Assembly (NCBI GenBank): GCA_026398615.1
Contig: JAPLSN010000031.1
Span: forward strand, 124,001 to 188,000
Reading direction: 5' to 3'
Source of the DNA: Spirochaetota bacterium
Lineage (GTDB): Bacteria > Spirochaetota > Spirochaetia > Treponematales > UBA12059
DNA length: 64,000 nt
Below the pieces are notes generated by a model that did no database searches, had not been told where the DNA came from, and saw nothing but the letters and a program-made list of their open reading frames with translations. Shown here in pieces: positions 1-64,000 of this stretch (position 1 is its first letter; every line of letters starts with the position of its first letter). A program made the translations under genes and the position numbers.

Positions 1-386
1 ACGGGAACGGACGCCGCCTGGAAGTCCGGCGGCCCCATGTCGATCCGCACGAGCTTGGCTTCCGCGTCGACGATCGAAGCGGTGACGCGCCCTCCCTTCG
101 TGAGGAGGGAGAATTCGCTCCCGGCTGAGAAGCCCCGTTCGTACAGGTACCACGAAAAGATGCGCAGGCCGTTCCCGCTCTTGGCCGCCTCGCTGCCGTC
201 CGGGTTGAAGATGCGGAGGTCGGGACCTCCGCCCCCGAGCGGTCCGAGGAGGATGCCGTCAGAACCGATGCCGCGATGCCGGTCGCAGACGGCGCGCACG
301 GCTGCAGGCGTCGGCTCGAAGGCGAAGTCCGATGGATCGATCACGATGTAATCATTGCCCAGTCCGTCATACTTGCGAAAATGCAT
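1..386 (-). CDS. dapF: Diaminopimelate epimerase, 5' part only
   Basis: DapF interconverts LL- and meso-diaminopimelate in lysine and peptidoglycan synthesis. The reverse strand from the ATG at 386 reads MHFRKYDGLGNDYIVID, the family's N-terminal signature, followed by CDRHRGIGSDGIL with the first catalytic Cys and by FNPDGSEAAKSGNGLR. The substrate-binding N and GNG residues are there, though the usual CGNG reads SGNG. The N-terminal active-site Cys of this lineage should therefore be checked: many DapF have the catalytic Cys in that CGN context. The gene leaves the window at its left edge, so about 128 residues are visible. An AAGGA box (394-398) lies 7 nt upstream of the start. Confidence 0.93.
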   Translation of the reverse strand, partial: MHFRKYDGLGNDYIVIDPSDFAFEPTPAAVRAVCDRHRGIGSDGILLGPLGGGGPDLRIFNPDGSEAAKSGNGLRIFSWYLYERGFSAGSEFSLLTKGGRVTASIVDAEAKLVRIDMGPPDFQAASVP

Positions 387-422
387 GCACGATTCCTTGC
401 GGCTCGAACGGCCGACGGGGCC

Positions 423-450
423 ATTATACCCTTGACGTGCGTACAGTCCA
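423..450 (-). promoter_or_regulatory. Candidate sigma-70 promoter of dapF
   Basis: On the minus strand a perfect TATAAT (423-428) is preceded after 16 nt by TGGACT (445-450), four of six matches to TTGACA. Initiation near 416 would give a leader of about 30 nt that contains the AAGGA ribosome site. Confidence 0.6.
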
Positions 451-640
451 GAAGGAAATCCCATGATCGCGATTCTTGCCCCGGACGGTGATCGGGATGA
501 GGTCGAGACGGCGATGCGTGCGATGAACGCCTCCACGCGGAATCGTGCCGGTACTCCCGGCGGTAATGGTGCCCCGTGACGGCCGAATGGACCTGGATGG
601 CGGGGGAAATTTCGGCTTCCCGGTGCCATCATCCGGATGA
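451..640. other. Intergenic stretch, at most a 38-codon ORF
   Basis: Between dapF and the gene at 686 the only coding sign is a plus-strand ORF, ATG 463 to stop 577-579, 38 codons, with AAGGA six nt upstream. Its predicted product (MIAILAPDGDRDEVETAMRA at its start) matches no family I know and has no operon context. It may be a chance ORF or a relic. Confidence 0.25.
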
Positions 641-670
641 ACTCCCGGGAAAACCCGGTTTTCCGGGAGT
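641..670 (-). terminator. Hairpin after the 686-1165 gene
   Basis: ACTCCCGG and CCGGGAGT form the ends of a near-symmetric inverted repeat 16 nt past the minus-strand stop at 686. There is no U-run, so this may be a GC-type terminator or simply a stable 3' hairpin. Confidence 0.45.
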
Positions 671-685
671 GCACCTGGTCTGGAA

Positions 686-1165
686 TTACTTTCGGAAGAA
701 TCCCTTTACCAACCGTTTCACCATGAGCAATAAACCGTGGCCAGCTTCCCGTTGTGCCGTTCCCAGGATCCGGTCCTTCAGATTCTGCGATCCGGTACCC
801 CGTGTGCCTGCGCCTTGAGAGCCCTCCCCGCGGGGTGCTTTTCCATCGGATTTCCCGAGCGCTTTGAAACCGTATTCGGTCTTCCAACCCGTTCCCCCAT
901 CGCGGAACTCGACGAACACCCGGCACGCGGTCTCAACGTTCAGGCCGCCGGATTCCAGTTCGAGCCCGGAATTGTCGGAATGGAAAAGGTACAGACCGAC
1001 ATTGCCTGCACCCGAAGCCGCCGAAATGCTGGAGTCGCCGCAACTGAAGTTGCAGTGCTCGAGACCATGACCGATCCGGCGGAGAACCGCGAGGATCTGT
1101 TCTTCGGATGGATTGCCGATGGTGGATCCTTCCGAGGGTTCAAGCAGGGCGTCGTTTGTGGACAT
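686..1165 (-). CDS. Hypothetical protein of 159 residues
   Basis: I do not recognise a family. The start at 1165 (MSTNDALL) is preferred over an upstream ATG at 1225 because AGGAGG lies directly upstream of it. The first 75 residues look globular: a helix (EEQILAVLRRIGHGL), then a Cys-containing strand region (EHCNFSCG). A middle part has alternating strands (GNVGLYLFHSDNSGLELE, then VFVEFRDGG). From about residue 105 the chain is low-complexity, rich in Gly, Ser and Thr, and ends in a basic amphipathic stretch (LLLMVKRLVKGFFRK) that could touch a membrane. There is no signal peptide. It is transcribed alone between dapF and the porin-type operon. Confidence 0.6.
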   Translation of the reverse strand: MSTNDALLEPSEGSTIGNPSEEQILAVLRRIGHGLEHCNFSCGDSSISAASGAGNVGLYLFHSDNSGLELESGGLNVETACRVFVEFRDGGTGWKTEYGFKALGKSDGKAPRGEGSQGAGTRGTGSQNLKDRILGTAQREAGHGLLLMVKRLVKGFFRK

Positions 1166-1294
1166 GAATTCCTCCTGGCTCCGTGTATGAAAGCATAGTG
1201 TAGACCTGTAATGGCAGGAGCGCAAATTGATTGCAGCCGAGAATAACGGGAACCGTCATGCGGGCGGCTTTCGGGCGCCGGGTCGTGGGCTTTT

Positions 1295-1325
1295 CGAGCC
1301 CGCCGCGTCGTCCGCGGCGGGCTCG
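1295..1325 (-). terminator. 13-bp stem hairpin after the beta-barrel gene
   Basis: CGAGCCCGCCGCG (1295-1307) is exactly complementary to 1313-1325 with a 5-nt loop, 9 nt beyond the stop of the minus-strand gene at 1334. It is very stable but lacks a U-run in that direction (AAAA follows), so it is a GC-type terminator or a 3'-end protecting hairpin. Confidence 0.5.
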
Positions 1326-1333
1326 TCATCATT

Positions 1334-2755
1334 TCAATATTTTATTTCGAGCGAAAGCTGGACCGAGTCGCTGTCGTCGAACTGGCCGAAGAGGCTGTCT
1401 TCGTCCCCGGCGTAGAGCCTGCCGGAAAGGGCCAGCGTGGCGATGTCGCGCCAGGTCCAGGCGACCTGGGGTCGTAGGGCGTACGACGCGCTCTCGAACT
1501 CCCAGATGCCCGTCATGGAGACCGCCAGGGTTTCGTTCAGCAGCTTTCCCTCCGCGCGGGCGATGAGCATCGTGGAGGAGTAGTGCTCCGCGTAATCCAC
1601 GTCGCCGGCCGTGTCGGCTTCCGCGGGCATGAGGACGTACTCGCCCTTGCCCTGGACGTTCACGTTGAGGACGCCCAGGGGAAGGTCGCGGTCGAAGCCG
1701 AGCACCCAGCCGGCCGTGCCGTTCTTGACCACGGGGTCGTCGCCGGCCAGGTCCTTGGTCAGGCGGACGGCTCCTTCGGCGCGCAGGTTGAAGCCTGCGA
1801 GCACGGCCGCGGCTTCTGCGCCGGCCATGTACGCCCGTTCGTAGCTGATTTCCGCGTGCGGGTCGGAGGCGGCGCTGATGCCCGTCACGTCCACGAGCTG
1901 GACGATGGGGTCGCGGAGGTAGCCTGCGAAGCCCATGAAGCCCCAGTCCACGGGTCCGGTCGTCGTCGTGAAGCGCAGGCCGCCCTGGCCATACTCGAGG
2001 GCCCGCGTGTCGACCTTGCGTTCCAGGTTGGACTGGCGTGCCGTGGCTTCTTTTTCGGTGAGGAGTCCGGCGATGGTATTGTCTCCAACGGTGGGAAGTA
2101 TCGCTGTGTAGTACGCTGTCGACCATGCCGTCATCGCGGCGCTGAGCGCGGCCTGGTTCTGCCTCGCCTCCCAGGGGGCCCAGGCGCCGGAGGTGGCGTA
2201 CTCGTCGGGGGTGAAGAAGGGCAGGTACGCGAGCTCGAGTTTGCCCATGCCGCCGATCGTCACGTTGGCCTTGAGCATGAGCTCGGGGATGCGCTGGCTT
2301 CGGTCCTCGCGGTCGATGAACCAGCGCAGGTCCGACGCGTTGAGGACGTCCACGGCGTGCGCCGAATCGCCCTTTCCCCATTCCTGCGAGATCCAGCCGG
2401 CCTGCAGGTCGAGGGCGCCGAGGTAGAGGCGGGCGTACGCCTCGTCGAACCTCGCCCCGATGTCGTCCGGGAACGGTTCCGGTTCCATGGTGATGCCGGC
2501 CGCGAGTTCCACGAGTTCGCCCTTCCACGCGAGGTCGACTTCCATTTCAGTCCGCGCGAACCATTCGGAATCGCCTGAGCTGTCCGGGGATGCGAAGTAC
2601 TGCGCGATGCCGGTCACGCTGCCGGAGACTTCGACCGCGGCGGCGGTGTCGCTGGAGGATTCCGCCGTGTAGAAGGAATCGTCGGCCGCCGCGGGGAGCG
2701 GGGCGAGCAGCGCGGCGTACGCGGCGAGCGCCAGCGTCCTGAGGATCGTCTTCAT
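1334..2755 (-). CDS. Outer-membrane beta-barrel protein
   Basis: A 473-residue exported protein. The signal peptide is residues 1-24 (MKTILRTLALAAYAALLAPL, cut after AAA). The rest alternates short amphipathic strands with Asp/Ser/Gly turns and ends in LSLEIKY, a C-terminal aromatic residue typical of BAM-inserted barrels. The pattern resembles the DUF1302-like or alginate-export-like porins that accompany MMPL exporters and LolA-like proteins; I infer this from architecture and neighbours, not from a specific motif. It is last in the operon TetR, RND exporter, LolA-like protein, barrel, 15 nt after the LolA-like stop, with AAGGAG upstream. The likely role is the outer-membrane end of an envelope transport route. 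The substrate is unknown. Confidence 0.75.
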   Translation of the reverse strand: MKTILRTLALAAYAALLAPLPAAADDSFYTAESSSDTAAAVEVSGSVTGIAQYFASPDSSGDSEWFARTEMEVDLAWKGELVELAAGITMEPEPFPDDIGARFDEAYARLYLGALDLQAGWISQEWGKGDSAHAVDVLNASDLRWFIDREDRSQRIPELMLKANVTIGGMGKLELAYLPFFTPDEYATSGAWAPWEARQNQAALSAAMTAWSTAYYTAILPTVGDNTIAGLLTEKEATARQSNLERKVDTRALEYGQGGLRFTTTTGPVDWGFMGFAGYLRDPIVQLVDVTGISAASDPHAEISYERAYMAGAEAAAVLAGFNLRAEGAVRLTKDLAGDDPVVKNGTAGWVLGFDRDLPLGVLNVNVQGKGEYVLMPAEADTAGDVDYAEHYSSTMLIARAEGKLLNETLAVSMTGIWEFESASYALRPQVAWTWRDIATLALSGRLYAGDEDSLFGQFDDSDSVQLSLEIKY

Positions 2756-2770
2756 CGTTCTCTCCTTGCG

Positions 2771-3568
2771 TCAGTCGATGCGGCCGGTTTCGAGGAAGCG
2801 GGTCGTGAAACGGGCCGCGTCCACGGGTTTGTCGTATTCGATGTTCTGCTGGACCAGGTTGGTGGCCCTGCCGTTTTCGTCGTTCTTCATCGTGACGCTC
2901 ATGGGCGTCCAGTACGCGCCGACTTTCCTGAGTTCGAGGATCGTGAGGGTTTTCGACGCCGGCGCGGCAGCGTTCCTGTACATGTCGATGCGCAGCGCCA
3001 TGAGGACCTCGGGGTCCTTGATGATCCAGGTGACGATCTTCGCGTACTGCGAGGTCTTCGGGTCCTTCGGCGTCACCTCGATGACGTGGCAGTCGTAGCC
3101 CTTCACGGTTTCGCTCCCGACATAGCGGTAGTCGTAGCCGTCGAGCTTGCGCACCGCCATGTCGTCGTAGCTGAACTCCGTCCCCATGAAGCTGCCGCCG
3201 CCTTCCGACGCGGCGATGCGGCGGATCTTCTTGAGGGCCGGCAGCCAGATCCACTTGTCCGCGTCGCGGCCCGCGTTCTCCTTGGAGAGGAAGCGGCTGT
3301 TCTTGACGGACGCTGGCGAGTGGAAGACGATGACGCTCGACGAAAGGCCGGCCGGGTCCTCGGACGTCCATTCCTCGACGATGCGTTCGCTAACGCCGCC
3401 CTTTTCGTCGACGAGCTCCATCTTGACGAGGGCATGCGTGGTCTTCGGCGTGGCCTTGGCGTCGGCCGCCTTCATGATCGCGTACGCGTCGCGGGCGGGT
3501 TCGCCCTGGGCGAAGGCGCCGAGCGCGCAGCAGAAGGCCAGCGCGGCGGCCAGGATGGTTTTTCTCAT
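2771..3568 (-). CDS. Outer membrane lipoprotein-sorting (LolA-like) protein
   Basis: A 265-residue periplasmic protein. The signal peptide MRKTILAAALAFCCALGAFA is followed by a beta-rich fold of the LolA-like/outer-membrane lipoprotein-sorting family (PF17131 type). Family signatures include KWIWLPALKKIRRI, SFMGTEFSYDDM and the tail region with WTPMSVTMKN. Relatives sit directly beside MMPL/RND exporters (COG1033) and are thought to pass a lipid-like substrate or lipoprotein across the periplasm; the exact cargo is not established. The start at 3568 has AAGGAG eight nt upstream. The gene lies 20 nt after the exporter stop and 15 nt before the barrel gene. Confidence 0.88.
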   Translation of the reverse strand: MRKTILAAALAFCCALGAFAQGEPARDAYAIMKAADAKATPKTTHALVKMELVDEKGGVSERIVEEWTSEDPAGLSSSVIVFHSPASVKNSRFLSKENAGRDADKWIWLPALKKIRRIAASEGGGSFMGTEFSYDDMAVRKLDGYDYRYVGSETVKGYDCHVIEVTPKDPKTSQYAKIVTWIIKDPEVLMALRIDMYRNAAAPASKTLTILELRKVGAYWTPMSVTMKNDENGRATNLVQQNIEYDKPVDAARFTTRFLETGRID

Positions 3569-3588
3569 GTTCGGACTCCTTCTTTCAT

Positions 3589-6201
3589 TCAGATCGCCGC
3601 GGCATCGGCCCGCTCGGGGCGGGCGATGAATTTCGGCTTGAACATGTTGAGCAATACGGGGAGCAGGGTCATGGCAGCCAGCGACGAGGTGAACATCGTG
3701 AGGGCCACGAGGAAGCCCATGAACACCACCGGGTTGAACTGCGAGAACATGAGGACGAGGAAGCCGGCCGCCACCGACACCGCGTTGAAGATGATGGCCT
3801 TGCCGGTGGAGCGCAGGGCGGCCCGGGTCGCCGCGTCGCGGTTCACGAGGGCCAGGTAGTTGCGCCGGTAGCTGGCCATGAAGTGGATCGAATAGTCGAT
3901 GCCGATGCCGATGGCCAGGCTCCCGACCATGGCGGTGGAGATATCCAGCCTGATCCTCGCCAGGCCCATGACGCCGAAGTTGATGAGCACAGTCACAGCG
4001 AGCGGGATCGAGCCGATGAGGCCGGCGACTGCCGAACGGTAGCTCACCGCGAGGGTGGCCATCACGAGGATGATGGAGACGATCATGCTCCAGACGGCGG
4101 AACTGACGATCATCTCGGTAAGGGCGGCCTGGCCGAGGGCCGCGCCGGAAAGCTCGACCGTGTAGCCTTCGGGAAACCAGTCCTTCACCCAACGCTCGAT
4201 GTCGGGGGTGAGGCGCCGGATGAAGCTGGCGCCGCTTTCGTCCAGTTGGACGGTCATCTTGGCGACCATGGGTTCGAGGGACTCGTCCGCCCACTCGTCG
4301 AGCCCGCCGGAGTAGAGGAGCAGGTACTGCGACACGAGGTCCTTGAGTTCGGTTTCGCTCGCCAGTCCGTACTTGGCGGGGTCGGTCGGTATTTCGAAAT
4401 AATCGGCTCCCCGGTAGTTGACGAGGCGCGCGAGGCTCGCCACGAGTTCGGCCGCGCTCATGTCCGTGCGTCCGCCGCGGTAGTACGCGGCAAGCAGCGC
4501 TTCGGTCGCCCGGGCCTGGCCGGCGGACAGGGGTGGCGCTCCTTCGTCGGTGTCAGCCGGAGCCACCGCCGCGGATGCCGCGGCAGGTTCGGGCTCCTCG
4601 ACCCAGAAGGACCCCGGGTCGGCAGGGGCGGCGGCGGGCGGGGCTGGGTTGAAATCGCCCGGGGTGTCCGCGTGGAGCACCTGGTTGATGCGCTTGATGA
4701 AATCCGAGTACGAGAGGACCTTGGCCACCTGGGGATGCGCATCGGTGATGTGGCGCTTGAGGCCGTCCATCGCCGCGAGGATCCTCGGGTCGTTGAGGTC
4801 GCCCTTTTTTTGTCCGCGGACCACGATGTCGAAGAAGATCGTGCCGGCGAAATTCTTGCGGATGAAGTTGTCGGACACGCGGATCTCCGTATCCTCCCTG
4901 AAGTACTCGACCATGTTGTTGTCGACGACGAGCTTCGTCGTGAAAAAAGCCGCGGCGGCGGAAAGGGAGGCGAACAGCAGGAGCACGGGCACCTTGTGGA
5001 TCGTAGCGGCGGACGAGAGGCGGTCGACGAGGTAGCCGATGACCGGGCCCTGCCGCCCGGCGTCCGGCGCGGCCTTGAGGGCGCGGTGCCTGAGCAGCAG
5101 CGCCGCGGGGATGAAGACCATCGCCACGACGAGGGCCATCACCACGCCGATGGCCGTGAAGATGCCGAAGTTGCGCATGGGGACGACGGAGCTCACCGCG
5201 ATGGAGCCGAAGCCGATGATGGTCGTGAAGCCCGCCAGGAAGACCGGCAAGCCCACGACGCGCAGCGTCTTCGCCACGATCGCGCGGTGCGCCGCCTCGT
5301 CGAGCCCGCCCCCGCCCCCGGCCCCGGCGATCTCGTCGTAGTAGTGGCTGATGATGTGGATGCCGTAGGCGCTGCCCACGGCGATCATGACGACGGGGAT
5401 GATGGTTCCGAGGATGGACAGGGGGAAGCCCAGGAAGGCCATGAGCCCGATCGTCCACGCGGTGGAGATGAGCACGGTCATGATGGGCAGGATGACGCCG
5501 CCGAGTCGCCTGAACGAGAGGAAGAGGACGATCAGGACGGTGAGCGTCACGAAGGGTATGAGGATCGACAAGTCCTTCCTCATGTTCTTGTTGACGAGGA
5601 TGGTGACCGACGGGATGCCCGCGATGTAGTACCTGAAACCCTTTGCGGGATTCTTCGCCAGGATCTCCGTCACCGCGTTGTAGACGGCTTCCTTGCGCAC
5701 GGCGTCCACGCCGAGGTCCACTTCCAGCGCGATCTGCGTGCTCCGGAAGTCCTTCGACACGAGGAGCCGGTCGTACAGGTCCCAGGACTTGAGCTTTTCG
5801 GTGAGCCTCCGCACGCTCTCGGGCGACCCGTCGAAATCCTTGACAAGGGGCTCCACCACGATGCCGTCCGCCGTACCGTCCACGTAGTCGACGTTTTCCA
5901 GCGACTGGACCTTGAGGACGTCGGGCACCTTTTCGAAAGCCCCGGTCAGGCGGAAGACGAGCTCCATGCCCTCCTTCGAGAGGATGGTGTCGCGCTCGGA
6001 GCGGACGTCCACGACCAGCGGCATGCTGGAGCCGAACAGTTCCGTGGTCCGCTCGATGGCCAGGCGCGGCGCGGAGTTTTCCGGCAGGAAATTGAAGACA
6101 TCGTTGTCCATCCGGATCCGCGGTATCTGGATGATCGACAGGATCGTGATCAGGGCGATGACGAGGAGAACCCATACGGGGTGCTTGAGCAGGGTGTTCA
6201 T
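3589..6201 (-). CDS. MMPL/RND-superfamily exporter (COG1033 type)
   Basis: An 870-residue inner-membrane transporter with two repeats of one TM helix, a large periplasmic loop and five TM helices. TM1 is about residues 8-26 and the second half starts near 560. The second half has the proton-relay motif GIGIDYSIHF (Asp769). The equivalent first-half motif reads GSAYGIHII (277-285), so that Asp is missing. A Pro/Ala/Glu-rich insertion splits the second periplasmic loop region (around 540-580). Two-fold RND exporters of this class move lipids or hydrophobic compounds. The ATG at 6201 overlaps the TetR stop by four bases (ATGA) with AAGGAAG upstream, so translation is probably coupled. It would supply the LolA-like protein and barrel downstream. 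Confidence 0.9.
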   Translation of the reverse strand: MNTLLKHPVWVLLVIALITILSIIQIPRIRMDNDVFNFLPENSAPRLAIERTTELFGSSMPLVVDVRSERDTILSKEGMELVFRLTGAFEKVPDVLKVQSLENVDYVDGTADGIVVEPLVKDFDGSPESVRRLTEKLKSWDLYDRLLVSKDFRSTQIALEVDLGVDAVRKEAVYNAVTEILAKNPAKGFRYYIAGIPSVTILVNKNMRKDLSILIPFVTLTVLIVLFLSFRRLGGVILPIMTVLISTAWTIGLMAFLGFPLSILGTIIPVVMIAVGSAYGIHIISHYYDEIAGAGGGGGLDEAAHRAIVAKTLRVVGLPVFLAGFTTIIGFGSIAVSSVVPMRNFGIFTAIGVVMALVVAMVFIPAALLLRHRALKAAPDAGRQGPVIGYLVDRLSSAATIHKVPVLLLFASLSAAAAFFTTKLVVDNNMVEYFREDTEIRVSDNFIRKNFAGTIFFDIVVRGQKKGDLNDPRILAAMDGLKRHITDAHPQVAKVLSYSDFIKRINQVLHADTPGDFNPAPPAAAPADPGSFWVEEPEPAAASAAVAPADTDEGAPPLSAGQARATEALLAAYYRGGRTDMSAAELVASLARLVNYRGADYFEIPTDPAKYGLASETELKDLVSQYLLLYSGGLDEWADESLEPMVAKMTVQLDESGASFIRRLTPDIERWVKDWFPEGYTVELSGAALGQAALTEMIVSSAVWSMIVSIILVMATLAVSYRSAVAGLIGSIPLAVTVLINFGVMGLARIRLDISTAMVGSLAIGIGIDYSIHFMASYRRNYLALVNRDAATRAALRSTGKAIIFNAVSVAAGFLVLMFSQFNPVVFMGFLVALTMFTSSLAAMTLLPVLLNMFKPKFIARPERADAAAI

Positions 6202-6824
6202 GGTTCCACTTCCTTGAGGCCGGTTTCGATGGAATCGGAGAGGCGGCCCCTGCCTTCCGCGGTGAGCAATCCCTCCAGGACGGTCTGGAGGCTGTCCCTG
6301 AAGATGCGCTGCCTGGTCAGGGTGCGGGCCGGGTCGTCCTCCCAAGATGCCATGCCCGCCAGGATGTTCAGGAACACGAACGCGATGTTCATGGTGGGCA
6401 GGTCGGTCCGCATGAGGGCGGCCGCCTTGGCTTCTTCCACGAGCCTGGAGATGATGTCGAAGCTCGCCGCCTGGAGGTAGGCCATGGTGCTCGTCCCGAA
6501 GGCCGCATTGCGGCGCTTGAGGTCCAGGAAGAAGGGGCTTTCCTTGCCGCCGACTTTCCGCATGGCCAGGCTCAGGGTGGTTTCGAGCCGTTTCATGAGG
6601 TCGAGCGACGCGTCCGCGGCCACCTTGGCCACCTCCTCGACGTTCTGCCGCACATAGGCGGCCACCGTGAGGTCAAAGAGGGTTTCCTTGTCCTTGAAGT
6701 GGTTATAGATCGTTTTCTTGCTGATTCCCATGTCGGCGGCGATCTCTTCCACTCTCGTCTTGGCAAACCCGAAGCGCAGGAAATGCGCCATCGCCTGTTC
6801 CATAATGCGTTCCGACATTTCCAT
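6198..6824 (-). CDS. TetR/AcrR-family transcriptional regulator
   Basis: A 208-residue repressor-type regulator. The N-terminal helix-turn-helix is clear: FLRFGFAKTRVEEIAADMG followed by ISKKTIYNHFKDKETLFDL. The C-terminal part is all-helical and hydrophobic, as expected for a ligand-binding and dimerisation domain. I place the start at ATG 6824 because GGAG lies eight nt upstream. A GTG at 6845 and an ATG at 6818 are in frame but less well placed. It is first in its operon and its stop overlaps the exporter start, so it likely controls its own operon, with a lipid-like or hydrophobic ligand as inducer (inference). Confidence 0.9.
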   Translation of the reverse strand: MEMSERIMEQAMAHFLRFGFAKTRVEEIAADMGISKKTIYNHFKDKETLFDLTVAAYVRQNVEEVAKVAADASLDLMKRLETTLSLAMRKVGGKESPFFLDLKRRNAAFGTSTMAYLQAASFDIISRLVEEAKAAALMRTDLPTMNIAFVFLNILAGMASWEDDPARTLTRQRIFRDSLQTVLEGLLTAEGRGRLSDSIETGLKEVEP

Positions 6825-6837
6825 TTGGTCGACTCCG

Positions 6838-6870
6838 TAGTACACGAATTATACGTCGGTGTGTATAGTA
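6838..6870 (-). promoter_or_regulatory. TetR-operon -10 inside a candidate operator
   Basis: A perfect minus-strand TATAAT (6848-6853) is enclosed by an imperfect inverted repeat: TAGTACAC (6838-6845) opposite GTGTATAGTA (6861-6870). This is a typical position for an autorepressing TetR-family operator. I found no good -35 box. The stretch 6871-7058 is AT-richer than its surroundings and has no coding signal. Confidence 0.5.
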
Positions 6871-7058
6871 GCGAGGATCGAGCTGTTCGTCCATTAGGAA
6901 ATACACGAAATACAAAAAAAAGTATAAAAGGTAAAAATAGTGATGATCGTGGCATAAAATGATGGCCGATCACGGATCAGGAATCCATCCGTGTTAGGAC
7001 ACTCCTTTTGCCGGTCTATCCAGGCTGTCCGCATCCCCGGCGTGCCACCGGGCTTTGA

Positions 7059-7087
7059 TTGACAGATTTCCCGCGGTTCCCTATCTT
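7059..7087 (+). promoter_or_regulatory. Sigma-70-type promoter of the SBP-OmpA operon
   Basis: Perfect TTGACA (7059-7064), a 17-nt spacer and TATCTT (7082-7087, four of six). Initiation near 7094 gives a leader of about 11 nt beginning at the ribosome site GGAGG (7095-7099). Confidence 0.7.
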
Positions 7088-7104
7088 GGACAACGGAGGC
7101 TGGA

Positions 7105-8790
7105 ATGAAAAAATCGTTCTGGATAGGCATGCTCATCCTCGTCGTGATCATCGGGGCCGCGCTCGCGTGGCGTTTCCTGACCCCGCAGGGGGCGGTCGCC
7201 ACGCCGGGAGCCGTGGGCGCGGTACCCAGCACGGACAAGCTGCCTGCCGCGCGGGTGGAACCGCTCCGCATCGCGGGCATCGGCGGTTACAATCTCTCCA
7301 GCGTGGACCTGGGCGACGGTCCCGTCCCCCTCCTCCGCATACCGCTGGACACCTGGGGCGGCTACGCGGCCCTGTTCGCAGCGAACGGCGGCAGCGCGCC
7401 GAACGGGAGTTCGGTGTTCTACCGCGAGTACAAGTTCGCCGTCGAGCTCGTCCCCGAAGAGAGCGCGCAGGGGCAGATGGACGGCTTCGCGGCCGGCCGG
7501 TACCCGGTGATCTGGTACAGCATGGACGGGCTCCCGATCCTCTACGACGCACTCAAGGGCGACAAGCGCGTCGTTCCGCAGGTGATAGGCATCTTCGACT
7601 GGTCCGTGGGCGGAGACGGCATCGTCGTTCGCGACTTCGTGCGCAAACCGCAGGATCTCAAGGGCAAGACCATCCTCACGAGTTCGCCCGCGCCGTATTC
7701 GTTCTTCCTCCTGTGGTACCTGGCGCAGCTCGACATCAACCCGCTCGAGGTGAAGGTAGTCCACGTCGACGACGGTCCGAAGGCGCTCAAGACCTTCAAG
7801 GACAACGCGGGCATCGCCGCGTGGGTCACCTGGACGCCTTTCATGACCGATGTTGTGGACTCCGCCAGCAAGGACTATATCGCCGGGACGCGGCTCCTTA
7901 TCACCTCGAAGGACGCGAACCAGCTCATCGCGGACGTATTCGTGGCGCGCAACGACTTCGTGCGCGAGAAGCCCGAAATCGCGAAGGGGCTCACGGTGGG
8001 GATCCTGGAGGGCTGGGACATGATCGCCTCCAATCCCGCCCCCGCGTTCGCCGCCATGGCTGCGTTCTACAACCTGTCAGGCGGCGCCTCCGAGGCCAGG
8101 GGCATGCTCGACGAGGTTCATCTCGCGAACTTTCCCGAGTCGAAGATGTTTTTCGATTCGGGCAACCCCATCGGGGCGCACAAGCTTTTCTACCTGAGCC
8201 AGGAATACTACAAGCTCCTGGGCGTGCTCCCGAACGACGCTGGATACGAAGCCGACCGCGTGATCAGCGTGGCCGGAATAGTGCTCGCAGCCAAGTCCGG
8301 GAAGTTCGCCGGTCAGAAGAACACGATACAGGACAGCTTCAACCGCGACGCGGCCCTGGACATCAACGACCTCGAAAACCAGCGCACGGTCCTGGCGAAC
8401 GACGTGAAGCTCTACTTCGAAGCTCAGCGCCTGGATTTCGACGTGAAGTCGGATTCCCCGGAAGTCAGGAGCAACATGCGGCTGCTGGCAAAGGTCGCGG
8501 AGCAGACGAAATTCCTGGGGACGACGATGGTAAAGCTCGTGGGCCACCTCGATACCACGAAGGTGGAGGAGTTCAGGGCGAAGGGCGCCCAGGCTTTCGT
8601 GGAAGCGAGCGCCCAGGCCAAGCTCATTTCCAAGCGCCGAGCCGAATTCGTGAAGCGCGTCCTCGTGGAACAGTTCGGCGTGGAAGCCGAGCGCGTGCTG
8701 ACCGAGGGGCGCGGCTGGGACCAGCCCATCGACGCCATGGATCCATCCGCCAACCGGCGCGTGGAAGTCCAGTTCCTGAGTTTCGAGTGA
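7105..8790 (+). CDS. Substrate-binding protein fused to OmpA domain
   Basis: A 561-residue protein with an N-terminal membrane anchor (about 5-22) and no clear cleavage site. It has a NitT/TauT-like periplasmic binding fold (about 55-390) with strands such as GKTILTSSPAPYSFFLLWYL and motifs KTFKDNAGIAAWVTW and VGILEGWD. The C-terminus is an OmpA/MotB peptidoglycan-binding domain (about 450-561) containing VKLVGHLD, AEFVKRVL and the terminal ANRRVEV. I infer an inner-membrane-anchored sensor or scaffold that binds a small ligand and contacts the wall, not an ABC importer component: no permease or ATPase is near. It leads a three-gene operon with a vWA protein and an XpaC-like protein. Annotated relatives carry the name phosphate ABC substrate-binding/OmpA family. 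Confidence 0.87.
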   Translation: MKKSFWIGMLILVVIIGAALAWRFLTPQGAVATPGAVGAVPSTDKLPAARVEPLRIAGIGGYNLSSVDLGDGPVPLLRIPLDTWGGYAALFAANGGSAPNGSSVFYREYKFAVELVPEESAQGQMDGFAAGRYPVIWYSMDGLPILYDALKGDKRVVPQVIGIFDWSVGGDGIVVRDFVRKPQDLKGKTILTSSPAPYSFFLLWYLAQLDINPLEVKVVHVDDGPKALKTFKDNAGIAAWVTWTPFMTDVVDSASKDYIAGTRLLITSKDANQLIADVFVARNDFVREKPEIAKGLTVGILEGWDMIASNPAPAFAAMAAFYNLSGGASEARGMLDEVHLANFPESKMFFDSGNPIGAHKLFYLSQEYYKLLGVLPNDAGYEADRVISVAGIVLAAKSGKFAGQKNTIQDSFNRDAALDINDLENQRTVLANDVKLYFEAQRLDFDVKSDSPEVRSNMRLLAKVAEQTKFLGTTMVKLVGHLDTTKVEEFRAKGAQAFVEASAQAKLISKRRAEFVKRVLVEQFGVEAERVLTEGRGWDQPIDAMDPSANRRVEVQFLSFE

Positions 8791-8803
8791 AGGACGGCGG
8801 CGC

Positions 8804-9679
8804 ATGAGGAAGAGCCGAGGCGCGGTGCCCCTGCTGGCGCTGGTCATGGTCGGGGCGGCCGCCCTGTTCGCAATCAGGCTCCTGCCCTGGGGGACGGGCT
8901 CGCGGCCATCGCCGGCCGGGGGAAACCTCCCGCAGAGCCCGCCCCGTTCGGCGGAGGACGGCTACGTCCTGGCTTTCGACGAATCGTTCGTCCCGCAACT
9001 CGCCAGCCGGGACGACCTGGGCATCAGCGTCGTGCTCGCCGTCGACGTGTCCGGTTCCATGTCCGGATCGCCGGCGGGCGGCGGAAGTCCGAAATACATG
9101 CAGGCCGCCACCGCCTTTTCGCAGGTCGTGGACGTGCTCGAGCGCCTGGTCCGCGATTCCCCGAAGGACCAGGTCCTCAAGGTCGGCGTCCTCAAGTTCA
9201 ACGCCGAAGCGACGCCCGTCATGCCATTGACCGAACTCGACGCGACGGGGCTGCGAAAGCTCCGCGCTCTCGTGCGCGACCCGGACACCTTCTATCCGGG
9301 CGGAAACACCGCGATCGGCGGCGCGCTCGAGCGGAGCGTCGAATGGCTCGCACAGTCCGGAACCATCCTGCGTTCCGCCATCATCGTCACCGACGGCGAG
9401 AACACGGCGGGAATCAAACCTTCATGGGTGCTCTCCGCGGTCTACGGCAACCGGAACAGCGCTTCCACGGAGGAGTATCCCGTGGTCACGAATTCCACGC
9501 TCGTGAGCTTCATCGGGTTCGATGTCGACGCCGGGAAGTTCACGCCGCTTGAAAAGTACGGAGCGCGCGTCACGGCGGCGGCGGACCAGGCTCAATTGGC
9601 CTCCGTGCTTTCCAATCTCCTCGAGGCGGACATCACGAAGCTCGAAGCGCCGACGCTTGGCGGGGACGCCGCGCCGTGA
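8804..9679 (+). CDS. Membrane-anchored vWA-domain protein
   Basis: A 291-residue protein with an N-terminal TM segment (about 8-28), a Pro-rich linker, then a von Willebrand factor A domain with an intact metal site: DVSGS at 81-85, a Thr loop in GGNTAIGG and an Asp in VTDGENT. Such domains bind protein partners through Mg. It is 13 nt after the SBP-OmpA gene with AAGGACGG upstream and overlaps the next gene by four bases (GTGA), so the three products are probably made together and act in one complex at the inner membrane. The ligand is unknown. Confidence 0.88.
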   Translation: MRKSRGAVPLLALVMVGAAALFAIRLLPWGTGSRPSPAGGNLPQSPPRSAEDGYVLAFDESFVPQLASRDDLGISVVLAVDVSGSMSGSPAGGGSPKYMQAATAFSQVVDVLERLVRDSPKDQVLKVGVLKFNAEATPVMPLTELDATGLRKLRALVRDPDTFYPGGNTAIGGALERSVEWLAQSGTILRSAIIVTDGENTAGIKPSWVLSAVYGNRNSASTEEYPVVTNSTLVSFIGFDVDAGKFTPLEKYGARVTAAADQAQLASVLSNLLEADITKLEAPTLGGDAAP

Positions 9680-10398
9680 GCGGCGAAGGCAAGGGGTCGC
9701 TCAAGGCCATCGCCTCGGCCGGCGGCGCGGGCGGGCTGTTCCTGATCTTCTGGCTGGGGCTCGGCGTGCCGCTGGTCTTCAGCGCGGCGGCCGGGGGCTT
9801 GGGCTACGTCGCCCTCTGGTTCGTGTTCGGCGGCGCGCGCGGCTTGAAGGAAATCCCGGTCGGGTCCTGGGTCGACAAGGAACTGGCGAGGAAGACGGTG
9901 GCGGAGGCCTTCGCCGCCGCGAAGGCGCTGGACGACGCCGCGGCGGGATTCGCCCCCCGCGACGCCTTCATGCCGAGGTTCAGGCGCCTGTCCGAGCTCC
10001 TGCGCGCCATCGGGCGCGACGTGGAATCGGACCCCAAGGACGCCCAGGCGGCATCCGTCTTCGTGAACCTCCAAGGCGGCATCGGGGCGCGCCTGGCCAA
10101 GCTCTGTCTCGCCCTGCAGACGCGGGGCGCGTCGCCGGAACAGGTCGACGAGGCACGCGCCCGCATCTCCACCGCGCTCGACCGGCTGGTGGTAGCTCAC
10201 GAACGCCACCTCGCGCACCTGCAGGAAGACAACCTGGACGAGCTGCGCTCCGAGCTGGAGCTGCTCGAGCAGAGCCTCGGGTTCGAGGAGGAATTCGAGA
10301 ACGAACTCCGCAGGGCGGTCGAGGGATCCAATGACCGCGGCGAAAAGACCGGAAGCCGGAAAACCGGCGGACCCGAAACCACCCGGCGCGGCGCTTGA
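9676..10398 (+). CDS. XpaC-like protein (BCIP-hydrolysis family)
   Basis: A 240-residue protein. It has two close hydrophobic segments near the N-terminus (about 15-33 and 35-52), then a mostly helical cytosolic domain with heptad-like Leu and Glu spacing and a basic, disordered tail. Order and content fit the XpaC family, normally found next to TelA (toxic-anion-resistance) proteins; the true role is unclear and the enzyme-like name is historical. It starts at GTG 9676, overlapping the vWA stop. No TelA gene follows. Assignment is by overall architecture and operon context rather than one diagnostic motif. Confidence 0.6.
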   Translation: MSGEGKGSLKAIASAGGAGGLFLIFWLGLGVPLVFSAAAGGLGYVALWFVFGGARGLKEIPVGSWVDKELARKTVAEAFAAAKALDDAAAGFAPRDAFMPRFRRLSELLRAIGRDVESDPKDAQAASVFVNLQGGIGARLAKLCLALQTRGASPEQVDEARARISTALDRLVVAHERHLAHLQEDNLDELRSELELLEQSLGFEEEFENELRRAVEGSNDRGEKTGSRKTGGPETTRRGA

Positions 10399-10413
10399 CT
10401 CCGGCCCGCATCA

Positions 10414-11181
10414 TTATGGACGATCGGACATCGTGATGCAGGTTCCGTTCCTTTCACCGGCGGCATCATATTGAATTCCGCCCTGGGCAGGCCATCGGGG
10501 TAGAGGGCTGTTTCGCCATTGCCGTTCCAGAGACTGAAAGAATAGTCAAGATCCACATCCTGCCTTGTCCGGACCCATGCCGTGCCGTTGACCGGAAGGA
10601 TGGCGATTCCGCTCCCGGAATCGGTGGAATGGGGGATATCGGTTCTTTCCGTGCCGATCCACCAGCAGGCCCTGTATTCGTATTCAAGCGCGGTGAAACC
10701 GCATGAATAAACGAGCCCGTTGTCGATGACAACCCCGACGGTTCCGGGAAGATCGATCCTCGAACCGTTCTTCCAGTAGCAGGGGAAGTATCCCGATTCG
10801 CCCTTGCAGCAGCCCGCGACGCAGACGGCGCCGTCTTCAAGCGCGATACCCGACGCGATTCCCGCAACCCGGTCGGTTTCCGACAGATCCACCCAGCTGT
10901 TCCCCACCCAACAGCAGGGATGGAATTCCATACCCCTGCAATAATGGCCCGCCACGCACACTACCCCCTTTCCGACCGCTATCGCCCGGGGTATGGCAAG
11001 GTCCGTGCCCTCGGGAACGGGAAGGTCTCCTCTCAAGCCGTCGACCCAGAAGCACGGGAGGCTTCTCCCGGCGCGGATCACAAACAAATAATGCAATTGC
11101 GCAGAAAACCACAAGGTTCTTCGCGAACAAGTTCGCCGAGGAATTGCGAAATAGATTGTTGAAAAGCCACGGTTTTTTCAA
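10414..11181 (-). pseudogene. Frameshifted C-x-W / VAG repeat protein
   Basis: From about 11063 to 10480 the reverse strand encodes at least four repeats of about 45 residues, with units such as PCFWVDGLRGDLP, PCCWVGNSWVDL, PCYWKNGSRIDLP and VCVAG. I recall similar repeats in proteins of Treponema and other spirochaetes. The repeat frame has no start codon with a signal sequence. A signal-like N-terminus starting at TTG 11181 (MKKPWLFNNLF, then VVFCAIALFVC) lies in another frame, so a frameshift near 11080 is needed to join them. At the 3' end the repeat frame runs antisense into the XpaC-like gene; a stop exists only in another frame (10414-10416). I call it a decayed exported or lipoprotein gene. 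Confidence 0.6.
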
Positions 11182-11225
11182 TAATCTGCTGTGGCTTGCA
11201 TGGAGAAACTGCAATACGGAAGCTT

Positions 11226-11443
11226 CGGCCGAGTCCCCTTGCCGAGCTCGGAGCGGCCGGCTTCCGCCTCGAAGCCTGCGATTTCCAGGCAGCCCGGCGG
11301 CACAGGATGCGCTCCGCCTGGCCTGCGTCCGCGCGGCGGGCTGCGCCTTTTTCATAACTGCGGATCGCCGTATACTGAAGGAAACGGCCTTCGGTCCACT
11401 GAGGATCGTCGATCCCGTTTCATTCCTGAATGAAACGGTTGGC
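11226..11443 (+). pseudogene. Remnant of a PIN-domain (VapC-like) toxin gene
   Basis: The plus strand reads LAELGAAGFRLEACDF in one frame, then, after a frameshift near 11296, AQDALRLACVRAAGC, FFITADRRILKET and IVDPVSFLNE. This is the C-terminal half of a PIN ribonuclease: the DALHLA helix, the xTADRRIL strand-loop with a catalytic Asp, and the final hydrophobic strand. The N-terminal half with the first catalytic Asp, a start codon and any antitoxin are absent. The fragment is broken and presumably non-functional. A 9-bp perfect inverted repeat (11417-11436) covers its end. Confidence 0.55.
11417..11436. repeat. Perfect 9-bp inverted repeat
   Basis: GTTTCATTC and GAATGAAAC are separated by CT. 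It lies at the end of the PIN remnant and may be its old terminator or an operator; no U-run follows. Confidence 0.5.
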
Positions 11444-11501
11444 CATGGAGGTCGGGGAAATGCCCAAGCCGTTTCTGCTCCGCGAGGCTGCCGTAGGACG
11501 C

Positions 11502-11560
11502 GGACAGGACTCAGTACCTGTGCTACAGGAGCCTCGAGCCTTGATACAGGAGTCCTGTCC
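11502..11560. repeat. Nested inverted repeat, 11-bp outer arms
   Basis: GGACAGGACTC (11502-11512) pairs perfectly with GAGTCCTGTCC (11550-11560). Inside are two small palindromes, CCTGT-GCT-ACAGG and ACAGG-AGT-CCTGT. The element could form a cruciform or a structured RNA. It sits in a 340-nt stretch (11444-11781) where I see no coding signal, upstream of the FemAB-like gene. Confidence 0.55.
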
Positions 11561-11781
11561 CATTTTGCCGTGCGATGCAGGCGCCCGATGGGACGACTGC
11601 TGAAGCACTGGGTACGGGCGATATGGATCCTGGCAAAGGCTGCGGACCTCAAGAGGCAGCGGTGGCTCGCGTCAGCGAGCGGGGATGCGCCAGGCCACCG
11701 GGCTCGACGGCTGCGCAGCGGCCCGCGACGCAGCTCGGGATCAGCGGCTGAACAGCCCGCGCGAAAAGCGGAGGAAATCCG

Positions 11782-12981
11782 ATGCCGACCCTGGAATTCT
11801 CCTTTGCGCCGCGCATGACGGGCATCGACCGCTCCGAATGGGACGGCCTCGCGTCGCCGTACGCATCGCCCTTCCTGTCCTGGGGCTTTCTCGCCCTCCT
11901 CGAGGAATCGCTTTCCATGACGCCGGAAACCGGCTGGATTCCTTCCCACCTGCTCGTCCACCGCGGCGGATGCCTCGTCGCCGCGGCTCCCTTCTACCTG
12001 CGCTCGCACTCCATGGGCGATTTCGTCTTCGATTTCGGGCTCGCGGAACTGGCCGAACGCCTGGGCGCGCCCTATTATCCGAAGCTGGTCGGCGTCGTGC
12101 CCGCGACGCCCGTCCCGGCGTGGCGGGTGCTCGTCGCGCCCGATGAGGATGAAGGAACCATCGTCGGCGCCGTCCTCGATGCCGTCTCGGCCGCGGCTCG
12201 CCGGGCCGGAGCCGGCGGCGTCCACTTCCTCTGGGTCGATCCCGGTTTCGAAGCCCTGCTCCGCGGGGCGCAGCGCCTGGAATGGAGGCACCAGCGCTAC
12301 CTCTGGCGCGACGAGGCTTTCGGCGACTTCGGCGGCTTCCTCTCGTCCTTTTCGAAGAACATGAGGCGCAACGTCCGGCGCGAGCGGGACGGCGTGCGGG
12401 CTTCCGGGCTCGAAACGCGGATCGTGGGCGCGAGCGATGTCACGGACCTACAGCTCCGGCGCATGGCCGAATTCTACGAAGCCACCAACGACAAGTTCGG
12501 TCCCTGGGGCGCGAAATTCCTCGAACCCGCATTTTTCGCAAGGCTGCCGGAATTCCTGCCTTCCGGCTGGGCGCTCTCCGCGGCGTTCGCTCCCGGCCAA
12601 CCGGATGATCCCGTGGCGGCCGCCTTGCTCTTCGAAGGACGCGACGCGATCTGGGGCCGATACTGGGGCAGCCGCGTCGCCGTTCCGGGACTCCATTTCG
12701 AGCTTTGCTACTACCTCCCTATCGAGTACGCGCTCGCGCGCGCGAGCGCTCGAGGCATCGCGTCGTTTGACCCGGGGATGGGCGGCGAGCACAAGGCCAG
12801 GAGGGGCTTTCGTTCGAGCCTCGTTTCCTCCTTCCACGAAATCTTCGACCGCCGCGTGGCCGCGGCCCTGGCGCGCGCGCTGCCGGAAGCCAACGCGGCG
12901 GAAGCGGCGCATGCGGCGAACCTGGATCGGGATCTGCCCTTCAGGAGGGAAGCTCCGGTTCCTGGCCTTTTGCTGGCCTGA
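11782..12981 (+). CDS. FemAB-like GNAT acyltransferase (COG3146)
   Basis: A 399-residue cytosolic protein of the DUF482/COG3146 family, related to the FemAB and GNAT folds and often annotated as a peptidoglycan-type aminoacyl or N-acyltransferase; the reaction is not established. Family features visible are SPFLSWGFLALLEES near the N-terminus, a basic SKNMRRNVRRER stretch (about 192-203), FYEATNDKFGPWGAKFL and the C-terminal FDPGMGGEHKARRGF. GGAGG lies upstream of the ATG. It is monocistronic and converges on the Fe-ADH gene with only two bases between the stops. Confidence 0.85.
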   Translation: MPTLEFSFAPRMTGIDRSEWDGLASPYASPFLSWGFLALLEESLSMTPETGWIPSHLLVHRGGCLVAAAPFYLRSHSMGDFVFDFGLAELAERLGAPYYPKLVGVVPATPVPAWRVLVAPDEDEGTIVGAVLDAVSAAARRAGAGGVHFLWVDPGFEALLRGAQRLEWRHQRYLWRDEAFGDFGGFLSSFSKNMRRNVRRERDGVRASGLETRIVGASDVTDLQLRRMAEFYEATNDKFGPWGAKFLEPAFFARLPEFLPSGWALSAAFAPGQPDDPVAAALLFEGRDAIWGRYWGSRVAVPGLHFELCYYLPIEYALARASARGIASFDPGMGGEHKARRGFRSSLVSSFHEIFDRRVAAALARALPEANAAEAAHAANLDRDLPFRREAPVPGLLLA

Positions 12982-12983
12982 GT

Positions 12984-14177
12984 CTAGCCTGAAAAGGCCC
13001 GGTCGAGGACGGCGCGGAGCTCGTCGTCGCTGAATGCACGGGGACTGCCCGCCCGCCCCCGGTACGCGATGGCGTCCGCAAGGATGCCGGGCAGTTCCGA
13101 TGCGGGAACGCCGAGCCCGGAAAGCGTCCGCGGGATCCCAAGGCCCGCGCCGAGCTCCCTCACCGAGTTCGACGCGGCGGCCGCGTTGTCGGCGTCGCTT
13201 GCCCCGGGCCGACCGACACCCATCGCGACGGCCAGCCTGGCCATCGGGAACGGCATCGTCTCGGCGATCGCCTCGAGCAACCAGGGCAGGAGGACCGCGT
13301 TCGCAAGGCCGTGGGCGACGCCGCAGCGCGCGCCCACGGGATGGGCGAAGCCGTGCACCATGCCGAGCCCGGTCTGGCTGAACGCGATGCCGGCCACGGT
13401 GCTGGCGTAGGCCATGTCCGCGCGCGCCTCGAGGTCGCCGCCGGAGGCATGAGCCCGCGGGAGGGCTTTCATGATGCGCCATGCCGCTTCCGCGCAGAGC
13501 ACTCCGGTGAGCGGCGTCGCGTTGCGCGACAGGAGCGACTCGGCGGTGTGCGTCAGGGCGTCCATGCCCGTGGCGGCCGTCAAGTCGGCGGGCATGGACG
13601 CGTGGAGCCCGGGGTCCACGATGGCGACGCGCGGGAAGAAGAAATCGCTGGACAGGCCCGATTTCCGCAGGGCTCCGGAGTCCGTGACGACGGCGGCCGA
13701 ACTCACTTCGCTGCCGGAACCGGCGGTCGTCGGTATCGCGATGAGCGGCGGTCCCGGGCGGTCGAAAATTTCGCGCCCGCGGAGGAAGTCGCGGTAACCC
13801 GACCCGGGATGGTTCGCGCCCGGCAGGAGGGAGGCAGCTGCGAAAAGGGAGGCGGCCTTGGCGCAGTCGATGGGGCTGCCGCCGCCGTACGCGACGACGC
13901 CGTCGCATGCCCCGTCGGCGATGGCGCGTGCGGCTTCCTCCACGAGCTCCACCGTCGGATCGCTCGACGCCTTCGGGAACGCGACGACCGCGATCCCTTG
14001 TTCCTCGAGGGACTTCCGGGCTAGGGCCAGCCCGGCCGAGCGTGCCGTGCTCCCGGGGCCGCTCACGAGGAGTACGCGGCGAAGCCCGATGGCCGCGGCC
14101 AACGCCCCGGTTTCGGAGACGCGCCCCGGACCGAAGACGATGCGGGTGGGCGAACGGAACACGAATGACGGCAGCAT
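12984..14177 (-). CDS. Iron-containing alcohol dehydrogenase
   Basis: A 397-residue group III alcohol dehydrogenase that uses NAD(P)H and a divalent metal to interconvert alcohols and aldehydes. It shows the dinucleotide-binding YGGGSPIDCAK motif, IPTTAGSGSEVS, and the metal ligands in GMDALTHTAES and GMVHGFAHPVGA with a final CGVAHG. Full length for the family. The substrate cannot be told from sequence. It is third in the minus-strand operon DUF1846 - hydrolase - ADH, 18 nt after the hydrolase, with AAGGAG upstream of the ATG. Confidence 0.93.
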   Translation of the reverse strand: MLPSFVFRSPTRIVFGPGRVSETGALAAAIGLRRVLLVSGPGSTARSAGLALARKSLEEQGIAVVAFPKASSDPTVELVEEAARAIADGACDGVVAYGGGSPIDCAKAASLFAAASLLPGANHPGSGYRDFLRGREIFDRPGPPLIAIPTTAGSGSEVSSAAVVTDSGALRKSGLSSDFFFPRVAIVDPGLHASMPADLTAATGMDALTHTAESLLSRNATPLTGVLCAEAAWRIMKALPRAHASGGDLEARADMAYASTVAGIAFSQTGLGMVHGFAHPVGARCGVAHGLANAVLLPWLLEAIAETMPFPMARLAVAMGVGRPGASDADNAAAASNSVRELGAGLGIPRTLSGLGVPASELPGILADAIAYRGRAGSPRAFSDDELRAVLDRAFSG

Positions 14178-14195
14178 GGCTTTCTCCTTGGGCGC

Positions 14196-15215
14196 TCAGG
14201 GCTCGGAACGGCGGCGGATGAACGTCCCGGCGCGGCGGATTTCGACCTCGGCGGCGGGGACGAAGCGGCTCAGGGATACGAAACCGTGGATGACGCCGGC
14301 GATGCGGCGGGATTCCACGGCGACTCCGGCGGCGCGCAGGCGGGCGGCGTACACTTCGCCCTCGTCCCTGAGGACGTCGAACGCGGACGTCACCACGAGG
14401 GCTTCCGGGAGGCCGGAGAGATCGGGTTCCAGGAGCGGGGAAGCCCGGGGATCGGTCCACGCGGCCTTGTCCGGAAGGTAGAGTTCCCGGAACCACTCCA
14501 TCTCCGCCCTGGTCAGGAGGTAGCCGGTCGCGAAGCGTTCGTAGCTCGCGGTGCCGAAGTCCGAGAGGTCGGCCACGGGGTAGAAGAGGAGCTGGGCTTT
14601 CGGGAGGGGCAGCCTGAGGTTCCTGGCCTGGATGCAGAGCACCGCGGCCAGGTTGGCACCGGCTGAATCGCCCGAGGCGATGACGCCTCCGGACGGCAGC
14701 CGGCCTTCCTGGATTCCCGCGAGGACCCATTCGTACGCGCTGACGGCGTCCTCGACGGCGGCTGGGAAGGGGGATTCCGGCGCCAGGCGGTACCCGACGG
14801 ACACGATCGCGGCGTCGGATTCGAGGCAGAGGCTCCGCGCGAAGGATTCGCTCGTGCCGATGTTCCCCACCACGAAGCCGCCGCCGTGGAAGAGGATGAC
14901 GACCGAGACCGGGGCGCGGTCGGTCCGGCGGTAGATCCGCAAGGGTATCGGCCCGCCCCTGCCCGGGGCGCTCGCGGATTCCTCGGCGATCGGTCCGCGT
15001 ACGGTCCGTCCGACGATTTCGTTGTCGGATACGCTCTTCGCCCGCCTTGCCGCGGGTTCGAAGGGGACTGGATGGCCGGCGTCCAGGACTGCCGCCGTTT
15101 TCATGAGGAACCCGGTCGGAGGGCTCACCAGGCCGCGTGGCGTGACGCAGAGGAAGGCGAGGATGGCCGCAACGAGGATCGCGGCGCCGCCCAGGAGGAT
15201 CATGGCCGCATTCAT
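14196..15215 (-). CDS. HSL-family (GDXG) esterase/lipase-like hydrolase
   Basis: A 339-residue alpha/beta hydrolase. An N-terminal membrane-spanning or uncleaved signal segment (about 4-25) is followed by the oxyanion-hole motif HGGGFVVG, the nucleophile elbow GDSAGAN, and the acid and His positions in DVLRDEGE and VIHGF. This set defines the hormone-sensitive-lipase-like class that hydrolyses esters. Its ATG overlaps the DUF1846 stop by four bases. Being membrane-anchored, it may act on lipid or envelope esters; that is inference. Confidence 0.9.
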   Translation of the reverse strand: MNAAMILLGGAAILVAAILAFLCVTPRGLVSPPTGFLMKTAAVLDAGHPVPFEPAARRAKSVSDNEIVGRTVRGPIAEESASAPGRGGPIPLRIYRRTDRAPVSVVILFHGGGFVVGNIGTSESFARSLCLESDAAIVSVGYRLAPESPFPAAVEDAVSAYEWVLAGIQEGRLPSGGVIASGDSAGANLAAVLCIQARNLRLPLPKAQLLFYPVADLSDFGTASYERFATGYLLTRAEMEWFRELYLPDKAAWTDPRASPLLEPDLSGLPEALVVTSAFDVLRDEGEVYAARLRAAGVAVESRRIAGVIHGFVSLSRFVPAAEVEIRRAGTFIRRRSEP

Positions 15216-16756
15216 TCGACGAACAGGCGCCGCGAGGCGTAGACAGGGTCGGAAGTCAGGTTGAGTCCGAGCCGCCGGAGGCCCGCCTCGTCGCCAGGCG
15301 TCGGGATGTGGGTGAGGTGCATCTGGCAACCCCGGAGCCTGGGAAGCCGGTCGATGCATGCCTGCACCGTCGGGTTCAGCGCCGCGCTGATGGACAGCGC
15401 GATGAGGGCTTCGTCCGCGTCGAGGCTCGCGCTCTTGCCCCTGAGGACATCCCTCTTGAAGTGGGCGATGGATTCGACGACCAGGGGGGACAGTACGTGG
15501 ATGGAATCGGGCAGTCCCGCGAGGCTCTTGGCTCCGTTGAGGATGGCCGCCGTGGCCGCGTGCAGGAGTTTCGAGTTCTTGCCGGTCACGATCCTGCCGT
15601 CGGGGAGCTCGAGGGCCGCCCCGCAGAAGACCGCGTCCACGCCCTTGGCGTCGGGATCGTCCGGCGCGGCGAGGGCCGCGGTTTCCGCGTCCTCGGCGGC
15701 CTTCCGCGCCGCCGGAACGACCGGTCGGTACGAAGGATCGAGCCCGAGTTCCTTGAGGAGCCGGTCGGCCTTCTCGAAGGCTTCCCGGTCCGCCATGCCC
15801 ATCATGAACTCGCAGGCGCAGCGAAGGTAGCGCCGGACGACTTCCTGTTTCGCGGCCTCGCGCGTCGCCGCGTCGTCGACGATGGCGAAGCCCGCACGGT
15901 TGACGCCCATCTCCGTCGGCGAGCGGTATGCGGCCGCCGACCCGGTGATGCGCTCGAGGATGGCCCTGAGGATCGGGAAGGACTCGACGTCGCGGTTGTA
16001 GTTCACGGCCGTTTCGCCGGTCGCCTCGAGATGGAAGGGATCGATGAGGTTGAAGTCCCGCAAGTCGAGCGTGGCGGCTTCGTACGCGAGGTTGACCGGG
16101 TGCTTGAGGGGCAGGTTCCAGATGGGGAAGGTCTCGAACTTGGCGTACATGGCCTGGATGCCGAGGGCATGGTCGTGGTAAACCTGCGAGAGGCAGGTGG
16201 CCATCTTCCCCGAACCCGGGCCGGGGCCGGTCACGACGACGAGGGGCTTCGTCGTCTCGATGCGCGGATTGGCCCCGTATCCCTCGGACGAGACGATGCG
16301 GTCGATATCCGTCGGGTAGCCCTTGGTCGGGCCGTGGGTATACACGCGGATGCCCCGGTTCTCCAGTTTCGTCCTGAAAGCCTTCGCCTGGGGCTGGTTT
16401 TCCCAGCGCGTGATGACGATGGCGGATACGGACAGGCTCCATTCGCGCAGGTCGTCGATGAGCTTCATCGCGTCTGCGTCGTAGGTGATGCCGTAATCGG
16501 CCCTGATCTTGCGGTGCTCGATGGCGCCGGCGTGGATGCACAGGATGATCTCGGCGTCCTTTTCCAGTTCCTTGAGGAGCCTGACCTTCACGTTCGGGTC
16601 GTAGCCCGGCAGCACCCTCGCCGCGTGGAAGTCGTTGAGGAGCTTGCCGCCGAATTCCAGGTAGAGCCGCCCCCTGAAGCGGGCCATCCGTTCGCGAATG
16701 AACGAAGCCTGCTCCGCTATGTACTTGGCGTTGTCAAAACCCGCGGTCGTCGTCAT
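15212..16756 (-). CDS. DUF1846 (UPF0371) family protein
   Basis: A 514-residue cytosolic protein of the DUF1846 family, for which structures but no firm function are known. Diagnostic stretches are GFDNAKYIAEQ at the start, FGGKLLNDFHAARVLPGYDP, VVVTGPGPGSGKMATCLSQ (a P-loop-like Gly-rich segment near 165-183) and FETFPIWNLPLKHPVNLAYE. The start at ATG 16756 follows GGGGAGGGGG. It heads the minus-strand operon with the esterase-like and Fe-ADH genes and is divergent from the slipin gene. Confidence 0.93.
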   Translation of the reverse strand: MTTTAGFDNAKYIAEQASFIRERMARFRGRLYLEFGGKLLNDFHAARVLPGYDPNVKVRLLKELEKDAEIILCIHAGAIEHRKIRADYGITYDADAMKLIDDLREWSLSVSAIVITRWENQPQAKAFRTKLENRGIRVYTHGPTKGYPTDIDRIVSSEGYGANPRIETTKPLVVVTGPGPGSGKMATCLSQVYHDHALGIQAMYAKFETFPIWNLPLKHPVNLAYEAATLDLRDFNLIDPFHLEATGETAVNYNRDVESFPILRAILERITGSAAAYRSPTEMGVNRAGFAIVDDAATREAAKQEVVRRYLRCACEFMMGMADREAFEKADRLLKELGLDPSYRPVVPAARKAAEDAETAALAAPDDPDAKGVDAVFCGAALELPDGRIVTGKNSKLLHAATAAILNGAKSLAGLPDSIHVLSPLVVESIAHFKRDVLRGKSASLDADEALIALSISAALNPTVQACIDRLPRLRGCQMHLTHIPTPGDEAGLRRLGLNLTSDPVYASRRLFVE

Positions 16757-16845
16757 CGATTCCCCCTCCCCGGGCGTTCCGGACCACGCAGTTTCCGTCG
16801 TTTCGCGCGCCCGTGTCAACGGCGAAAGGCCGCGGAACGGAATGT

Positions 16846-16874
16846 TTGAAACCCGCGGCGTCATTCGCCATACT
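16846..16874 (+). promoter_or_regulatory. Promoter of the slipin gene
   Basis: TTGAAA (16846-16851), a 17-nt spacer and CATACT (16869-16874). Initiation would fall near 16881, at the first base of the AGGAGG ribosome site, leaving a 12-nt leader. Confidence 0.55.
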
Positions 16875-16892
16875 GGTGCGAGGAGGTACTCC

Positions 16893-17801
16893 ATGTACGA
16901 CATCGTCATGACCGTGTTCATCGCGGAGCTTGTCTGGTGGGGACTGTGGAGCGTCATCGCCCTCGTCAAGAAGGCCTACGCGATCCTCGTGTTCCTCATC
17001 CTGTCCGGCGCCTGCTTCGCCGCGGGCGAGTGGTTCCTCGTCCGGATCTTTCCCTACGCGGCATTCGCCCTCATGCTCATCCCGCTCCTCGTGCTCCCGC
17101 CGATGGTCCGCATCATCATACAGTACGAACGCGCCGTGCTTTTCCGGCTGGGGCGGATGCGCGCCATCCTGGAACCGGGCCTCAACCTCGTCTTCCCCCT
17201 GGGCATCGACCTGATCCGCAAGGTGGACCTGCGGACCTTCACGATCGACGTCCCGAAGCAGGAAGTCATCACCCGCGACAACGTTCCCGTGATTGTCGAC
17301 GCGGTCGTGTACTTCAACGTCTTCGACCCGGACCTCGCGGTGAACAAGGTCGCCGACTACCGGTCGAGCACGAGCTACCTCGGCCAGACCATCCTGCGTT
17401 CCGTCCTCGGCCAGCACGAGCTCGACGAGATGCTCTCGAAGCGCAACGAGCTCAACGACAGCCTCAGGGAGCTCCTCGACGTGGCCACCGATCCCTGGGG
17501 CATCAAGGTGACCGCCGTGGAGATCAAGGCCATCGAGCTCGCCGAAGGTATGAAGCGCGCCATCGCCCGCCAGGCCGAAGCCGAGCGCGAGCGCCGCGCC
17601 AAGATCATCGCGGCGGAGGGCGAACTGCAGGCCAGCGAAAAGCTCTCGCAGGCGGCTGCGGTCATCGGCAGGGAAGCCAGCACCATCCAGCTGCGCTACC
17701 TCCAGACCCTGACCGAGATCGCGGTCGAGAAGAACTCCACGATCATCTTCCCGCTGCCCATGGAAATCCTGAAGTTCTTCGACGGCATGTCGAAGAAGTA
17801 G
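16893..17801 (+). CDS. Slipin / SPFH-domain (stomatin-like) protein
   Basis: A 302-residue membrane-scaffold protein. It has three close hydrophobic segments near the N-terminus, then the SPFH/band-7 core starting at QYERAVLFRLGRM. Typical stretches are GLNLVFPLGID, TFTIDVPKQEVITRDNVPV, LGQHELDEML and the helical AEAERERRAKIIAAEGELQA. Slipins oligomerise at the inner membrane and often work with an NfeD-type partner or protease; none is present here. The start at 16893 is set by AGGAGG. A hairpin 24 nt past the stop suggests it is a single-gene unit. Confidence 0.92.
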   Translation: MYDIVMTVFIAELVWWGLWSVIALVKKAYAILVFLILSGACFAAGEWFLVRIFPYAAFALMLIPLLVLPPMVRIIIQYERAVLFRLGRMRAILEPGLNLVFPLGIDLIRKVDLRTFTIDVPKQEVITRDNVPVIVDAVVYFNVFDPDLAVNKVADYRSSTSYLGQTILRSVLGQHELDEMLSKRNELNDSLRELLDVATDPWGIKVTAVEIKAIELAEGMKRAIARQAEAERERRAKIIAAEGELQASEKLSQAAAVIGREASTIQLRYLQTLTEIAVEKNSTIIFPLPMEILKFFDGMSKK

Positions 17802-17824
17802 GCCGACCGCAACCCGGACAGGTC

Positions 17825-17852
17825 CCGCGGCAGGGGGATCCGCCTGCCGCGG
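17825..17852 (+). terminator. Terminator-like hairpin after slipin
   Basis: CCGCGGCAGG (17825-17834) pairs perfectly with CCTGCCGCGG (17843-17852) across an 8-nt loop. T-rich sequence appears only about 30 nt later (near 17884), so termination efficiency is uncertain. Confidence 0.55.
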
Positions 17853-17911
17853 AGGCACCCCGCCGCGCCCCGGTTGCGCCGCGTTTTTATCCGTACTATA
17901 GTTTCACGGTG

Positions 17912-19870
17912 ATGAAAGCCGCCCGCCGCCGGACCCTCCTCTTCCCGGTTCTCGCCATGCTCGTCCTCGTCGGCGTGGTTTCCGCGACCCTCGTGGGAGT
18001 GGCCTGGAACATCAGCATCGCGATCCGCTTCGGCCACGAAACCGCCGAGCTTCGCGCGCGGTACATCGGGGAAGGCAAGCTCCGCATCGGGGAGGAGGTG
18101 TCCTTCGCCGCGGAATTCATAAGGCAGCGGATAAGGAGTTCGGGCACGCAGCTCGAAGCGGCGCTCAGGAATCGCGTCGACGAAACCTGGCGGATGGTCT
18201 CCCTGATTTACGAGCGGGAAGGCAAGGGTCTCTCCCGCGCCACGCTGGAAAGAAGGATCATCGAATTCCTTCGACCCCTCCGCTACAACGACGGGAGGGG
18301 CTACTACTTCATCGTGCGGCTCGACGGCACCGAGCTCCTCTACCCCGTGGCCACGGAATTCGAGGGCAAGAGCGTCATCTCGCTCAGGGACGACGAGGGG
18401 AAGGCCGTCATCGCGGACGAGCTGGCCGTCGTCAACGGAAAGGGCGCCGGGTTCGTGAAAGCCCGCTGGAAAAAGCCCGGCTCGGGCGACGCGCTCTACG
18501 ACAAGCTGTCCTACGTCCGGGTTTTCGAGCCGCTCGACTGGTACCTCGGCACCGGCGAGTACCTGGACGAACTCCGCGCCATCGACCAGCGCGACGCCGT
18601 CGAGTGGCTCTCCACGGTGCGCTTCGCCGAGGACGGCTACCTCTTCGCCTCGACCCTGGACGGGGACCAGCTCTTTTCGAACGGCAAGGTGACGGTCGGG
18701 GGGAAGAGCCTTCAGGACCTGGTCGACCCGAACGGCGTACGGATCTTCGACGAGCAGCGCACCCGCATCGATTCACCGGAAGGCGGCGGCTTTTTCTCGT
18801 ATTCCTGGCCCATGCTGGCCGGGGGCGAACCCGTGGAGAAGATCTCCTACGTGACGTCCATCCCCGAGTGGGGCTGGATCGTCGGAAGCGGGTTCTACCT
18901 CGGAGAGATCGAACGTCTCATGGCGGCGCGCAGGCTCGAACTGGAACGCGAGCTCCTCTCCGGCGTGTTCATCGTCGTGGCCATCTCCGCGTTCGCCGTG
19001 CTCGCAGGCATCGGCTTGGCCATATTGGCGTCCCGGACCGGCCTCCGGAAGCTCGGCGCCTCACTCGTGAGCTTCGAACGTTCGGCCGCGGAGCTTGAAC
19101 CCATCGCCCTCGGGAGCGACGAGTACGGCGAACTCGCCGCCATAGCGGAATCCGTGAACCGCATCATCGAGGCCCGGCGCCGGATCGAGAAAACCCTGGA
19201 AAAATCCCTCGCCGAGAAGGAAACCCTCCTCAAGGAAATTCACCACCGCGTCAAGAACAACCTCCAGATCGTATCGAGCCTCCTGTCCCTCCAGCTCGGG
19301 ACGATCCGCGACGGCAAGGGCGCGGCGGAGGCCATCCGCGATTCCTGGTCCCGCATCCGGTCCATGTCGCTCGTCCACGAGCTCATGTACCGGTCGACGG
19401 ATCTCGCGCTCGTGGAACTCGGGTCCTACATCGGCGAGCTCGTCGTCCAGATCCGGACCATGTACGTGGACGCCGAAGGATCCGTGGCGATAGCCACGTC
19501 CTTCGAACCTCTCTTCCTCGCTGCCGACCGCCTCGTGCCGCTGGCACTCATCGTCAACGAAACCATCACAAATGCCTTCCAGCACGCCTTCCCGTCCGGG
19601 CGCTCAGGCATCGTGACCGTCTGCGGCGCAGATCATGGCGATGGCTACGAGATCGAGGTGAGCGACGACGGCGTCGGCCTCCCCATCGACTTCTTCCCTG
19701 AAAGGGGGGATTCCCTCGGCTTCAAGCTGATCGAAGGCCTTTCAGGGCAGATCTCCGCCTCGTTCCGTTACGAACGCCGTTCTCCCGGCTCGGCGTTCAT
19801 CATCCGCCTGCAGCGCGATGACAGCCGGACCGGGGCCGAAGGATCCTCGTCCGGCGACGCATCGGCGTGA
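17912..19870 (+). CDS. Cache-domain sensor histidine kinase (HisKA_2)
   Basis: A 652-residue membrane sensor kinase. TM1 is about 8-33, then a long periplasmic region with two Cache-like modules (about 45-325; GRGYYFIVRLDGTELLYP and DGYLFASTLDG are typical), and TM2 about 348-373. A HAMP-like linker and coiled coil follow, then a HisKA_2 box EIHHRVKNNLQIVSSLLSLQ with phospho-His at 444 and a HATPase domain with N-box NETITNAFQHAF and G-box SDDGVGLP. HisKA_2 kinases usually pass phosphate to stand-alone response regulators; none lies nearby. The start region has no clear Shine-Dalgarno; GTG 17909 is the alternative. A TACTAT -10-like box at 17894-17899 would make the mRNA almost leaderless. 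The stop overlaps birA (GTGA). Confidence 0.92.
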   Translation: MKAARRRTLLFPVLAMLVLVGVVSATLVGVAWNISIAIRFGHETAELRARYIGEGKLRIGEEVSFAAEFIRQRIRSSGTQLEAALRNRVDETWRMVSLIYEREGKGLSRATLERRIIEFLRPLRYNDGRGYYFIVRLDGTELLYPVATEFEGKSVISLRDDEGKAVIADELAVVNGKGAGFVKARWKKPGSGDALYDKLSYVRVFEPLDWYLGTGEYLDELRAIDQRDAVEWLSTVRFAEDGYLFASTLDGDQLFSNGKVTVGGKSLQDLVDPNGVRIFDEQRTRIDSPEGGGFFSYSWPMLAGGEPVEKISYVTSIPEWGWIVGSGFYLGEIERLMAARRLELERELLSGVFIVVAISAFAVLAGIGLAILASRTGLRKLGASLVSFERSAAELEPIALGSDEYGELAAIAESVNRIIEARRRIEKTLEKSLAEKETLLKEIHHRVKNNLQIVSSLLSLQLGTIRDGKGAAEAIRDSWSRIRSMSLVHELMYRSTDLALVELGSYIGELVVQIRTMYVDAEGSVAIATSFEPLFLAADRLVPLALIVNETITNAFQHAFPSGRSGIVTVCGADHGDGYEIEVSDDGVGLPIDFFPERGDSLGFKLIEGLSGQISASFRYERRSPGSAFIIRLQRDDSRTGAEGSSSGDASA

Positions 19871-20673
19871 AACCCGCCGGCATGAGGATTCTGGAGATTC
19901 CCAGTCCCTTCCCCGGCGCGGAATGCCTCCAGGTCGGGGAAACCACCTCGACGATGGACGAAGCCCGCGTCCTGGCCGACGCGGGGCGAAAGCGGGGCAC
20001 GGTCATCGTCGCCGACAGGCAGACCGCCGGACGCGGCAGGCTGCCAGGCAGGACATGGGAATCGGAACCCGGAGCCAACCTCCTCTTCACCCTCATCCTC
20101 GACGGTCCGCCCGTCGCCGGGCTCCCGCTCCGGGTCGGGCTCGCGGTCGCCCGGGCCATCGAGGATCACGCCATCGGGCTCGGGGCCGACGTTGCCCGCA
20201 GGGTATCCGTCAAGTGGCCGAACGACGTCCTCGTGGACGGCCGGAAAGCCGCCGGCACGCTCTGCGAAACCCGCGGGTCCCGCGTCCTGGTCGGGCTCGG
20301 CGTCAACTGCAACCAGCTGGCCTTCGGGTCCGCCGACGCCGGACGCCTCCCCCCGACAAGCCTCCTCGCCGCCTTCGGCCAGGCCATCGACCGCTTTGCC
20401 TTCCTCGGGCTCCTGCTCGTGCGGATCGAGCGCGCGCTCGCGGATCCCGGATGGCGGGAATGCGTCGAGCGGCGGCTGGATTCGATCGGTGAGACCGTGT
20501 CCTTCGCGGTCGGCGCCGGGGACAGGGTCGTCGAAGGCCGGGTGCTCGGCATCGACGGGGCCGGCGCTCTCGCGCTGGAAATTCCCGGGGAGGGGCGGCG
20601 GGTGTTCGCCTCGGGGGAAATCCTCCGTATGGCTGACGCGCCGGGGATTGACGGAACCATCCTGCGTCAATAA
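19867..20673 (+). CDS. birA: Biotin--[acetyl-CoA-carboxylase] ligase
   Basis: A 268-residue biotin protein ligase that makes biotinyl-AMP and attaches biotin to carrier lysines. It has the catalytic region GETTSTMDEARVLADAG, the biotinyl-AMP loop TAGRGRLPGRTW and KWPNDVLVDGRKAAGTLCE with the active-site Lys, plus the small C-terminal domain. There is no N-terminal DNA-binding domain, so this is a monofunctional ligase and not a repressor. GTG 19867 overlaps the kinase stop; ATG 19882 is an equally long-standing alternative, and neither has a good ribosome site. Confidence 0.93.
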   Translation: MKPAGMRILEIPSPFPGAECLQVGETTSTMDEARVLADAGRKRGTVIVADRQTAGRGRLPGRTWESEPGANLLFTLILDGPPVAGLPLRVGLAVARAIEDHAIGLGADVARRVSVKWPNDVLVDGRKAAGTLCETRGSRVLVGLGVNCNQLAFGSADAGRLPPTSLLAAFGQAIDRFAFLGLLLVRIERALADPGWRECVERRLDSIGETVSFAVGAGDRVVEGRVLGIDGAGALALEIPGEGRRVFASGEILRMADAPGIDGTILRQ

Positions 20674-20682
20674 GGTAGCGTT

Positions 20683-22269
20683 ATGGCCCTCTTGGACCTC
20701 GATGACGAGCTGCCGCCTCCCACCACACAAAAAACGAAACCGTCGGCGGAATCCGGCTTCATGGAAAGGATCCTCTCGTTTTTCATGGGGATCGGGGATC
20801 CCGAAGCGGAGCGCAAGAAACAGCTCAAGCTCATCGCCAGGGATCTCCAGCGCTCGCAGTACAAGTTCTACCGGCCGAAGAGCCACGAGGCGCTCCCGCA
20901 GCTGGCCAGGTTTTTCTACGAAGCGTACAAGGTCGTCGCGCCGGCCCAGGTGCTGCTCGATAGCGTGGTCACCTCCGGCACCCTGCGGTCCTTCGTCATC
21001 GAGTCCTTCCTGTCCAAGGAGCAACGCGCCCTGTCAGAGCGCCTCACCGACGAGGAAATCCTCGAGCGGGCCAACACCGTCCCGGTCAAGGAACTCTCGG
21101 AACTCGTCAAGCAGGACATCGCGCAGTTCATCTCGGTCTTCGACGGGGAAAAGACAAACCAGATCGATTCGGCGTACAACACCCTCATCTCGTTCGTGAA
21201 TTTCACGACCTTCGATTTCTACTTTCTTCTCAAGAAGTTCGATTCTTCCCTCGCCGAACGCAGTTTTTCCTCGCATCCCAAGTTCGAAACCATCTCCGCC
21301 GACTACGTCTCGGACGACATCCACGACTTCCTCGAAGTGTTCCTGCCCCTCAACCTGGACGCGGACTGGAAGCGCATCTTCGAGGCGCTCAAGGAATACC
21401 GGCACGTCGACGTGATACAGGTGGAATTTTGGCTCAAGCTCGTGCCGGTGCTCAAGTCCATACGCCAGAGCCAGGTGCTCGACCTGGTCGTCCGGCACGC
21501 CAAGGGCGATCCCGGCTATACCGTCAGCCCCCGCGTGCCGGGCGAGCGCATCGTCGAGCCCTTCGTGGACAAGCTGCGGAACCAGGTTGAGCTGCTCCTC
21601 CAGAAGATCACGCAGGAGCGCCGGAACGCGAAGATCGACGAGCTTTCCCGGGCGATCTTCGGGACGTCCATCGTCGTGCGCATGAAGAACTACACGGACA
21701 AGGCCAACATCCCCTTCGCCAAGAAGATGCTCGGCGGCTTCACGCAGACGGTGCCGCTCAACTTCCTGCGCGCCTTTCTCATGGACTACCTGAAGAAGGA
21801 CGTGCGGGAGCAGGTCGACCACGTGATCGTCCGCGGCCAGTGGTCCACGAACCTCCAGTCCCAGCAGCTCTCCGACGCGTACCACTCGCTCCTCGACGTT
21901 TCCGACGCCATCGTCCAGTTCGACGACGCGATCGCCGACGACGGCGAAACGGGCAGCCGCCTGCACACGCTCCTCATGAAGAGCGACCGCGACAAGGAAG
22001 CGCTCAAATACCTCCGTCAGCTCCTCAAGGACATCAACGACAAGGCGCTCGGCCACGTCAACAAGGCGGCCCTCAACCTCATCGCGATCGGCAGGTACTA
22101 CAAGGGCCTCATCGACGACCTCGGGAAACCCCACCACGAAGTGGTGCTCAACTGGAAGGAAGTCGAAACCGCGGCCGGCCGCCCCATGCGGGAGTGGATG
22201 ATCGAGACCTACAAGCGGATCTACTACATGGTCCAGCTGCTCCAGTACTACATCAAGGGCGGGGAGTGA
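20683..22269 (+). CDS. DUF5312-type spirochaetal protein
   Basis: A 528-residue, largely helical cytosolic protein that I assign to DUF5312, a family I know mainly from spirochaetes; its function is unknown. The N-terminus is short and Pro/Asp-rich, then FMERILSFFMGIGDPEAERKK begins the conserved part. Characteristic stretches are KFYRPKSHEALPQLARFFYE, FLEVFLPLNLDADWKRIF and the C-terminal YYMVQLLQYYIKGGE. There are no membrane segments, zinc sites or nucleotide motifs. It lies 9 nt after birA with AAGG upstream, so kinase, birA and this gene may be co-transcribed. Confidence 0.78.
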   Translation: MALLDLDDELPPPTTQKTKPSAESGFMERILSFFMGIGDPEAERKKQLKLIARDLQRSQYKFYRPKSHEALPQLARFFYEAYKVVAPAQVLLDSVVTSGTLRSFVIESFLSKEQRALSERLTDEEILERANTVPVKELSELVKQDIAQFISVFDGEKTNQIDSAYNTLISFVNFTTFDFYFLLKKFDSSLAERSFSSHPKFETISADYVSDDIHDFLEVFLPLNLDADWKRIFEALKEYRHVDVIQVEFWLKLVPVLKSIRQSQVLDLVVRHAKGDPGYTVSPRVPGERIVEPFVDKLRNQVELLLQKITQERRNAKIDELSRAIFGTSIVVRMKNYTDKANIPFAKKMLGGFTQTVPLNFLRAFLMDYLKKDVREQVDHVIVRGQWSTNLQSQQLSDAYHSLLDVSDAIVQFDDAIADDGETGSRLHTLLMKSDRDKEALKYLRQLLKDINDKALGHVNKAALNLIAIGRYYKGLIDDLGKPHHEVVLNWKEVETAAGRPMREWMIETYKRIYYMVQLLQYYIKGGE

Positions 22270-22288
22270 CGGTCGACCGTGGAAAGAC

Positions 22289-22472
22289 TCACCACGGAGA
22301 CACTGAGGCAGGGCGCAGGACGGAAGAACAGGATCCCCCAGTCGCTGGATCATCCCTTCCCGTTTCCGGTCCACGCTTTCTTTTCTTCGTGACTTTCGTT
22401 TCCTTGGCTATTGTATTTCCTTCACATTTCTCTTCATCATATTCTCTCCGTGCCTCTGCGCCTCCGTGGTAA
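22289..22472. repeat. ACCACGGAG-type inverted-repeat element
   Basis: The left end (22291-22308, ACCACGGAGACACTGAGG) is nearly complementary to the right end (22453-22470, CCTCTGCGCCTCCGTGGT). The 144 nt between are T-rich on the plus strand and unlike the flanking genes. A related motif without the second arm is at 29964-29997. Such ACCACGGAG elements occur dispersed in many environmental genomes. It fills the gap between the convergent DUF5312 and hflX genes. Confidence 0.6.
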
Positions 22473-22493
22473 GGATTCCCGCGGGTGATCGCA

Positions 22494-23774
22494 TTACCCT
22501 GAGACGACGAAGGGGGCGAAGCGGCTCCGGAGGCGTTCGGGGATGCGGACGACCAGCACGCTCGCGTCGTCTTCGCGCGACTCCCGGATCACCGAGGCTT
22601 CGCGGCGGGCCAGCGCCACGAAGGCGTAGTCGGAATCCGGGATGCGCACCGTCGTCTCGGGCGAATCCGCGGTCAGGAGGACTTCGGCCAGCCGGAGGAG
22701 CTCCGGGAGCCCCTCACCGGTCCTGACCGATACGATGACCGATCCCGGGAACCTCCCGGCCGCTTCGAGGAGTGGCGCGCGGTCAGCCACGAGGTCGACC
22801 TTGTTGAAGGCGACCAGGGTCGGCTTGCCCGCCGCGCCGATTTCCGCGAGGACCTTCGTCGTCGTCGCGAAGCGCGATTCGAACTCGGGGTCGGATGCGT
22901 CGACGACGTGGATGAGGATGTCGGCGTCGGCCGCTTCCTCGAGCGTCGACTTGAAGGCTTCCACGAGCCCGTGCGGCAGGTTGCGCACGAAGCCGACAGT
23001 GTCGGTGACGAGGAGGGTCCCGCCGGACTTGAAGGCGATGCGCCGGGTGGTCGGGTCCAGCGTCGCGAAGAGCTTGTCCTCCGCGAGCACCGTCGCCTTC
23101 GTGATCGCGTTGAGCAGGGAAGACTTGCCGACGTTCGTGTAGCCGACCACGGCCGCCCTCGGCAGAGAGATCCGTTCGCGCTTCTTCTTCTGTACCGCGC
23201 GGGATTTCCTCAGCGATTCGAGTTCGTCGCGGATGTCGGCGATCCTTTTTTCGATTTCCCGGCGGTCCAGTTCCAGCTGCTGTTCGCCTGAGCCCTTGTT
23301 GCCGTACCGTCCGCCCCGCTGGCGCATGAGGTCTCCGTGCGAGTGCGCGAGCCGAGGCAGGGCGTACTTGAGCTGCGCGAGTTCCACCTGGAGCGACGCC
23401 TCGCGGGTCCTGGCGCGGGAGGCAAAGATCCTGATGATGAGCTCGTGGCGGTCGTAGACTGACAGTCCGCTGTCCTTTTCCCAGTTCCGCTGCTGGCCCG
23501 GCGAAAGGGGATGGTCGAAGACGATGGAGTCGGCATCGTCGGCCTTGGCCGCCGCGATGATCTCCTCCACCTTGCCCGATCCGAGGAAGTACCCGGCGTG
23601 GCGTTCGCGCACCTTGGCCATGAGGCTGCCGCAGGGCTCGAGCCCCAGGCTTTTCGCAAGGCCGCCGAGTTCACGGAGCAGGCTTTCCGCCTCGTCCCGG
23701 TCGATGTCGTCGGTTCGCACCCCGACGAGGAATACGCGTTCCGGACGTGCGGCCGTATCCTTGAGTTCGGTCAT
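22494..23774 (-). CDS. hflX: Ribosome-associated GTPase HflX
   Basis: A 426-residue GTPase that splits and rescues ribosomes. The N-terminal HflX domain includes AGYFLGSGKVEEI and VFDHPLSPGQQRNWEK, followed by a Gly-rich loop (GGRYGNKGSGEQQLELDRR) and a coiled coil. The G domain has GYTNVGKSSLLN, the T-loop with DPTTRR, DTVGFVRNLP and NKVD. The start at 23774 (MTELKD) overlaps the upstream hydrolase stop by four bases, so the two are translationally coupled. Confidence 0.96.
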   Translation of the reverse strand: MTELKDTAARPERVFLVGVRTDDIDRDEAESLLRELGGLAKSLGLEPCGSLMAKVRERHAGYFLGSGKVEEIIAAAKADDADSIVFDHPLSPGQQRNWEKDSGLSVYDRHELIIRIFASRARTREASLQVELAQLKYALPRLAHSHGDLMRQRGGRYGNKGSGEQQLELDRREIEKRIADIRDELESLRKSRAVQKKKRERISLPRAAVVGYTNVGKSSLLNAITKATVLAEDKLFATLDPTTRRIAFKSGGTLLVTDTVGFVRNLPHGLVEAFKSTLEEAADADILIHVVDASDPEFESRFATTTKVLAEIGAAGKPTLVAFNKVDLVADRAPLLEAAGRFPGSVIVSVRTGEGLPELLRLAEVLLTADSPETTVRIPDSDYAFVALARREASVIRESREDDASVLVVRIPERLRSRFAPFVVSG

Positions 23775-24709
23775 GGTTTCTCCGTGGCGGACGGCATCCC
23801 CCGCCGCGCGCGGGAGATGAAATCGAAGACGAGCGCATCGTAGCGCGCTTCGTCGGTGTGGCGGGAACGGGCATGGGTCGCTTCCGGGAAGATCGCCAGT
23901 TCCGTGGGAGCGTGCGCCGCGCGCGCGGCATGCATCCGCACCGACATCGCGGTCGGAACATAGTTGTCGTCGGCGCCGTGGATGAACAAAATCGGGACGG
24001 ATGTTTCCATGATGGCCCGTTCGGGTGCCGCGTCGAAGAGGGAAAAGCCGTCGAAGAACCTGGCCATGGCGTCCACGATCCTGACGACGCAGAATCGGAA
24101 GGGCTTGGGAAGCCGTTTCAATGACAGCTGGTGATCGAGTTCGGCGACCGCGCTGGAGAACGGACAGTCGGCTATCACCGCGGTGACCGAAGGATCGAGG
24201 GGTGCGTACTGGAGCACGGTGGCGGCACCCATCGACTCGCCGAAGAGGACGAGGGCCCCGGTATTCGGGAAACGCTCCTTCGCCCTGGCGACCACGAGCC
24301 TGAGGTCGCGCATTTCGAAGACGCCGAAGGACGGATTCCCCCCGCCGGAATCGCCGTGCCCCCGCGAGTCCAGGCACGCGAGGTTCCATCCCCGCTTCCT
24401 GAAGGGTTCCATGTACCTGAACATGCCGAAGCGGTTCCACCCGATCCCGTGATGGAACACCGCCGTGAGGCCGGGTTCGGAACCGGGCAGGAAAAAGCCG
24501 GCGATCCGGTAGCCGCCGGGAGTCCGGATGTCCTCGCGCTCCCAGGGCAGGGCGTACATTTCGGGCGTGAGGTCGCCCGATTCCATGCTGGTCTGAACGA
24601 TCCACGAGACCGGCATCCTGCGGTAGCGGATCATGGCGTCGTAAGCTGTCCATGAGCATGCGAGGAGGATGAGCGCCGTTCCCGCGATGATTGCCGCCGC
24701 GATTGCCAT
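23771..24709 (-). CDS. Membrane-anchored alpha/beta hydrolase
   Basis: A 312-residue serine hydrolase with an N-terminal TM helix (MAIAAAIIAGTALILLACSW). The fold shows the HHGIGWNRFG oxyanion region, the nucleophile elbow FGESMGAA, the acid in HGADDNYVP and the His in EATHARSRH. It belongs to the BAAT/YqkD-like family of extracytoplasmic or membrane-facing hydrolases; the substrate is unknown. I chose ATG 24709 because the TM segment begins there. The ATG at 24838 would add a basic, non-conserved leader overlapping the opposite promoter. Confidence 0.87.
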   Translation of the reverse strand: MAIAAAIIAGTALILLACSWTAYDAMIRYRRMPVSWIVQTSMESGDLTPEMYALPWEREDIRTPGGYRIAGFFLPGSEPGLTAVFHHGIGWNRFGMFRYMEPFRKRGWNLACLDSRGHGDSGGGNPSFGVFEMRDLRLVVARAKERFPNTGALVLFGESMGAATVLQYAPLDPSVTAVIADCPFSSAVAELDHQLSLKRLPKPFRFCVVRIVDAMARFFDGFSLFDAAPERAIMETSVPILFIHGADDNYVPTAMSVRMHAARAAHAPTELAIFPEATHARSRHTDEARYDALVFDFISRARRGMPSATEKP

Positions 24710-24764
24710 TCCGCCGTCCCGTTTGTCGGATTTTCCCCGGAATCCGGCCGGGGAGCAGGTGCGG

Positions 24765-24793
24765 AGTATAGCGCGAATGGACGCCCCGAGGAA
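24765..24793 (-). promoter_or_regulatory. Candidate promoter of hydrolase-hflX
   Basis: Minus-strand TATACT (24765-24770) with only a weak -35 (TTCCTC, 24788-24793). Initiation near 24758 would leave about 49 nt of leader. It is back to back with the aminotransferase promoter. Confidence 0.4.
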
Positions 24794-24810
24794 GTGGCTG
24801 AAGCCTGCGC

Positions 24811-24839
24811 TTGCCCGTTCCCGGTTCCGCTGGTACAAT
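24811..24839 (+). promoter_or_regulatory. Promoter of the aminotransferase gene
   Basis: TTGCCC (24811-24816), a 17-nt spacer and TACAAT (24834-24839). The predicted leader is about 64 nt and ends in a GGAGG-type ribosome site. Confidence 0.6.
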
Positions 24840-24909
24840 CGTGGCGTGCGGCATTCGGTCGGCGGCCGCCCGGGGCGGCGCGACGTATGGAACGCTCACG
24901 GAGGATTCC

Positions 24910-26265
24910 ATGTCCATCAACCTGAACGATATCGGCAAGGCAGTGCTTGAAACCGAGTACGCGGTCCGCGGCCCCATCGTCGCCCGCGCCCAGGAGCTCG
25001 AACGCCAGGGCCGCGAGATCATCTACTGCAACATCGGGAATCCGCAGGCCCTCGAGCAGAAACCGCTCACCTTCCCGAGGCAGGTGCTCGCCCTCTGCGA
25101 ATACCCCGAACTGATCGGAAAGGCCGCCGGCCTCTTCCCCGCCGACGCGATCGAAACCGCGAAGAAGCTCCTCGCCGGCACGAAGTTCGGGCTCGGCGCC
25201 TACAGCGAATCCAAGGGCGTCCGCATTGTCCGGGAAGCCGTCGCCGAGTTCATCCGCGCCCGCGACGGGATCGAAGCCGATCCTGATTCCATCTACCTGA
25301 CCGACGGCGCGAGCAAGGGCGTCCAGGCCGCGCTCCGCATCCTGCTCTCCGGCCCGGGCGACGGCATCATGATACCGATCCCCCAGTATCCCCTCTATTC
25401 GGCCACCATCACACTCTACGAGGGGAAGCAGGTTCCGTATTACCTCGACGAGGGCAACGACTGGAAACTCTCCCGCCAGCTCCTCGAGGAATCCATAGCC
25501 GAAGCCCGACGCTACGACGTCAAGGTAAAGGCCATCGTCGTCATCAACCCGGGCAACCCGACCGGGTCCGTGATCGACCGCGACAACATCGCCATGATCG
25601 TCGACTTCGCCCGGGCGCACGGCCTCGCGATACTCGCGGACGAAGTCTACCAGGAAAACGTCTACCGCCCGGGCGACAGCTTCAGCTCCTTCGCCCGGGT
25701 CATGACGGAAAAGGGCGAGACGGACGTTTCGCTGTTCAGCTTCCATTCATGCTCGAAGGGCTTTCTCGGGGAGTGCGGCCACCGAGGCGGGTACTTCGAG
25801 GTCCGCAACGTGCCGGACGCGGTCGCGGCGCAGATCCTCAAGCTGCAATCGGTGGGCCTCTGCGCCAACCTGCCGGGCCAGGTCGCGACCTATTGCATGG
25901 TAAAGCCGCCGGCGAAGGGCGGCCCGAGCCGGGAACTCTATGAGCGGGAGCGCGACGGCATCCTCGCCGAACTCAAGGAACGCGCCCGCCTCCTCGCGGA
26001 GGGGCTCAACAGGATACCGGGCATCGTCTGCAACCCGGTGGCCGGCGCGATGTACGCTTTCCCGCGCGTCACGCTTCCCGCGGGCCGCAGCGACCAGGAG
26101 TACTGCATGGCCCTGCTCGAAAAGACCGGCATCTGCGTGGTGCCCGGCTCGGGCTTCGGACAGATACCGGGCACCGCCCATTTCAGGACGACGATCCTGC
26201 CGCCCACGCCCAGGATCAAGGACGTGGTGGAGCGCATCGCGGGCTTCCACGCCGGATACAGATAG
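24910..26265 (+). CDS. Class I/II aminotransferase, alanine-type
   Basis: A 451-residue pyridoxal-phosphate enzyme resembling eukaryotic-type alanine aminotransferases (GPT/ALT), which exchange alanine and 2-oxoglutarate for pyruvate and glutamate. Visible are CNIGNPQALEQKPLTFPRQV, TDGASKGVQ, PIPQYPLYSA, the INPGNPTG motif, ADEVYQENVY and the PLP lysine in SFHSCSKGFLGECGHRGGY. The C-terminal Arg is in TAHFRTTILPP. The start at 24910 follows GGAGG. It is monocistronic and ended by a strong bidirectional hairpin. Confidence 0.92.
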   Translation: MSINLNDIGKAVLETEYAVRGPIVARAQELERQGREIIYCNIGNPQALEQKPLTFPRQVLALCEYPELIGKAAGLFPADAIETAKKLLAGTKFGLGAYSESKGVRIVREAVAEFIRARDGIEADPDSIYLTDGASKGVQAALRILLSGPGDGIMIPIPQYPLYSATITLYEGKQVPYYLDEGNDWKLSRQLLEESIAEARRYDVKVKAIVVINPGNPTGSVIDRDNIAMIVDFARAHGLAILADEVYQENVYRPGDSFSSFARVMTEKGETDVSLFSFHSCSKGFLGECGHRGGYFEVRNVPDAVAAQILKLQSVGLCANLPGQVATYCMVKPPAKGGPSRELYERERDGILAELKERARLLAEGLNRIPGIVCNPVAGAMYAFPRVTLPAGRSDQEYCMALLEKTGICVVPGSGFGQIPGTAHFRTTILPPTPRIKDVVERIAGFHAGYR

Positions 26266-26277
26266 GCGAAGCGCGAA

Positions 26278-26303
26278 AAAACCCCCGGGCGACCGGGGGT
26301 TTT
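26278..26303. terminator. Bidirectional intrinsic terminator
   Basis: AAAACCCCCGG (26278-26288) pairs with CCGGGGGTTTT (26293-26303) around a GCGA loop. It serves the aminotransferase gene on the plus strand and the Lys-rich gene on the minus strand. Confidence 0.85.
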
Positions 26304-26339
26304 CATTGGGGCAGCGCCGGACGACCGGCGCCGGGAGCG

Positions 26340-26567
26340 TCACCCGGCGGGAGTCGAAGCGGCGTCTGCCGCATCCTCGCCGGACGCGGTATCGTTCAAG
26401 GACGAAGTACCGGGAGCGGCTTCCGTCGGGATGGAATCCCCGTCTTCGCCGGAACCTTCCTTGCCCTTCTGTTCCTTGCGTTCGAGCTTTTTCTGCTCCT
26501 TTTCCTCTTTCTTCTTCTTCCTGTCCAGTTCCTTCTTTCGCTTCTCTCCGGAATAATTACGTTTCAT
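26340..26567 (-). CDS. Small Lys/Glu-rich protein, 75 residues
   Basis: Residues 1-36 are almost entirely Lys, Arg and Glu (MKRNYSGEKRKKELDRKKKK at the start), a charged single helix. The rest is an acidic, Ala/Ser/Thr/Gly-rich disordered tail. Similar short proteins are common hypotheticals in several phyla. GAGG lies six nt before the ATG and the gene faces its own terminator, which supports it as real. It may be nucleic-acid-binding; this is only inference from composition. The 307 nt upstream (26568-26874) carry A-rich tracts but no further ORF. Confidence 0.6.
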   Translation of the reverse strand: MKRNYSGEKRKKELDRKKKKEEKEQKKLERKEQKGKEGSGEDGDSIPTEAAPGTSSLNDTASGEDAADAASTPAG

Positions 26568-26821
26568 GGCATCCTCTTTTCTGCATGATCCGGGCCGTTT
26601 CCGCGCGAATAACCCGCGGAAGGGGGTTCCGGGAATGCGTCAATCTTGAAGCGGCTCCGGCGTAAAGCCGAAAACCGTGAAAAAACGCGTGAAAAACGGG
26701 CGGAATACCGGAATTTCTGCTTTTGACCGATTAGCTCGCTCTTTATACCACCGAGGGCGCCGCGGGTGCAAGCCTCGCGGTCGGGAACGCCTCATCGTGG
26801 CTTTCCCGGGAAGCATCCCCG

Positions 26822-26850
26822 TCGACGTTCCGGAGCGCTTCGGGTATAAT
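26822..26850 (+). promoter_or_regulatory. Promoter of the PpiC-Wzi-like operon
   Basis: TCGACG (26822-26827), a 17-nt spacer and a perfect TATAAT (26845-26850). Initiation near 26857 leaves an 18-nt leader with GGGAGG at 26861-26866. A TTGACC at 26723-26728 is further upstream without a good -10. Confidence 0.65.
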
Positions 26851-26874
26851 CCGGCTCTCCGGGAGGTAAGCTGA

Positions 26875-27153
26875 ATGGAATGGAAAGCCAGTCACATCCT
26901 CGTGAAAGACAGGGCCCAAGCCCAGGAAATCCTGCGCCGAATCAAGCAGGGCGCCAATTTCGAAAGCATCGCGCACGATGTTTCGACCTGCCCCTCGAAA
27001 TCCTCGGGCGGGGACTTGGGATGGTTCGGTCCGGGCAAGATGGCCGCGCAGTTCGAATACGCGTGCAAGAATCTCGGCCTGGGATCGATTTCGGACGTGG
27101 TGCAGACGCAGTTCGGCTACCACATCATCAAACTGACCGGCCGAAAGGACTAG
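26875..27153 (+). CDS. PpiC-type peptidyl-prolyl isomerase (parvulin)
   Basis: A 92-residue single-domain parvulin that isomerises X-Pro bonds. It shows the family motifs KASHILVKDRAQAQEIL, FESIAHDVSTCPSKSSGGDLG, WFGPGKMAAQFE and VVQTQFGYHIIKL. There is no signal peptide, so it is cytosolic. It ends 6 nt before the Wzi-like gene and probably shares its mRNA. Short cytosolic parvulins of this length are common in bacteria. Confidence 0.94.
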   Translation: MEWKASHILVKDRAQAQEILRRIKQGANFESIAHDVSTCPSKSSGGDLGWFGPGKMAAQFEYACKNLGLGSISDVVQTQFGYHIIKLTGRKD

Positions 27154-27159
27154 GCCCGC

Positions 27160-28824
27160 ATGAGACGACTCGCGGTCTTGGCCGCGGCCGCCTTCGTCGC
27201 GCTCGCGTCCGCGGGGAAAGCGTCCGCGCAGAACTTCCAGGACATCATCCCGCTCGAGAGCTCCCTGTACCGTTGGGCCGACGACCTTTCGCTCATTGCC
27301 GGGATGACCATACCATCCACGGTGCGTCCCTGGTCCCGGGCGGAGGCGCTGAAGGTCCTCAGGCGCATCGCCCGCGACGGCGACCTGGAATCAGCGGCGG
27401 CACGGCGGCTCTACGCGGCCTGCGAATCCGGGCTCGAGACGACGCCCATAGTCGCGGAAACGGATGGCTTCGCCTTCGCGGCGGAACCATCAGCCTCCCT
27501 CGAAGCCTACGCCCTGATCCCCGTTTCCGTGACGGGAAGCGCCGACGCCTCGGAATTCGCCCGGGTCGTCGACTACCGCGACCGGCTTCCGATGGCGGAC
27601 TTGCCGCTGTCCGCGTGGGCCGGGGATTTCCTGGCGGGCATGGTCCAGTTCACCGTCCGCGACGACTACCGGCTCGTGGACGACAGCTGGTCGGGCGCTT
27701 CCGGGTACAGCGGCTACGAGTCGCCGGATGACCTGCCCGCGTTTTCGCTCAACGCCACGTCGCTCCTCAACGTCGATACCTTCCTGCCCTTCAGGGCGTG
27801 GTTCGCAGGCGGAAACGGCTCCTTTTCGATACAGTTCGGGCGCGACGCCCTCTCGTGGGGAAACGGGCTCACCGGCAACCTGATGCTCTCGGATTCCGCA
27901 GACTACCACGACTTCGTTCGCGTCCGCGTCTTTGCCGACGCGTTTTCCTTTTCGTCGGTTTTCGCGGCCATCCAGTCCGACGACGACGAGCCCGACCGGG
28001 TTCCCGCCGGGTTCGCGTCCCACCGCCTGGAATGGCGCTGGAAAGATCTCGGAACCATCGCGTTCTCCGAGTCCCTGGCCATCCAGGACGCCGATTCGGC
28101 CCTCGGGCTCATCCACGACATGAATCCCCTCCTCGTCTACCACGGCTGGCTGGCGCCGGAGCGGGCCAATTCCCTCATGACCGCCGAGCTCACGGTGACG
28201 CCGTGGAAACGGGTAGCCGCGTACGGGCAGTTCGCGCTGGACGAAACCAGGACCGGCCCGGAAGCGGAAGCCGGCGACGAAAAGGCCCAGGCAACAGGCT
28301 GGCTGGCCGGCGTCCGCGCGGCCGTACCCCTGGGGGAAGGCTACGTGCGGGCATGGGTCGAGGGCGCGTTGACCGATCCCTGGCTCTACAACCGTTACAA
28401 CGCGCCGTACTACCGCTGGCAGCGGCGGATCTGGAGCTTCGTGGAGCCCCAGTGCGGGTTCTGGCCCGTGAAGCCGATCGGCTACTTCGCCGGGCCGGAC
28501 GCCCTCGTCGCGGCGGGCTCCGTCGGCTACGAGCTGCCCGGCGAATGGCGCGCCTCGTTCGCGTTCACCTGGGTCGGGAAGGGCGAAATCGACCTCACGA
28601 CCGACTATCCCACGGACCCCGGTGCGGGGCTTTCCGCGACGACGCCGACGGGCGTGCCCGAAAACCGCTACGAAGCCGTCCTGTCGGGCGAATGGCAGGC
28701 CCGCGAGTGGCTCACCCTTTCCTCTACCTTCGCCTGTACGGCCGTGGACTCGGTCGGACACGTGCGCGGTGACCGGGAGTTTTTCATCGAACTGGCCGTG
28801 GGCGCCACCGTCTCGTACCGCTGA
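27160..28824 (+). CDS. Wzi-like outer-membrane beta-barrel protein
   Basis: A 554-residue exported protein with a signal peptide (MRRLAVLAAAAFVALASAGKA, cut near 23). A short helical N-terminal part (WSRAEALKVLRRIARD) precedes alternating strands. The stretch FGRDALSWGNGLTGNL (about 227) and DYHDFVRVRVF are typical of the capsule-assembly Wzi family (PF14052 type), outer-membrane lectins that anchor surface polysaccharide. No capsule genes are nearby, so a general surface or sugar-binding role is as likely. It follows the parvulin gene and precedes a long terminator hairpin. Confidence 0.75.
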   Translation: MRRLAVLAAAAFVALASAGKASAQNFQDIIPLESSLYRWADDLSLIAGMTIPSTVRPWSRAEALKVLRRIARDGDLESAAARRLYAACESGLETTPIVAETDGFAFAAEPSASLEAYALIPVSVTGSADASEFARVVDYRDRLPMADLPLSAWAGDFLAGMVQFTVRDDYRLVDDSWSGASGYSGYESPDDLPAFSLNATSLLNVDTFLPFRAWFAGGNGSFSIQFGRDALSWGNGLTGNLMLSDSADYHDFVRVRVFADAFSFSSVFAAIQSDDDEPDRVPAGFASHRLEWRWKDLGTIAFSESLAIQDADSALGLIHDMNPLLVYHGWLAPERANSLMTAELTVTPWKRVAAYGQFALDETRTGPEAEAGDEKAQATGWLAGVRAAVPLGEGYVRAWVEGALTDPWLYNRYNAPYYRWQRRIWSFVEPQCGFWPVKPIGYFAGPDALVAAGSVGYELPGEWRASFAFTWVGKGEIDLTTDYPTDPGAGLSATTPTGVPENRYEAVLSGEWQAREWLTLSSTFACTAVDSVGHVRGDREFFIELAVGATVSYR

Positions 28825-28840
28825 GCATCTCGGCGTCGGT

Positions 28841-28993
28841 GCGGCGTGCTGGTGAATGAACCCGCCCACCGCCGGACCGTGGAATGTCGACGCGACGGGT
28901 GGCGAAGAAAAAACAGGAGTCGCCCCGCCGACCCCTGTTTTTTCTTCGCCAGGCCCCGTCCAGCCCGGTCCATGGCCCGCTTCGTCGCCGCGC
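28841..28993 (+). repeat. Direct repeat copy A (153 bp)
   Basis: Begins GCGGCGTGCTGGTGAATGAA and ends near TCGTCGCCGCGC. It matches copy B (30138-30254) with few mismatches, except that copy A holds an extra palindromic segment (within 28901-28950). The two copies bracket the DUF6922/AbiEii-like gene pair. Confidence 0.8.
28901..28950. terminator. 17-bp perfect hairpin, bidirectional terminator
   Basis: GGCGAAGAAAAAACAGG (28901-28917) is exactly complementary to 28934-28950. An inner GC stem (CAGG/CCTG, GTCG/CGAC) is followed by TTTTTT, and preceded by AAAAAA, so it can stop transcripts from both sides. It ends the PpiC-Wzi-like unit and insulates the downstream gene pair. Confidence 0.8.
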
Positions 28994-29079
28994 TTATCCC
29001 GATATCATGTACCAGGCCCCGTCCGGCCCGCCGGTTCGCCGACTTGCATCGTCCCGTAACCGGCAGTAGGATCTGAACC

Positions 29080-29316
29080 ATGGATGAACTCGTCGCGCGG
29101 CTGTCTTCCGAGCTCTTCTGGGATGTCGACCCGGAATCGGTCAAACCTGGCGAGCACGCCGCGTGGCTCGTCTCCCGGGTACTCGAAGGCGGTTGCTGGG
29201 AGGACTGGCTCGCCATCCGTGACACCTTCGGCAAGGACGGACTATCCCGCCTCGAACCGCGGCTCCGCCTGGGACCCAAGGCACGCAATTTCCTGCGGGT
29301 CTGGCTCTCCCTATGA
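29080..29316 (+). CDS. DUF6922-type small protein, possible antitoxin
   Basis: A 78-residue all-helical protein. FWDVDPESV, VLEGGCWEDWLAI and the LGPKARNF-type end match the DUF6922 pattern. It sits in front of AbiEii-like nucleotidyltransferases, as an AbiEi-type antitoxin would. No DNA-binding motif is obvious. Its last codons overlap the next start (ATGA). Confidence 0.7.
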   Translation: MDELVARLSSELFWDVDPESVKPGEHAAWLVSRVLEGGCWEDWLAIRDTFGKDGLSRLEPRLRLGPKARNFLRVWLSL

Positions 29317-29936
29317 CAGGAAAGGAGCCCGCGGTACCGGCCCCGGTCGCATCGCTCCTGGATCGACTCATGACAGAGCCGTGCCTTGATTCCTTTGCGC
29401 TGGGAGGCGGGACGGCGATGGCGTTGCGCTGGGGGTACCGCCGTTCCGTCGATCTCGATCTTTTCACGGGAAAGGCCTTCGATTCCCTCATGCTTCAGGA
29501 CGGCCTGGCCGCCTCGATCGGTGACTTCGCCATATCCAACCGTACGACCGGCAGTCTCCGCTTCACGTCGGGCGGGGTGAAGGCGGAACTCTTTCACCAC
29601 CCATATCCCTTGATCGCGCCCGTCGAACGGCGAGGCGGCATCCGCCTCCTGTCGCTCGAGGATCTCGCCGCCATGAAAGTCAACGCGGTGACGAACCGCG
29701 GTTCGAAAAAGGACTTTTCCGACCTGTTGACCCTCCACGATCACGACATCCCGCTCGATCGCGCGCTCGATCACTTCTGCCGCAAGTACGGTGAATCCGG
29801 CCGGCTGCTGGCCGCGCGGAGCCTGCTCTGGTTCGAGGACACGGAGGCGGAGCCCGATCCGTATTACCTGAACGGATGGACCTGGACGGAGGTTCGGGCA
29901 CGTTTCGAACGGCTGGCCAGGGAACTCGTGAGGTGA
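29313..29936 (+). CDS. AbiEii/AbiGii-like nucleotidyltransferase toxin
   Basis: A 207-residue protein of the DNA polymerase beta-like nucleotidyltransferase fold. FALGGGTAMALRWGYRRSVDLDLF holds the GG motif and the D-x-D metal pair; the next conserved part is LLSLEDLAAMKVNAVTNRGSKKDFSDL. AbiEii-type enzymes are toxins that modify tRNA or nucleotides and are held by a cognate antitoxin; phage-exclusion or addiction roles are known for the family. Here the pair lies between direct repeats, which fits horizontal gain. Activity is unproven. Confidence 0.85.
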   Translation: MTGKEPAVPAPVASLLDRLMTEPCLDSFALGGGTAMALRWGYRRSVDLDLFTGKAFDSLMLQDGLAASIGDFAISNRTTGSLRFTSGGVKAELFHHPYPLIAPVERRGGIRLLSLEDLAAMKVNAVTNRGSKKDFSDLLTLHDHDIPLDRALDHFCRKYGESGRLLAARSLLWFEDTEAEPDPYYLNGWTWTEVRARFERLARELVR

Positions 29937-29963
29937 GGGACGCGTGGTATACCGTAAAGGATT

Positions 29964-29997
29964 CACCACGGGGGAACGGAGGCACGGGGGAACGGAG
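29964..29997 (+). repeat. Tandem 16-nt repeat of ACCACGG type
   Basis: CACGGGGGAACGGAG occurs twice in a row (29967-29981 and 29983-29997), preceded by TTCAC. It resembles the arm of the element at 22289-22472. The stretch 29998-30137 has no coding signal. Confidence 0.6.
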
Positions 29998-30137
29998 AGG
30001 AAGAGGAGGGGAAACGAGCTGGATATGGCCCCCAGAAAGGTGAAAACAGGCTATTGCACCACGACACGCCTCTTCGAGTGATGCGGAACACAAGATGGAT
30101 TGACCGCGGCTCGATGCGTCAGATTGCCGGCACGCGC

Positions 30138-30254
30138 GCGGCGTGCTGGTGAATGAACCCGCCCGCCGCCGTACCGTGGAAGGTCCGCACGACGGGTGAC
30201 GAATAAAGACAGGCCCCGTCCGGTATGGTCCATGGGCACGCCTCGTCGCCGCGC
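30138..30254 (+). repeat. Direct repeat copy B (117 bp)
   Basis: Second copy of the element at 28841-28993, in the same orientation, starting GCGGCGTGCTGGTGAATGAA and lacking the internal palindromic segment. The gap to the end of the gene at 30271 is only 16 nt. Confidence 0.8.
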
Positions 30255-30270
30255 CCGAGCCTGCGCCGGG

Positions 30271-31233
30271 CTACAGCCAGCCGTCCAGGGATATCCCGGC
30301 GGCCTTGAGCACCGAGAGGTAGCCGAGCTGGAGCTCGTACTTGGCGTACACGCCCGCCCGGACGAGGGCACGCTCGAAGGGGGTTGCGGAAGGGCCTATC
30401 CCCTCCTTCGCTTCCGATTCCACCATCGCGATGTCGTCCGCGGTCCTCGCCACGAACCCCGTTCCCCAGGCGGCCTTCGTACCGTCAGCGAGGGTGAAGG
30501 AGAAACGGACGACGTACGGCGCCCCGGCTTCATACGTGAATTCCCTGAAGGCGAAGACCCATTCGCCGTTTTTCGCGGGAAGTGCGCGAGCCGGAACGAC
30601 TGGTTCGAGCCCCGCGTCGAGCAGTTCGACGGAAACCGATTTCACCGATACGCCCTCGGAGAAGCGGTAGCGCAAGGGATTCAGCTCGAAGCTGTCCCGG
30701 GACGATGCCGCGGAGCCGAAGACGATGGAGAGCCCCGCGTCGATGTCGGCCTGGGCGATGCCGCCGAGGTTGCCGTAGCTCTTGGGGACGCCGTATTCCT
30801 CGGTCGCGATGCGGATGAACCAGTCGAGGAGCTTCTCCGTTCCCTTGCCGCGCGTGCTCGTGAGTGCGGAACCCCCGATGCCCGCCATGATGCGGTCGGC
30901 CTGGTCCTTGGGGATGGGCTTGATCGAGGCCGAAGTGAATGTGACGGGGAAGCGGGTGAAGGCGGTCAACCCCTCGCCGGCGGTGAAAACCTGGATGATG
31001 CCGACCTTCATGTCGGCCTTGAGGACCAGGCTGGAGTCCCTGTAAAGCTTCATGCCTGGGCGGGCCTGGGTTTCGGATTCGCCGGGCCGCTTCACGAGGA
31101 CGCCGTCCCTGGACGAGAGCACGATGCCGACGGGATCTTCGGCCTTAGCCTGGGCCCAGGTGATGCCGCCAGGGGCAGCCGCGAAAACCGCGACGAGGAT
31201 CGCGGCCAACGCCGCCTTGCAGTGACCGCTCAT
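30271..31233 (-). CDS. Exported protein of unknown function, CHASE2-linked
   Basis: A 320-residue exported protein. The signal peptide MSGHCKAALAAILVAVFAAA is followed by a beta-rich N-terminal part with FecR/SH3-like short strands (GVLVKRPGESETQARPGMKLY, then SSLVLKADMKVGIIQVF), then an alpha/beta middle and a C-terminal helix. I recognise no specific family. Such small exported FecR-like proteins often accompany CHASE2 sensors. Its ATG overlaps the CHASE2 stop (ATGA), so the two are co-expressed and may interact in the periplasm. Confidence 0.7.
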   Translation of the reverse strand: MSGHCKAALAAILVAVFAAAPGGITWAQAKAEDPVGIVLSSRDGVLVKRPGESETQARPGMKLYRDSSLVLKADMKVGIIQVFTAGEGLTAFTRFPVTFTSASIKPIPKDQADRIMAGIGGSALTSTRGKGTEKLLDWFIRIATEEYGVPKSYGNLGGIAQADIDAGLSIVFGSAASSRDSFELNPLRYRFSEGVSVKSVSVELLDAGLEPVVPARALPAKNGEWVFAFREFTYEAGAPYVVRFSFTLADGTKAAWGTGFVARTADDIAMVESEAKEGIGPSATPFERALVRAGVYAKYELQLGYLSVLKAAGISLDGWL

Positions 31234-33536
31234 TCTTCCGCTCCTTTTTCGCGCGCGGGGTCGATCCCTCGCCTTTCGGCGCGCTTTTCAGCGTGCCGCC
31301 TGCCGCGTCCCGGTTCCGGTTCAGTCCTCACGCGGAACGCGTCCCTTCCGAAATCCAGCAGTTCCCAATCGCCCGGCAGCGGCGTACCCGCTGATTTTCC
31401 GTAATGCACCGCGAAAGCTTCCGACACCGCGAGGCTCGACATCCGGTCGTACGACCTCGACAGGGCGAACGACGCGGCCATGCTCACCCCCGTACCTGAA
31501 ACAGAGAAGGCGGCCGAATCGTTACGCACCGAGAAACCCGCCCACGCGTCGCAGACGTGGACGCAGACGTCGAGGAATACGCGGTAGCCGGAACGTCCGC
31601 GGGAAAGCCGGTCCGCCTTCGCCTGGATTTCCCGTACACGCCCGAGCACCGCATCGGCGCAGTCGAAAGCCCTGGCGGCGCTCTCCCGCTCCTGGCTCGG
31701 GTAGTTCCAGACGCCGAGGATGTCGTCGGTGGGGCCGAGGACATGCATGCCGTCGCGCCGTTCGATCTCCTCGAACACCGCGTCGGCGAGACCGTCCCGG
31801 ACTTCAGCGTGGAAGTACTCGTCGGATTCCTCGTCATCGGTTTTCGGGGTGCGCTTCATGACCACCGACATGACGACGAGGCCCGGCTTCATGGCCGGCT
31901 TGTGCCATTCGGGCATGCTCTTGAGCGTGGCCAGCTTGTCCCAGCCGAAGAAACGGGTGGAAGCCGTCTCGAGGACGTCATTCCTCATCATGGTAAAGAC
32001 GAAGCGGACGAGGGCGGTCACGCTGAAAGCGAGCAGTGTGGATGCCACCATCGCCCGGACGGGGATGAAGACGCCGAGGCAGAAGAGGGCGAAGGATGCC
32101 GCGAACATGGCAAAAACGCCCGACGCCGATATGAAGAGGCTCTTCGAGACGTTGTAGCGCCAGGTGGCGAGGGCGGCCGCCGCGCCGGCGAGGATGGAGA
32201 CGACGCTCACGATCCAGTCGGGGGCCTTGTCGATGAAGAAGCGGTTGCGCAGGTTGGACAGGGCCGCGACGTGGCCCATCACCCCGAGCGCGCTTTCCCG
32301 CTCGTAGGTGAAGGAGTTTTCCTCGGCGGCAGGCGTCACCATCGTGTCGTTCCGCTCCCCTGCCTGGAGGAGGTAGTCCGCCATCTCGGCGGGCGCGACG
32401 AAGAAATACCTGACCGGGCCGGCTTTTCCCGGGCCGGCGCCGCTTCCGGTCGTTGTTTCCCAGCCCCCGATGCTGCCGAAGCCGTTCGCGATCTCGCTCA
32501 GGGGGTTGCCGGGATCCAGGGGCGGCCGTATCGTCGAATGCCAGATGTAGTGGTTCCTGAATCGCGGGTCGCGGATGTCCGATTTGGAGAAGAAATTGTA
32601 ATAGGTGAGGGTGGAAAGTTCGGCCGCGCCCCTGCCGGTCCGCTCGCGAAGGCGCCGGGAGATGGGATCCTCCCCCTCTGCCGCCGGATCCGCGTCGGCA
32701 GGCGGCGAATAGCGGGAAAAGCCCTCGTAGAAGTCCGTCTCGAAATCCCAGCCGCCGCCCGACTTCTCCTCCATGATTTCGCCGACGACGAACATGGAAA
32801 GGGGGAGGGAATAGAAGGTTTTCTGGCCGCCGCTCCTGAATATGGGGGCGTAGCCGACGGCCACCTGGCTGCCGCCGTCGGAGTCATTGCCGGAGCGCAT
32901 GGCCGCGTCGAGCCGGTGGATGTGGCCGAGGAAGAGCTTGTCCAGCACGTCGGGATGTTTCTCGGCGATGACGTTGAACATCTGCGACGACCTGAGCGTC
33001 GTGAGGGAATCGGGCCGCAGGGCGATCATGCTGCCGACGACGACGAAGGCGTTCGGCGGCAGCTTTCCCACGGCGCCGAGGAAGGAATCGAGCAGGGGCG
33101 TGTCGCGTTCCGCCAGCGCGAAGGGATAGTCGATGCCGATGACCGTCCTCTGCCCCGGGTGGGCCTCGGCGTAGTCCCCGACCGCCTTCACAGCTTCGTT
33201 GATGAGCCCGATCGTGACCGAAAGCCGGTCGGTGGGCGGCTCCACGGGATTCCCGTCCCCGTCGCGCCCCAGCGGCAGCCCGGCCAGGATGGCTTCCTGG
33301 TCCAATCCGATGCAGACGATGTCATCGAGGTAGCGCTCGGCGTTCCGCTCGGTGATCAGCGCGTTCCGCGTGCGCAGGAAGGAGGAAAACTGGTACAGGG
33401 GGTTGGAGAGGAAAAGGAGGCCCCATACGAAGACGAAGAGGCTCGCGAGGATGTTGATGGCCGTATCGATGAAGAGCGGCGCGGCCTTGAGTTCGCCGGT
33501 TATCGGCCTGAACCTCAGGAAAGACGGTTTTTTCAT
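31230..33536 (-). CDS. CHASE2 protein with degenerate cyclase domain
   Basis: A 768-residue membrane protein. TM1 is about 22-43, a large extracytoplasmic CHASE2 sensor spans roughly 50-480 (VIGIDYPFALAERDTPLL is typical), three TM helices lie at about 480-580, then a cytosolic domain placed where class III adenylate/guanylate cyclases sit. The first metal Asp motif is replaced by VMSVVMKRTPK, and GDA is replaced by GPTDDIL, so a two-metal catalytic site is not visible and cyclase activity is doubtful. Start 33536 follows AAGGTGATG. It shares a promoter region with the divergent 14-gene operon. Confidence 0.8.
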   Translation of the reverse strand: MKKPSFLRFRPITGELKAAPLFIDTAINILASLFVFVWGLLFLSNPLYQFSSFLRTRNALITERNAERYLDDIVCIGLDQEAILAGLPLGRDGDGNPVEPPTDRLSVTIGLINEAVKAVGDYAEAHPGQRTVIGIDYPFALAERDTPLLDSFLGAVGKLPPNAFVVVGSMIALRPDSLTTLRSSQMFNVIAEKHPDVLDKLFLGHIHRLDAAMRSGNDSDGGSQVAVGYAPIFRSGGQKTFYSLPLSMFVVGEIMEEKSGGGWDFETDFYEGFSRYSPPADADPAAEGEDPISRRLRERTGRGAAELSTLTYYNFFSKSDIRDPRFRNHYIWHSTIRPPLDPGNPLSEIANGFGSIGGWETTTGSGAGPGKAGPVRYFFVAPAEMADYLLQAGERNDTMVTPAAEENSFTYERESALGVMGHVAALSNLRNRFFIDKAPDWIVSVVSILAGAAAALATWRYNVSKSLFISASGVFAMFAASFALFCLGVFIPVRAMVASTLLAFSVTALVRFVFTMMRNDVLETASTRFFGWDKLATLKSMPEWHKPAMKPGLVVMSVVMKRTPKTDDEESDEYFHAEVRDGLADAVFEEIERRDGMHVLGPTDDILGVWNYPSQERESAARAFDCADAVLGRVREIQAKADRLSRGRSGYRVFLDVCVHVCDAWAGFSVRNDSAAFSVSGTGVSMAASFALSRSYDRMSSLAVSEAFAVHYGKSAGTPLPGDWELLDFGRDAFRVRTEPEPGRGRRHAEKRAERRGIDPAREKGAEE

Positions 33537-33563
33537 CGCTTCATCACCTTTCGACGAGGACGA

Positions 33564-33592
33564 AGTATAAGGGAGGAATTGCCGGTTGGCAA
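33564..33592 (-). promoter_or_regulatory. Promoter of the CHASE2 operon
   Basis: Minus-strand TTGCCA (33587-33592), a 17-nt spacer and TATACT (33564-33569), giving a leader of about 21 nt. Confidence 0.7.
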
Positions 33593-33628
33593 CATCGGGG
33601 ATGTCGGACCGGGTTTCCCCGAGGCAAC

Positions 33629-33664
33629 TTGCGTTTTGACCGGAAAAGGCTATGCTGGTAGAGT
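33629..33664 (+). promoter_or_regulatory. Candidate promoters of the 14-gene operon
   Basis: Two overlapping options: TTGACC (33636-33641) with TAGAGT (33659-33664) at 17 nt, or TTGCGT (33629-33634) with TATGCT (33651-33656) at 16 nt. Both would start near 33663-33671, about 85 nt before the first gene. No other clear promoter is seen within the operon. Confidence 0.55.
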
Positions 33665-33751
33665 CCGGCATGGGAACCGGGTTCCGGACTCCCGCCGAGC
33701 CCCTGGGGGTTTGCCTCAAGTCCGTTCCTTGTGTTATGGAAGGATCCTGAC

Positions 33752-35254
33752 ATGAAGCTGTTCGCGAACGATACCTTCATAGTGCCCGACGACCCGGGGA
33801 TTTCCGGCATACCCCCGGGATTCGAACCGGAGTCTTTCGGGCTCCAGTTCATCCCGCTCCTCGTCGTGAGGATCAATCGCACCGACACCCTCCTCATGAA
33901 GCCGGGCGAATCCGGGTGGTCCGGCTGCAACGTCGAGAACGTCCGCGTGACCTCCCCGCCCTCCATGGGCTTGTCGGCCTTCCTAGCCGCCCGGGACGCC
34001 GCGCTCGGGGTCCTGCGCGGTGCCCGGGACGAGGCGTTCGCGGCCTGGGCGCCCCGCCTCGACGCGGCGGTCGCGGGAGCCTTCCCCGGTTCGGGTTTCT
34101 CCATCGGGAAGCTCGTGGGCGACGTCTTGCGCAATTTCGGGATGGAAGCCTCCCGCGCGGACGGCGCGGTCACCCTGGCGCCCTTCGCGGAGCCGCCGCA
34201 CGCGCTCTATGTCGCGCCGGACGATGCGACCGGCCTCAGGGTGCTCTACGCGGCGATCTTCCTCAGGCTGGTCGTCGATGCGGATGATCACGATTTCCTC
34301 GAATACCGGAACCTCGAATACGTCCCGCTCCGCTTCTTCGTGCCGGGACTGCGGCTCCACCCGCGCTACGCCCTCCACACCGCGACCCTCGCCTTCTTCG
34401 GCAGGTACGGGTTCCCGACGGGTTCGCCGCCGGGTTCCCCCTCGGTGACGCCTGCGGACGAGATCCCCGTGCTCGAATGGAAGATGCGCCGCAGGGTCGC
34501 CGACTCGATCACCTTTGCCTGCGATCTCTCGTTTTATTACGACAACGTCGGCGATCCCGATATCTTCGAGCGGGGCTTCTTCCCGCCGAACCCGGAGAGC
34601 CGCGAGGAGCGCTTTCTCGCGGACATGAAGGCGCTCGGGAGCGAGGGATTGCGGCCCGAAATCCACCGCTTGCGCGCCCTGGCCCTTCTCGACGAGTACG
34701 CCATCGAGGCCATTGTCCGGAGCGGGATGTTCATCCGTTCCTATTCACCGGGGCGCTTCGCGGGCTTCGCCGAAACCGCCGATTTCGACGACGGGGAGGG
34801 CAGGGTCTCGGCCGCTCCGCTCCACGCGTTTTCCGACCTGGCGCGCTTCCTGAAGCGGGTCCGCATCGTGCTGGACCGCAAGCGCATCGAGACCGTGGGC
34901 CCGCTCTACGACGATCCCGAGCGCTGGTTCAACCTGCGCAGGGACGTGGTGCCCTTCGACGCGGAGCTGGAATTCGCGCGCGCGGCTTCGCTGCTGGACC
35001 GGGCGCCCGTGCCTTCGGCCGCGGGCGCCGTGGAGACCGGGTACCGCAAGCACGGCCTCGTCGTCACCGGGGAAGCCTGCCGCTTCTTTCCCCTCGAACT
35101 TTTCCTGTCCCTTCCGGACGGCCGCGATGCCGACCGGATCGAGCCCGGCACCCTCTACTTCGCGAGCCGCGACGACGCCCTGGGCGGATTCCGGGCCCGC
35201 GACGCCGACAGGGACGGGCAGGACGACAACTTCTACATCTGGAGGATGACATGA
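33752..35254 (+). CDS. Unknown 500-residue protein, first gene of operon
   Basis: No known family recognised. There is no signal peptide or TM helix, so it is cytosolic. The first 70 residues are strand-rich (FANDTFIVPDDPGISGIPPG), the middle is helical and Arg-rich (PVLEWKMRRRVADSITFAC; RFLKRVRIVLDRKRIE), and the C-terminal part has a DADRDGQDDNFY segment reminiscent of a Ca-binding or EF-like Asp loop, though it may be chance. ATG 33752 is preferred over ATG 33731 because GGAAGGATC is well spaced. Its stop overlaps the next gene (ATGA), tying it to the peptidase. Confidence 0.75.
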   Translation: MKLFANDTFIVPDDPGISGIPPGFEPESFGLQFIPLLVVRINRTDTLLMKPGESGWSGCNVENVRVTSPPSMGLSAFLAARDAALGVLRGARDEAFAAWAPRLDAAVAGAFPGSGFSIGKLVGDVLRNFGMEASRADGAVTLAPFAEPPHALYVAPDDATGLRVLYAAIFLRLVVDADDHDFLEYRNLEYVPLRFFVPGLRLHPRYALHTATLAFFGRYGFPTGSPPGSPSVTPADEIPVLEWKMRRRVADSITFACDLSFYYDNVGDPDIFERGFFPPNPESREERFLADMKALGSEGLRPEIHRLRALALLDEYAIEAIVRSGMFIRSYSPGRFAGFAETADFDDGEGRVSAAPLHAFSDLARFLKRVRIVLDRKRIETVGPLYDDPERWFNLRRDVVPFDAELEFARAASLLDRAPVPSAAGAVETGYRKHGLVVTGEACRFFPLELFLSLPDGRDADRIEPGTLYFASRDDALGGFRARDADRDGQDDNFYIWRMT

Positions 35255-37101
35255 CGAAAAACCCGTTGATCGCCTTCGTGCTCGCGTTCGCGTGCGCGGC
35301 GGCCGCCATGGCCCAGGCGGCGAAGGTTCCCAAGCCTGTCGAGCTCGGTCAGGAGGCCTTCGCGAAGATGGATGCCGGGGATCCGGCCGGCATCCTCAAG
35401 CGGATCAGGCGGCCGTCGGGTTCCTACGAGATCGTCGGCAGCCGGGAATTCTACGACCTGCCGAACAACGTCATCCTGCGCGAGGACTGCATCCAGCTCA
35501 CCGAGGATCAGAAGCCCTTCCTCGAGCAGTACAGGCAGCACCTGGGCAAGGCCATGGGCACGGTCTGCGAGTTCCTGTTCGACAAGCGCGTGACCGACCG
35601 CTTCGACGACTCCTTCTTTTACGCATACACCTTCCAGGAACCCTGGAAGGGCGAGATGCGGCTCAACGCCGATTACGCCGCCCTCGTCATGGCGCAGCGC
35701 CACTTTCCCCGCGCCATCGAGTTCACCTTCTGGCCCTGGACCGATGCGGGCAAGGTCAACGGCCTCTACATGGATACCGGTTCGACGAGCTCCGGAGGCG
35801 TCATCCAGCTTTCGCTCTACGACACCTTCGAGCAGGACGCCATCCTCAAGGCCGTGAAGAAGCAGGATCCGGGCTGGAAGTACGGGGATTCCTACGGGAG
35901 CGTCATCAAGTCCATGCAGGATGCGGGGATCGCCGAGCGGATGCCGATCGTGCAGGTCTTCCTCCACGAGGGCACGCATGCCGTGCTCCAGTTCGCCCGG
36001 GGCGGCGGTTTCGCCGAAGACGACCGTCGGCTCTACGAGGGCGTCACCGAGCTGCTGGCCTTGCGCGCGGCGCACTGGTTCTCCGCGGGCTACGAGGACT
36101 TCATCGACGTGTTCGCCTACCCGGGCGGCGTCTTCATGGCGGGGCTCCTCTTCTCCATCGATCCGCAGGGCCTCCTGGACTGGTACACCCGCGCCCGGTC
36201 GGACCCAGACGCGGCCTTCGCCGACAGCATCGCCGCGAAACTGTCCGCCATCCGGGATGTCCGCGGGAACACGCCGGCGCTCGACCCCACGCGGACCGCC
36301 GCGTTCAAGGACGCTTTCAGGAAGGTATACACGGACGGGGGCGCGACGAAGCGCGAACAGCTCTGCGCGGTCTTCGCCGACTACTGCGACCTCAAGATCC
36401 TCTGGGAATGGGTCAGGGAGAACGGGACGTACTTCAACCAGCTGCCGCTCAAGCTGCGGCTTTTCGTGGTCACGAACTTCTTCGGGCTCGACGCTTTCCG
36501 GGTCGGACCCGACCCGAAGCAGTACGAACTGCAGGTCCGGGACATGCTCTCCAAAGCCGAGCGGAAGAACTGGAACAACAAGATCGAGAAGGAGATCGAA
36601 GGCTTTCTCAAGGACCCGTCGGGCGAGGAACAGGACGCCAGCCCCATCGGCATCCAGGTGTCCCAGCCGAAGAAGGACGCGGACGAACCCGATGATATGA
36701 TGAAGAACAAGAAGCCACAGGTCCTCGACGCGAACACGGGCGTCATGGAAGGCCCCGACAAGTCGAAGTGGAAAAAAGACAGGATCAAGGCCTTCGTGCC
36801 CGACAAGGCCGAACAGCCGCGATCCTCGCTGCCATCGGTGAAGGCGTGGTTCGACGAGTACTGGAAGAAGAACGGAAAGCCCTCCGACGCCGAGTACGTC
36901 AAACGCAGGGACGGGCTCATCGTCACCTTCGACCTCACGCGGGTGGACGCGATCACCGACTTCGTCATAGCGACAACCCTTTCGAAGAAGGCCGCCCAGG
37001 AATGGCTGGACTTTCTCAACGGTTACATCGCCCCGAACCTCAGCATGGGCAAGGATTCCCTCAGGATCCCCCAGGTGAGGATGAAGACGCTCTACAACTG
37101 A
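35251..37101 (+). CDS. Predicted secreted HEXXH zinc metallopeptidase
   Basis: A 616-residue exported protein. The signal peptide MTKNPLIAFVLAFACAAAAMA is followed by a mixed domain with VFLHEGTHAVLQFARGGG (HEGTH at 239-243) and, 20 residues on, LYEGVTELLALRA. This is the arrangement of a gluzincin-type zinc peptidase with a Glu third ligand. The downstream ~350 residues are helical with a basic, Lys-rich region (about 480-530) and no TM helix. I infer a periplasmic protease; the family is not named by any motif I can match, and it could be an inactive or non-peptidase relative. It is second in the operon. Confidence 0.75.
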   Translation: MTKNPLIAFVLAFACAAAAMAQAAKVPKPVELGQEAFAKMDAGDPAGILKRIRRPSGSYEIVGSREFYDLPNNVILREDCIQLTEDQKPFLEQYRQHLGKAMGTVCEFLFDKRVTDRFDDSFFYAYTFQEPWKGEMRLNADYAALVMAQRHFPRAIEFTFWPWTDAGKVNGLYMDTGSTSSGGVIQLSLYDTFEQDAILKAVKKQDPGWKYGDSYGSVIKSMQDAGIAERMPIVQVFLHEGTHAVLQFARGGGFAEDDRRLYEGVTELLALRAAHWFSAGYEDFIDVFAYPGGVFMAGLLFSIDPQGLLDWYTRARSDPDAAFADSIAAKLSAIRDVRGNTPALDPTRTAAFKDAFRKVYTDGGATKREQLCAVFADYCDLKILWEWVRENGTYFNQLPLKLRLFVVTNFFGLDAFRVGPDPKQYELQVRDMLSKAERKNWNNKIEKEIEGFLKDPSGEEQDASPIGIQVSQPKKDADEPDDMMKNKKPQVLDANTGVMEGPDKSKWKKDRIKAFVPDKAEQPRSSLPSVKAWFDEYWKKNGKPSDAEYVKRRDGLIVTFDLTRVDAITDFVIATTLSKKAAQEWLDFLNGYIAPNLSMGKDSLRIPQVRMKTLYN

Positions 37102-37115
37102 AGGGGAGCGCCGAC

Positions 37116-39422
37116 ATGAGACTGATCGCATCACGATTCGCGTCCGTCACCGCATTCTTCCTGTGCGCTGCCCTGGCCGCGGGGCAGCAGGGGGCGCGTC
37201 CGGCGGACGCCTTTTCGCGCCTGAGTGAAAAGCTGGCAAAGGAGCTTGGCAACCCGGAGGCATGCAGGAAATACGGACTCCTGGCGGCCCCGGATCCCAA
37301 CGGCCTCACGATGGACGAGCTCCTGCTCCATTTCTCCCCGAAAGTGTCGGATCTCGACGCCTTGGGGGAGCAATACTCGGGCATCCTCGCCCGCATCTCA
37401 GGCGGCGCCACGGAACGGGACGCGAAGGCTTCGTGTGGCTTCGCCGCGCTCTCGCTGGCGATGGTCTTCGAGGAATTCGCCGCCACCCCCGACCTGGTCA
37501 CGGGCATCCTGCCGGCGGGTTCGCTGCCCGGCATCGCGCTTTTCGCCGAGCGCCCGGTCCTCGACCGGCTCGCGTCCGCGATCGCGGCGATGGGCAAGGG
37601 CAGGCCGACAGCCAAGTTCTTCATCGGGAAACAGGAGAGCGCCCTGGCCTTCGTCCGCGACTGGTGCGCGGCGGAAAAGCCTTCGTACCCGGAACGCAGG
37701 GACCTCGTCGAGGTGATGAGCTTCAGCCGGGAATCGGTGAAGCGCTACTTCGACCGGGCGCTCGATTCGGTGAACGCAGTCGCCAAGGTGAAAGCCTTCA
37801 TGAAGCTCTACGGGGACTACCTCGCCGGCTCCGGCCAGCTCGCCGAAGAGGAGTTCGCCGGGCTGCTTTCGGCCCTCTTCGACAAGAAGCTCGCCGGGAA
37901 GCTCAGGCTCACGTCCGACGAGGTCAAGGCCGCGCTGTCCGCGGTCGCCCAGTCCCTTTCGCCGGAGAACAAGTACCGCGCGTGGCTCCTTTCCGAAAAG
38001 GAACCGTTCGCGATGGTGGAAGCCGCCGCGGCGCGGCAAGCCCTCGCCGCCCCGCTCAGGGCCTTCTACGGGAAACTGGATGCAGGATCGCTCAACGCGC
38101 TCCTCGCCGCGGACTTCGAGGGGCAGGCGCGCTTCGCCGCCGATTCCATAAGCTTCCTCAAGGGCAGGTCGTCGCCGAAGGGAGACGAACTCCTGGCCGG
38201 ACTGCGCGCGGAAAAGGCATGGGCCCTCGCGGCCATCGACGGCAGGCTGTCATCGCCGCCGCTGAAATCCCTGGCCGCCCTCCTGGAAAAATGGTCGCCG
38301 CCCGCAGGCTCGCCCGCGGCGGGTGCGCCGCTGAATCCCTACCCGCTCATCCGGCGCTTCTACGAAAAGCTCGACGACGCGGCCCTCGCAGGGGCGGCGC
38401 GCTGGGGCTTGGCCGGGCAGGAAGGTTACTTCTCGTTCGCTTTCCTGCGGGATCCCGCGGCAACCCTCACCGAATCCCCCGTTCCGGCGGACAGGGCGGC
38501 GCTGGTCCCGGCGTTGGCGACCCTCGCTTCGAAGCTGTCGGCCTTCCTCGCCGCCGATCCGGCCGGCGGAAGGGCGTGGCGGCTCGCGGGCGAACCGGGC
38601 TTCCTGTTCGCCAACGCTTTCGAGTACGGCACGGCCGCCCCCGAATTCGCGAGGGCCTGCGACGCGCTGTTCAACCTCAAGAAGGCGCGGGGCATCGAGC
38701 GATCCGACTGGCTCCTCAAGTTCGCGCCTTTCGTGGCGTCCGACCCGAAGCGGAAGTCGCTCGGCTTCATGCGCGGAGGCGGGCTCCCGGCCCAGGCGCT
38801 CGACAGACTCTTCCGGGAGACTGACAGGTTCGACGAGCTCGTCGCCATCCTCGCGCAGGACGACAGGGGCGTCCTCGTCTCGGGCGATCTGGCGCTCCAG
38901 GTCCTGCAGTTCCGCATGGCCGAAGCCGGGCGCGACACGGCCGCGCTCGTGAAACTCGGCTCCGCGAACGAGGCGCTGCGTTCCCGCATGGCCTCCGTCG
39001 GGAAATACATCGCCCGCAGGGTCGGCGCCGACCGCGGTTTCGCCCCGCCTGCGGATGCGCTCGTCGCCTACGTCGCGGCGATGCGCGGCGCTGAGGATAC
39101 CCTCGCCGTCCCGAAAATCGACGCAAGGAACGTCGAGCGGACCCTGGACCTGGCGGCCGCCGTCCTGCTCCTGTGGGACCCTTCGGTCGCGAGATCGAAG
39201 GATGCTGCCGTGGCCGTGACCTATGCGTTCAGGCTCGTCGAGGCGATCGCCGCGTTCGTCGAGGACGGAGCCCCCGACGCCGGGACGTCCGCCAAAGCCG
39301 CGTTGGCTGATTTCGCCGCGTGGGACTACAAGGGCGTGCTCGACGCGGCCGCCAGGAACGACACCAAGAAGAACGCCGTCGAGATCAAGCAGATCTTCGA
39401 CGCGATCGGGTACGGGCTTTGA
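37116..39422 (+). CDS. Exported helical protein of 768 residues
   Basis: The signal peptide MRLIASRFASVTAFFLCAALA is followed by an almost wholly helical chain rich in Ala, Leu, Lys and Glu (for example EELLSGLLSALFDKK-like segments and LAALLEKWSPP), with no TM helix, Cys pairs or catalytic motifs. Regular helical hairpins suggest an alpha-solenoid scaffold, but I cannot define a repeat. AAGGGGAG lies upstream of ATG 37116. It is next to the peptidase and ahead of the giant exported protein and may be their periplasmic partner. Confidence 0.72.
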   Translation: MRLIASRFASVTAFFLCAALAAGQQGARPADAFSRLSEKLAKELGNPEACRKYGLLAAPDPNGLTMDELLLHFSPKVSDLDALGEQYSGILARISGGATERDAKASCGFAALSLAMVFEEFAATPDLVTGILPAGSLPGIALFAERPVLDRLASAIAAMGKGRPTAKFFIGKQESALAFVRDWCAAEKPSYPERRDLVEVMSFSRESVKRYFDRALDSVNAVAKVKAFMKLYGDYLAGSGQLAEEEFAGLLSALFDKKLAGKLRLTSDEVKAALSAVAQSLSPENKYRAWLLSEKEPFAMVEAAAARQALAAPLRAFYGKLDAGSLNALLAADFEGQARFAADSISFLKGRSSPKGDELLAGLRAEKAWALAAIDGRLSSPPLKSLAALLEKWSPPAGSPAAGAPLNPYPLIRRFYEKLDDAALAGAARWGLAGQEGYFSFAFLRDPAATLTESPVPADRAALVPALATLASKLSAFLAADPAGGRAWRLAGEPGFLFANAFEYGTAAPEFARACDALFNLKKARGIERSDWLLKFAPFVASDPKRKSLGFMRGGGLPAQALDRLFRETDRFDELVAILAQDDRGVLVSGDLALQVLQFRMAEAGRDTAALVKLGSANEALRSRMASVGKYIARRVGADRGFAPPADALVAYVAAMRGAEDTLAVPKIDARNVERTLDLAAAVLLLWDPSVARSKDAAVAVTYAFRLVEAIAAFVEDGAPDAGTSAKAALADFAAWDYKGVLDAAARNDTKKNAVEIKQIFDAIGYGL

Positions 39423-39466
39423 GCGGATCGTCAGGCACGCGCGGGACGGGGCCGGAGGGGCGCATC

Positions 39467-42400
39467 GTGCTCGCCGCGGCGTTCGCCGCCGTCATGGCCC
39501 TCGCGGCGGCGCCCGGGGACGATTCGGTGAGCCTCGAGCGCTTCGCCGGCGCGGTTGCCAACATCGTCGACTACATCAAGGGCGGCGACGAAGTCGGGGA
39601 GGCCTACTTCGGCAGGATCGTCCGGCACCTGCCGGAAACGGAGTCCGGGGCGGAGCTGGAAGCGGTCGAGGGCTACGGGGAATTGCGCGGCTATCTGTCC
39701 CGCGGAAATACGCTCTTCGGGCTGGACAGGAACCTGCGGCTCGCCGTGCTCCTCAAGCTGGGCGACGGGAAGGGCGCGACCGCCCTGCTCGATGGCGGCG
39801 AGTTCGCCTCGTTCGGCGATGTGGCGGCCATCGCGTCCAGGGTGGACGGGACGGGGGGAGGGGCCGGGGTCGCGATCGGGAGCGCGATGCTCGTCGTCGG
39901 CCGCGACCGCAGGAACATGATCGCCGACGCGTTGCGCGCCTCCGCAAAGTTCGCCGGCACCCTCGGGTTCGCGGGCGGGAAGAAGTCGGAAGCCGCGGAG
40001 AACTACGCCGTCCTCGAGGAATACTTCGCGAAATGGTTCGGATGGGAGGAGCTCAGGGATTTCCTCGTACGCGGCAAGGACATCGGCATCGCCATAGAAA
40101 ACCCGATCTCGGAGGAGACGCTCCGCGCCTACCTGGCCAAGCTGCCGCTCGATCCGGAAAGCCTCGCCGAGCTCGCGTCGGTCGCGCCCAAGTTCGAATC
40201 CCCGGCGCCCGTGTACGAGTGGATGTCCGCCTTCGGGACGACGGTCTACGGGGCGGGCGGGACGCTCTTCTCGCCTGACGCCTTCACCCGCGGGGCACAC
40301 CTGGAAACGATCGACGCATACGCCCGCTCGCTTTCGTCACTCCTCGAATCGTCCGGTTCCGGCCGCGGGGGCGGCCGGCCGAAGCGCCGGCACGACGGGG
40401 CTGCGCTCTCCGCGAAGATGGCGGAGGGGCTGTCGGCGCACCTCGATTCCGGGAAAGCGGACCTGTCCGTAGGAGCGATCCTGGACTTCTTCCGGGCGCT
40501 CGACGGCGGGCGCGGCGGGGCGGCTGCCTTCGTATCGCGCAACGCGCGCAGGCTCGTGGCCGTGAAATTGTTCCCCGACTCCGGCTCGGGGGGCCTCCAG
40601 GAGGATTTCCCCCGCATGCTTGCCGACCCGCAGTCGGTCAAGCTCTTCCTGTCGCAGCTTTCGCGTGGCATGTACCCGGCGGGCCAGCGTTCCGCGTACC
40701 TGCGGTTCTACGACGCCGTGGCCGGTTCATGGAACGGGCAGAGCCCTTCGCGCTCGGAACCGGGGTTCATCGTTCCCGGGGAACCCGAATACACGGTAGG
40801 CGAGCAGTTCCTGCGCTTCTACCTCAGGTACTACCGGGAGATCGACCCCGGGCGCTTCGTGCAGTACGACGACGCGCTCTGGCGGGCTTTCGACTTCGGC
40901 CCCGGCGGACGCGGCAAGCCGGACTTCGTCGCCTTCCTCGCGGAGGGAAGGAAGAGGCTGGAACGTCCATCCTTCACGACGGAAAAGTCGCTCTCCTTCC
41001 TTGCCGAGCAGGTCCTCGTCGGGCCGTGGAAGGCAGGCGACGCCGCGGCCCTGGTCTTCTCAGTCCTCGTTCCCGACGCATACGTGGATCCGGCCGTGCC
41101 GGCTTCGGAAAAAAACAGGCTTCTGACGCAGACGCTGCCGATCCTCGAGGGGTTTCATTTCGGCAGGAAGGCGGCTCCCGACGGCAGCGACGCGTGGGCG
41201 GGGTTCAAGGAATTCTACCCGGGCTTCGTCGGTTCGCTTTCGGGGCTCATCGCGTCGCCGGGTTTCGGCGAGGGGCGCGACTTCCGTTCCTGCGTGGCGT
41301 ACGGCGAGCTCGCCGCGGCCTGCGCCAACGTGGATCCGACCGCCATCCCGTCCGTCGCCGGCTGGGCGCTCGGGCGCTACCGGCTCTTCGACCCGTTCGT
41401 GGCCGAGAGCAGGGTGGAGGAAGAGACCGTCGAAAAGGAATTCTTCGGCGAGCGCCGCCATGCCCCGCCCGCGAGCCTCAACTACAGGCTGCTCTCCGAC
41501 GGGAAGACGGAAGCCCCCACGGACCGCAACGACAAGGCGGAGGAATCCCTCGCCGTCCTCGTGAAGGGCGCGCTCAGGCGCATCCCGAAACTCCGCAGCG
41601 TCCAGGACGCCGACCGCTGCATGGACGGCACCCTGGCGGTCATGCGCAGCGTACCCGGAGGGACGGGAGGAATCGACTATCTCGTGGGCGGGGAGAAGCC
41701 CAAGATGCTCGCCCGGAGGGCTTTCGAGTTCGCGGTCATCCTGATCGACGGGGAGAGGGATTACGATCCGGACGAGCTGGCGAACGCCAACGGGGAGGAC
41801 GCGCTCGCCAAGATAGCCCGGATCCTGGGCATCGCCGAATCGATCGACGGCAAGCCGCTGGCGCTCCGCCTCTCCGAAATCAGGGACGAGGTGAGGAAGC
41901 TGGCGCCTGCCGACGCGGAGGCACGGGCGGCGAGGAAGGCGGATTTCGTCGGCCTCGTCGAAGGCCTGCAGGATTTCATGTATCGCAAGGCCACCGAGGC
42001 GCTGGCCGCCGACATACGCGAGACGGCGCTCCTCCTGGATGACGCCCAAGCCTACGAAGCCGTGGTCAAGGCCTTCGTCAAGATCGTCTACTACCATCCG
42101 GACCAGAAGGTGTCCGCGGCCGTGGCCAGGGAGTTCGTGAAGCTTTTCGGCGGCGCGGGGAACCTGCCGGGGAGCCTCTACGGCGACTACGCGCGGATCT
42201 GCTTCTTCTCGTTCCGGAACGACGCCGCGCTGCTCGGGGCGGCCTTCGGGAACCTCTACCGGCGCTACCGCGATTCGCCCGAGCGCGGCGGGCAGTACGT
42301 CTCCGCCATGCTCGTGTTCGCGGACGACGAGAAGATGCGCGCCGTCATGCGGCAGGCCCTCGACGGCGATCCCGAGTTCAAGGAGGCGATCGGGCTGAGC

Positions 42401-45139
42401 CCCGAGGAATCGCTTTTCGTCTACCGCGTGTTCGGGACCGCCGACTACGCGAAACTGGTCGCGAAGCCGGAATTCCGCGACGCCTTCGCGCGGGATTTCA
42501 CCGCCTTCGCGCCGGCAGTCAAGAAGGTTTTCGAAGCTTGCCAGGCGCGTCTTACGAAGGAGCCGGGCGACGCGGTCGTCCGCGCCATCGACGAACGCCT
42601 GCGCGTCCTGGTGGCCGAACGCTGGGACGAGTACGCCGGGAGCATGAAAGGCCTGGTGCATTTCTCGCGGATCGGCGAGGCCGACCCGAAGGAGGCCGCG
42701 CGCGCCAGGGAGACGGGGGCCGCCATCTTCGGCTTTTTCGTCAACGAGGCCCGCGTGCTCTCGGGCGAATTCCTCGACTCGAACATCTTCTACTTCCCGC
42801 GGCCGATGAGGAAGTTCATCGACGCGCCGTCGGCGTGGGAGAAGGGCGTCGCCTCGATCAGGCCCGTCTCCGGCGAGCGCTCGTGGTTCGACTTCTTCGC
42901 CGACGGCGCCGAGTTCTATTTCGGCCTGGAGCGGCGCTTCGGCGTGAAGGATTTCGCGTCCGGGCTCGTATACGTCAACGCGGCCATCTACGACGCGACG
43001 CGCGCCATCCTGCAGGCGGAAAAGGAAGGCCGGAAGGCCGACGCCGACCGCTTGTGGGAAGAGAAGGTGGTCTCGCGGGTCTTCGACCCGATCCTGCGGG
43101 GGCGGATCTTCGACGGCCGCGACTATTCCTATGAAAAGTACGAAGACCTGCGGAACATACGCTTCGCGACGGGATCGAAGTACGACGGCACGCACTTCCT
43201 GCTCGAGTCGCTCTATGTGAGCTGGATCAGGGAGGAACTCGGCGCGCTCCAGCCGTCCATCGAGCGCCGCTTCACGGCCATGATGGCCACCTTCTTCGTC
43301 TCGGCGACGCTGGGGATCAGCGTCGACAACAGCCAGGAGTTCCTTGACCATACCCTGCTGCCGCTCTTCAGGCGCACCGTCGAGAACAACAAGTTCGACT
43401 ACGGTCCCGTGGCGGACGGGATCTACCCCAAGCAGGGGGATTTCTTCGCCGATCCCTGCAGGCCGCTCTACGTCGATCCGCGCTTCAACTACGGGAAGTA
43501 CAATTACCTCTGGAACCTCCGCGCCGGGCAGGATCTCAAGGACGGTCTTTCCGCGTGGTATCGCTTCGCGCCCGACAACGCCCGCTTCTTCGAGTTGATG
43601 CCCGCGTTCCTCCTGCGCGACGAGCAGCTCACGGCGGGATCCCGCCCGAACGGAAACCCCGACCCGGTGCGGGCGTCGTGGGGTTTCTACCTCCACCGGC
43701 TCGACGTCGCGATTTCCGAAGAAGGGAAACGTTCCGTCCGGGTGGCGGGCTTCCTCCGCTTCCCGGGAAACGTCAACGATGTCCTCATGCTATCGGACCC
43801 GCCTGCGGCCGTCCCGCCCGAACCTCGGCCCTCGGGCGGGGAAGGCGCCCCGGCCGCGGCCGGGCCTGCAGGTGCGGAAACCCGGGAACCGGAACCGTCC
43901 GACAGCCCGCGCTGGGCGGTCGCGCGGACGAACGCCACCTCGTCCATCCGCTACGAATTCACCTACCTCACGAACGACCGGGCCGGGACCACCGTCAACG
44001 CCGCCGGGCTGGGCCCCTCGGCGGACCCGAAGGAAAAGGACGTCGGGATCGGCGCCTACCTGGGCGGCGTCGTCTTCATCCCGCAGGACATGGTGTTCAG
44101 GAACCTGAAGCGGAACGCGGACCTCATCGTGGCCGCCCGGGGCGCCGGGGTCGATCCTGCGACGCTCACGATCTTCTCAGACGGCCGCTGGCTCCGCGTC
44201 GACGCGGACCGGTTCAGGATGGACGGCTTCAATACCATGGACGACGTGTACAGCCTGAACGGGACGGTGGGGAACACGGACGCCATCTCCGCGTTTTCGG
44301 GGGCGAAACGGGCGCCGCTGGCCAGAAACCCGATCGTCCCGCTCGACCGGAAGCGGAGCTTCGACACGGTGTGGTTCGCCGCGATCGAAAAGCAGGGCCA
44401 GCTCGGCCTGGTGGAGAAGGCGGCCGCGGGGTCGAAATTCCATTTCGTGTTCCGCTCCCTCGACGGTTCGGGCGACGCCGAGATCTGGCCCATCGAGGTC
44501 GTGGCCGAAGGCTACAATTCGCTCAAGTTCAAGTTCGTCCGCTTTGGCTCGAAGAAGGCGCCGCCGCCTGTCGAGGACGCCGCCCTGTCCTTCGCCGTCA
44601 CCTGCTCGAGCCCGGATTCCGCGGAGTCCGGCGCGTTCTGCATCGGGGTGGACGCCGCGGCCGGCAAGGTGAGGACCTGGGAAAAGCTCCTGGGCGTGAG
44701 CACCGAACTCTCGTTCGACGCCCCGCTCCCCGTCGGGACGAGATCGGTCATCGTCAGGGACAAGGCGTTCGCGAGGGCGGAGTACGACGGGTGGCTCATG
44801 CCCGGTTCGGTGGACGCGGATTCCGGGCGCATCGTGGGCGGCGCCGTAGCCGTCCAGCCCGCGCTGTTCGCGGAACTGGACAAGGCGGGCGTGCGCGGCC
44901 GGCCGGAGTCGCGCAACGTCTACGTCAGGTTCCAGGTGCAGGGGCCCGGCGGCCCGAGATCCGCGTTCGTGACGGCGGCCGCGGGGCGGTTTTCGATCAC
45001 GCCGAACTACGGCGACGCCTATTTCCTGGGCATATTCAACCGCTTCATCATGAACGAGTCGGCGGAAAGGTACCGCAAGGAAATAGGCGACGCGGCTTCG
45101 AGATGGTTCAGGTTCGACGGCTTCGGGGCGCCCCGGTGA
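39467..45139 (+). CDS. Giant exported protein of about 1,890 residues
   Basis: The largest gene in the window. About the first 1,440 residues are helical, in 30-50-residue hairpin-like units. A Pro/Ala/Glu-rich linker (about 1445-1485, near 43800-43920) leads to a strand-rich C-terminal part of about 400 residues. GTG 39467 has a strong site GGAGGGG (39454-39460) and would give a short signal-like start (MLAAAFAAVMALAAA) with no positive charge. A TTG at 39419 overlapping the previous stop would add RGTGPEGR and a better signal peptide. No known domain is recognised. It has no C-terminal TM or sorting motif, so a periplasmic or surface location is inferred. Confidence 0.7.
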   Translation: MLAAAFAAVMALAAAPGDDSVSLERFAGAVANIVDYIKGGDEVGEAYFGRIVRHLPETESGAELEAVEGYGELRGYLSRGNTLFGLDRNLRLAVLLKLGDGKGATALLDGGEFASFGDVAAIASRVDGTGGGAGVAIGSAMLVVGRDRRNMIADALRASAKFAGTLGFAGGKKSEAAENYAVLEEYFAKWFGWEELRDFLVRGKDIGIAIENPISEETLRAYLAKLPLDPESLAELASVAPKFESPAPVYEWMSAFGTTVYGAGGTLFSPDAFTRGAHLETIDAYARSLSSLLESSGSGRGGGRPKRRHDGAALSAKMAEGLSAHLDSGKADLSVGAILDFFRALDGGRGGAAAFVSRNARRLVAVKLFPDSGSGGLQEDFPRMLADPQSVKLFLSQLSRGMYPAGQRSAYLRFYDAVAGSWNGQSPSRSEPGFIVPGEPEYTVGEQFLRFYLRYYREIDPGRFVQYDDALWRAFDFGPGGRGKPDFVAFLAEGRKRLERPSFTTEKSLSFLAEQVLVGPWKAGDAAALVFSVLVPDAYVDPAVPASEKNRLLTQTLPILEGFHFGRKAAPDGSDAWAGFKEFYPGFVGSLSGLIASPGFGEGRDFRSCVAYGELAAACANVDPTAIPSVAGWALGRYRLFDPFVAESRVEEETVEKEFFGERRHAPPASLNYRLLSDGKTEAPTDRNDKAEESLAVLVKGALRRIPKLRSVQDADRCMDGTLAVMRSVPGGTGGIDYLVGGEKPKMLARRAFEFAVILIDGERDYDPDELANANGEDALAKIARILGIAESIDGKPLALRLSEIRDEVRKLAPADAEARAARKADFVGLVEGLQDFMYRKATEALAADIRETALLLDDAQAYEAVVKAFVKIVYYHPDQKVSAAVAREFVKLFGGAGNLPGSLYGDYARICFFSFRNDAALLGAAFGNLYRRYRDSPERGGQYVSAMLVFADDEKMRAVMRQALDGDPEFKEAIGLSPEESLFVYRVFGTADYAKLVAKPEFRDAFARDFTAFAPAVKKVFEACQARLTKEPGDAVVRAIDERLRVLVAERWDEYAGSMKGLVHFSRIGEADPKEAARARETGAAIFGFFVNEARVLSGEFLDSNIFYFPRPMRKFIDAPSAWEKGVASIRPVSGERSWFDFFADGAEFYFGLERRFGVKDFASGLVYVNAAIYDATRAILQAEKEGRKADADRLWEEKVVSRVFDPILRGRIFDGRDYSYEKYEDLRNIRFATGSKYDGTHFLLESLYVSWIREELGALQPSIERRFTAMMATFFVSATLGISVDNSQEFLDHTLLPLFRRTVENNKFDYGPVADGIYPKQGDFFADPCRPLYVDPRFNYGKYNYLWNLRAGQDLKDGLSAWYRFAPDNARFFELMPAFLLRDEQLTAGSRPNGNPDPVRASWGFYLHRLDVAISEEGKRSVRVAGFLRFPGNVNDVLMLSDPPAAVPPEPRPSGGEGAPAAAGPAGAETREPEPSDSPRWAVARTNATSSIRYEFTYLTNDRAGTTVNAAGLGPSADPKEKDVGIGAYLGGVVFIPQDMVFRNLKRNADLIVAARGAGVDPATLTIFSDGRWLRVDADRFRMDGFNTMDDVYSLNGTVGNTDAISAFSGAKRAPLARNPIVPLDRKRSFDTVWFAAIEKQGQLGLVEKAAAGSKFHFVFRSLDGSGDAEIWPIEVVAEGYNSLKFKFVRFGSKKAPPPVEDAALSFAVTCSSPDSAESGAFCIGVDAAAGKVRTWEKLLGVSTELSFDAPLPVGTRSVIVRDKAFARAEYDGWLMPGSVDADSGRIVGGAVAVQPALFAELDKAGVRGRPESRNVYVRFQVQGPGGPRSAFVTAAAGRFSITPNYGDAYFLGIFNRFIMNESAERYRKEIGDAASRWFRFDGFGAPR

Positions 45140-46617
45140 AAACGGCGCCGGTATACTTCGCGGTCAACGTCCTCCTCGCATCGATCGCCTGCGTCGCGCT
45201 CTCGCTCGCGTATCCGGAAAGCGGCATCGGCGAACCGGAGACGATCGGCGCGGCCGTCGCCGTCTACGCGGCGGCGGCATTCGTCACGGCGCGCCTGGGA
45301 CGTTCGCTCCACGGCTACCTGCCGCCCCGCTTCGAATCGGAGGGCGCCGCGGCCCGCCGCGCCTTCGACCCGAGGCACCTGGCGTGCAACTTCCACGCGC
45401 CGCTCGTCGTGACGATCGCGGGCCTGTTCGCATTCATGAACTTCATGGTCAGCCCGACGATGGAAACCTATCCCATCGTGCGGGGCAACATCCTCATCGT
45501 GGCCAAGACCAACCACAAGATGGCCGACGGACGCAGCTACTGGTTCGCCGATCAGGCCGCGTCGGACCTCCTCCTGCACGCCGTGATCGGGATGAAGGAA
45601 TCCGTCACGGACATCGCCTCGAAGACCGCCGGGAAGTTCATCAAGGAGAAGAAGGCATCCGAGCTTAAGGACGTGTTCGCGTCGCTGGGAAGGCTGTCGC
45701 TGCGGGACGCGTTCTCGAAGCTCGTCTCGCGCGTGCGCTTCAGCGGGAAACCGCCGATCCTGCTCTACGGCATACGCTTCGTGAACTACACGGGCTTTCC
45801 GCTGTCGGCGTCCCAGGTGCGCTCTGGCGTGTCGTTCGATGAATACCGCCTTCCCCCGTACATCGGAAGGACCGTCACCCTGCGCGAAGGACTCGAGGAG
45901 GACGACACGAAGCTGCTCGAGCTGCCGCGCGACTGGTCGCGCTTCGGCTCCAAGCCGGACAGCTTCAATTTCGTGCGGAGCTTCTACGCGCTCGGTGGAT
46001 ACCGGGAGGTTTTCTCGAAGGATTCCCAGGACTGGGAGCGCCTCCAGGCGGGCTTCGCCGAACCCGCGACCAGGCCCGTGCTCATCTGGTTTTCCGACGA
46101 CTGCTACGAGCCTGACCGGCTGGACGGCTATCCGTTCTACCCGTCGTTCACGAACCCCGGCGACCCGATCCTCTCGAACCAGGCCGCGCTCGAGTACACG
46201 ATCTTCCGCCGCTTCTTCGGCCAGCGGCTCTTCATCGGCATGAACGGCCTCCAGCAGTACGAGAACGCGGAAGTGCGCGGGAAGACCATCAAGTCGAATC
46301 TCGGCATCGAACGCTTTTTCGATTCCTCGCAGCGGCTCGAACTGCCGCCGATACGCTTCGCCGATCCCGTCGCCGGGCGCAAGGACCTCCAGAAGGCCAT
46401 CGACGAACTCCACCGGGGGCTGGAACCCTTCATAGAGTCGCTGCTCGCGGAAGGCCTGCAGATCGACATCGCGACGCTGACCCCCGATCGGGACAAGGAG
46501 CGCGAGGGGCTCATCTTCCGCTACGACGAGATCGCGGCCCTGATCATGGCGCCGTTCGCGATCTGGACGGTCGGCATAGCCTTGCGGACGCTCGCGTACC
46601 GCAAGGTGGAGGGCTAG
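45136..46617 (+). CDS. Membrane protein with degenerate vWA-like domain
   Basis: A 493-residue protein starting at GTG 45136 (GTGA overlap with the giant gene). It has TM helices at about 5-24, 34-52 and 86-104, a soluble domain, and a final TM at about 463-482. The start of the soluble domain, ILIVAKTNHKM (about 119-129), aligns with the vWA metal-site strand (hydrophobic-DxSxSM), with D, S and S replaced by K, N and K. The topology (N-terminal TMs, vWA-like domain, C-terminal TM) is that of BatA/BatB. The homology is suggested, not proven. Confidence 0.65.
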   Translation: MKTAPVYFAVNVLLASIACVALSLAYPESGIGEPETIGAAVAVYAAAAFVTARLGRSLHGYLPPRFESEGAAARRAFDPRHLACNFHAPLVVTIAGLFAFMNFMVSPTMETYPIVRGNILIVAKTNHKMADGRSYWFADQAASDLLLHAVIGMKESVTDIASKTAGKFIKEKKASELKDVFASLGRLSLRDAFSKLVSRVRFSGKPPILLYGIRFVNYTGFPLSASQVRSGVSFDEYRLPPYIGRTVTLREGLEEDDTKLLELPRDWSRFGSKPDSFNFVRSFYALGGYREVFSKDSQDWERLQAGFAEPATRPVLIWFSDDCYEPDRLDGYPFYPSFTNPGDPILSNQAALEYTIFRRFFGQRLFIGMNGLQQYENAEVRGKTIKSNLGIERFFDSSQRLELPPIRFADPVAGRKDLQKAIDELHRGLEPFIESLLAEGLQIDIATLTPDRDKEREGLIFRYDEIAALIMAPFAIWTVGIALRTLAYRKVEG

Positions 46618-46620
46618 GCG

Positions 46621-47643
46621 ATGACCGACCAGCTCAGGACGGCGGTCATCGCCTACGCCGCGTCTGCGGTCGCCATCGCGGGGTCGACGGCGGTCGCGTG
46701 GCTGGCGGGCAGGTCCCGCGCGCGCGTCCTTTCGCTTTCAGGCGGCACGTCGATGAGGATCGAAGCCCGCCAGCGTTGGCTCGCGGCCGTGCTCGTCGCG
46801 CTCGTCCCGCTCGCGGGATTCTCCTATTTCTTCTTCCCCACGAGGACGCTCTCCAAGAAAAACCCGGAGCTGGACGACAGGCGGCCGCTCCTCGTGGTCA
46901 ACCTGGACGCCAACTGGTACATGGGGCTCGCGCTTTCGCAGAACCAGGCGATGGCGGCCAATGTCCGCAGGATCGTCGCGCGCCTTGCCGGGACGGGGGC
47001 CGACCTGAAGCTCACGGCCTTCGCCATGGACGAAATCCGCTACGCGAGCCCGTTCTACTACAGGACGGGAAAGCGGGAGGGCGCGGACGCGCTGGCGTCG
47101 AGGTACTTTTCCGCCGCCGCGGCGAGCCAGGCCCAGAAGAACGTCCGGGACAGCCTCTTCACGAACGGCTTCTACTGGAGGCTGGTCGGTTCCGCGTACG
47201 GCGAGGTCGACGGCCTCATCTCCATCCTCAACAAGATCGAGGAAGTGCGGTCTTACAGGACCGGGGAACGGAAGGTGATCAAGGCGGACGTCTTCGTCGT
47301 GACGGTCTCGAAGCGGAACGTGAACGTGCGCACCTGCCTGGACGGGGCGGAGAACGTCCCCAGGCCGGAACATCCGCGCCGGACGGGGACGGGGAACCGC
47401 TACGGGACGTACATCCTCTTCGACGACAACGGCTCGCTGCCGGCCCAGGAAGCGGCGCGCCTGGAGCGTTTCGTCGAGGGCGTGGTGAACGCCGAGAACA
47501 AGCCCGACCTGTCGAAACTCGAGATCAACTTCGGGCTCGACCGCCGGGAGACGGCGGCCGCGGGATGGTTCCTGGTGGCCGCCTGCGTCGCGGCACTCGT
47601 GTGCCAGGCTTTTTTCGATTCGATCAGGATACGGCTGCGATAG
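46621..47643 (+). CDS. BatA/BatB-like membrane protein, altered MIDAS
   Basis: A 340-residue protein with TM helices at about 8-28 and 53-73 and a C-terminal TM at about 313-333. Between them is a vWA-like domain beginning LLVVNLDANWYMG: the site reads D-x-N-x-Y where DxSxS is usual (Asp96). The next helix (ANVRRIVARL) and strand (KLTAFAMDEI) fit the vWA order. This is the BatA/BatB topology. With only Asp kept, metal-dependent partner binding would be changed or lost. It begins 3 nt after the previous stop. Confidence 0.68.
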   Translation: MTDQLRTAVIAYAASAVAIAGSTAVAWLAGRSRARVLSLSGGTSMRIEARQRWLAAVLVALVPLAGFSYFFFPTRTLSKKNPELDDRRPLLVVNLDANWYMGLALSQNQAMAANVRRIVARLAGTGADLKLTAFAMDEIRYASPFYYRTGKREGADALASRYFSAAAASQAQKNVRDSLFTNGFYWRLVGSAYGEVDGLISILNKIEEVRSYRTGERKVIKADVFVVTVSKRNVNVRTCLDGAENVPRPEHPRRTGTGNRYGTYILFDDNGSLPAQEAARLERFVEGVVNAENKPDLSKLEINFGLDRRETAAAGWFLVAACVAALVCQAFFDSIRIRLR

Positions 47644-47668
47644 GATCGCAGGGGAAGGAGACGACAGG

Positions 47669-50600
47669 ATGCTCAAGAATTTCACCATGGCGCTCGTCGC
47701 GTCGGGAGCCGCTTTCTCGAAACGCTACGCCGTTTCGGCTTCCCGGGAGATCCGCAGGGCGGAGCGCGCCGCGTTTTCCATACTCGCGCCGCTCGTCGCG
47801 CGAAAGGCGCGAAAGGGCGAAGCGGTCCGCACCGCGCTGAAGTACGTCGGCCCAGGGAGGCTGGACGTCGCGATCCGCGGGGGTTTCCTGTCCAGACCGC
47901 TCAGGCTTCGGTCCGGCGACGACGGGTTCTTCAGCGCATCCTTCGAAGCCGTCCGGGCGAAACGCGACGACGCCGACGCCCTGCGCTTCCTCTACCTGTC
48001 GAAGTTCGACGGGGACGCCGCGAACCATGCCCCCGCCGTGCGCCTGCGCCGCGCGAGGATAGCCCTCTTCATGGCGCTCTCGGACGCGGTGCTGGACGAG
48101 CGCGGCGGCCCCGACGACGAGGCCAACGTCACGGTGCGCTCCATGATGGACGCGCTGTACTACCGCGCCTACGAGTCCGACGACGGCACGCTCGCGGAAC
48201 CCAACCGCCTCAGGCGGGCGGCCGCGAAGTTCTTCTACCGCTTCAACACGAACCACTCGGCGCTCCGACGCGTCTATTCCGACAACCTGGCGCAGCTCAC
48301 CGAGCGGATCAGGTCGGAGAGTGACTTTCTCATCGCCTGGGCGGGCTGCGCGATCTTCTCGCTGAACATCAAGCGCCAGAAAGCCCAGGACGTCGCCGCC
48401 TTCCTGCGCAGGGCCGTGTCCTTCGAGGATGGCGATCCCGAAGGCGACCGCTCTTTCCGCGAGGCTGCCGGGGAGGTTTCCGCATTCATGGAATCGAACC
48501 TGTCCGCCGCATTCGCCTCCACCATCGTCGCCGACCTGAAGGCCGCGATGGCCGTCTCGAGCGGGGAGGCGTACCGGCTTTACGAAAAGGTCCTCTTCCT
48601 GTTCGAGCGCAAGTCCTGGGAGGACATCTTCCGCACCTTCCGCAGGATGATCGACTCGGGCTATCTGGCCGCTTCCCGTGATTACTTCATCTTCTACCGC
48701 GTCTTCGCGTTCTCCTGCTTCGAGGCGGGGTACCCGCGCCCGGGACGGGCGTCGGTGGCGGAGTCCGAACGGGCCGCCACCCTCAACCGCTTCACCTACG
48801 TCTCGTCGTTCATGAACAGGCTCGTCGTGGCGGAGGACGCCTTCCGTGAAGGCCGCGGCCATGCCCGCTACGCCCTCTGGGCGAGGCTCAAGGGCTTCGC
48901 GGCCTTCGGTCTCTTCCTCTACGCGGCGGGGCTCGTGCTGTCCCTGGCCTTCTCGCTCGTCCTCGGCAAGCGCGACCCCGACCTTCTGGCGCAGACCGTG
49001 CCTTGGCTGGCAGACGGGGTCGAAAACCTGCTTCGCGTGATCCTGTCGCTCGACGCGGCCAGGGCGGGCGCCCTCGGATGGACGGCAGCCGTCGCCATCG
49101 CGCTTTTCTGCCTGTACCTGGCCTACTTTTTCGCCAGGCTCGTCTCAGCGGCGGTCGGAAGGGGCATCGCCTCACTGCGCTCCCGCAACCTGGCGTTCTT
49201 CACGGCGGTCAACGCGGTATCCTTCCTGCTCGTCTTCAGCCTCGCCGTCGAGGCGACGTGGTGGATCCGCGAACCCTTCACGCGCGAAAAGCTCCTCTAC
49301 GTGACGAATGCCGGGTCGGTGGCCGCCACGCGGCCCGATCCCTTCCTGGAACGCTTCATCATCGACAAGGGGATCTCATCGCGCTACGCCCTCGTCCGGG
49401 CGGGCATCGCCGATCTCAACGCTGCCGTGGCGGCGCGGAAGGGCGATCCCGGGGCGCTCGCCGCGTACCTTTCGGGCTTCGACGGCTATTCGAAAATCAT
49501 GTTCGCGGTGGCTCCGAACCGCCCCGGCATCGACGACTACCGCCCCGAGGTTTTCGAGCTGGACCCATTCCTCGGCGAGCTCGTCCGGAGCTGGCGCGCG
49601 TCGTCCGAAGCCCGGAACCTCGACCTCGTCTTCCTCTACCCATTCAAGTACGCCCGTCCCGCCGGCTTCGACGGCATGCCGCTCCTCGACCGCATGTCGG
49701 TCGTGGGCTGCGTCGACGAGCGGGGACCCCTCGGCCTCGCCTGGCTGCCCGACAGGCTTTCGCTCCCGGGCGGCAAGTCGACGGACGCCAAGCTCTTCTT
49801 CCTGCCCGACGAGACGACCGGCAAGCAGCTTCTGGAACAGCTCAAGGGGCTCAAGCGCGCGCAGGACGTCAAGGTGGAGCAGATCCGCAGCATGAACGTG
49901 GACTACTACTACGATTTCTCCCCGAAAACCCAGGAGAAACCCCCGGCGGAGGGGCAGGACGACCCGGAACGCAATGCCGTCTTCGCCCCGCTCAACGTCG
50001 TCGCCTTCCCCGTGGCCGATCCCGCGCGTGCGGGGTCGTGCAACGCGTTCATCTATGAATTCTCCAGGGACGCGGCCCCCGGCTACGCCGCGGCCGCCGA
50101 CGCCTCGCCCGCCGGCAGGCTGGCCAATCCCGGGAGGTTCGGCGCCCTCGCGCTCGACCAGCGCTACCTTACGATGGATTCCGATCTCGACGAATTCCTC
50201 TCGGAAAGCTTCTTCGCGCGGAAAGGCCGCCCGGCCGGCGATGCCGCGGACCGCGCCGCTTTCGCCACCGTCCGCGCCGCTTTCGCCGCTGTCGTCCTGG
50301 CGCTTTTCGCCCTCCTTTCGTCCACGACCACAAGGCAGCGGATCGGCATGGCCCTCGCGGGCGCCGTCGCCATTCTGCCGACGCTCGCGCTCCTCGCTCC
50401 CGGGCACGGGCCGGCGTTCGCGGGGATCGCTCTGCCGCCGGGATTCTTCGGCGGCTGGGACGGCACGATAGCCCTGGGCGCCATGATTTTCGTGGCGCTG
50501 TATTATCTGGCGCAGGTGGCGGGCATCGCGAAGAACGCGCAAGCCCTCGCCTACGCGTGGGCGATCGCCGCGGTTTCCGTCGGCACGGCCGCCGCGGGAT

Positions 50601-50737
50601 TCTTCGGGGTCGTGGACGCGGCCGCGGTCAGGGACTTCTTCTCCGGGCAGGCGGGCATCGCGGTGCGGCTCGGCCTCGCCGCGCTGACGGCCGCCCTGTC
50701 GTGGGCGTTCTTCACGTTCCGCCTGCGGGCCAGGTGA
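47669..50737 (+). CDS. Large polytopic membrane protein, 1,022 residues
   Basis: No family recognised. The N-terminal ~390 residues are helical and basic (possibly a cytosolic solenoid). A first TM group lies near 405-430, 470-490 and 515-535, a soluble middle domain (about 540-860) contains the strand-rich part starting KLLYVTNAGSVAATRPDPFL, and a second TM group spans about 865-1017. AAGGAG precedes the ATG. The gene directly precedes the first MoxR, so it is a candidate membrane partner or substrate for that ATPase. Confidence 0.7.
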   Translation: MLKNFTMALVASGAAFSKRYAVSASREIRRAERAAFSILAPLVARKARKGEAVRTALKYVGPGRLDVAIRGGFLSRPLRLRSGDDGFFSASFEAVRAKRDDADALRFLYLSKFDGDAANHAPAVRLRRARIALFMALSDAVLDERGGPDDEANVTVRSMMDALYYRAYESDDGTLAEPNRLRRAAAKFFYRFNTNHSALRRVYSDNLAQLTERIRSESDFLIAWAGCAIFSLNIKRQKAQDVAAFLRRAVSFEDGDPEGDRSFREAAGEVSAFMESNLSAAFASTIVADLKAAMAVSSGEAYRLYEKVLFLFERKSWEDIFRTFRRMIDSGYLAASRDYFIFYRVFAFSCFEAGYPRPGRASVAESERAATLNRFTYVSSFMNRLVVAEDAFREGRGHARYALWARLKGFAAFGLFLYAAGLVLSLAFSLVLGKRDPDLLAQTVPWLADGVENLLRVILSLDAARAGALGWTAAVAIALFCLYLAYFFARLVSAAVGRGIASLRSRNLAFFTAVNAVSFLLVFSLAVEATWWIREPFTREKLLYVTNAGSVAATRPDPFLERFIIDKGISSRYALVRAGIADLNAAVAARKGDPGALAAYLSGFDGYSKIMFAVAPNRPGIDDYRPEVFELDPFLGELVRSWRASSEARNLDLVFLYPFKYARPAGFDGMPLLDRMSVVGCVDERGPLGLAWLPDRLSLPGGKSTDAKLFFLPDETTGKQLLEQLKGLKRAQDVKVEQIRSMNVDYYYDFSPKTQEKPPAEGQDDPERNAVFAPLNVVAFPVADPARAGSCNAFIYEFSRDAAPGYAAAADASPAGRLANPGRFGALALDQRYLTMDSDLDEFLSESFFARKGRPAGDAADRAAFATVRAAFAAVVLALFALLSSTTTRQRIGMALAGAVAILPTLALLAPGHGPAFAGIALPPGFFGGWDGTIALGAMIFVALYYLAQVAGIAKNAQALAYAWAIAAVSVGTAAAGFFGVVDAAAVRDFFSGQAGIAVRLGLAALTAALSWAFFTFRLRAR

Positions 50738-50747
50738 GGGGGCAGCC

Positions 50748-52127
50748 ATGACGACGCTAAGGGAATGCGGCAACCAGATGGTCTCCCTGGCCGAGGAGAT
50801 CGGCAAGGAACTCTTCAACATCGAGGACACGATCAAGATGGCGGTGCTCACCATCTTCGCGTCGCCCGACGGCAGGTATTCGCACTTCCTCCTCGAAGCG
50901 CCGCCGGGCATGGGCAAGACGGTGCTCTGCAAGACCATCGCCAAGTGGTGCAGCCTGACCTTCAAGCGCATACAGCTCACGCCCGACATGCAGCCGAGCG
51001 AGATCGTGATGACGCAGGAACTCGAGATGTCCGGCGGCGGGATGAGGACGAAGCAGGTCTTCGGGCCGATCTTCACGAACATCCTGCTCGCCGACGAGAT
51101 CAACCGCACGCCGCCGCGCACGCAATCGTCCATCCTCCAGCCCATGGCGGAGTGCGAGACGACCTATGGCGGCAAGACCTTCCACCTCGGGCACGTGATG
51201 AGCGAGCTGGACAGGTACCGCGGGGACGAGTACAACGAGCGCATCAAGGCCATGTACGATAAAGGTCCGTGGACGAAACCGGCGGCTTCCGCGCTCTTCT
51301 ACGTCTTCGCCACGCAGAACCCGATCGAGAACGAGGGTACCTACCGCCTCCCCGAGGCGCAGCTCGACCGCTTCCTCTTCAAGATGGACCTCGACTACCC
51401 GGAAGAGCTCACCATCCGCGAGATCCTGAAGCGCAAGGCCGCGATAGGGCAGTTCATCCGCTCCTACTACGACGCGATGGGCGATTCCAGCCCCGCCGTG
51501 CGCCGCGTCGAGGAGTTGCGCGAGGATTCCGGCGGTGATTTCGCCGACCTGCTCAAGCGGATCTCGGACGGCCTGCAGGCGGAGCTGGCGCCGCAGCTAA
51601 AGAAGATGTACGACATCGACGTCCGCGACGGGAAGGAAGCCGGCGCCGTGGCGGACGAACTGAAGAAGCTCCTCTACGACAAGAAGGACTTTCTCAAGAA
51701 GCTCGATAAAAAGGGATCCCTCGACCCCGGGAAGGTCATCGACATCAGGCGGAGCATCGCCCTCAAGGTCGGCGTGTCGAGCCCGGTCTACTACGAGTAC
51801 GTCTCGCACATCATCGAGCGGATACGGACCTCCGGCGACTTCGCCATGAAGGTTTCGCCGCGCGTCTGCGACACGGTGCTCTCCGTCGCCAAGGCGCATT
51901 GCGTGTTCCGCGTGTTCATGGAGGCCAGGAGGAAGTCCGACGACGGCTACGATCCCGAAACGCTCTTCATCACCAAGGAAGACATAAACGCCTGCGCCCG
52001 CAACATGCTCCCGCACCGCGTCTCGCTCAGCTACGAGACGCAGGCCAAGGGCTATACGACGCGCGTCCTCGTCGAGAATATCCTGAGGAGCGCGCGGAAC
52101 GATCCCCGCTTCTCCGGGATCGAGTGA
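50748..52127 (+). CDS. MoxR-family AAA+ ATPase, enlarged (first)
   Basis: A 459-residue MoxR AAA+ ATPase; family members act as chaperone-like motors on vWA-domain partners. The Walker A reads APPGMGKT (51-58), Walker B ILLADE (112-117) and sensor 1 FATQNPIE (187-194), followed by RLPEAQLDRF. MoxR proteins are usually near 320 residues; here extra segments lie at about 148-184, between the Walker B region and sensor 1, and at about 230-340, a charged helical insertion before the lid. The next gene is DUF58-like, the usual MoxR partner, 7 nt downstream. Confidence 0.9.
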   Translation: MTTLRECGNQMVSLAEEIGKELFNIEDTIKMAVLTIFASPDGRYSHFLLEAPPGMGKTVLCKTIAKWCSLTFKRIQLTPDMQPSEIVMTQELEMSGGGMRTKQVFGPIFTNILLADEINRTPPRTQSSILQPMAECETTYGGKTFHLGHVMSELDRYRGDEYNERIKAMYDKGPWTKPAASALFYVFATQNPIENEGTYRLPEAQLDRFLFKMDLDYPEELTIREILKRKAAIGQFIRSYYDAMGDSSPAVRRVEELREDSGGDFADLLKRISDGLQAELAPQLKKMYDIDVRDGKEAGAVADELKKLLYDKKDFLKKLDKKGSLDPGKVIDIRRSIALKVGVSSPVYYEYVSHIIERIRTSGDFAMKVSPRVCDTVLSVAKAHCVFRVFMEARRKSDDGYDPETLFITKEDINACARNMLPHRVSLSYETQAKGYTTRVLVENILRSARNDPRFSGIE

Positions 52128-52134
52128 GGCCCGG

Positions 52135-53106
52135 ATGCCGCATTCGTCCGTGCGCGACGCCTACCGCGAGTACCTCTCCCGCCGCCGCGACGAGCTCGAA
52201 GACCGCTCCGTGGAGGCGGAGCTGGCCTTCTTCAAGGTGATGCGGAACCTCGTGTTCGGGACCAACCGGTCGATCTTCCTCACGACGACGGGCAAGGACC
52301 GTGAGGGCGTGGAGAAGTGGGCGCCGGGCAAGCCGATCAACCGCGTGAACGTCAGGGCGACCATCTCCGGCTTCCGTCCCGAAAACCCGGCGGAATCCAT
52401 CGTCATCGACACCTTCCGGGACGATCGGCGGCTCTCGATGGAACTCGTGATCGACCGCTCCGACGCGTTGTACCCGCGGGAACTCCTCGCCGGCGTCGAA
52501 GACCCGCTCGATTCGAAGGCGGCCACGAGCGTCATCGTGCAGGCGCTGCTGCGCTCGCTGGCCAGGGACTACGACGCGTCGCTCTCGCTGTCGTATTTCC
52601 CCGGGGACGCCGACGACGCCGTCCGGGTGGACGTGAAGCGCCGGGGCTGCGGCGACCTGGCCGCGTTGTTCGACCTTGTTCCCGTACCCCCGGGGCCGCC
52701 TCTCGGGGCATTCGCCCGGATGGAGCGGCGCAGCGTGCGTCATGCGGTGGTCGTCGTGGTCGCGGACGAAAGGGCATTCGAATTCCCCGGGCGCGGACCG
52801 TTCCTCGAACGGATGCGGACCTTTACGCTGACGAACGATGTGATATACTTCGCGCTCGCCACCGATTACGAAAGGCTCTTCGCGGCTTCGGCCGGGCCCG
52901 TCGAGGTGGCGACGCCCGCGGGGACGATCTCCGCAGATTCCGCGGAACGGCGGGCGGAAGCCGGGAGGGCGCTCCGCGACCTGGCTCTCGAATCCTTCGT
53001 CCCGCTCGCGGCCGCGGGCATCCACGTGTGCCCGGTCGTCGCGGGCAGTCCCGGCTGGGCGGATTCCATCGTGGGCTTTTTCAGGAACAGGCTCGTATTG
53101 AAATAA
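52135..53106 (+). CDS. Degenerate DUF58-like protein
   Basis: A 323-residue cytosolic protein. WAPGKPINRVNVRAT (62-76) resembles the DUF58 signature Y-x-x-G-D-x-x-R-x-I-x-W-x-x-x-A-R. It is followed by SMELVIDRSDAL (101-112), in the place of the DUF58 vWA strand, with DRSDA instead of DxSxS: the Asp and first Ser remain. No TM helix, so the usual membrane anchor is absent. It is immediately behind the first MoxR gene and so is its likely partner. I rate the family call as moderate. Confidence 0.62.
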   Translation: MPHSSVRDAYREYLSRRRDELEDRSVEAELAFFKVMRNLVFGTNRSIFLTTTGKDREGVEKWAPGKPINRVNVRATISGFRPENPAESIVIDTFRDDRRLSMELVIDRSDALYPRELLAGVEDPLDSKAATSVIVQALLRSLARDYDASLSLSYFPGDADDAVRVDVKRRGCGDLAALFDLVPVPPGPPLGAFARMERRSVRHAVVVVVADERAFEFPGRGPFLERMRTFTLTNDVIYFALATDYERLFAASAGPVEVATPAGTISADSAERRAEAGRALRDLALESFVPLAAAGIHVCPVVAGSPGWADSIVGFFRNRLVLK

Positions 53107-53132
53107 CGCGTCGGAAGCGGAGGAACGAACAC

Positions 53133-54113
53133 ATGAACGAGGAACGGCTTTCCCAGGCGGAACTAGCGGAATTCGTGGAAGCGAAGCGCGGGCTCATGGC
53201 GAACATCGAGGCGGTCATCAGGGGGCAGGCGGAGACGGTCAAGACGGTTATCGCGACCCTCCTCGCGGGAGGCCACGCCCTCATCGAGGACATGCCGGGG
53301 ACCGGGAAGACCACCCTTGCCCTCCTCATTTCCCGCTCGATCCAGCCGAGGAAGAACTCGGTGATGTTCAAGCGCGTCCAGTTCACGCCGGACCTGCTGC
53401 CGCTCGACATCACGGGCTCCAGCATCTTCCACCAGCAGAAAAACGAGTTCATCTTCCACCCTGGGCCGGTATTCGCGCACATCGTGCTCGCCGACGAGCT
53501 CAATCGCGCGTCCCCCAAGGTCCAGTCGGCGCTGCTCCAGTGCATGGCCGAAGGCGACGTGACGGTGGAGAACGTCACCTACGAGCTCGAGGAGCCGTTC
53601 TTCGTCATCGCCACCCAGAATCCCCTCGAGACCGAAGGAACCTACCCGCTCCCGATCGCCCAGCTCGACCGCTTCTACGCCAAGGTGTCCATGCTCCGGC
53701 TGGACAAGGAGCTGAGCGTCCAGATCCTCAAGGATTACCGGCGGATCGTGAGCTTCGAGGGCGTCAGGCCCGTGATGACGATCGAGGACGTGCTGAAATT
53801 CCGCGAGTACGCCTCCCGCGTATGGGCGGACGAATCCCTCCTCGGCCTCATCGCGGACATCATCATCGAAACCCACGGCTCCAGCGAGCGCATCGCCGTC
53901 GGCGCCTCCCCCCGCTCCAGCATCATCCTCCTCAAGATGGCCAAGGCCTGGGCCCTGCTCAACGAGAGGACCTACGTCACCGAGCAGGACATCAAGGACC
54001 TCGTGCAGCCCTGCCTCCGGCACCGGCTCAAGTTCAACTACGCCGAATCGGAGGAAGCGGAACTCCGCAAGGTGGCCGACCGCTGCTTCGAGCGCTTCGT
54101 GAGGAAGGCGTAG
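53133..54113 (+). CDS. MoxR-family AAA+ ATPase, canonical (second)
   Basis: A 326-residue MoxR of standard length. Motifs: Walker A MPGTGKTT (53-60), FKRVQFTPDLLPLDITGSSIF, Walker B IVLADELNRA, sensor 1 ATQNPLETEGTYPLPIAQLDR and the sensor-2 region GASPRSSI. It is an ATP-driven remodeller, most likely acting with the DUF58 protein two genes on. AGGA upstream sets the start at 53133. The first and second MoxR are clearly different subtypes rather than a recent duplication. Confidence 0.95.
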   Translation: MNEERLSQAELAEFVEAKRGLMANIEAVIRGQAETVKTVIATLLAGGHALIEDMPGTGKTTLALLISRSIQPRKNSVMFKRVQFTPDLLPLDITGSSIFHQQKNEFIFHPGPVFAHIVLADELNRASPKVQSALLQCMAEGDVTVENVTYELEEPFFVIATQNPLETEGTYPLPIAQLDRFYAKVSMLRLDKELSVQILKDYRRIVSFEGVRPVMTIEDVLKFREYASRVWADESLLGLIADIIIETHGSSERIAVGASPRSSIILLKMAKAWALLNERTYVTEQDIKDLVQPCLRHRLKFNYAESEEAELRKVADRCFERFVRKA

Positions 54114-54170
54114 GCCCATGAGCGCGAACGCCGCCCGTCAATCCGCGTGCGCGCGGGAAAGGGTCCCGCG

Positions 54171-56138
54171 GTGATCTCGAACCGTGCGCCCGTCGCGCGC
54201 CGGCCTTCCCAGGCGCGGCGCCAGACCGTTTCCGGACGCCCGGGCGCGCGCCCGGGGGACGCGGCGGACGGCAACCGGCCGGGAGGGCGGGGGGAAGGAA
54301 CCGGGAAAGCCGGGCACCTGCGCGTCTATCTGACGGCCTACCTTCTGTGGTTCTTTTTCGGCGTGTTCGGGGCGCACCGCTTCTACCTGAAACGCACGAT
54401 TACCGCCAACCTCTACCTGGCCACCTTCGGTGTATTCGGCCTCGGGTGGTTCGTCGACTCCTTCCGTACCTTCTTCCTCGCCAGGGCGCGCGTCCGCGAG
54501 ACGGAGCTCGGCGAGTCGTCCTTCGAACGCGTCGTCGCGTCGGAGTTCGAGGACATGGAAACGCGGGACGAGGGCGCGCTCCTGCGCTCCGGGCGCGACG
54601 CGGCGATGCGTCCGGGCACCGCCCAGTTCGTCATCGGTTCCGTCATCGACGCCATCCTCTTCGTCACCGCCGCGGCCGCCATACTCTTCGCGCTGATCTA
54701 CTTCGACCTCGTGCTTCTGGCCTTCCCGCTGGTATTCATCTGGATCGTGCTCCTCCTCAACACGGGGCTCATCAACTCGATCAAGGACAACGTCTTCATC
54801 CTGAACGATCTTCCCGTCAACGTGGAGAACTCCCTCTCCGCGACGACCTACAAGGTTTTCCAGTTCGGCAAGGGATTCAAGCCCAGCCTGTTCAAGTACT
54901 TCTTCCTCCCCGTGTACCTACCGTTCTACTACCTGTTCGCCGCCCGGCGCGACGGGCGCAGGCTGGAGACGCGTGAACTCTTCGTCTTCTTCAAGCTGTA
55001 CACGGGACTCTTCCTCTTCTGGATCACCATCGAGGTCACGCGCATCCTCAACGCGTCGCCGGCCTTCCGCATCGGGTTCTGGGACTTCCTGCCGCTCGTG
55101 CACCCGCTCGTCCTCCTGTCGAAGCTCGCCACCGTCCGCGGCTACGCGCCGATCCACCTCCTCACGGCGTACGTCGTGTCAGCCTTCCTCTTCCTCTGCC
55201 TCACCTGGCTCATCAACATCTCGAACGCGCTCATCCTCCGGAACACCTACGAACTGGCCGAGGAGCGCGCCGACCGCGGGATCCCGCTCGCGGTACGCGC
55301 GGTGATCGTGTCGGTGATCGCCGTGGTGTTCGCCTTCGCGGTCGGGGCGGCCTTCGATTCCGGTACCCAGTACGAACTCGAAAACGGATCCGTGCGCAAG
55401 TTCTACTCCGCGCTGGAGATCGCCCACCAGAGCGAAGTCCTGGATTCCGCGGTCGTCCGCATGCTCGAGGGGCTCGACAATCCGAACGGTTTCCCGAGGA
55501 ACGCCTTCGCGTCGGCGACCGAGGTCCTCCTCGTCCGCGACGAGCAGGAGAGCAAGCTGCCCGCATCCATGAACCGTTCCCTGCGCTTCCAGATGGAGCC
55601 ATTCTCGTCCCGGCTCAAGGGCTACCTCTCGGGCGGCGCGATCGACGGCCGCTACGACAGCTTCATCAACGTCCATACCGTCACCGTCGAGCTCGGGGGG
55701 CGGCGGACCAACCTGCTCATGTTCTCCGTCGACAACCTCTCGGCCGGGGGATACTTCTACTTCTTCCGTATCCCGCTCAACATCGAGCGCAGGGCCTACC
55801 CGCTCCTGTTCCTCCGTTTCGTCGATTCCAGGCAGGGCTCGGGCTCGAGGCCGATCGTCGTGGCGGAGGAACCGGTGTGGCGGCGGAGCGCGTTCAAGGA
55901 CCCCAGGCTTGGCGAACGACCCGGCCCCGTGACCCTGCCGCCGGGGGACGCGGCCATCCTCAGGGCCGAATCCGCGCGATTGCGCGCGGATATGGAAAAT
56001 CCCGCGTTCTGGCGGCAGGTCAAGGAAAACCTGGCTACCGAATTCGGCGTCGCCGACCTCGGCGGGATCACCCTCGAAACCCGCTATTTCCTCTCCCCGC
56101 AGCGGCCCGAACTCTTCCTCGGGGAGGTCCTGCGATGA
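54171..56138 (+). CDS. TM2-domain polytopic membrane protein
   Basis: A 655-residue membrane protein. A short basic, Pro/Arg/Gly-rich N-terminus (about 1-48) precedes a TM2 domain (YLLWFFFGVFGAHRFYL, LYLATFGVFGLGWFVD), then about six to eight further TM helices and a soluble C-terminal domain of roughly 250 residues. The start is GTG 54171, with AAAGGG seven nt upstream; GTG 54147 is less likely. An 18-codon ORF (54118-54174) ends at this start (GTGA). The stop overlaps the DUF58 gene. It sits between the second MoxR and its DUF58 partner. Confidence 0.83.
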   Translation: MISNRAPVARRPSQARRQTVSGRPGARPGDAADGNRPGGRGEGTGKAGHLRVYLTAYLLWFFFGVFGAHRFYLKRTITANLYLATFGVFGLGWFVDSFRTFFLARARVRETELGESSFERVVASEFEDMETRDEGALLRSGRDAAMRPGTAQFVIGSVIDAILFVTAAAAILFALIYFDLVLLAFPLVFIWIVLLLNTGLINSIKDNVFILNDLPVNVENSLSATTYKVFQFGKGFKPSLFKYFFLPVYLPFYYLFAARRDGRRLETRELFVFFKLYTGLFLFWITIEVTRILNASPAFRIGFWDFLPLVHPLVLLSKLATVRGYAPIHLLTAYVVSAFLFLCLTWLINISNALILRNTYELAEERADRGIPLAVRAVIVSVIAVVFAFAVGAAFDSGTQYELENGSVRKFYSALEIAHQSEVLDSAVVRMLEGLDNPNGFPRNAFASATEVLLVRDEQESKLPASMNRSLRFQMEPFSSRLKGYLSGGAIDGRYDSFINVHTVTVELGGRRTNLLMFSVDNLSAGGYFYFFRIPLNIERRAYPLLFLRFVDSRQGSGSRPIVVAEEPVWRRSAFKDPRLGERPGPVTLPPGDAAILRAESARLRADMENPAFWRQVKENLATEFGVADLGGITLETRYFLSPQRPELFLGEVLR

Positions 56139-57601
56139 AGGCAAGGTTCTTCGCGCTCAAGAGCTTTCTCTACGTCTTCCCACTCAGGCCTCCATTCTTC
56201 GGCGTCCTCTCCGCCTGGTCAGTGCTCAAACTCGCCGAAGGCTCCGGGCAGCGGGCCGTGAACGGCATCGTCTTTTCCATGCTCTCCCTCCTCCTCGAGC
56301 TCTTCGCCGTGACGGTATTCGTCGTGCTGCTGCTGTCCTACCTGGCCTACCTCTACTCGGCCCGCGAATATTCGCGCTTCGGGGACGCCACCTTCCTCTG
56401 CGTGGAGGACGCGACCGTCGACGGAGATACGGCGATGATCGACGTGGCCTTGCCGGCGAAGCGGAGGAGCGATGTCGTCAACGTCAGGATCGGGTTCCAG
56501 CTGAACGGCGACCGCCTGACCCCGCCCGTCACGCTGCACCGTTCGCGGCGGAGCGAACTCATCCTCGATTCCTATTCCGAATCCGTACCCGAGGTCATGC
56601 TCGGCGCGAGGGTGCCGGTCCCGGGCCTCAAGATCGGCGAATACGCGATCCCGAGGAGCTTCATCTTCTTCGAGGACTTCATGGGTCTTTTTCGCTTCTG
56701 CTACTCGGAGAAGGAGAACGGCGTCCGCTTCTTCGTGCTCGGCGCGAAGTCCTCGGAGAAGGACATCCAGCTCAAGCCGGAAGCCGCCGTCGTGGAGAAG
56801 AACATCAGGGACAAGACGAGGATGGAAGGCGAACTCCTCAACATGAAGAAGTACGTTCCCGGCTCCGACTCGCCGCGGCGCATCGTCTGGCGCATCGTCG
56901 CGAGGCGGCAGGTTTACGTCACGCGCAATCCCGAGACCGAGAACCCGAACTCTTCGAGGCTGCCGGTTTTCGCCACCTTCCGGGCGCTTCAGGCGGAGCG
57001 GTTCCCGCCCGGCCTGGCCGATGCGCTCGAGAACTCCTTCAAGGGCGCCATACTCGGAACCCTGGAACGGATCGGCGAAGGGGCGGTCGATGTGGACTAC
57101 TTTCCCGAAAACGCGGCGGCGGAACTCCTGCGTGGACGGACGAACGCCGTGGAAACCCTGGCCGCGAGCCTGGCGTCCGTCCCGCCCGACCGGAGGATAG
57201 AGACCGCGGTCGTGTCGCAGGCCTGGCAGCCCGACCTGACGCTCGCCGACCAGGTAGGCGCCTTTTCGGATTACCTGGCCGGTTTCCGCAACTTCCCTTC
57301 GTCGATGATACTCTTCGCCAATTCGCTCGATTCGAGCTGGATCGATTTTTTCCGGATGAAACGGCCCTCCCGGGGGCCCGCGACCGTTTTCTACAAGGCG
57401 CTCTCGGGGGACTTCCACCGCGGCCGCAGGATTTCCCTGCTCGGTTCGCTCTTCTTCCTCCCGGATGAACGGGAACCCTGGACCCTCGATTCGCGCGCAT
57501 CCAGGATCAGGTACTGGGGGATCCGGCGCTCCCTCGTCGAAAACGAACGCGCCGCGCGTGAATCCGCCGTTTCCGCCGGCTACCGCCTTATCGAGGTTTG
57601 A
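56135..57601 (+). CDS. Membrane DUF58 protein lacking the vWA metal site
   Basis: A 488-residue protein with TM helices near 24-32 and 46-72, a beta-rich domain, and then the DUF58 signature KYVPGSDSPRRIVWRIVARR (239-258), where SD replaces the usual GD. In known DUF58 proteins a vWA-like DxSxS strand follows; here the segment reads RLPVFATFRAL, with no metal ligands. The ATG overlaps the TM2 stop and GGGGAGG lies upstream. It is one base from the transglutaminase gene. MoxR-DUF58-TgpA order is a known conserved trio. Confidence 0.85.
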   Translation: MKARFFALKSFLYVFPLRPPFFGVLSAWSVLKLAEGSGQRAVNGIVFSMLSLLLELFAVTVFVVLLLSYLAYLYSAREYSRFGDATFLCVEDATVDGDTAMIDVALPAKRRSDVVNVRIGFQLNGDRLTPPVTLHRSRRSELILDSYSESVPEVMLGARVPVPGLKIGEYAIPRSFIFFEDFMGLFRFCYSEKENGVRFFVLGAKSSEKDIQLKPEAAVVEKNIRDKTRMEGELLNMKKYVPGSDSPRRIVWRIVARRQVYVTRNPETENPNSSRLPVFATFRALQAERFPPGLADALENSFKGAILGTLERIGEGAVDVDYFPENAAAELLRGRTNAVETLAASLASVPPDRRIETAVVSQAWQPDLTLADQVGAFSDYLAGFRNFPSSMILFANSLDSSWIDFFRMKRPSRGPATVFYKALSGDFHRGRRISLLGSLFFLPDEREPWTLDSRASRIRYWGIRRSLVENERAARESAVSAGYRLIEV

Positions 57602-57602
57602 C

Positions 57603-60536
57603 ATGAAGCAGTATTTGCGGAACGCCCGCGCGCGCACGGCATATTTCCTCGTCAAGGCCGTCGCCCACGTGGCCGCGGTGGCCGGGCTCGGCCTCGTTTT
57701 CGCGCGTTTCTACGGTCCCCTCGAATCGGTGCTTGAAAGCTTCCCTGGCCTTCCCGAAGCCCTGCTGGCGGCATACGCGGCGTCCGTGACCCTTTTCTAC
57801 CTCGCCTTCTCCTATAGGCTCCGCTTTTCGACCTGGGCGATCCTTCTCGTGGCCGCGGGGGCGGCCGTCGCGTGGTCGCTGTGGCCGAGCGCGGAAGCCG
57901 GGCTCTTCGCGGCGTTCTTCTTCCGCTACCGGCTCGCGTTCACCGTCGGCTCGGTGGCGATCGGCGCGTTGAACGGCACCGGCTTCGCACGGTGGAAGTG
58001 GTGGACCGCGGTGGAGCTCTGCGCCTTTGCGCTCCTCCTCGCCGTCGCCGCGGGTCTTACCGACCGGTACGTCGGGGAGACCCGCTACGTGGTCGTCGCC
58101 CTCGCGGTGTGGTACTTCTTCCACGCGCTCATCACGGAGAAGGCGTTTTCGGAATATTCCGCGGAATCCGCCGACCGGCGCCTGTTCCTTTTCAAGATCT
58201 TCTCGAAATATGTCCTCAACGTCTGCGTCATCGCCCTGGCCTTCCTCTTCCTCGTCAATTTCGGACCCACCGCGGGGGGGGATGACGTCGCGCGGAACGA
58301 GAACAACTCCCCCTACACGAACGGCGGGGATCCCGGAAAGAGCGAAGGCAAGGGAGGCTCCAAGGACGGCGAAGGCGGGGACCAGGACCGCTACGTCCAC
58401 GAGCTAAAGCCCTTCGTCAAGATGGATCCGTCGATCAACCTGGGCGACAAGACCCTCCTGTACCAGATCGCGCTCGAAAAGGATACCTACGCCCGGCTCA
58501 CGAAGCGGAAAGGTTTCCCGGTCTACCTGTCCAAGTTCGTCCTCGCCGCGCTCGACGAAGAGAGCATGACCTTCCAGCTCGAGCCCAACCCGGGCTTGCG
58601 GAGGTACAACGCCTTCGTCGACGAGGAATACGACTGGAACGCCGTGGAAATGCACGAGGGAAGCGTCGTGCCGGTACAGACCGGGTTCTTCAAGTACTAC
58701 CAGGAACACGTCGTGGATTCGGGCCTCCCGCCGTCCGCGCGCCGGGAAATCATCGATGCGACGGTCCGGCTTTCGCCGTTCGTAAAGGACGACGCGCTCA
58801 TCGCGCCGGACTTTCCCGCCTGGGTGCGCATGCTCGAACGCAAGTCGCGCGAGGAACTCCTCGCCCAGCTCGAAGGAGTCTCGGCCACGCTCAAGGGCGA
58901 CGACCGTCTCGACGAATTCGAACTCGAGAAGATCGTGTCCGCCTCCTACGATTTTAAGGCACTCTCGTACCCGGCGGGAACCCTCGCGGGGCTCAGGCCC
59001 GTCGATGCCGAAACGGCCCTGCGCCGCTTCCCCGAAGCACGGCTCCAGGAGGACGAGCGCGAATACTTCCTGCGCACGGGGCGCGTATCCGACGCCCTGA
59101 GGACCTTCACCGTCGCGCTCGTCGCCGACCGTCCCGACGCGCTCGACAAGGCCAGGGTCATCGCCGCCTTCTTCATGCAGAGGAAGGGCCGCCCGGCCGG
59201 ATTCGGATCGCCCTTCGCCTATGACCTGAACCCGGGCAAGCCGAAGCGGCAGGGAGAGGATTACCTCGATTACTTCATCCTCGAAAACCGCAAAGGCTAC
59301 TGCCAGTACTACGCCGTGGCGTCCGCGCTCATGATGCGGATCGCTGGGATCCCCTCCCGCGTCGTGGCCGGCTACGTGGGCATCGAGCGTTCCGACCGGA
59401 ATCCGGGCTACCTCTACGTGTACGCCAACCAGGCGCACGCATGGACCGAGATTTTCCTGGACGGATTCGGCTGGATTCCCCTGGACACCACCGCGCCCGC
59501 CGAGGAACCGGGGCGTTTCTTCGACGGCAACAGCTTCGAGCCGCCCCGCCGCGACCCGACGCCGCCCGAAGACCCGCCGCCTTCCCCGGAGTACGGCGTG
59601 ATGACGGTCATCGGCCGCTACCTCGGTTCGGACGGGAAGGTCGTGACCCTGGCGCCGGAAGCCTGGACGATCGGGGCGCCGGTCGTGCTCAGGGACGCCT
59701 ATGCGAAGGCGGGGAAACCGCTCATGGAACCCTATGCCTCCCATGACGTCTACTTCGGATCGCTCGGCGACATCGTCGGGGACGCCGCCCCGGTGACCAT
59801 CCCGGTGGCGGGGCTGACCGGCTACTTCGCCTCGATCGAGGGCAAGGACGGCACCAGGGAGTACGAGGTCGTCGAACCCGCCGATACGGAGCTGCTCCGA
59901 GAGCGCTTTTCGCTCTCGGGCCGCGCCGAAGGCGACCGCATCGTCATCGTCGGGCGCTTCCCCAACGACGAGATCACGAAACAGCTCAAGGACGTGCGCA
60001 GCTTGAGCCTCCGGCCCGACTACGCGGGCACCTGGCTCGAGCCGGTGCTGCCCCCGAAACCCGACTTCGTATTGCCGCTCCTTCTCGCCATCGCCGGCGT
60101 CGCGGCCGCCGCCGGGCTGTTCCCCGTCCTCGTCACGGCCGCGATGTACGCCCGCGCCGTCCTGGCACGCGGCCCGAAGGAACGGTTCAAGGCCGCGTAC
60201 GACTACGTCCTGTACCGGGTCTACCTGCTCGGGTACCGCACCAGGGGCCGCACCCGCGTGGAATGGGCACGGGACCTGAAGGAAGACAGCGGCTTCGACT
60301 TCATCGAACCCACCGAGCGCCTCATGCGAACATTGTACGATCCCGATTGCCCGGATACCGGGGTTTCCGACGCCCGGGCCTTCATGCGTGAACAATCGAT
60401 CGCCCTCATCCGCGATTTCACCTACGAGCGGGTGCTGGCTTCGCTCCTGAACCCGTTCGCGGCGTTGTCCTGGCTCTACGGCCGAGGTCCTTCGGGCGGA
60501 CGCGATGCCGGTGCCGGGAAGGAGGAGTGCAGATGA
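57603..60536 (+). CDS. TgpA-type membrane transglutaminase-like protein
   Basis: A 977-residue protein. About six N-terminal TM helices (10-220), a Gly/Asp/Lys-rich linker, a periplasmic domain with a transglutaminase core and triad Cys567 (KGYCQYYA), His612 (AHAWTEI) and Asp628 (IPLDTT), a C-terminal TM near 848-872 and a cytosolic tail with a DUF4129-like helical region. Transglutaminase-like Cys enzymes act as proteases, amidases or cross-linkers; with all three residues kept, catalysis is likely. It would face the periplasm and could process one of the operon's exported proteins. Confidence 0.92.
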   Translation: MKQYLRNARARTAYFLVKAVAHVAAVAGLGLVFARFYGPLESVLESFPGLPEALLAAYAASVTLFYLAFSYRLRFSTWAILLVAAGAAVAWSLWPSAEAGLFAAFFFRYRLAFTVGSVAIGALNGTGFARWKWWTAVELCAFALLLAVAAGLTDRYVGETRYVVVALAVWYFFHALITEKAFSEYSAESADRRLFLFKIFSKYVLNVCVIALAFLFLVNFGPTAGGDDVARNENNSPYTNGGDPGKSEGKGGSKDGEGGDQDRYVHELKPFVKMDPSINLGDKTLLYQIALEKDTYARLTKRKGFPVYLSKFVLAALDEESMTFQLEPNPGLRRYNAFVDEEYDWNAVEMHEGSVVPVQTGFFKYYQEHVVDSGLPPSARREIIDATVRLSPFVKDDALIAPDFPAWVRMLERKSREELLAQLEGVSATLKGDDRLDEFELEKIVSASYDFKALSYPAGTLAGLRPVDAETALRRFPEARLQEDEREYFLRTGRVSDALRTFTVALVADRPDALDKARVIAAFFMQRKGRPAGFGSPFAYDLNPGKPKRQGEDYLDYFILENRKGYCQYYAVASALMMRIAGIPSRVVAGYVGIERSDRNPGYLYVYANQAHAWTEIFLDGFGWIPLDTTAPAEEPGRFFDGNSFEPPRRDPTPPEDPPPSPEYGVMTVIGRYLGSDGKVVTLAPEAWTIGAPVVLRDAYAKAGKPLMEPYASHDVYFGSLGDIVGDAAPVTIPVAGLTGYFASIEGKDGTREYEVVEPADTELLRERFSLSGRAEGDRIVIVGRFPNDEITKQLKDVRSLSLRPDYAGTWLEPVLPPKPDFVLPLLLAIAGVAAAAGLFPVLVTAAMYARAVLARGPKERFKAAYDYVLYRVYLLGYRTRGRTRVEWARDLKEDSGFDFIEPTERLMRTLYDPDCPDTGVSDARAFMREQSIALIRDFTYERVLASLLNPFAALSWLYGRGPSGGRDAGAGKEECR

Positions 60537-62635
60537 AAGCGCGCGTCCTGGCTCTCCTCTTCGCGGCCTGCGCCTCGGTACTGGGCGCGCTGTCGAAATC
60601 AGCCATCGTGGACGAGCTGATCGATTCCCTGAAGTACCTCAATCCCGACCCCGAGAAGATGGCGTACTATTCGACGGCCGAGGGGCTCAAGGAACTCTGG
60701 ATGCTCGCGTCCGCGGAGACGACGACTTATTACCGCGTGAGCGAGCTCAAGATGGAGTACTACCTCCAGGCGGGCTCGGACTACTCGGGCACGCTCAAGG
60801 CCATCGAGGCGGCCGAGGAGTGCCTGGCCCTCGCCGAAGCCGACCCGGGGCTGGGGCCGTCCTACCGGGACCACATCGCCCCGGCCTGGGATTCGGACGC
60901 GGCCTGGAGGCGGAACGTCTCCAGGATCCTGAAGCAGGGCGAACTCATCTGGATCTACATATCGCTGTCGCAGCTTTACGCCGGCATCGAGGAATTCGAC
61001 AAGGCGGATGCGACGCTCGACCGGCTCGAGTCGAAGTTGCCGGAGCGGCTCAAGTACCGGATAGTCCAGGAGCGCGCGTGGATCGACTTCAAGACGGTCG
61101 ACTGGGACTCGGTCCAGGGTTCCCTCGACACGGTGCGGAAGGCGGTCGACTCCATCGTCGTGGACATGCGCGACGACGACCGGGAAGACCGCGACCTCTT
61201 CTACCAGAGCTACAAGTACGAAATCTACATCGGGCTCAAGAATATCGAGGCGATGCTCCTTCACTTCAAGTTCGACACCGGCGCATCCGCCGCGCTGTAC
61301 GAATCCACGGCCGGGGAGATAGGCAGGGAATACGCGTCGAGGGGGTGGACGGGCGCGGAAGCGAACCAGGCCCTTTTCCTCGGGAACGCTTCCTATGTGC
61401 GGCTCGGCGAGCTGGACCTGGCCACGGTGGACGCGCATTTCGAAAAGTCGAAAAACTACCTCAACTTCGGCCACTACGAGACGCGGATCGAAGCCCTTCG
61501 CATGCGGAACAAGGCGGATGAGGCGGCGGCCTTCATCGACTCCATCTTCGCCTCCGACGCGCGCGCGGCCCGGCTCGAATTCGGCGTGGGCTGGAAGCTG
61601 CTCTACCGCGGCATCGTCGAGTGCCAGGACGGGGACTTCGATCGCGGCCTTCCCGACCTCGAAGCCGCGGCCAAGGTGCGCGAAACCTTCTTCTCGAATT
61701 CATACTCGATCGTCGATTACAAGCAGGTGTGCTATACCGAGCTGTCGGAATCCTTCGCCCGGCACGCGCGCTTCCTCGGCTTTCGCTATGGCTGGCGGCG
61801 CTGGCTGGACAGCCTCGGCTCGTGGGCGAAATCCGCCTACTACTCGTTCCTGTCGGTGGTCACCCTGCCGCAAAACCACGAGTTCCGCGCCCTTTTCGCG
61901 CCCTACTTCTATCCCCGCGACAGGAGCGTCTCCTTCTATGCGATGCCCGAGCTCGTGAAATCCCTCGGCCACGGCGCTTTTGCCGCGGAGATGGAAAAGC
62001 TCAAAAGCCTGGACGGTCGGACACGGATCAGGAAGTACTACGACCTCCTGCTCGCGCTAAACGCCGTCGACGCAGGCAAGCTCACGGCCGCCGAAAGCTT
62101 CCTGGCTTCCGCGGATCCCTTCGCCGCCGGGGGGACCTTCGACCCCGGCGGCGAAGCGGAATACGCCTCCATGTGGGCTTACGGGAAAAGCCTTGTCGCC
62201 GAACGGCGCAAGGACGATGCGGCCTATGGAACGGCCGTGGAGACGATGTACCGGTACTGGCCGCAGTCGGTGCCCTTCATGGGCCGGAAGATTTCGTTTT
62301 CGTTCGACGGCGTGGACGAGTCCTCCGACGCGTTCGCGGCCGACGCGAAACGGGTCGCCGCCGCCATCGATGTCCCGGGCGTGACGTTGAGCTCCGATGC
62401 CAAAACCGGCGGACCCGGGGCGCGCCCGGACTTGAGGCTCGGGGCTTCCATCGCGGCCCCCCCGGCGGGCTCAGACGGATCCGTGCTCTACGAGCTGCGC
62501 GTCACGGTCTCGGGAAGGGACGGCCCCATCCTCACCCGCAGCGTGAGCGTGACGGACCCGATGCGCAAACCTGGCCGGCTCGAAGATCTCGTCTTCGGAG
62601 CGGTCTTCGGAACCGCGAAGATCCCGAAGGACTGA
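60533..62635 (+). CDS. Exported TPR-like helical protein, last gene
   Basis: A 700-residue exported protein. The signal peptide MKARVLALLFAACASVLG could end at Cys13 (lipobox-like FAAC, spirochaete-permissive) or be cut later. About 450 residues follow as helical pairs with TPR-like spacing (IWIYISLSQLYAGIEEFDKA; YLNFGHYETRIEALRM), then a helical region and a short C-terminal strand-rich part (ELRVTVSGRDGP). TPR proteins are the partner type (BatC/BatE-like) in Bat-MoxR loci. ATG 60533 overlaps the transglutaminase stop, with GGAGGAG upstream; a GTG six bases earlier is the other choice. Confidence 0.72.
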   Translation: MKARVLALLFAACASVLGALSKSAIVDELIDSLKYLNPDPEKMAYYSTAEGLKELWMLASAETTTYYRVSELKMEYYLQAGSDYSGTLKAIEAAEECLALAEADPGLGPSYRDHIAPAWDSDAAWRRNVSRILKQGELIWIYISLSQLYAGIEEFDKADATLDRLESKLPERLKYRIVQERAWIDFKTVDWDSVQGSLDTVRKAVDSIVVDMRDDDREDRDLFYQSYKYEIYIGLKNIEAMLLHFKFDTGASAALYESTAGEIGREYASRGWTGAEANQALFLGNASYVRLGELDLATVDAHFEKSKNYLNFGHYETRIEALRMRNKADEAAAFIDSIFASDARAARLEFGVGWKLLYRGIVECQDGDFDRGLPDLEAAAKVRETFFSNSYSIVDYKQVCYTELSESFARHARFLGFRYGWRRWLDSLGSWAKSAYYSFLSVVTLPQNHEFRALFAPYFYPRDRSVSFYAMPELVKSLGHGAFAAEMEKLKSLDGRTRIRKYYDLLLALNAVDAGKLTAAESFLASADPFAAGGTFDPGGEAEYASMWAYGKSLVAERRKDDAAYGTAVETMYRYWPQSVPFMGRKISFSFDGVDESSDAFAADAKRVAAAIDVPGVTLSSDAKTGGPGARPDLRLGASIAAPPAGSDGSVLYELRVTVSGRDGPILTRSVSVTDPMRKPGRLEDLVFGAVFGTAKIPKD

Positions 62636-62644
62636 AATCGCGGG

Positions 62645-64000
62645 CTAGAAGTAGCTCGTCGGCGCCTGCTCCTTCGCCAATGCCTTCTTCTTCTCTTCAT
62701 CCTCGCGTTCGCGCCTGCGCTTGGCCATGAAGAAGAGGACCGCGACGATCGCGAGAAGCCCGACGACGCCGACCCCGATCCCCGCCAGCGCCAGGACGGG
62801 AAGCGCGGCAGCCCGGTATTCGAAGCGACTACGCTGGACGGTGCGGGACACGGCGTTGTTGGCCGCGGCAAGTTCGACCTCGACGACGTGTTGGCCCTTC
62901 GAAAGGCCGGCGGGCAGGACGATGCTCCACGATTTCACGGCCACGTCGTTCGCCCCCACGGTGATCCGCGGCTCGGGCGTCGGCAAGTCCTTCTTTTCGC
63001 CGCCGTCGATCGAGACCGAGAGCTTTTCGATGTCGACGTCCTTGGGAGCGTCGTACGTGGACAGGAACGCGATGTCCAGCGGCACCTTCCCGCCGCTCGC
63101 GGCTCCGAGGCTTTCGGGCACCATCATCTCGATGGAGTCGGCCATGTCGCCCAGGAGGGCGTCAAGGGCGTCCGCGGTGACGCCTGGCTTGACCTCGACG
63201 ATCTGGCCGCCGAGCGGGTCGCCCAGGGACTGTGCTGCCGTGTCGCCCCCGATGGAGAGGAGGAGGACCTTGTACGCGGCGCTCTTGAGGATCTTGTAGG
63301 CGTCGAACGCGTTCGGGTCGTAGACGTCCTTGCCCAGGTAGCGGGAACCCCAGGGCGGGTCGTTCTTCCCGTCGGTCACCCAGAAGATCGTCGTCTTCTG
63401 GTGGGGCAGTTTGGCGGATTTCAGGAGCTCGTCGAGCTTTTCGAGCATGAGGCCGATGTCGGTCCCGCGATCCTGCGGCTTGATTCCGTAGACGATCTGC
63501 TTCAGCCTGGCTTCGTCCGCGGGGAGCGAGAGCGTCCCTTCGAAGACGCGGCTGGCATCCACGCCGAAGGTGAAGATGCAGAGGTAGTCGCCGTCCTTCA
63601 TGGCCTTGCGGACGATGTTTTCGTGGATGTAGGACTGCATCTCCGTGAATTCGTGGCGCATGGAATACGAGACGTCGAGGATGACGACGAGGTTGACGTT
63701 GTCCGTCTTCGTGACGGCGGCCGTTTCCCCGCCCGCACGAGGACCCCCCGGCTGCGTGCCCGCGGCCGTCCCGAGGAAGCCTTCGAGGATGCCGATCCCG
63801 CCCTTGCGGACCGCATCCACCGTCTCCTGTTTCATGGGACGTTTCACGCAGGCGCTCGCGGGGGCGGCGGCGCCTTTGACGACGCCGTAGAGGTTCTCGG
63901 CGGGGAAGGAGAGGAGCACCGTGGCGCTCCCCGCGCGGATGATGTCCGAGAGCCCGACGGCGAGCCCTTCCCGCGCCTTCGTCTCGACGTTCCTGACGAG
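62645..64000 (-). CDS. Membrane vWA protein with intact metal site, partial
   Basis: Runs off the right edge, with the reading frame open from 63919 up to 64000, so the N-terminus is missing. The visible ~450 residues have a vWA domain with an intact DVSYS site (in LVVILDVSYSM), a GTDIGLML Thr loop and TDGKNDPP, then a beta-rich region and a single TM helix (about LPVLALAGIGVGVVGLLAIV) with a short basic-acidic tail. It converges on the 14-gene operon with only 9 nt between stops and no terminator seen. Partner-binding through Mg is expected. Confidence 0.9.
   Translation of the reverse strand, partial: LVRNVETKAREGLAVGLSDIIRAGSATVLLSFPAENLYGVVKGAAAPASACVKRPMKQETVDAVRKGGIGILEGFLGTAAGTQPGGPRAGGETAAVTKTDNVNLVVILDVSYSMRHEFTEMQSYIHENIVRKAMKDGDYLCIFTFGVDASRVFEGTLSLPADEARLKQIVYGIKPQDRGTDIGLMLEKLDELLKSAKLPHQKTTIFWVTDGKNDPPWGSRYLGKDVYDPNAFDAYKILKSAAYKVLLLSIGGDTAAQSLGDPLGGQIVEVKPGVTADALDALLGDMADSIEMMVPESLGAASGGKVPLDIAFLSTYDAPKDVDIEKLSVSIDGGEKKDLPTPEPRITVGANDVAVKSWSIVLPAGLSKGQHVVEVELAAANNAVSRTVQRSRFEYRAAALPVLALAGIGVGVVGLLAIVAVLFFMAKRRREREDEEKKKALAKEQAPTSYF

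Follow-up and report, generated by a model that had tools for sequence, protein, structure and literature searches.

A predicted exported zinc-hydrolase-like protein of an orphan family in a rare nine-gene MoxR cassette

Introduction

MoxR ATPases have been characterized as chaperone-like factors that help dedicated complexes to mature (PMC3893208). The exported substrates of MoxR/DUF58-type systems are poorly known. In vitro, the TgpA protein of Pseudomonas aeruginosa acts as a transglutaminase, and its gene belongs to a predicted four-gene operon (PMC3507681). In VMAP/FtsH ternary systems, peptide-processing modules encode a zincin-like metallopeptidase near MoxR-vWA genes (PMC7159879). Among zinc peptidases, thermolysin has the arrangement H142ExxH-aa19-E166, with D170 hydrogen-bonded to H142 (PMC3268031).

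Here we describe a zinc-hydrolase-like protein, P0001, encoded in a 64,000-nucleotide stretch of DNA (the window). Its gene lies in a nine-gene cassette (cassette A, 33752-53106) that is followed by a second set of genes (module B, 53133-62635; Table 1). Module B is like the described MoxR-DUF58-TgpA loci (PMC3507681) in encoding a MoxR, a DUF58-like protein, and a membrane protein with a transglutaminase core, whereas the zinc protein of the window belongs to the separate cassette, which encodes a MoxR1 and a DUF58-like protein of its own. Bat operons, known from spirochaetes and others (PMC3557215, PMC5700661), share with cassette A the clustering of MoxR, DUF58, and membrane proteins. They differ in that cassette genes 1-7 gave no vWA or BatD Pfam match and in that a zinc protein is present here. 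The sole vWA match in the region came from a convergent gene (62645-63919).

The ternary MoxR-vWA systems (PMC7159879) resemble our locus in having a zincin-like metallopeptidase near a MoxR and a vWA-type partner. They work with small FxSxx-type precursors, radical-SAM enzymes, and AP-ATPase effectors; no such component was recognised in our locus, and P0001 looks exported. No radical-SAM family was found in any cassette protein, and both MoxR1 and MoxR2 scored below threshold with the bpMoxR model. A first-pass annotation of this DNA had considered a zinc peptidase non-standard in MoxR-DUF58-TgpA sets; the ternary systems offer a precedent beside MoxR-vWA genes, in a different kind of locus.

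Table 1. Coordinates of the genes of cassette A and module B and of the motif codons of P0001.
Feature	Position	Strand	Remarks
Gene 1, about 500 aa, no signal peptide or TM, no family	33752..35254	+	34% identity to G788
P0001, zinc-hydrolase-like, predicted exported, 616 aa	35251..37101	+	ORF, motif, orthologue
HEGTH codons (residues 239-243 of P0001)	35965..35979	+	HENTH in orthologue
EGVTE codons (residues 263-267 of P0001)	36037..36051	+	Identical in orthologue
Gene 3, exported, 768 aa, no family	37116..39422	+	Orthologue aligned in part, 21% identity
Gene 4, about 1900 aa, N-terminal hydrophobic segment, no recognised domain, start uncertain	39434..45139	+	
Gene 5, membrane protein, N-terminal TMs and one C-terminal TM	45136..46617	+	29% identity to orthologue
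Gene 6, membrane protein, TMs at both ends	46621..47643	+	23% identity to orthologue
Gene 7, polytopic membrane protein, 1022 aa	47669..50737	+	26% identity to orthologue
Gene 8 (MoxR1), divergent MoxR AAA+ ATPase, 459 aa	50748..52127	+	57% identity, most conserved member
Gene 9, DUF58-like (weak)	52135..53106	+	34% identity; orthologue vs DUF58 E=0.029
MoxR2, canonical MoxR	53133..54113	+	Not adjoining the cassette in G788
TM2-domain membrane protein, start uncertain	54147..56138	+	Module B
DUF58-like protein	56135..57601	+	Module B; sub-threshold Pfam match
TgpA-type protein, Transglut_core E=2.9e-18, Cys567/His612/Asp628 in right order	57603..60536	+	Module B
Exported protein, 700 aa, no family	60527..62635	+	Module B

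The P0001 gene and its motif

The P0001 frame is open, and its GC content by codon position (0.59/0.40/0.90) is coding-like. Its ATG overlaps the stop codon of gene 1 by 4 bp (ATGA), an overlap that recurs at the corresponding locus of G788, a genome from another family of the same class. The N-terminus (MTKNPLIAFVLAFACAAAAMAQA) resembles a signal peptide over about residues 1-22. The first-pass annotation had called this signal peptide clear; it does look signal-like, as judged by hydropathy and inspection only.

Translation of the ORF confirmed the HEGTH at residues 239-243 and the EGVTE downstream of it, both of which had been annotated previously. E263, the Glu of 'YEG', follows H243 after 19 residues, with E267 at +4, which gives the pattern HExxH-X19-E-X3-acidic. 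We presume that H239, H243, and E263 are zinc ligands, that E240 is the catalytic base, and that E267 is a second-shell residue. The spacing is identical to that of thermolysin (H142, H146, E166, D170; PMC3268031). The gluzincins of clan MA(E) have the same HExxH, third-ligand Glu, and +4 acidic residue, although elsewhere P0001 has no sequence likeness to them that is detectable with Pfam, NCBIfam, or the PDB.

We also evaluated how often such motifs arise by chance. HExxH alone was present in 0.17% of shuffled P0001 sequences, and the pattern HExxH-X17-27-E-X3-[DE] in 22 of 200,000 shuffles. Among 4,422 stop-to-stop ORFs taken from the surroundings of MoxR and TgpA genes in this genome and its relatives, no instance of the full HExxH..[YWF]EGxxE was found.

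Relatives of P0001

Searches for P0001 homologues in 59 relatives (E<=10) returned, apart from P0001, only a single match in its own genome, which we attribute to chance. At a threshold of 1e-3, 393 genomes of the phylum yielded no homologue. There was none that was convincing in 394 genomes of the order, where we disregarded weak matches at E 0.002-0.05 as too short or as interrupted. A tblastn search of plasmids and phages found none, and the MoxR and TgpA neighbourhoods of relatives had none. Pattern scans identified no relative in viral contigs, nor in GTDB contigs scanned with P0001 and with alignment A2, which was built to focus the scan patterns on the motif and includes two made-up fragments.

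G788 was found by using the C-terminal part of MoxR1 and cassette gene 4 as queries, and P0001 was then searched there. This genome encodes one orthologue, with 39% identity over residues 54-609 (about 555 aa, E=7.8e-115) and 37% identity over aligned columns. P0001 was absent from four other genomes searched in the family of G788, one of them from its genus, and the nine-gene cassette is thus sporadic.

Conservation of the motif

The motif blocks of P0001 and its orthologue are FLHEGTHAVLQF / FIHENTHAVFQF and LYEGVTELLALRA / LFEGVTEMCAHRA, respectively, with HExTHAVxQF and LxEGVTE common to both proteins. H239, E240, H243, E263, and E267 are all kept, as are four of the five His residues. The linker between HExxH and the downstream Glu is X19 in P0001 and X26 in the orthologue, where it is longer by seven residues and leads to E261. 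Because the motif blocks are kept at 37% identity despite this linker indel, they support a gluzincin-like reading. Since one orthologue is known, the motif conservation rests on a single comparison.

The gluzincin pattern proposed in the first-pass annotation is therefore kept in the single orthologue found. As for the conservation of HEGTH itself, the ligand and catalytic residues are retained in this one protein (n=1), while the third position changes from G to N and the exact string becomes HENTH. The PROSITE zinc-protease pattern disallows G or N at this position, which counts against a gluzincin-like hydrolase.

P0001 is the second most conserved protein of the cassette (37% identity, compared with 57% for MoxR1 and 21-34% for the others), and this ranking fits the expectation for an enzyme. 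Within P0001, the motif windows are above average, at about the 64th-73rd percentile of 20-residue windows, without being the most conserved part. A block at 289-314 (AYPG..SIDP..DWYTR) and the C-terminal WxDFLNGYxAP..GKDSLRI are more conserved than the motif. The conserved C-terminal domain spans about residues 526-606, and 17 of its 22 residues from 585 to 606 are identical.

The block at 289-314 and that at 585-606 point to strong selection beyond the putative zinc site. Together with the lack of similarity to any peptidase family, they are what would be expected if P0001 had a gluzincin-like zinc site and served a non-peptidase role in a MoxR-dependent envelope complex, be it as an inactive pseudo-enzyme, as a hydrolase of non-peptide substrates, or in a structural or sensing function. 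The general-base Glu240, however, is kept in both proteins and would be needless in a purely structural zinc site. We consider a non-peptidase role for P0001 unlikely.

Family searches and structure models

The comparison with peptidase families that the first-pass annotation had recommended gave no significant match. Neither the whole protein nor its fragments matched anything significantly in Pfam, NCBIfam, PHROGs, PADLOC, or, by sequence, the PDB, and the whole protein had zero Pfam matches at E<=10. The nearest family match of the fragments was a sub-threshold one to M50B (E 0.09), in the HExxH region only. The absence of a significant family match counts against the gluzincin-like hydrolase reading. 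Weak PDB matches of P0001 to carbonic anhydrase were dismissed, as their alignments fall outside HExxH.

Within the same phylum, Peptidase_MA_2 (PF13485) proteins have HExxHA(F/V)xQ and then E-G-x-x-E, as does P0001; unlike them, P0001 was matched neither by the PF13485 model nor by a local profile. This profile was made from about 30 domains collected from the same phylum and was compared with P0001 and with unrelated ORFs. No result with P0001 was significant (hmmsearch/hhalign), and for P0001 by itself the alignment covered only the HExxH segment. Because no profile score was significant, P0001 cannot be assigned to Peptidase_MA_2.

Two single-sequence AlphaFold2 models of P0001, made without homologues, had pLDDT values of 35.8 and 37.2, too low to support any fold. 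Such models, the negative profile test, and the ranking of the motif windows below other blocks would fit a P0001 in which HExxH and EGxxE are coincidental and which acts as an envelope scaffold without metal. The shuffling counts (22 of 200,000), the retention of the motif blocks across the linker indel, and the exact thermolysin spacing argue against coincidence, and we regard a metal-free scaffold as quite unlikely. P0001 is likely to be a gluzincin-type zinc hydrolase, for which peptidase activity is plausible.

The nine-gene cassette and a proposed function

In G788, each cassette gene has the neighbours and the orientation that it has in the window. The genes are distributed over three contigs, which we infer to be continuous: genes 1-3 lie on C319, gene 4 is split between C231 and C614, and genes 5-9 lie on C614. 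The orthologue of gene 4, divided between two of these contigs, is only 21% identical, and gene 4 is fast-evolving. Gene 9 is the final cassette gene in G788. The GC content of G788 is about 0.38, compared with 0.65 for the window genome; that gene order and the ATGA coupling are kept at such different base composition supports the explanation of a conserved cassette. P0001 is a member of a separable nine-gene cassette with a divergent MoxR and a DUF58-like protein of its own.

Several observations concern individual genes in or near the cassette. MoxR1 is unusually long, and its C-terminal part had one strong relative (48% identity) among the 213 genomes of the class that were sampled. Upstream of the G788 cassette (L178:1-7059) are genes for a TPR protein with a weak transglutaminase-core-like match (E=8e-4) and for a protein of 1112 aa that matches an OMP beta-barrel. 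In the window, an 829-aa membrane protein (31230-33719, minus strand) is encoded divergently from the cassette. By eye it looks like a CHASE2-type sensor with a cyclase-like C-terminus; it had no Pfam match at E<=0.5.

On balance, we think it fairly probable that P0001 is a gluzincin-like zinc hydrolase that is exported and most likely cleaves peptides, as part of a rare and conserved nine-gene envelope cassette. In such a protein, H239, H243, and E263 would coordinate Zn2+, E240 would activate water, and E267 would hold one of the ligand His residues, the role of D170 in thermolysin. P0001 would cleave an envelope partner, for which the large, fast-evolving exported products of cassette genes 3 and 4 are the first candidates. 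The cytosolic MoxR1/DUF58-like pair would use ATP to assemble or remodel the complex, and membrane proteins 5-7 would connect this pair to the P0001 side. We infer that P0001 would be exported, bind zinc, hydrolyse a substrate, and be linked to MoxR1; the substrate and the MoxR link are suggested by gene context. A bolder version, in which P0001 founds a new family of exported zinc peptidases gated by MoxR and the DUF58-like protein via proteins 5-7, with the large exported partners as substrates, in a rare nine-gene envelope machine, appears unlikely to us.

The retention of the putative metal-binding residues in the distant orthologue makes P0001 a probable new type of zinc hydrolase of the envelope, and we place it in a putative orphan zinc-hydrolase-like family within a rare MoxR cassette. 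It would add a zinc-hydrolase-like family that is unrecognised by the libraries used here. A cassette with a recognisable exported enzyme, second only to the ATPase in conservation, would give a MoxR/DUF58-type system a measurable output in the form of metal binding and proteolysis.

Module B and neighbouring genes

The 14 genes of cassette A and module B run in one direction with overlaps or with gaps of 26 bp or less. The exception is the TM2 gene, which has an uncertain start and is preceded by an apparent gap of 216 bp. The TgpA-type Cys enzyme noted in the first-pass annotation is indeed present, with its Cys, His, and Asp in the right order. The single direction and tight spacing of these genes, with one apparent gap, would favour a joint operon whose zinc peptidase and TgpA cooperate as a pair of processing enzymes in the periplasm, an arrangement compatible with P0001 being an exported zinc peptidase of the cassette.

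The G788 contigs argue against it. None of the module B proteins searched for (MoxR2, TM2, DUF58, TgpA) was detected on the three contigs. The cassette ends at the DUF58-like gene, and the sequence read after it is unrelated to module B up to the end of C614, about 2.4 kb beyond. Cassette A thus stands apart from module B in G788, and the window joins two modules, A and then B. The pairing of the zinc protein with TgpA is absent in the only other case known, and the annotated presence of two processing activities in one operon is accordingly true of the window only. The TgpA loci retrieved from relatives also lack a P0001 homologue, and joint action of the two enzymes seems quite unlikely.

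Elsewhere in the window genome, a second locus (L072, G000:C9:92000-111900) has a MoxR and a transglutaminase core and is without a P0001 homologue. Between module B and the gene for the convergent vWA-domain protein (minus strand) lie 9 bp; the protein has an intact-looking DxSxS (DVSYS). A DUF5312 protein (E=1.2e-9), which hints at a spirochaete lineage in that its family is known from treponemes, is encoded at 20683-22269.
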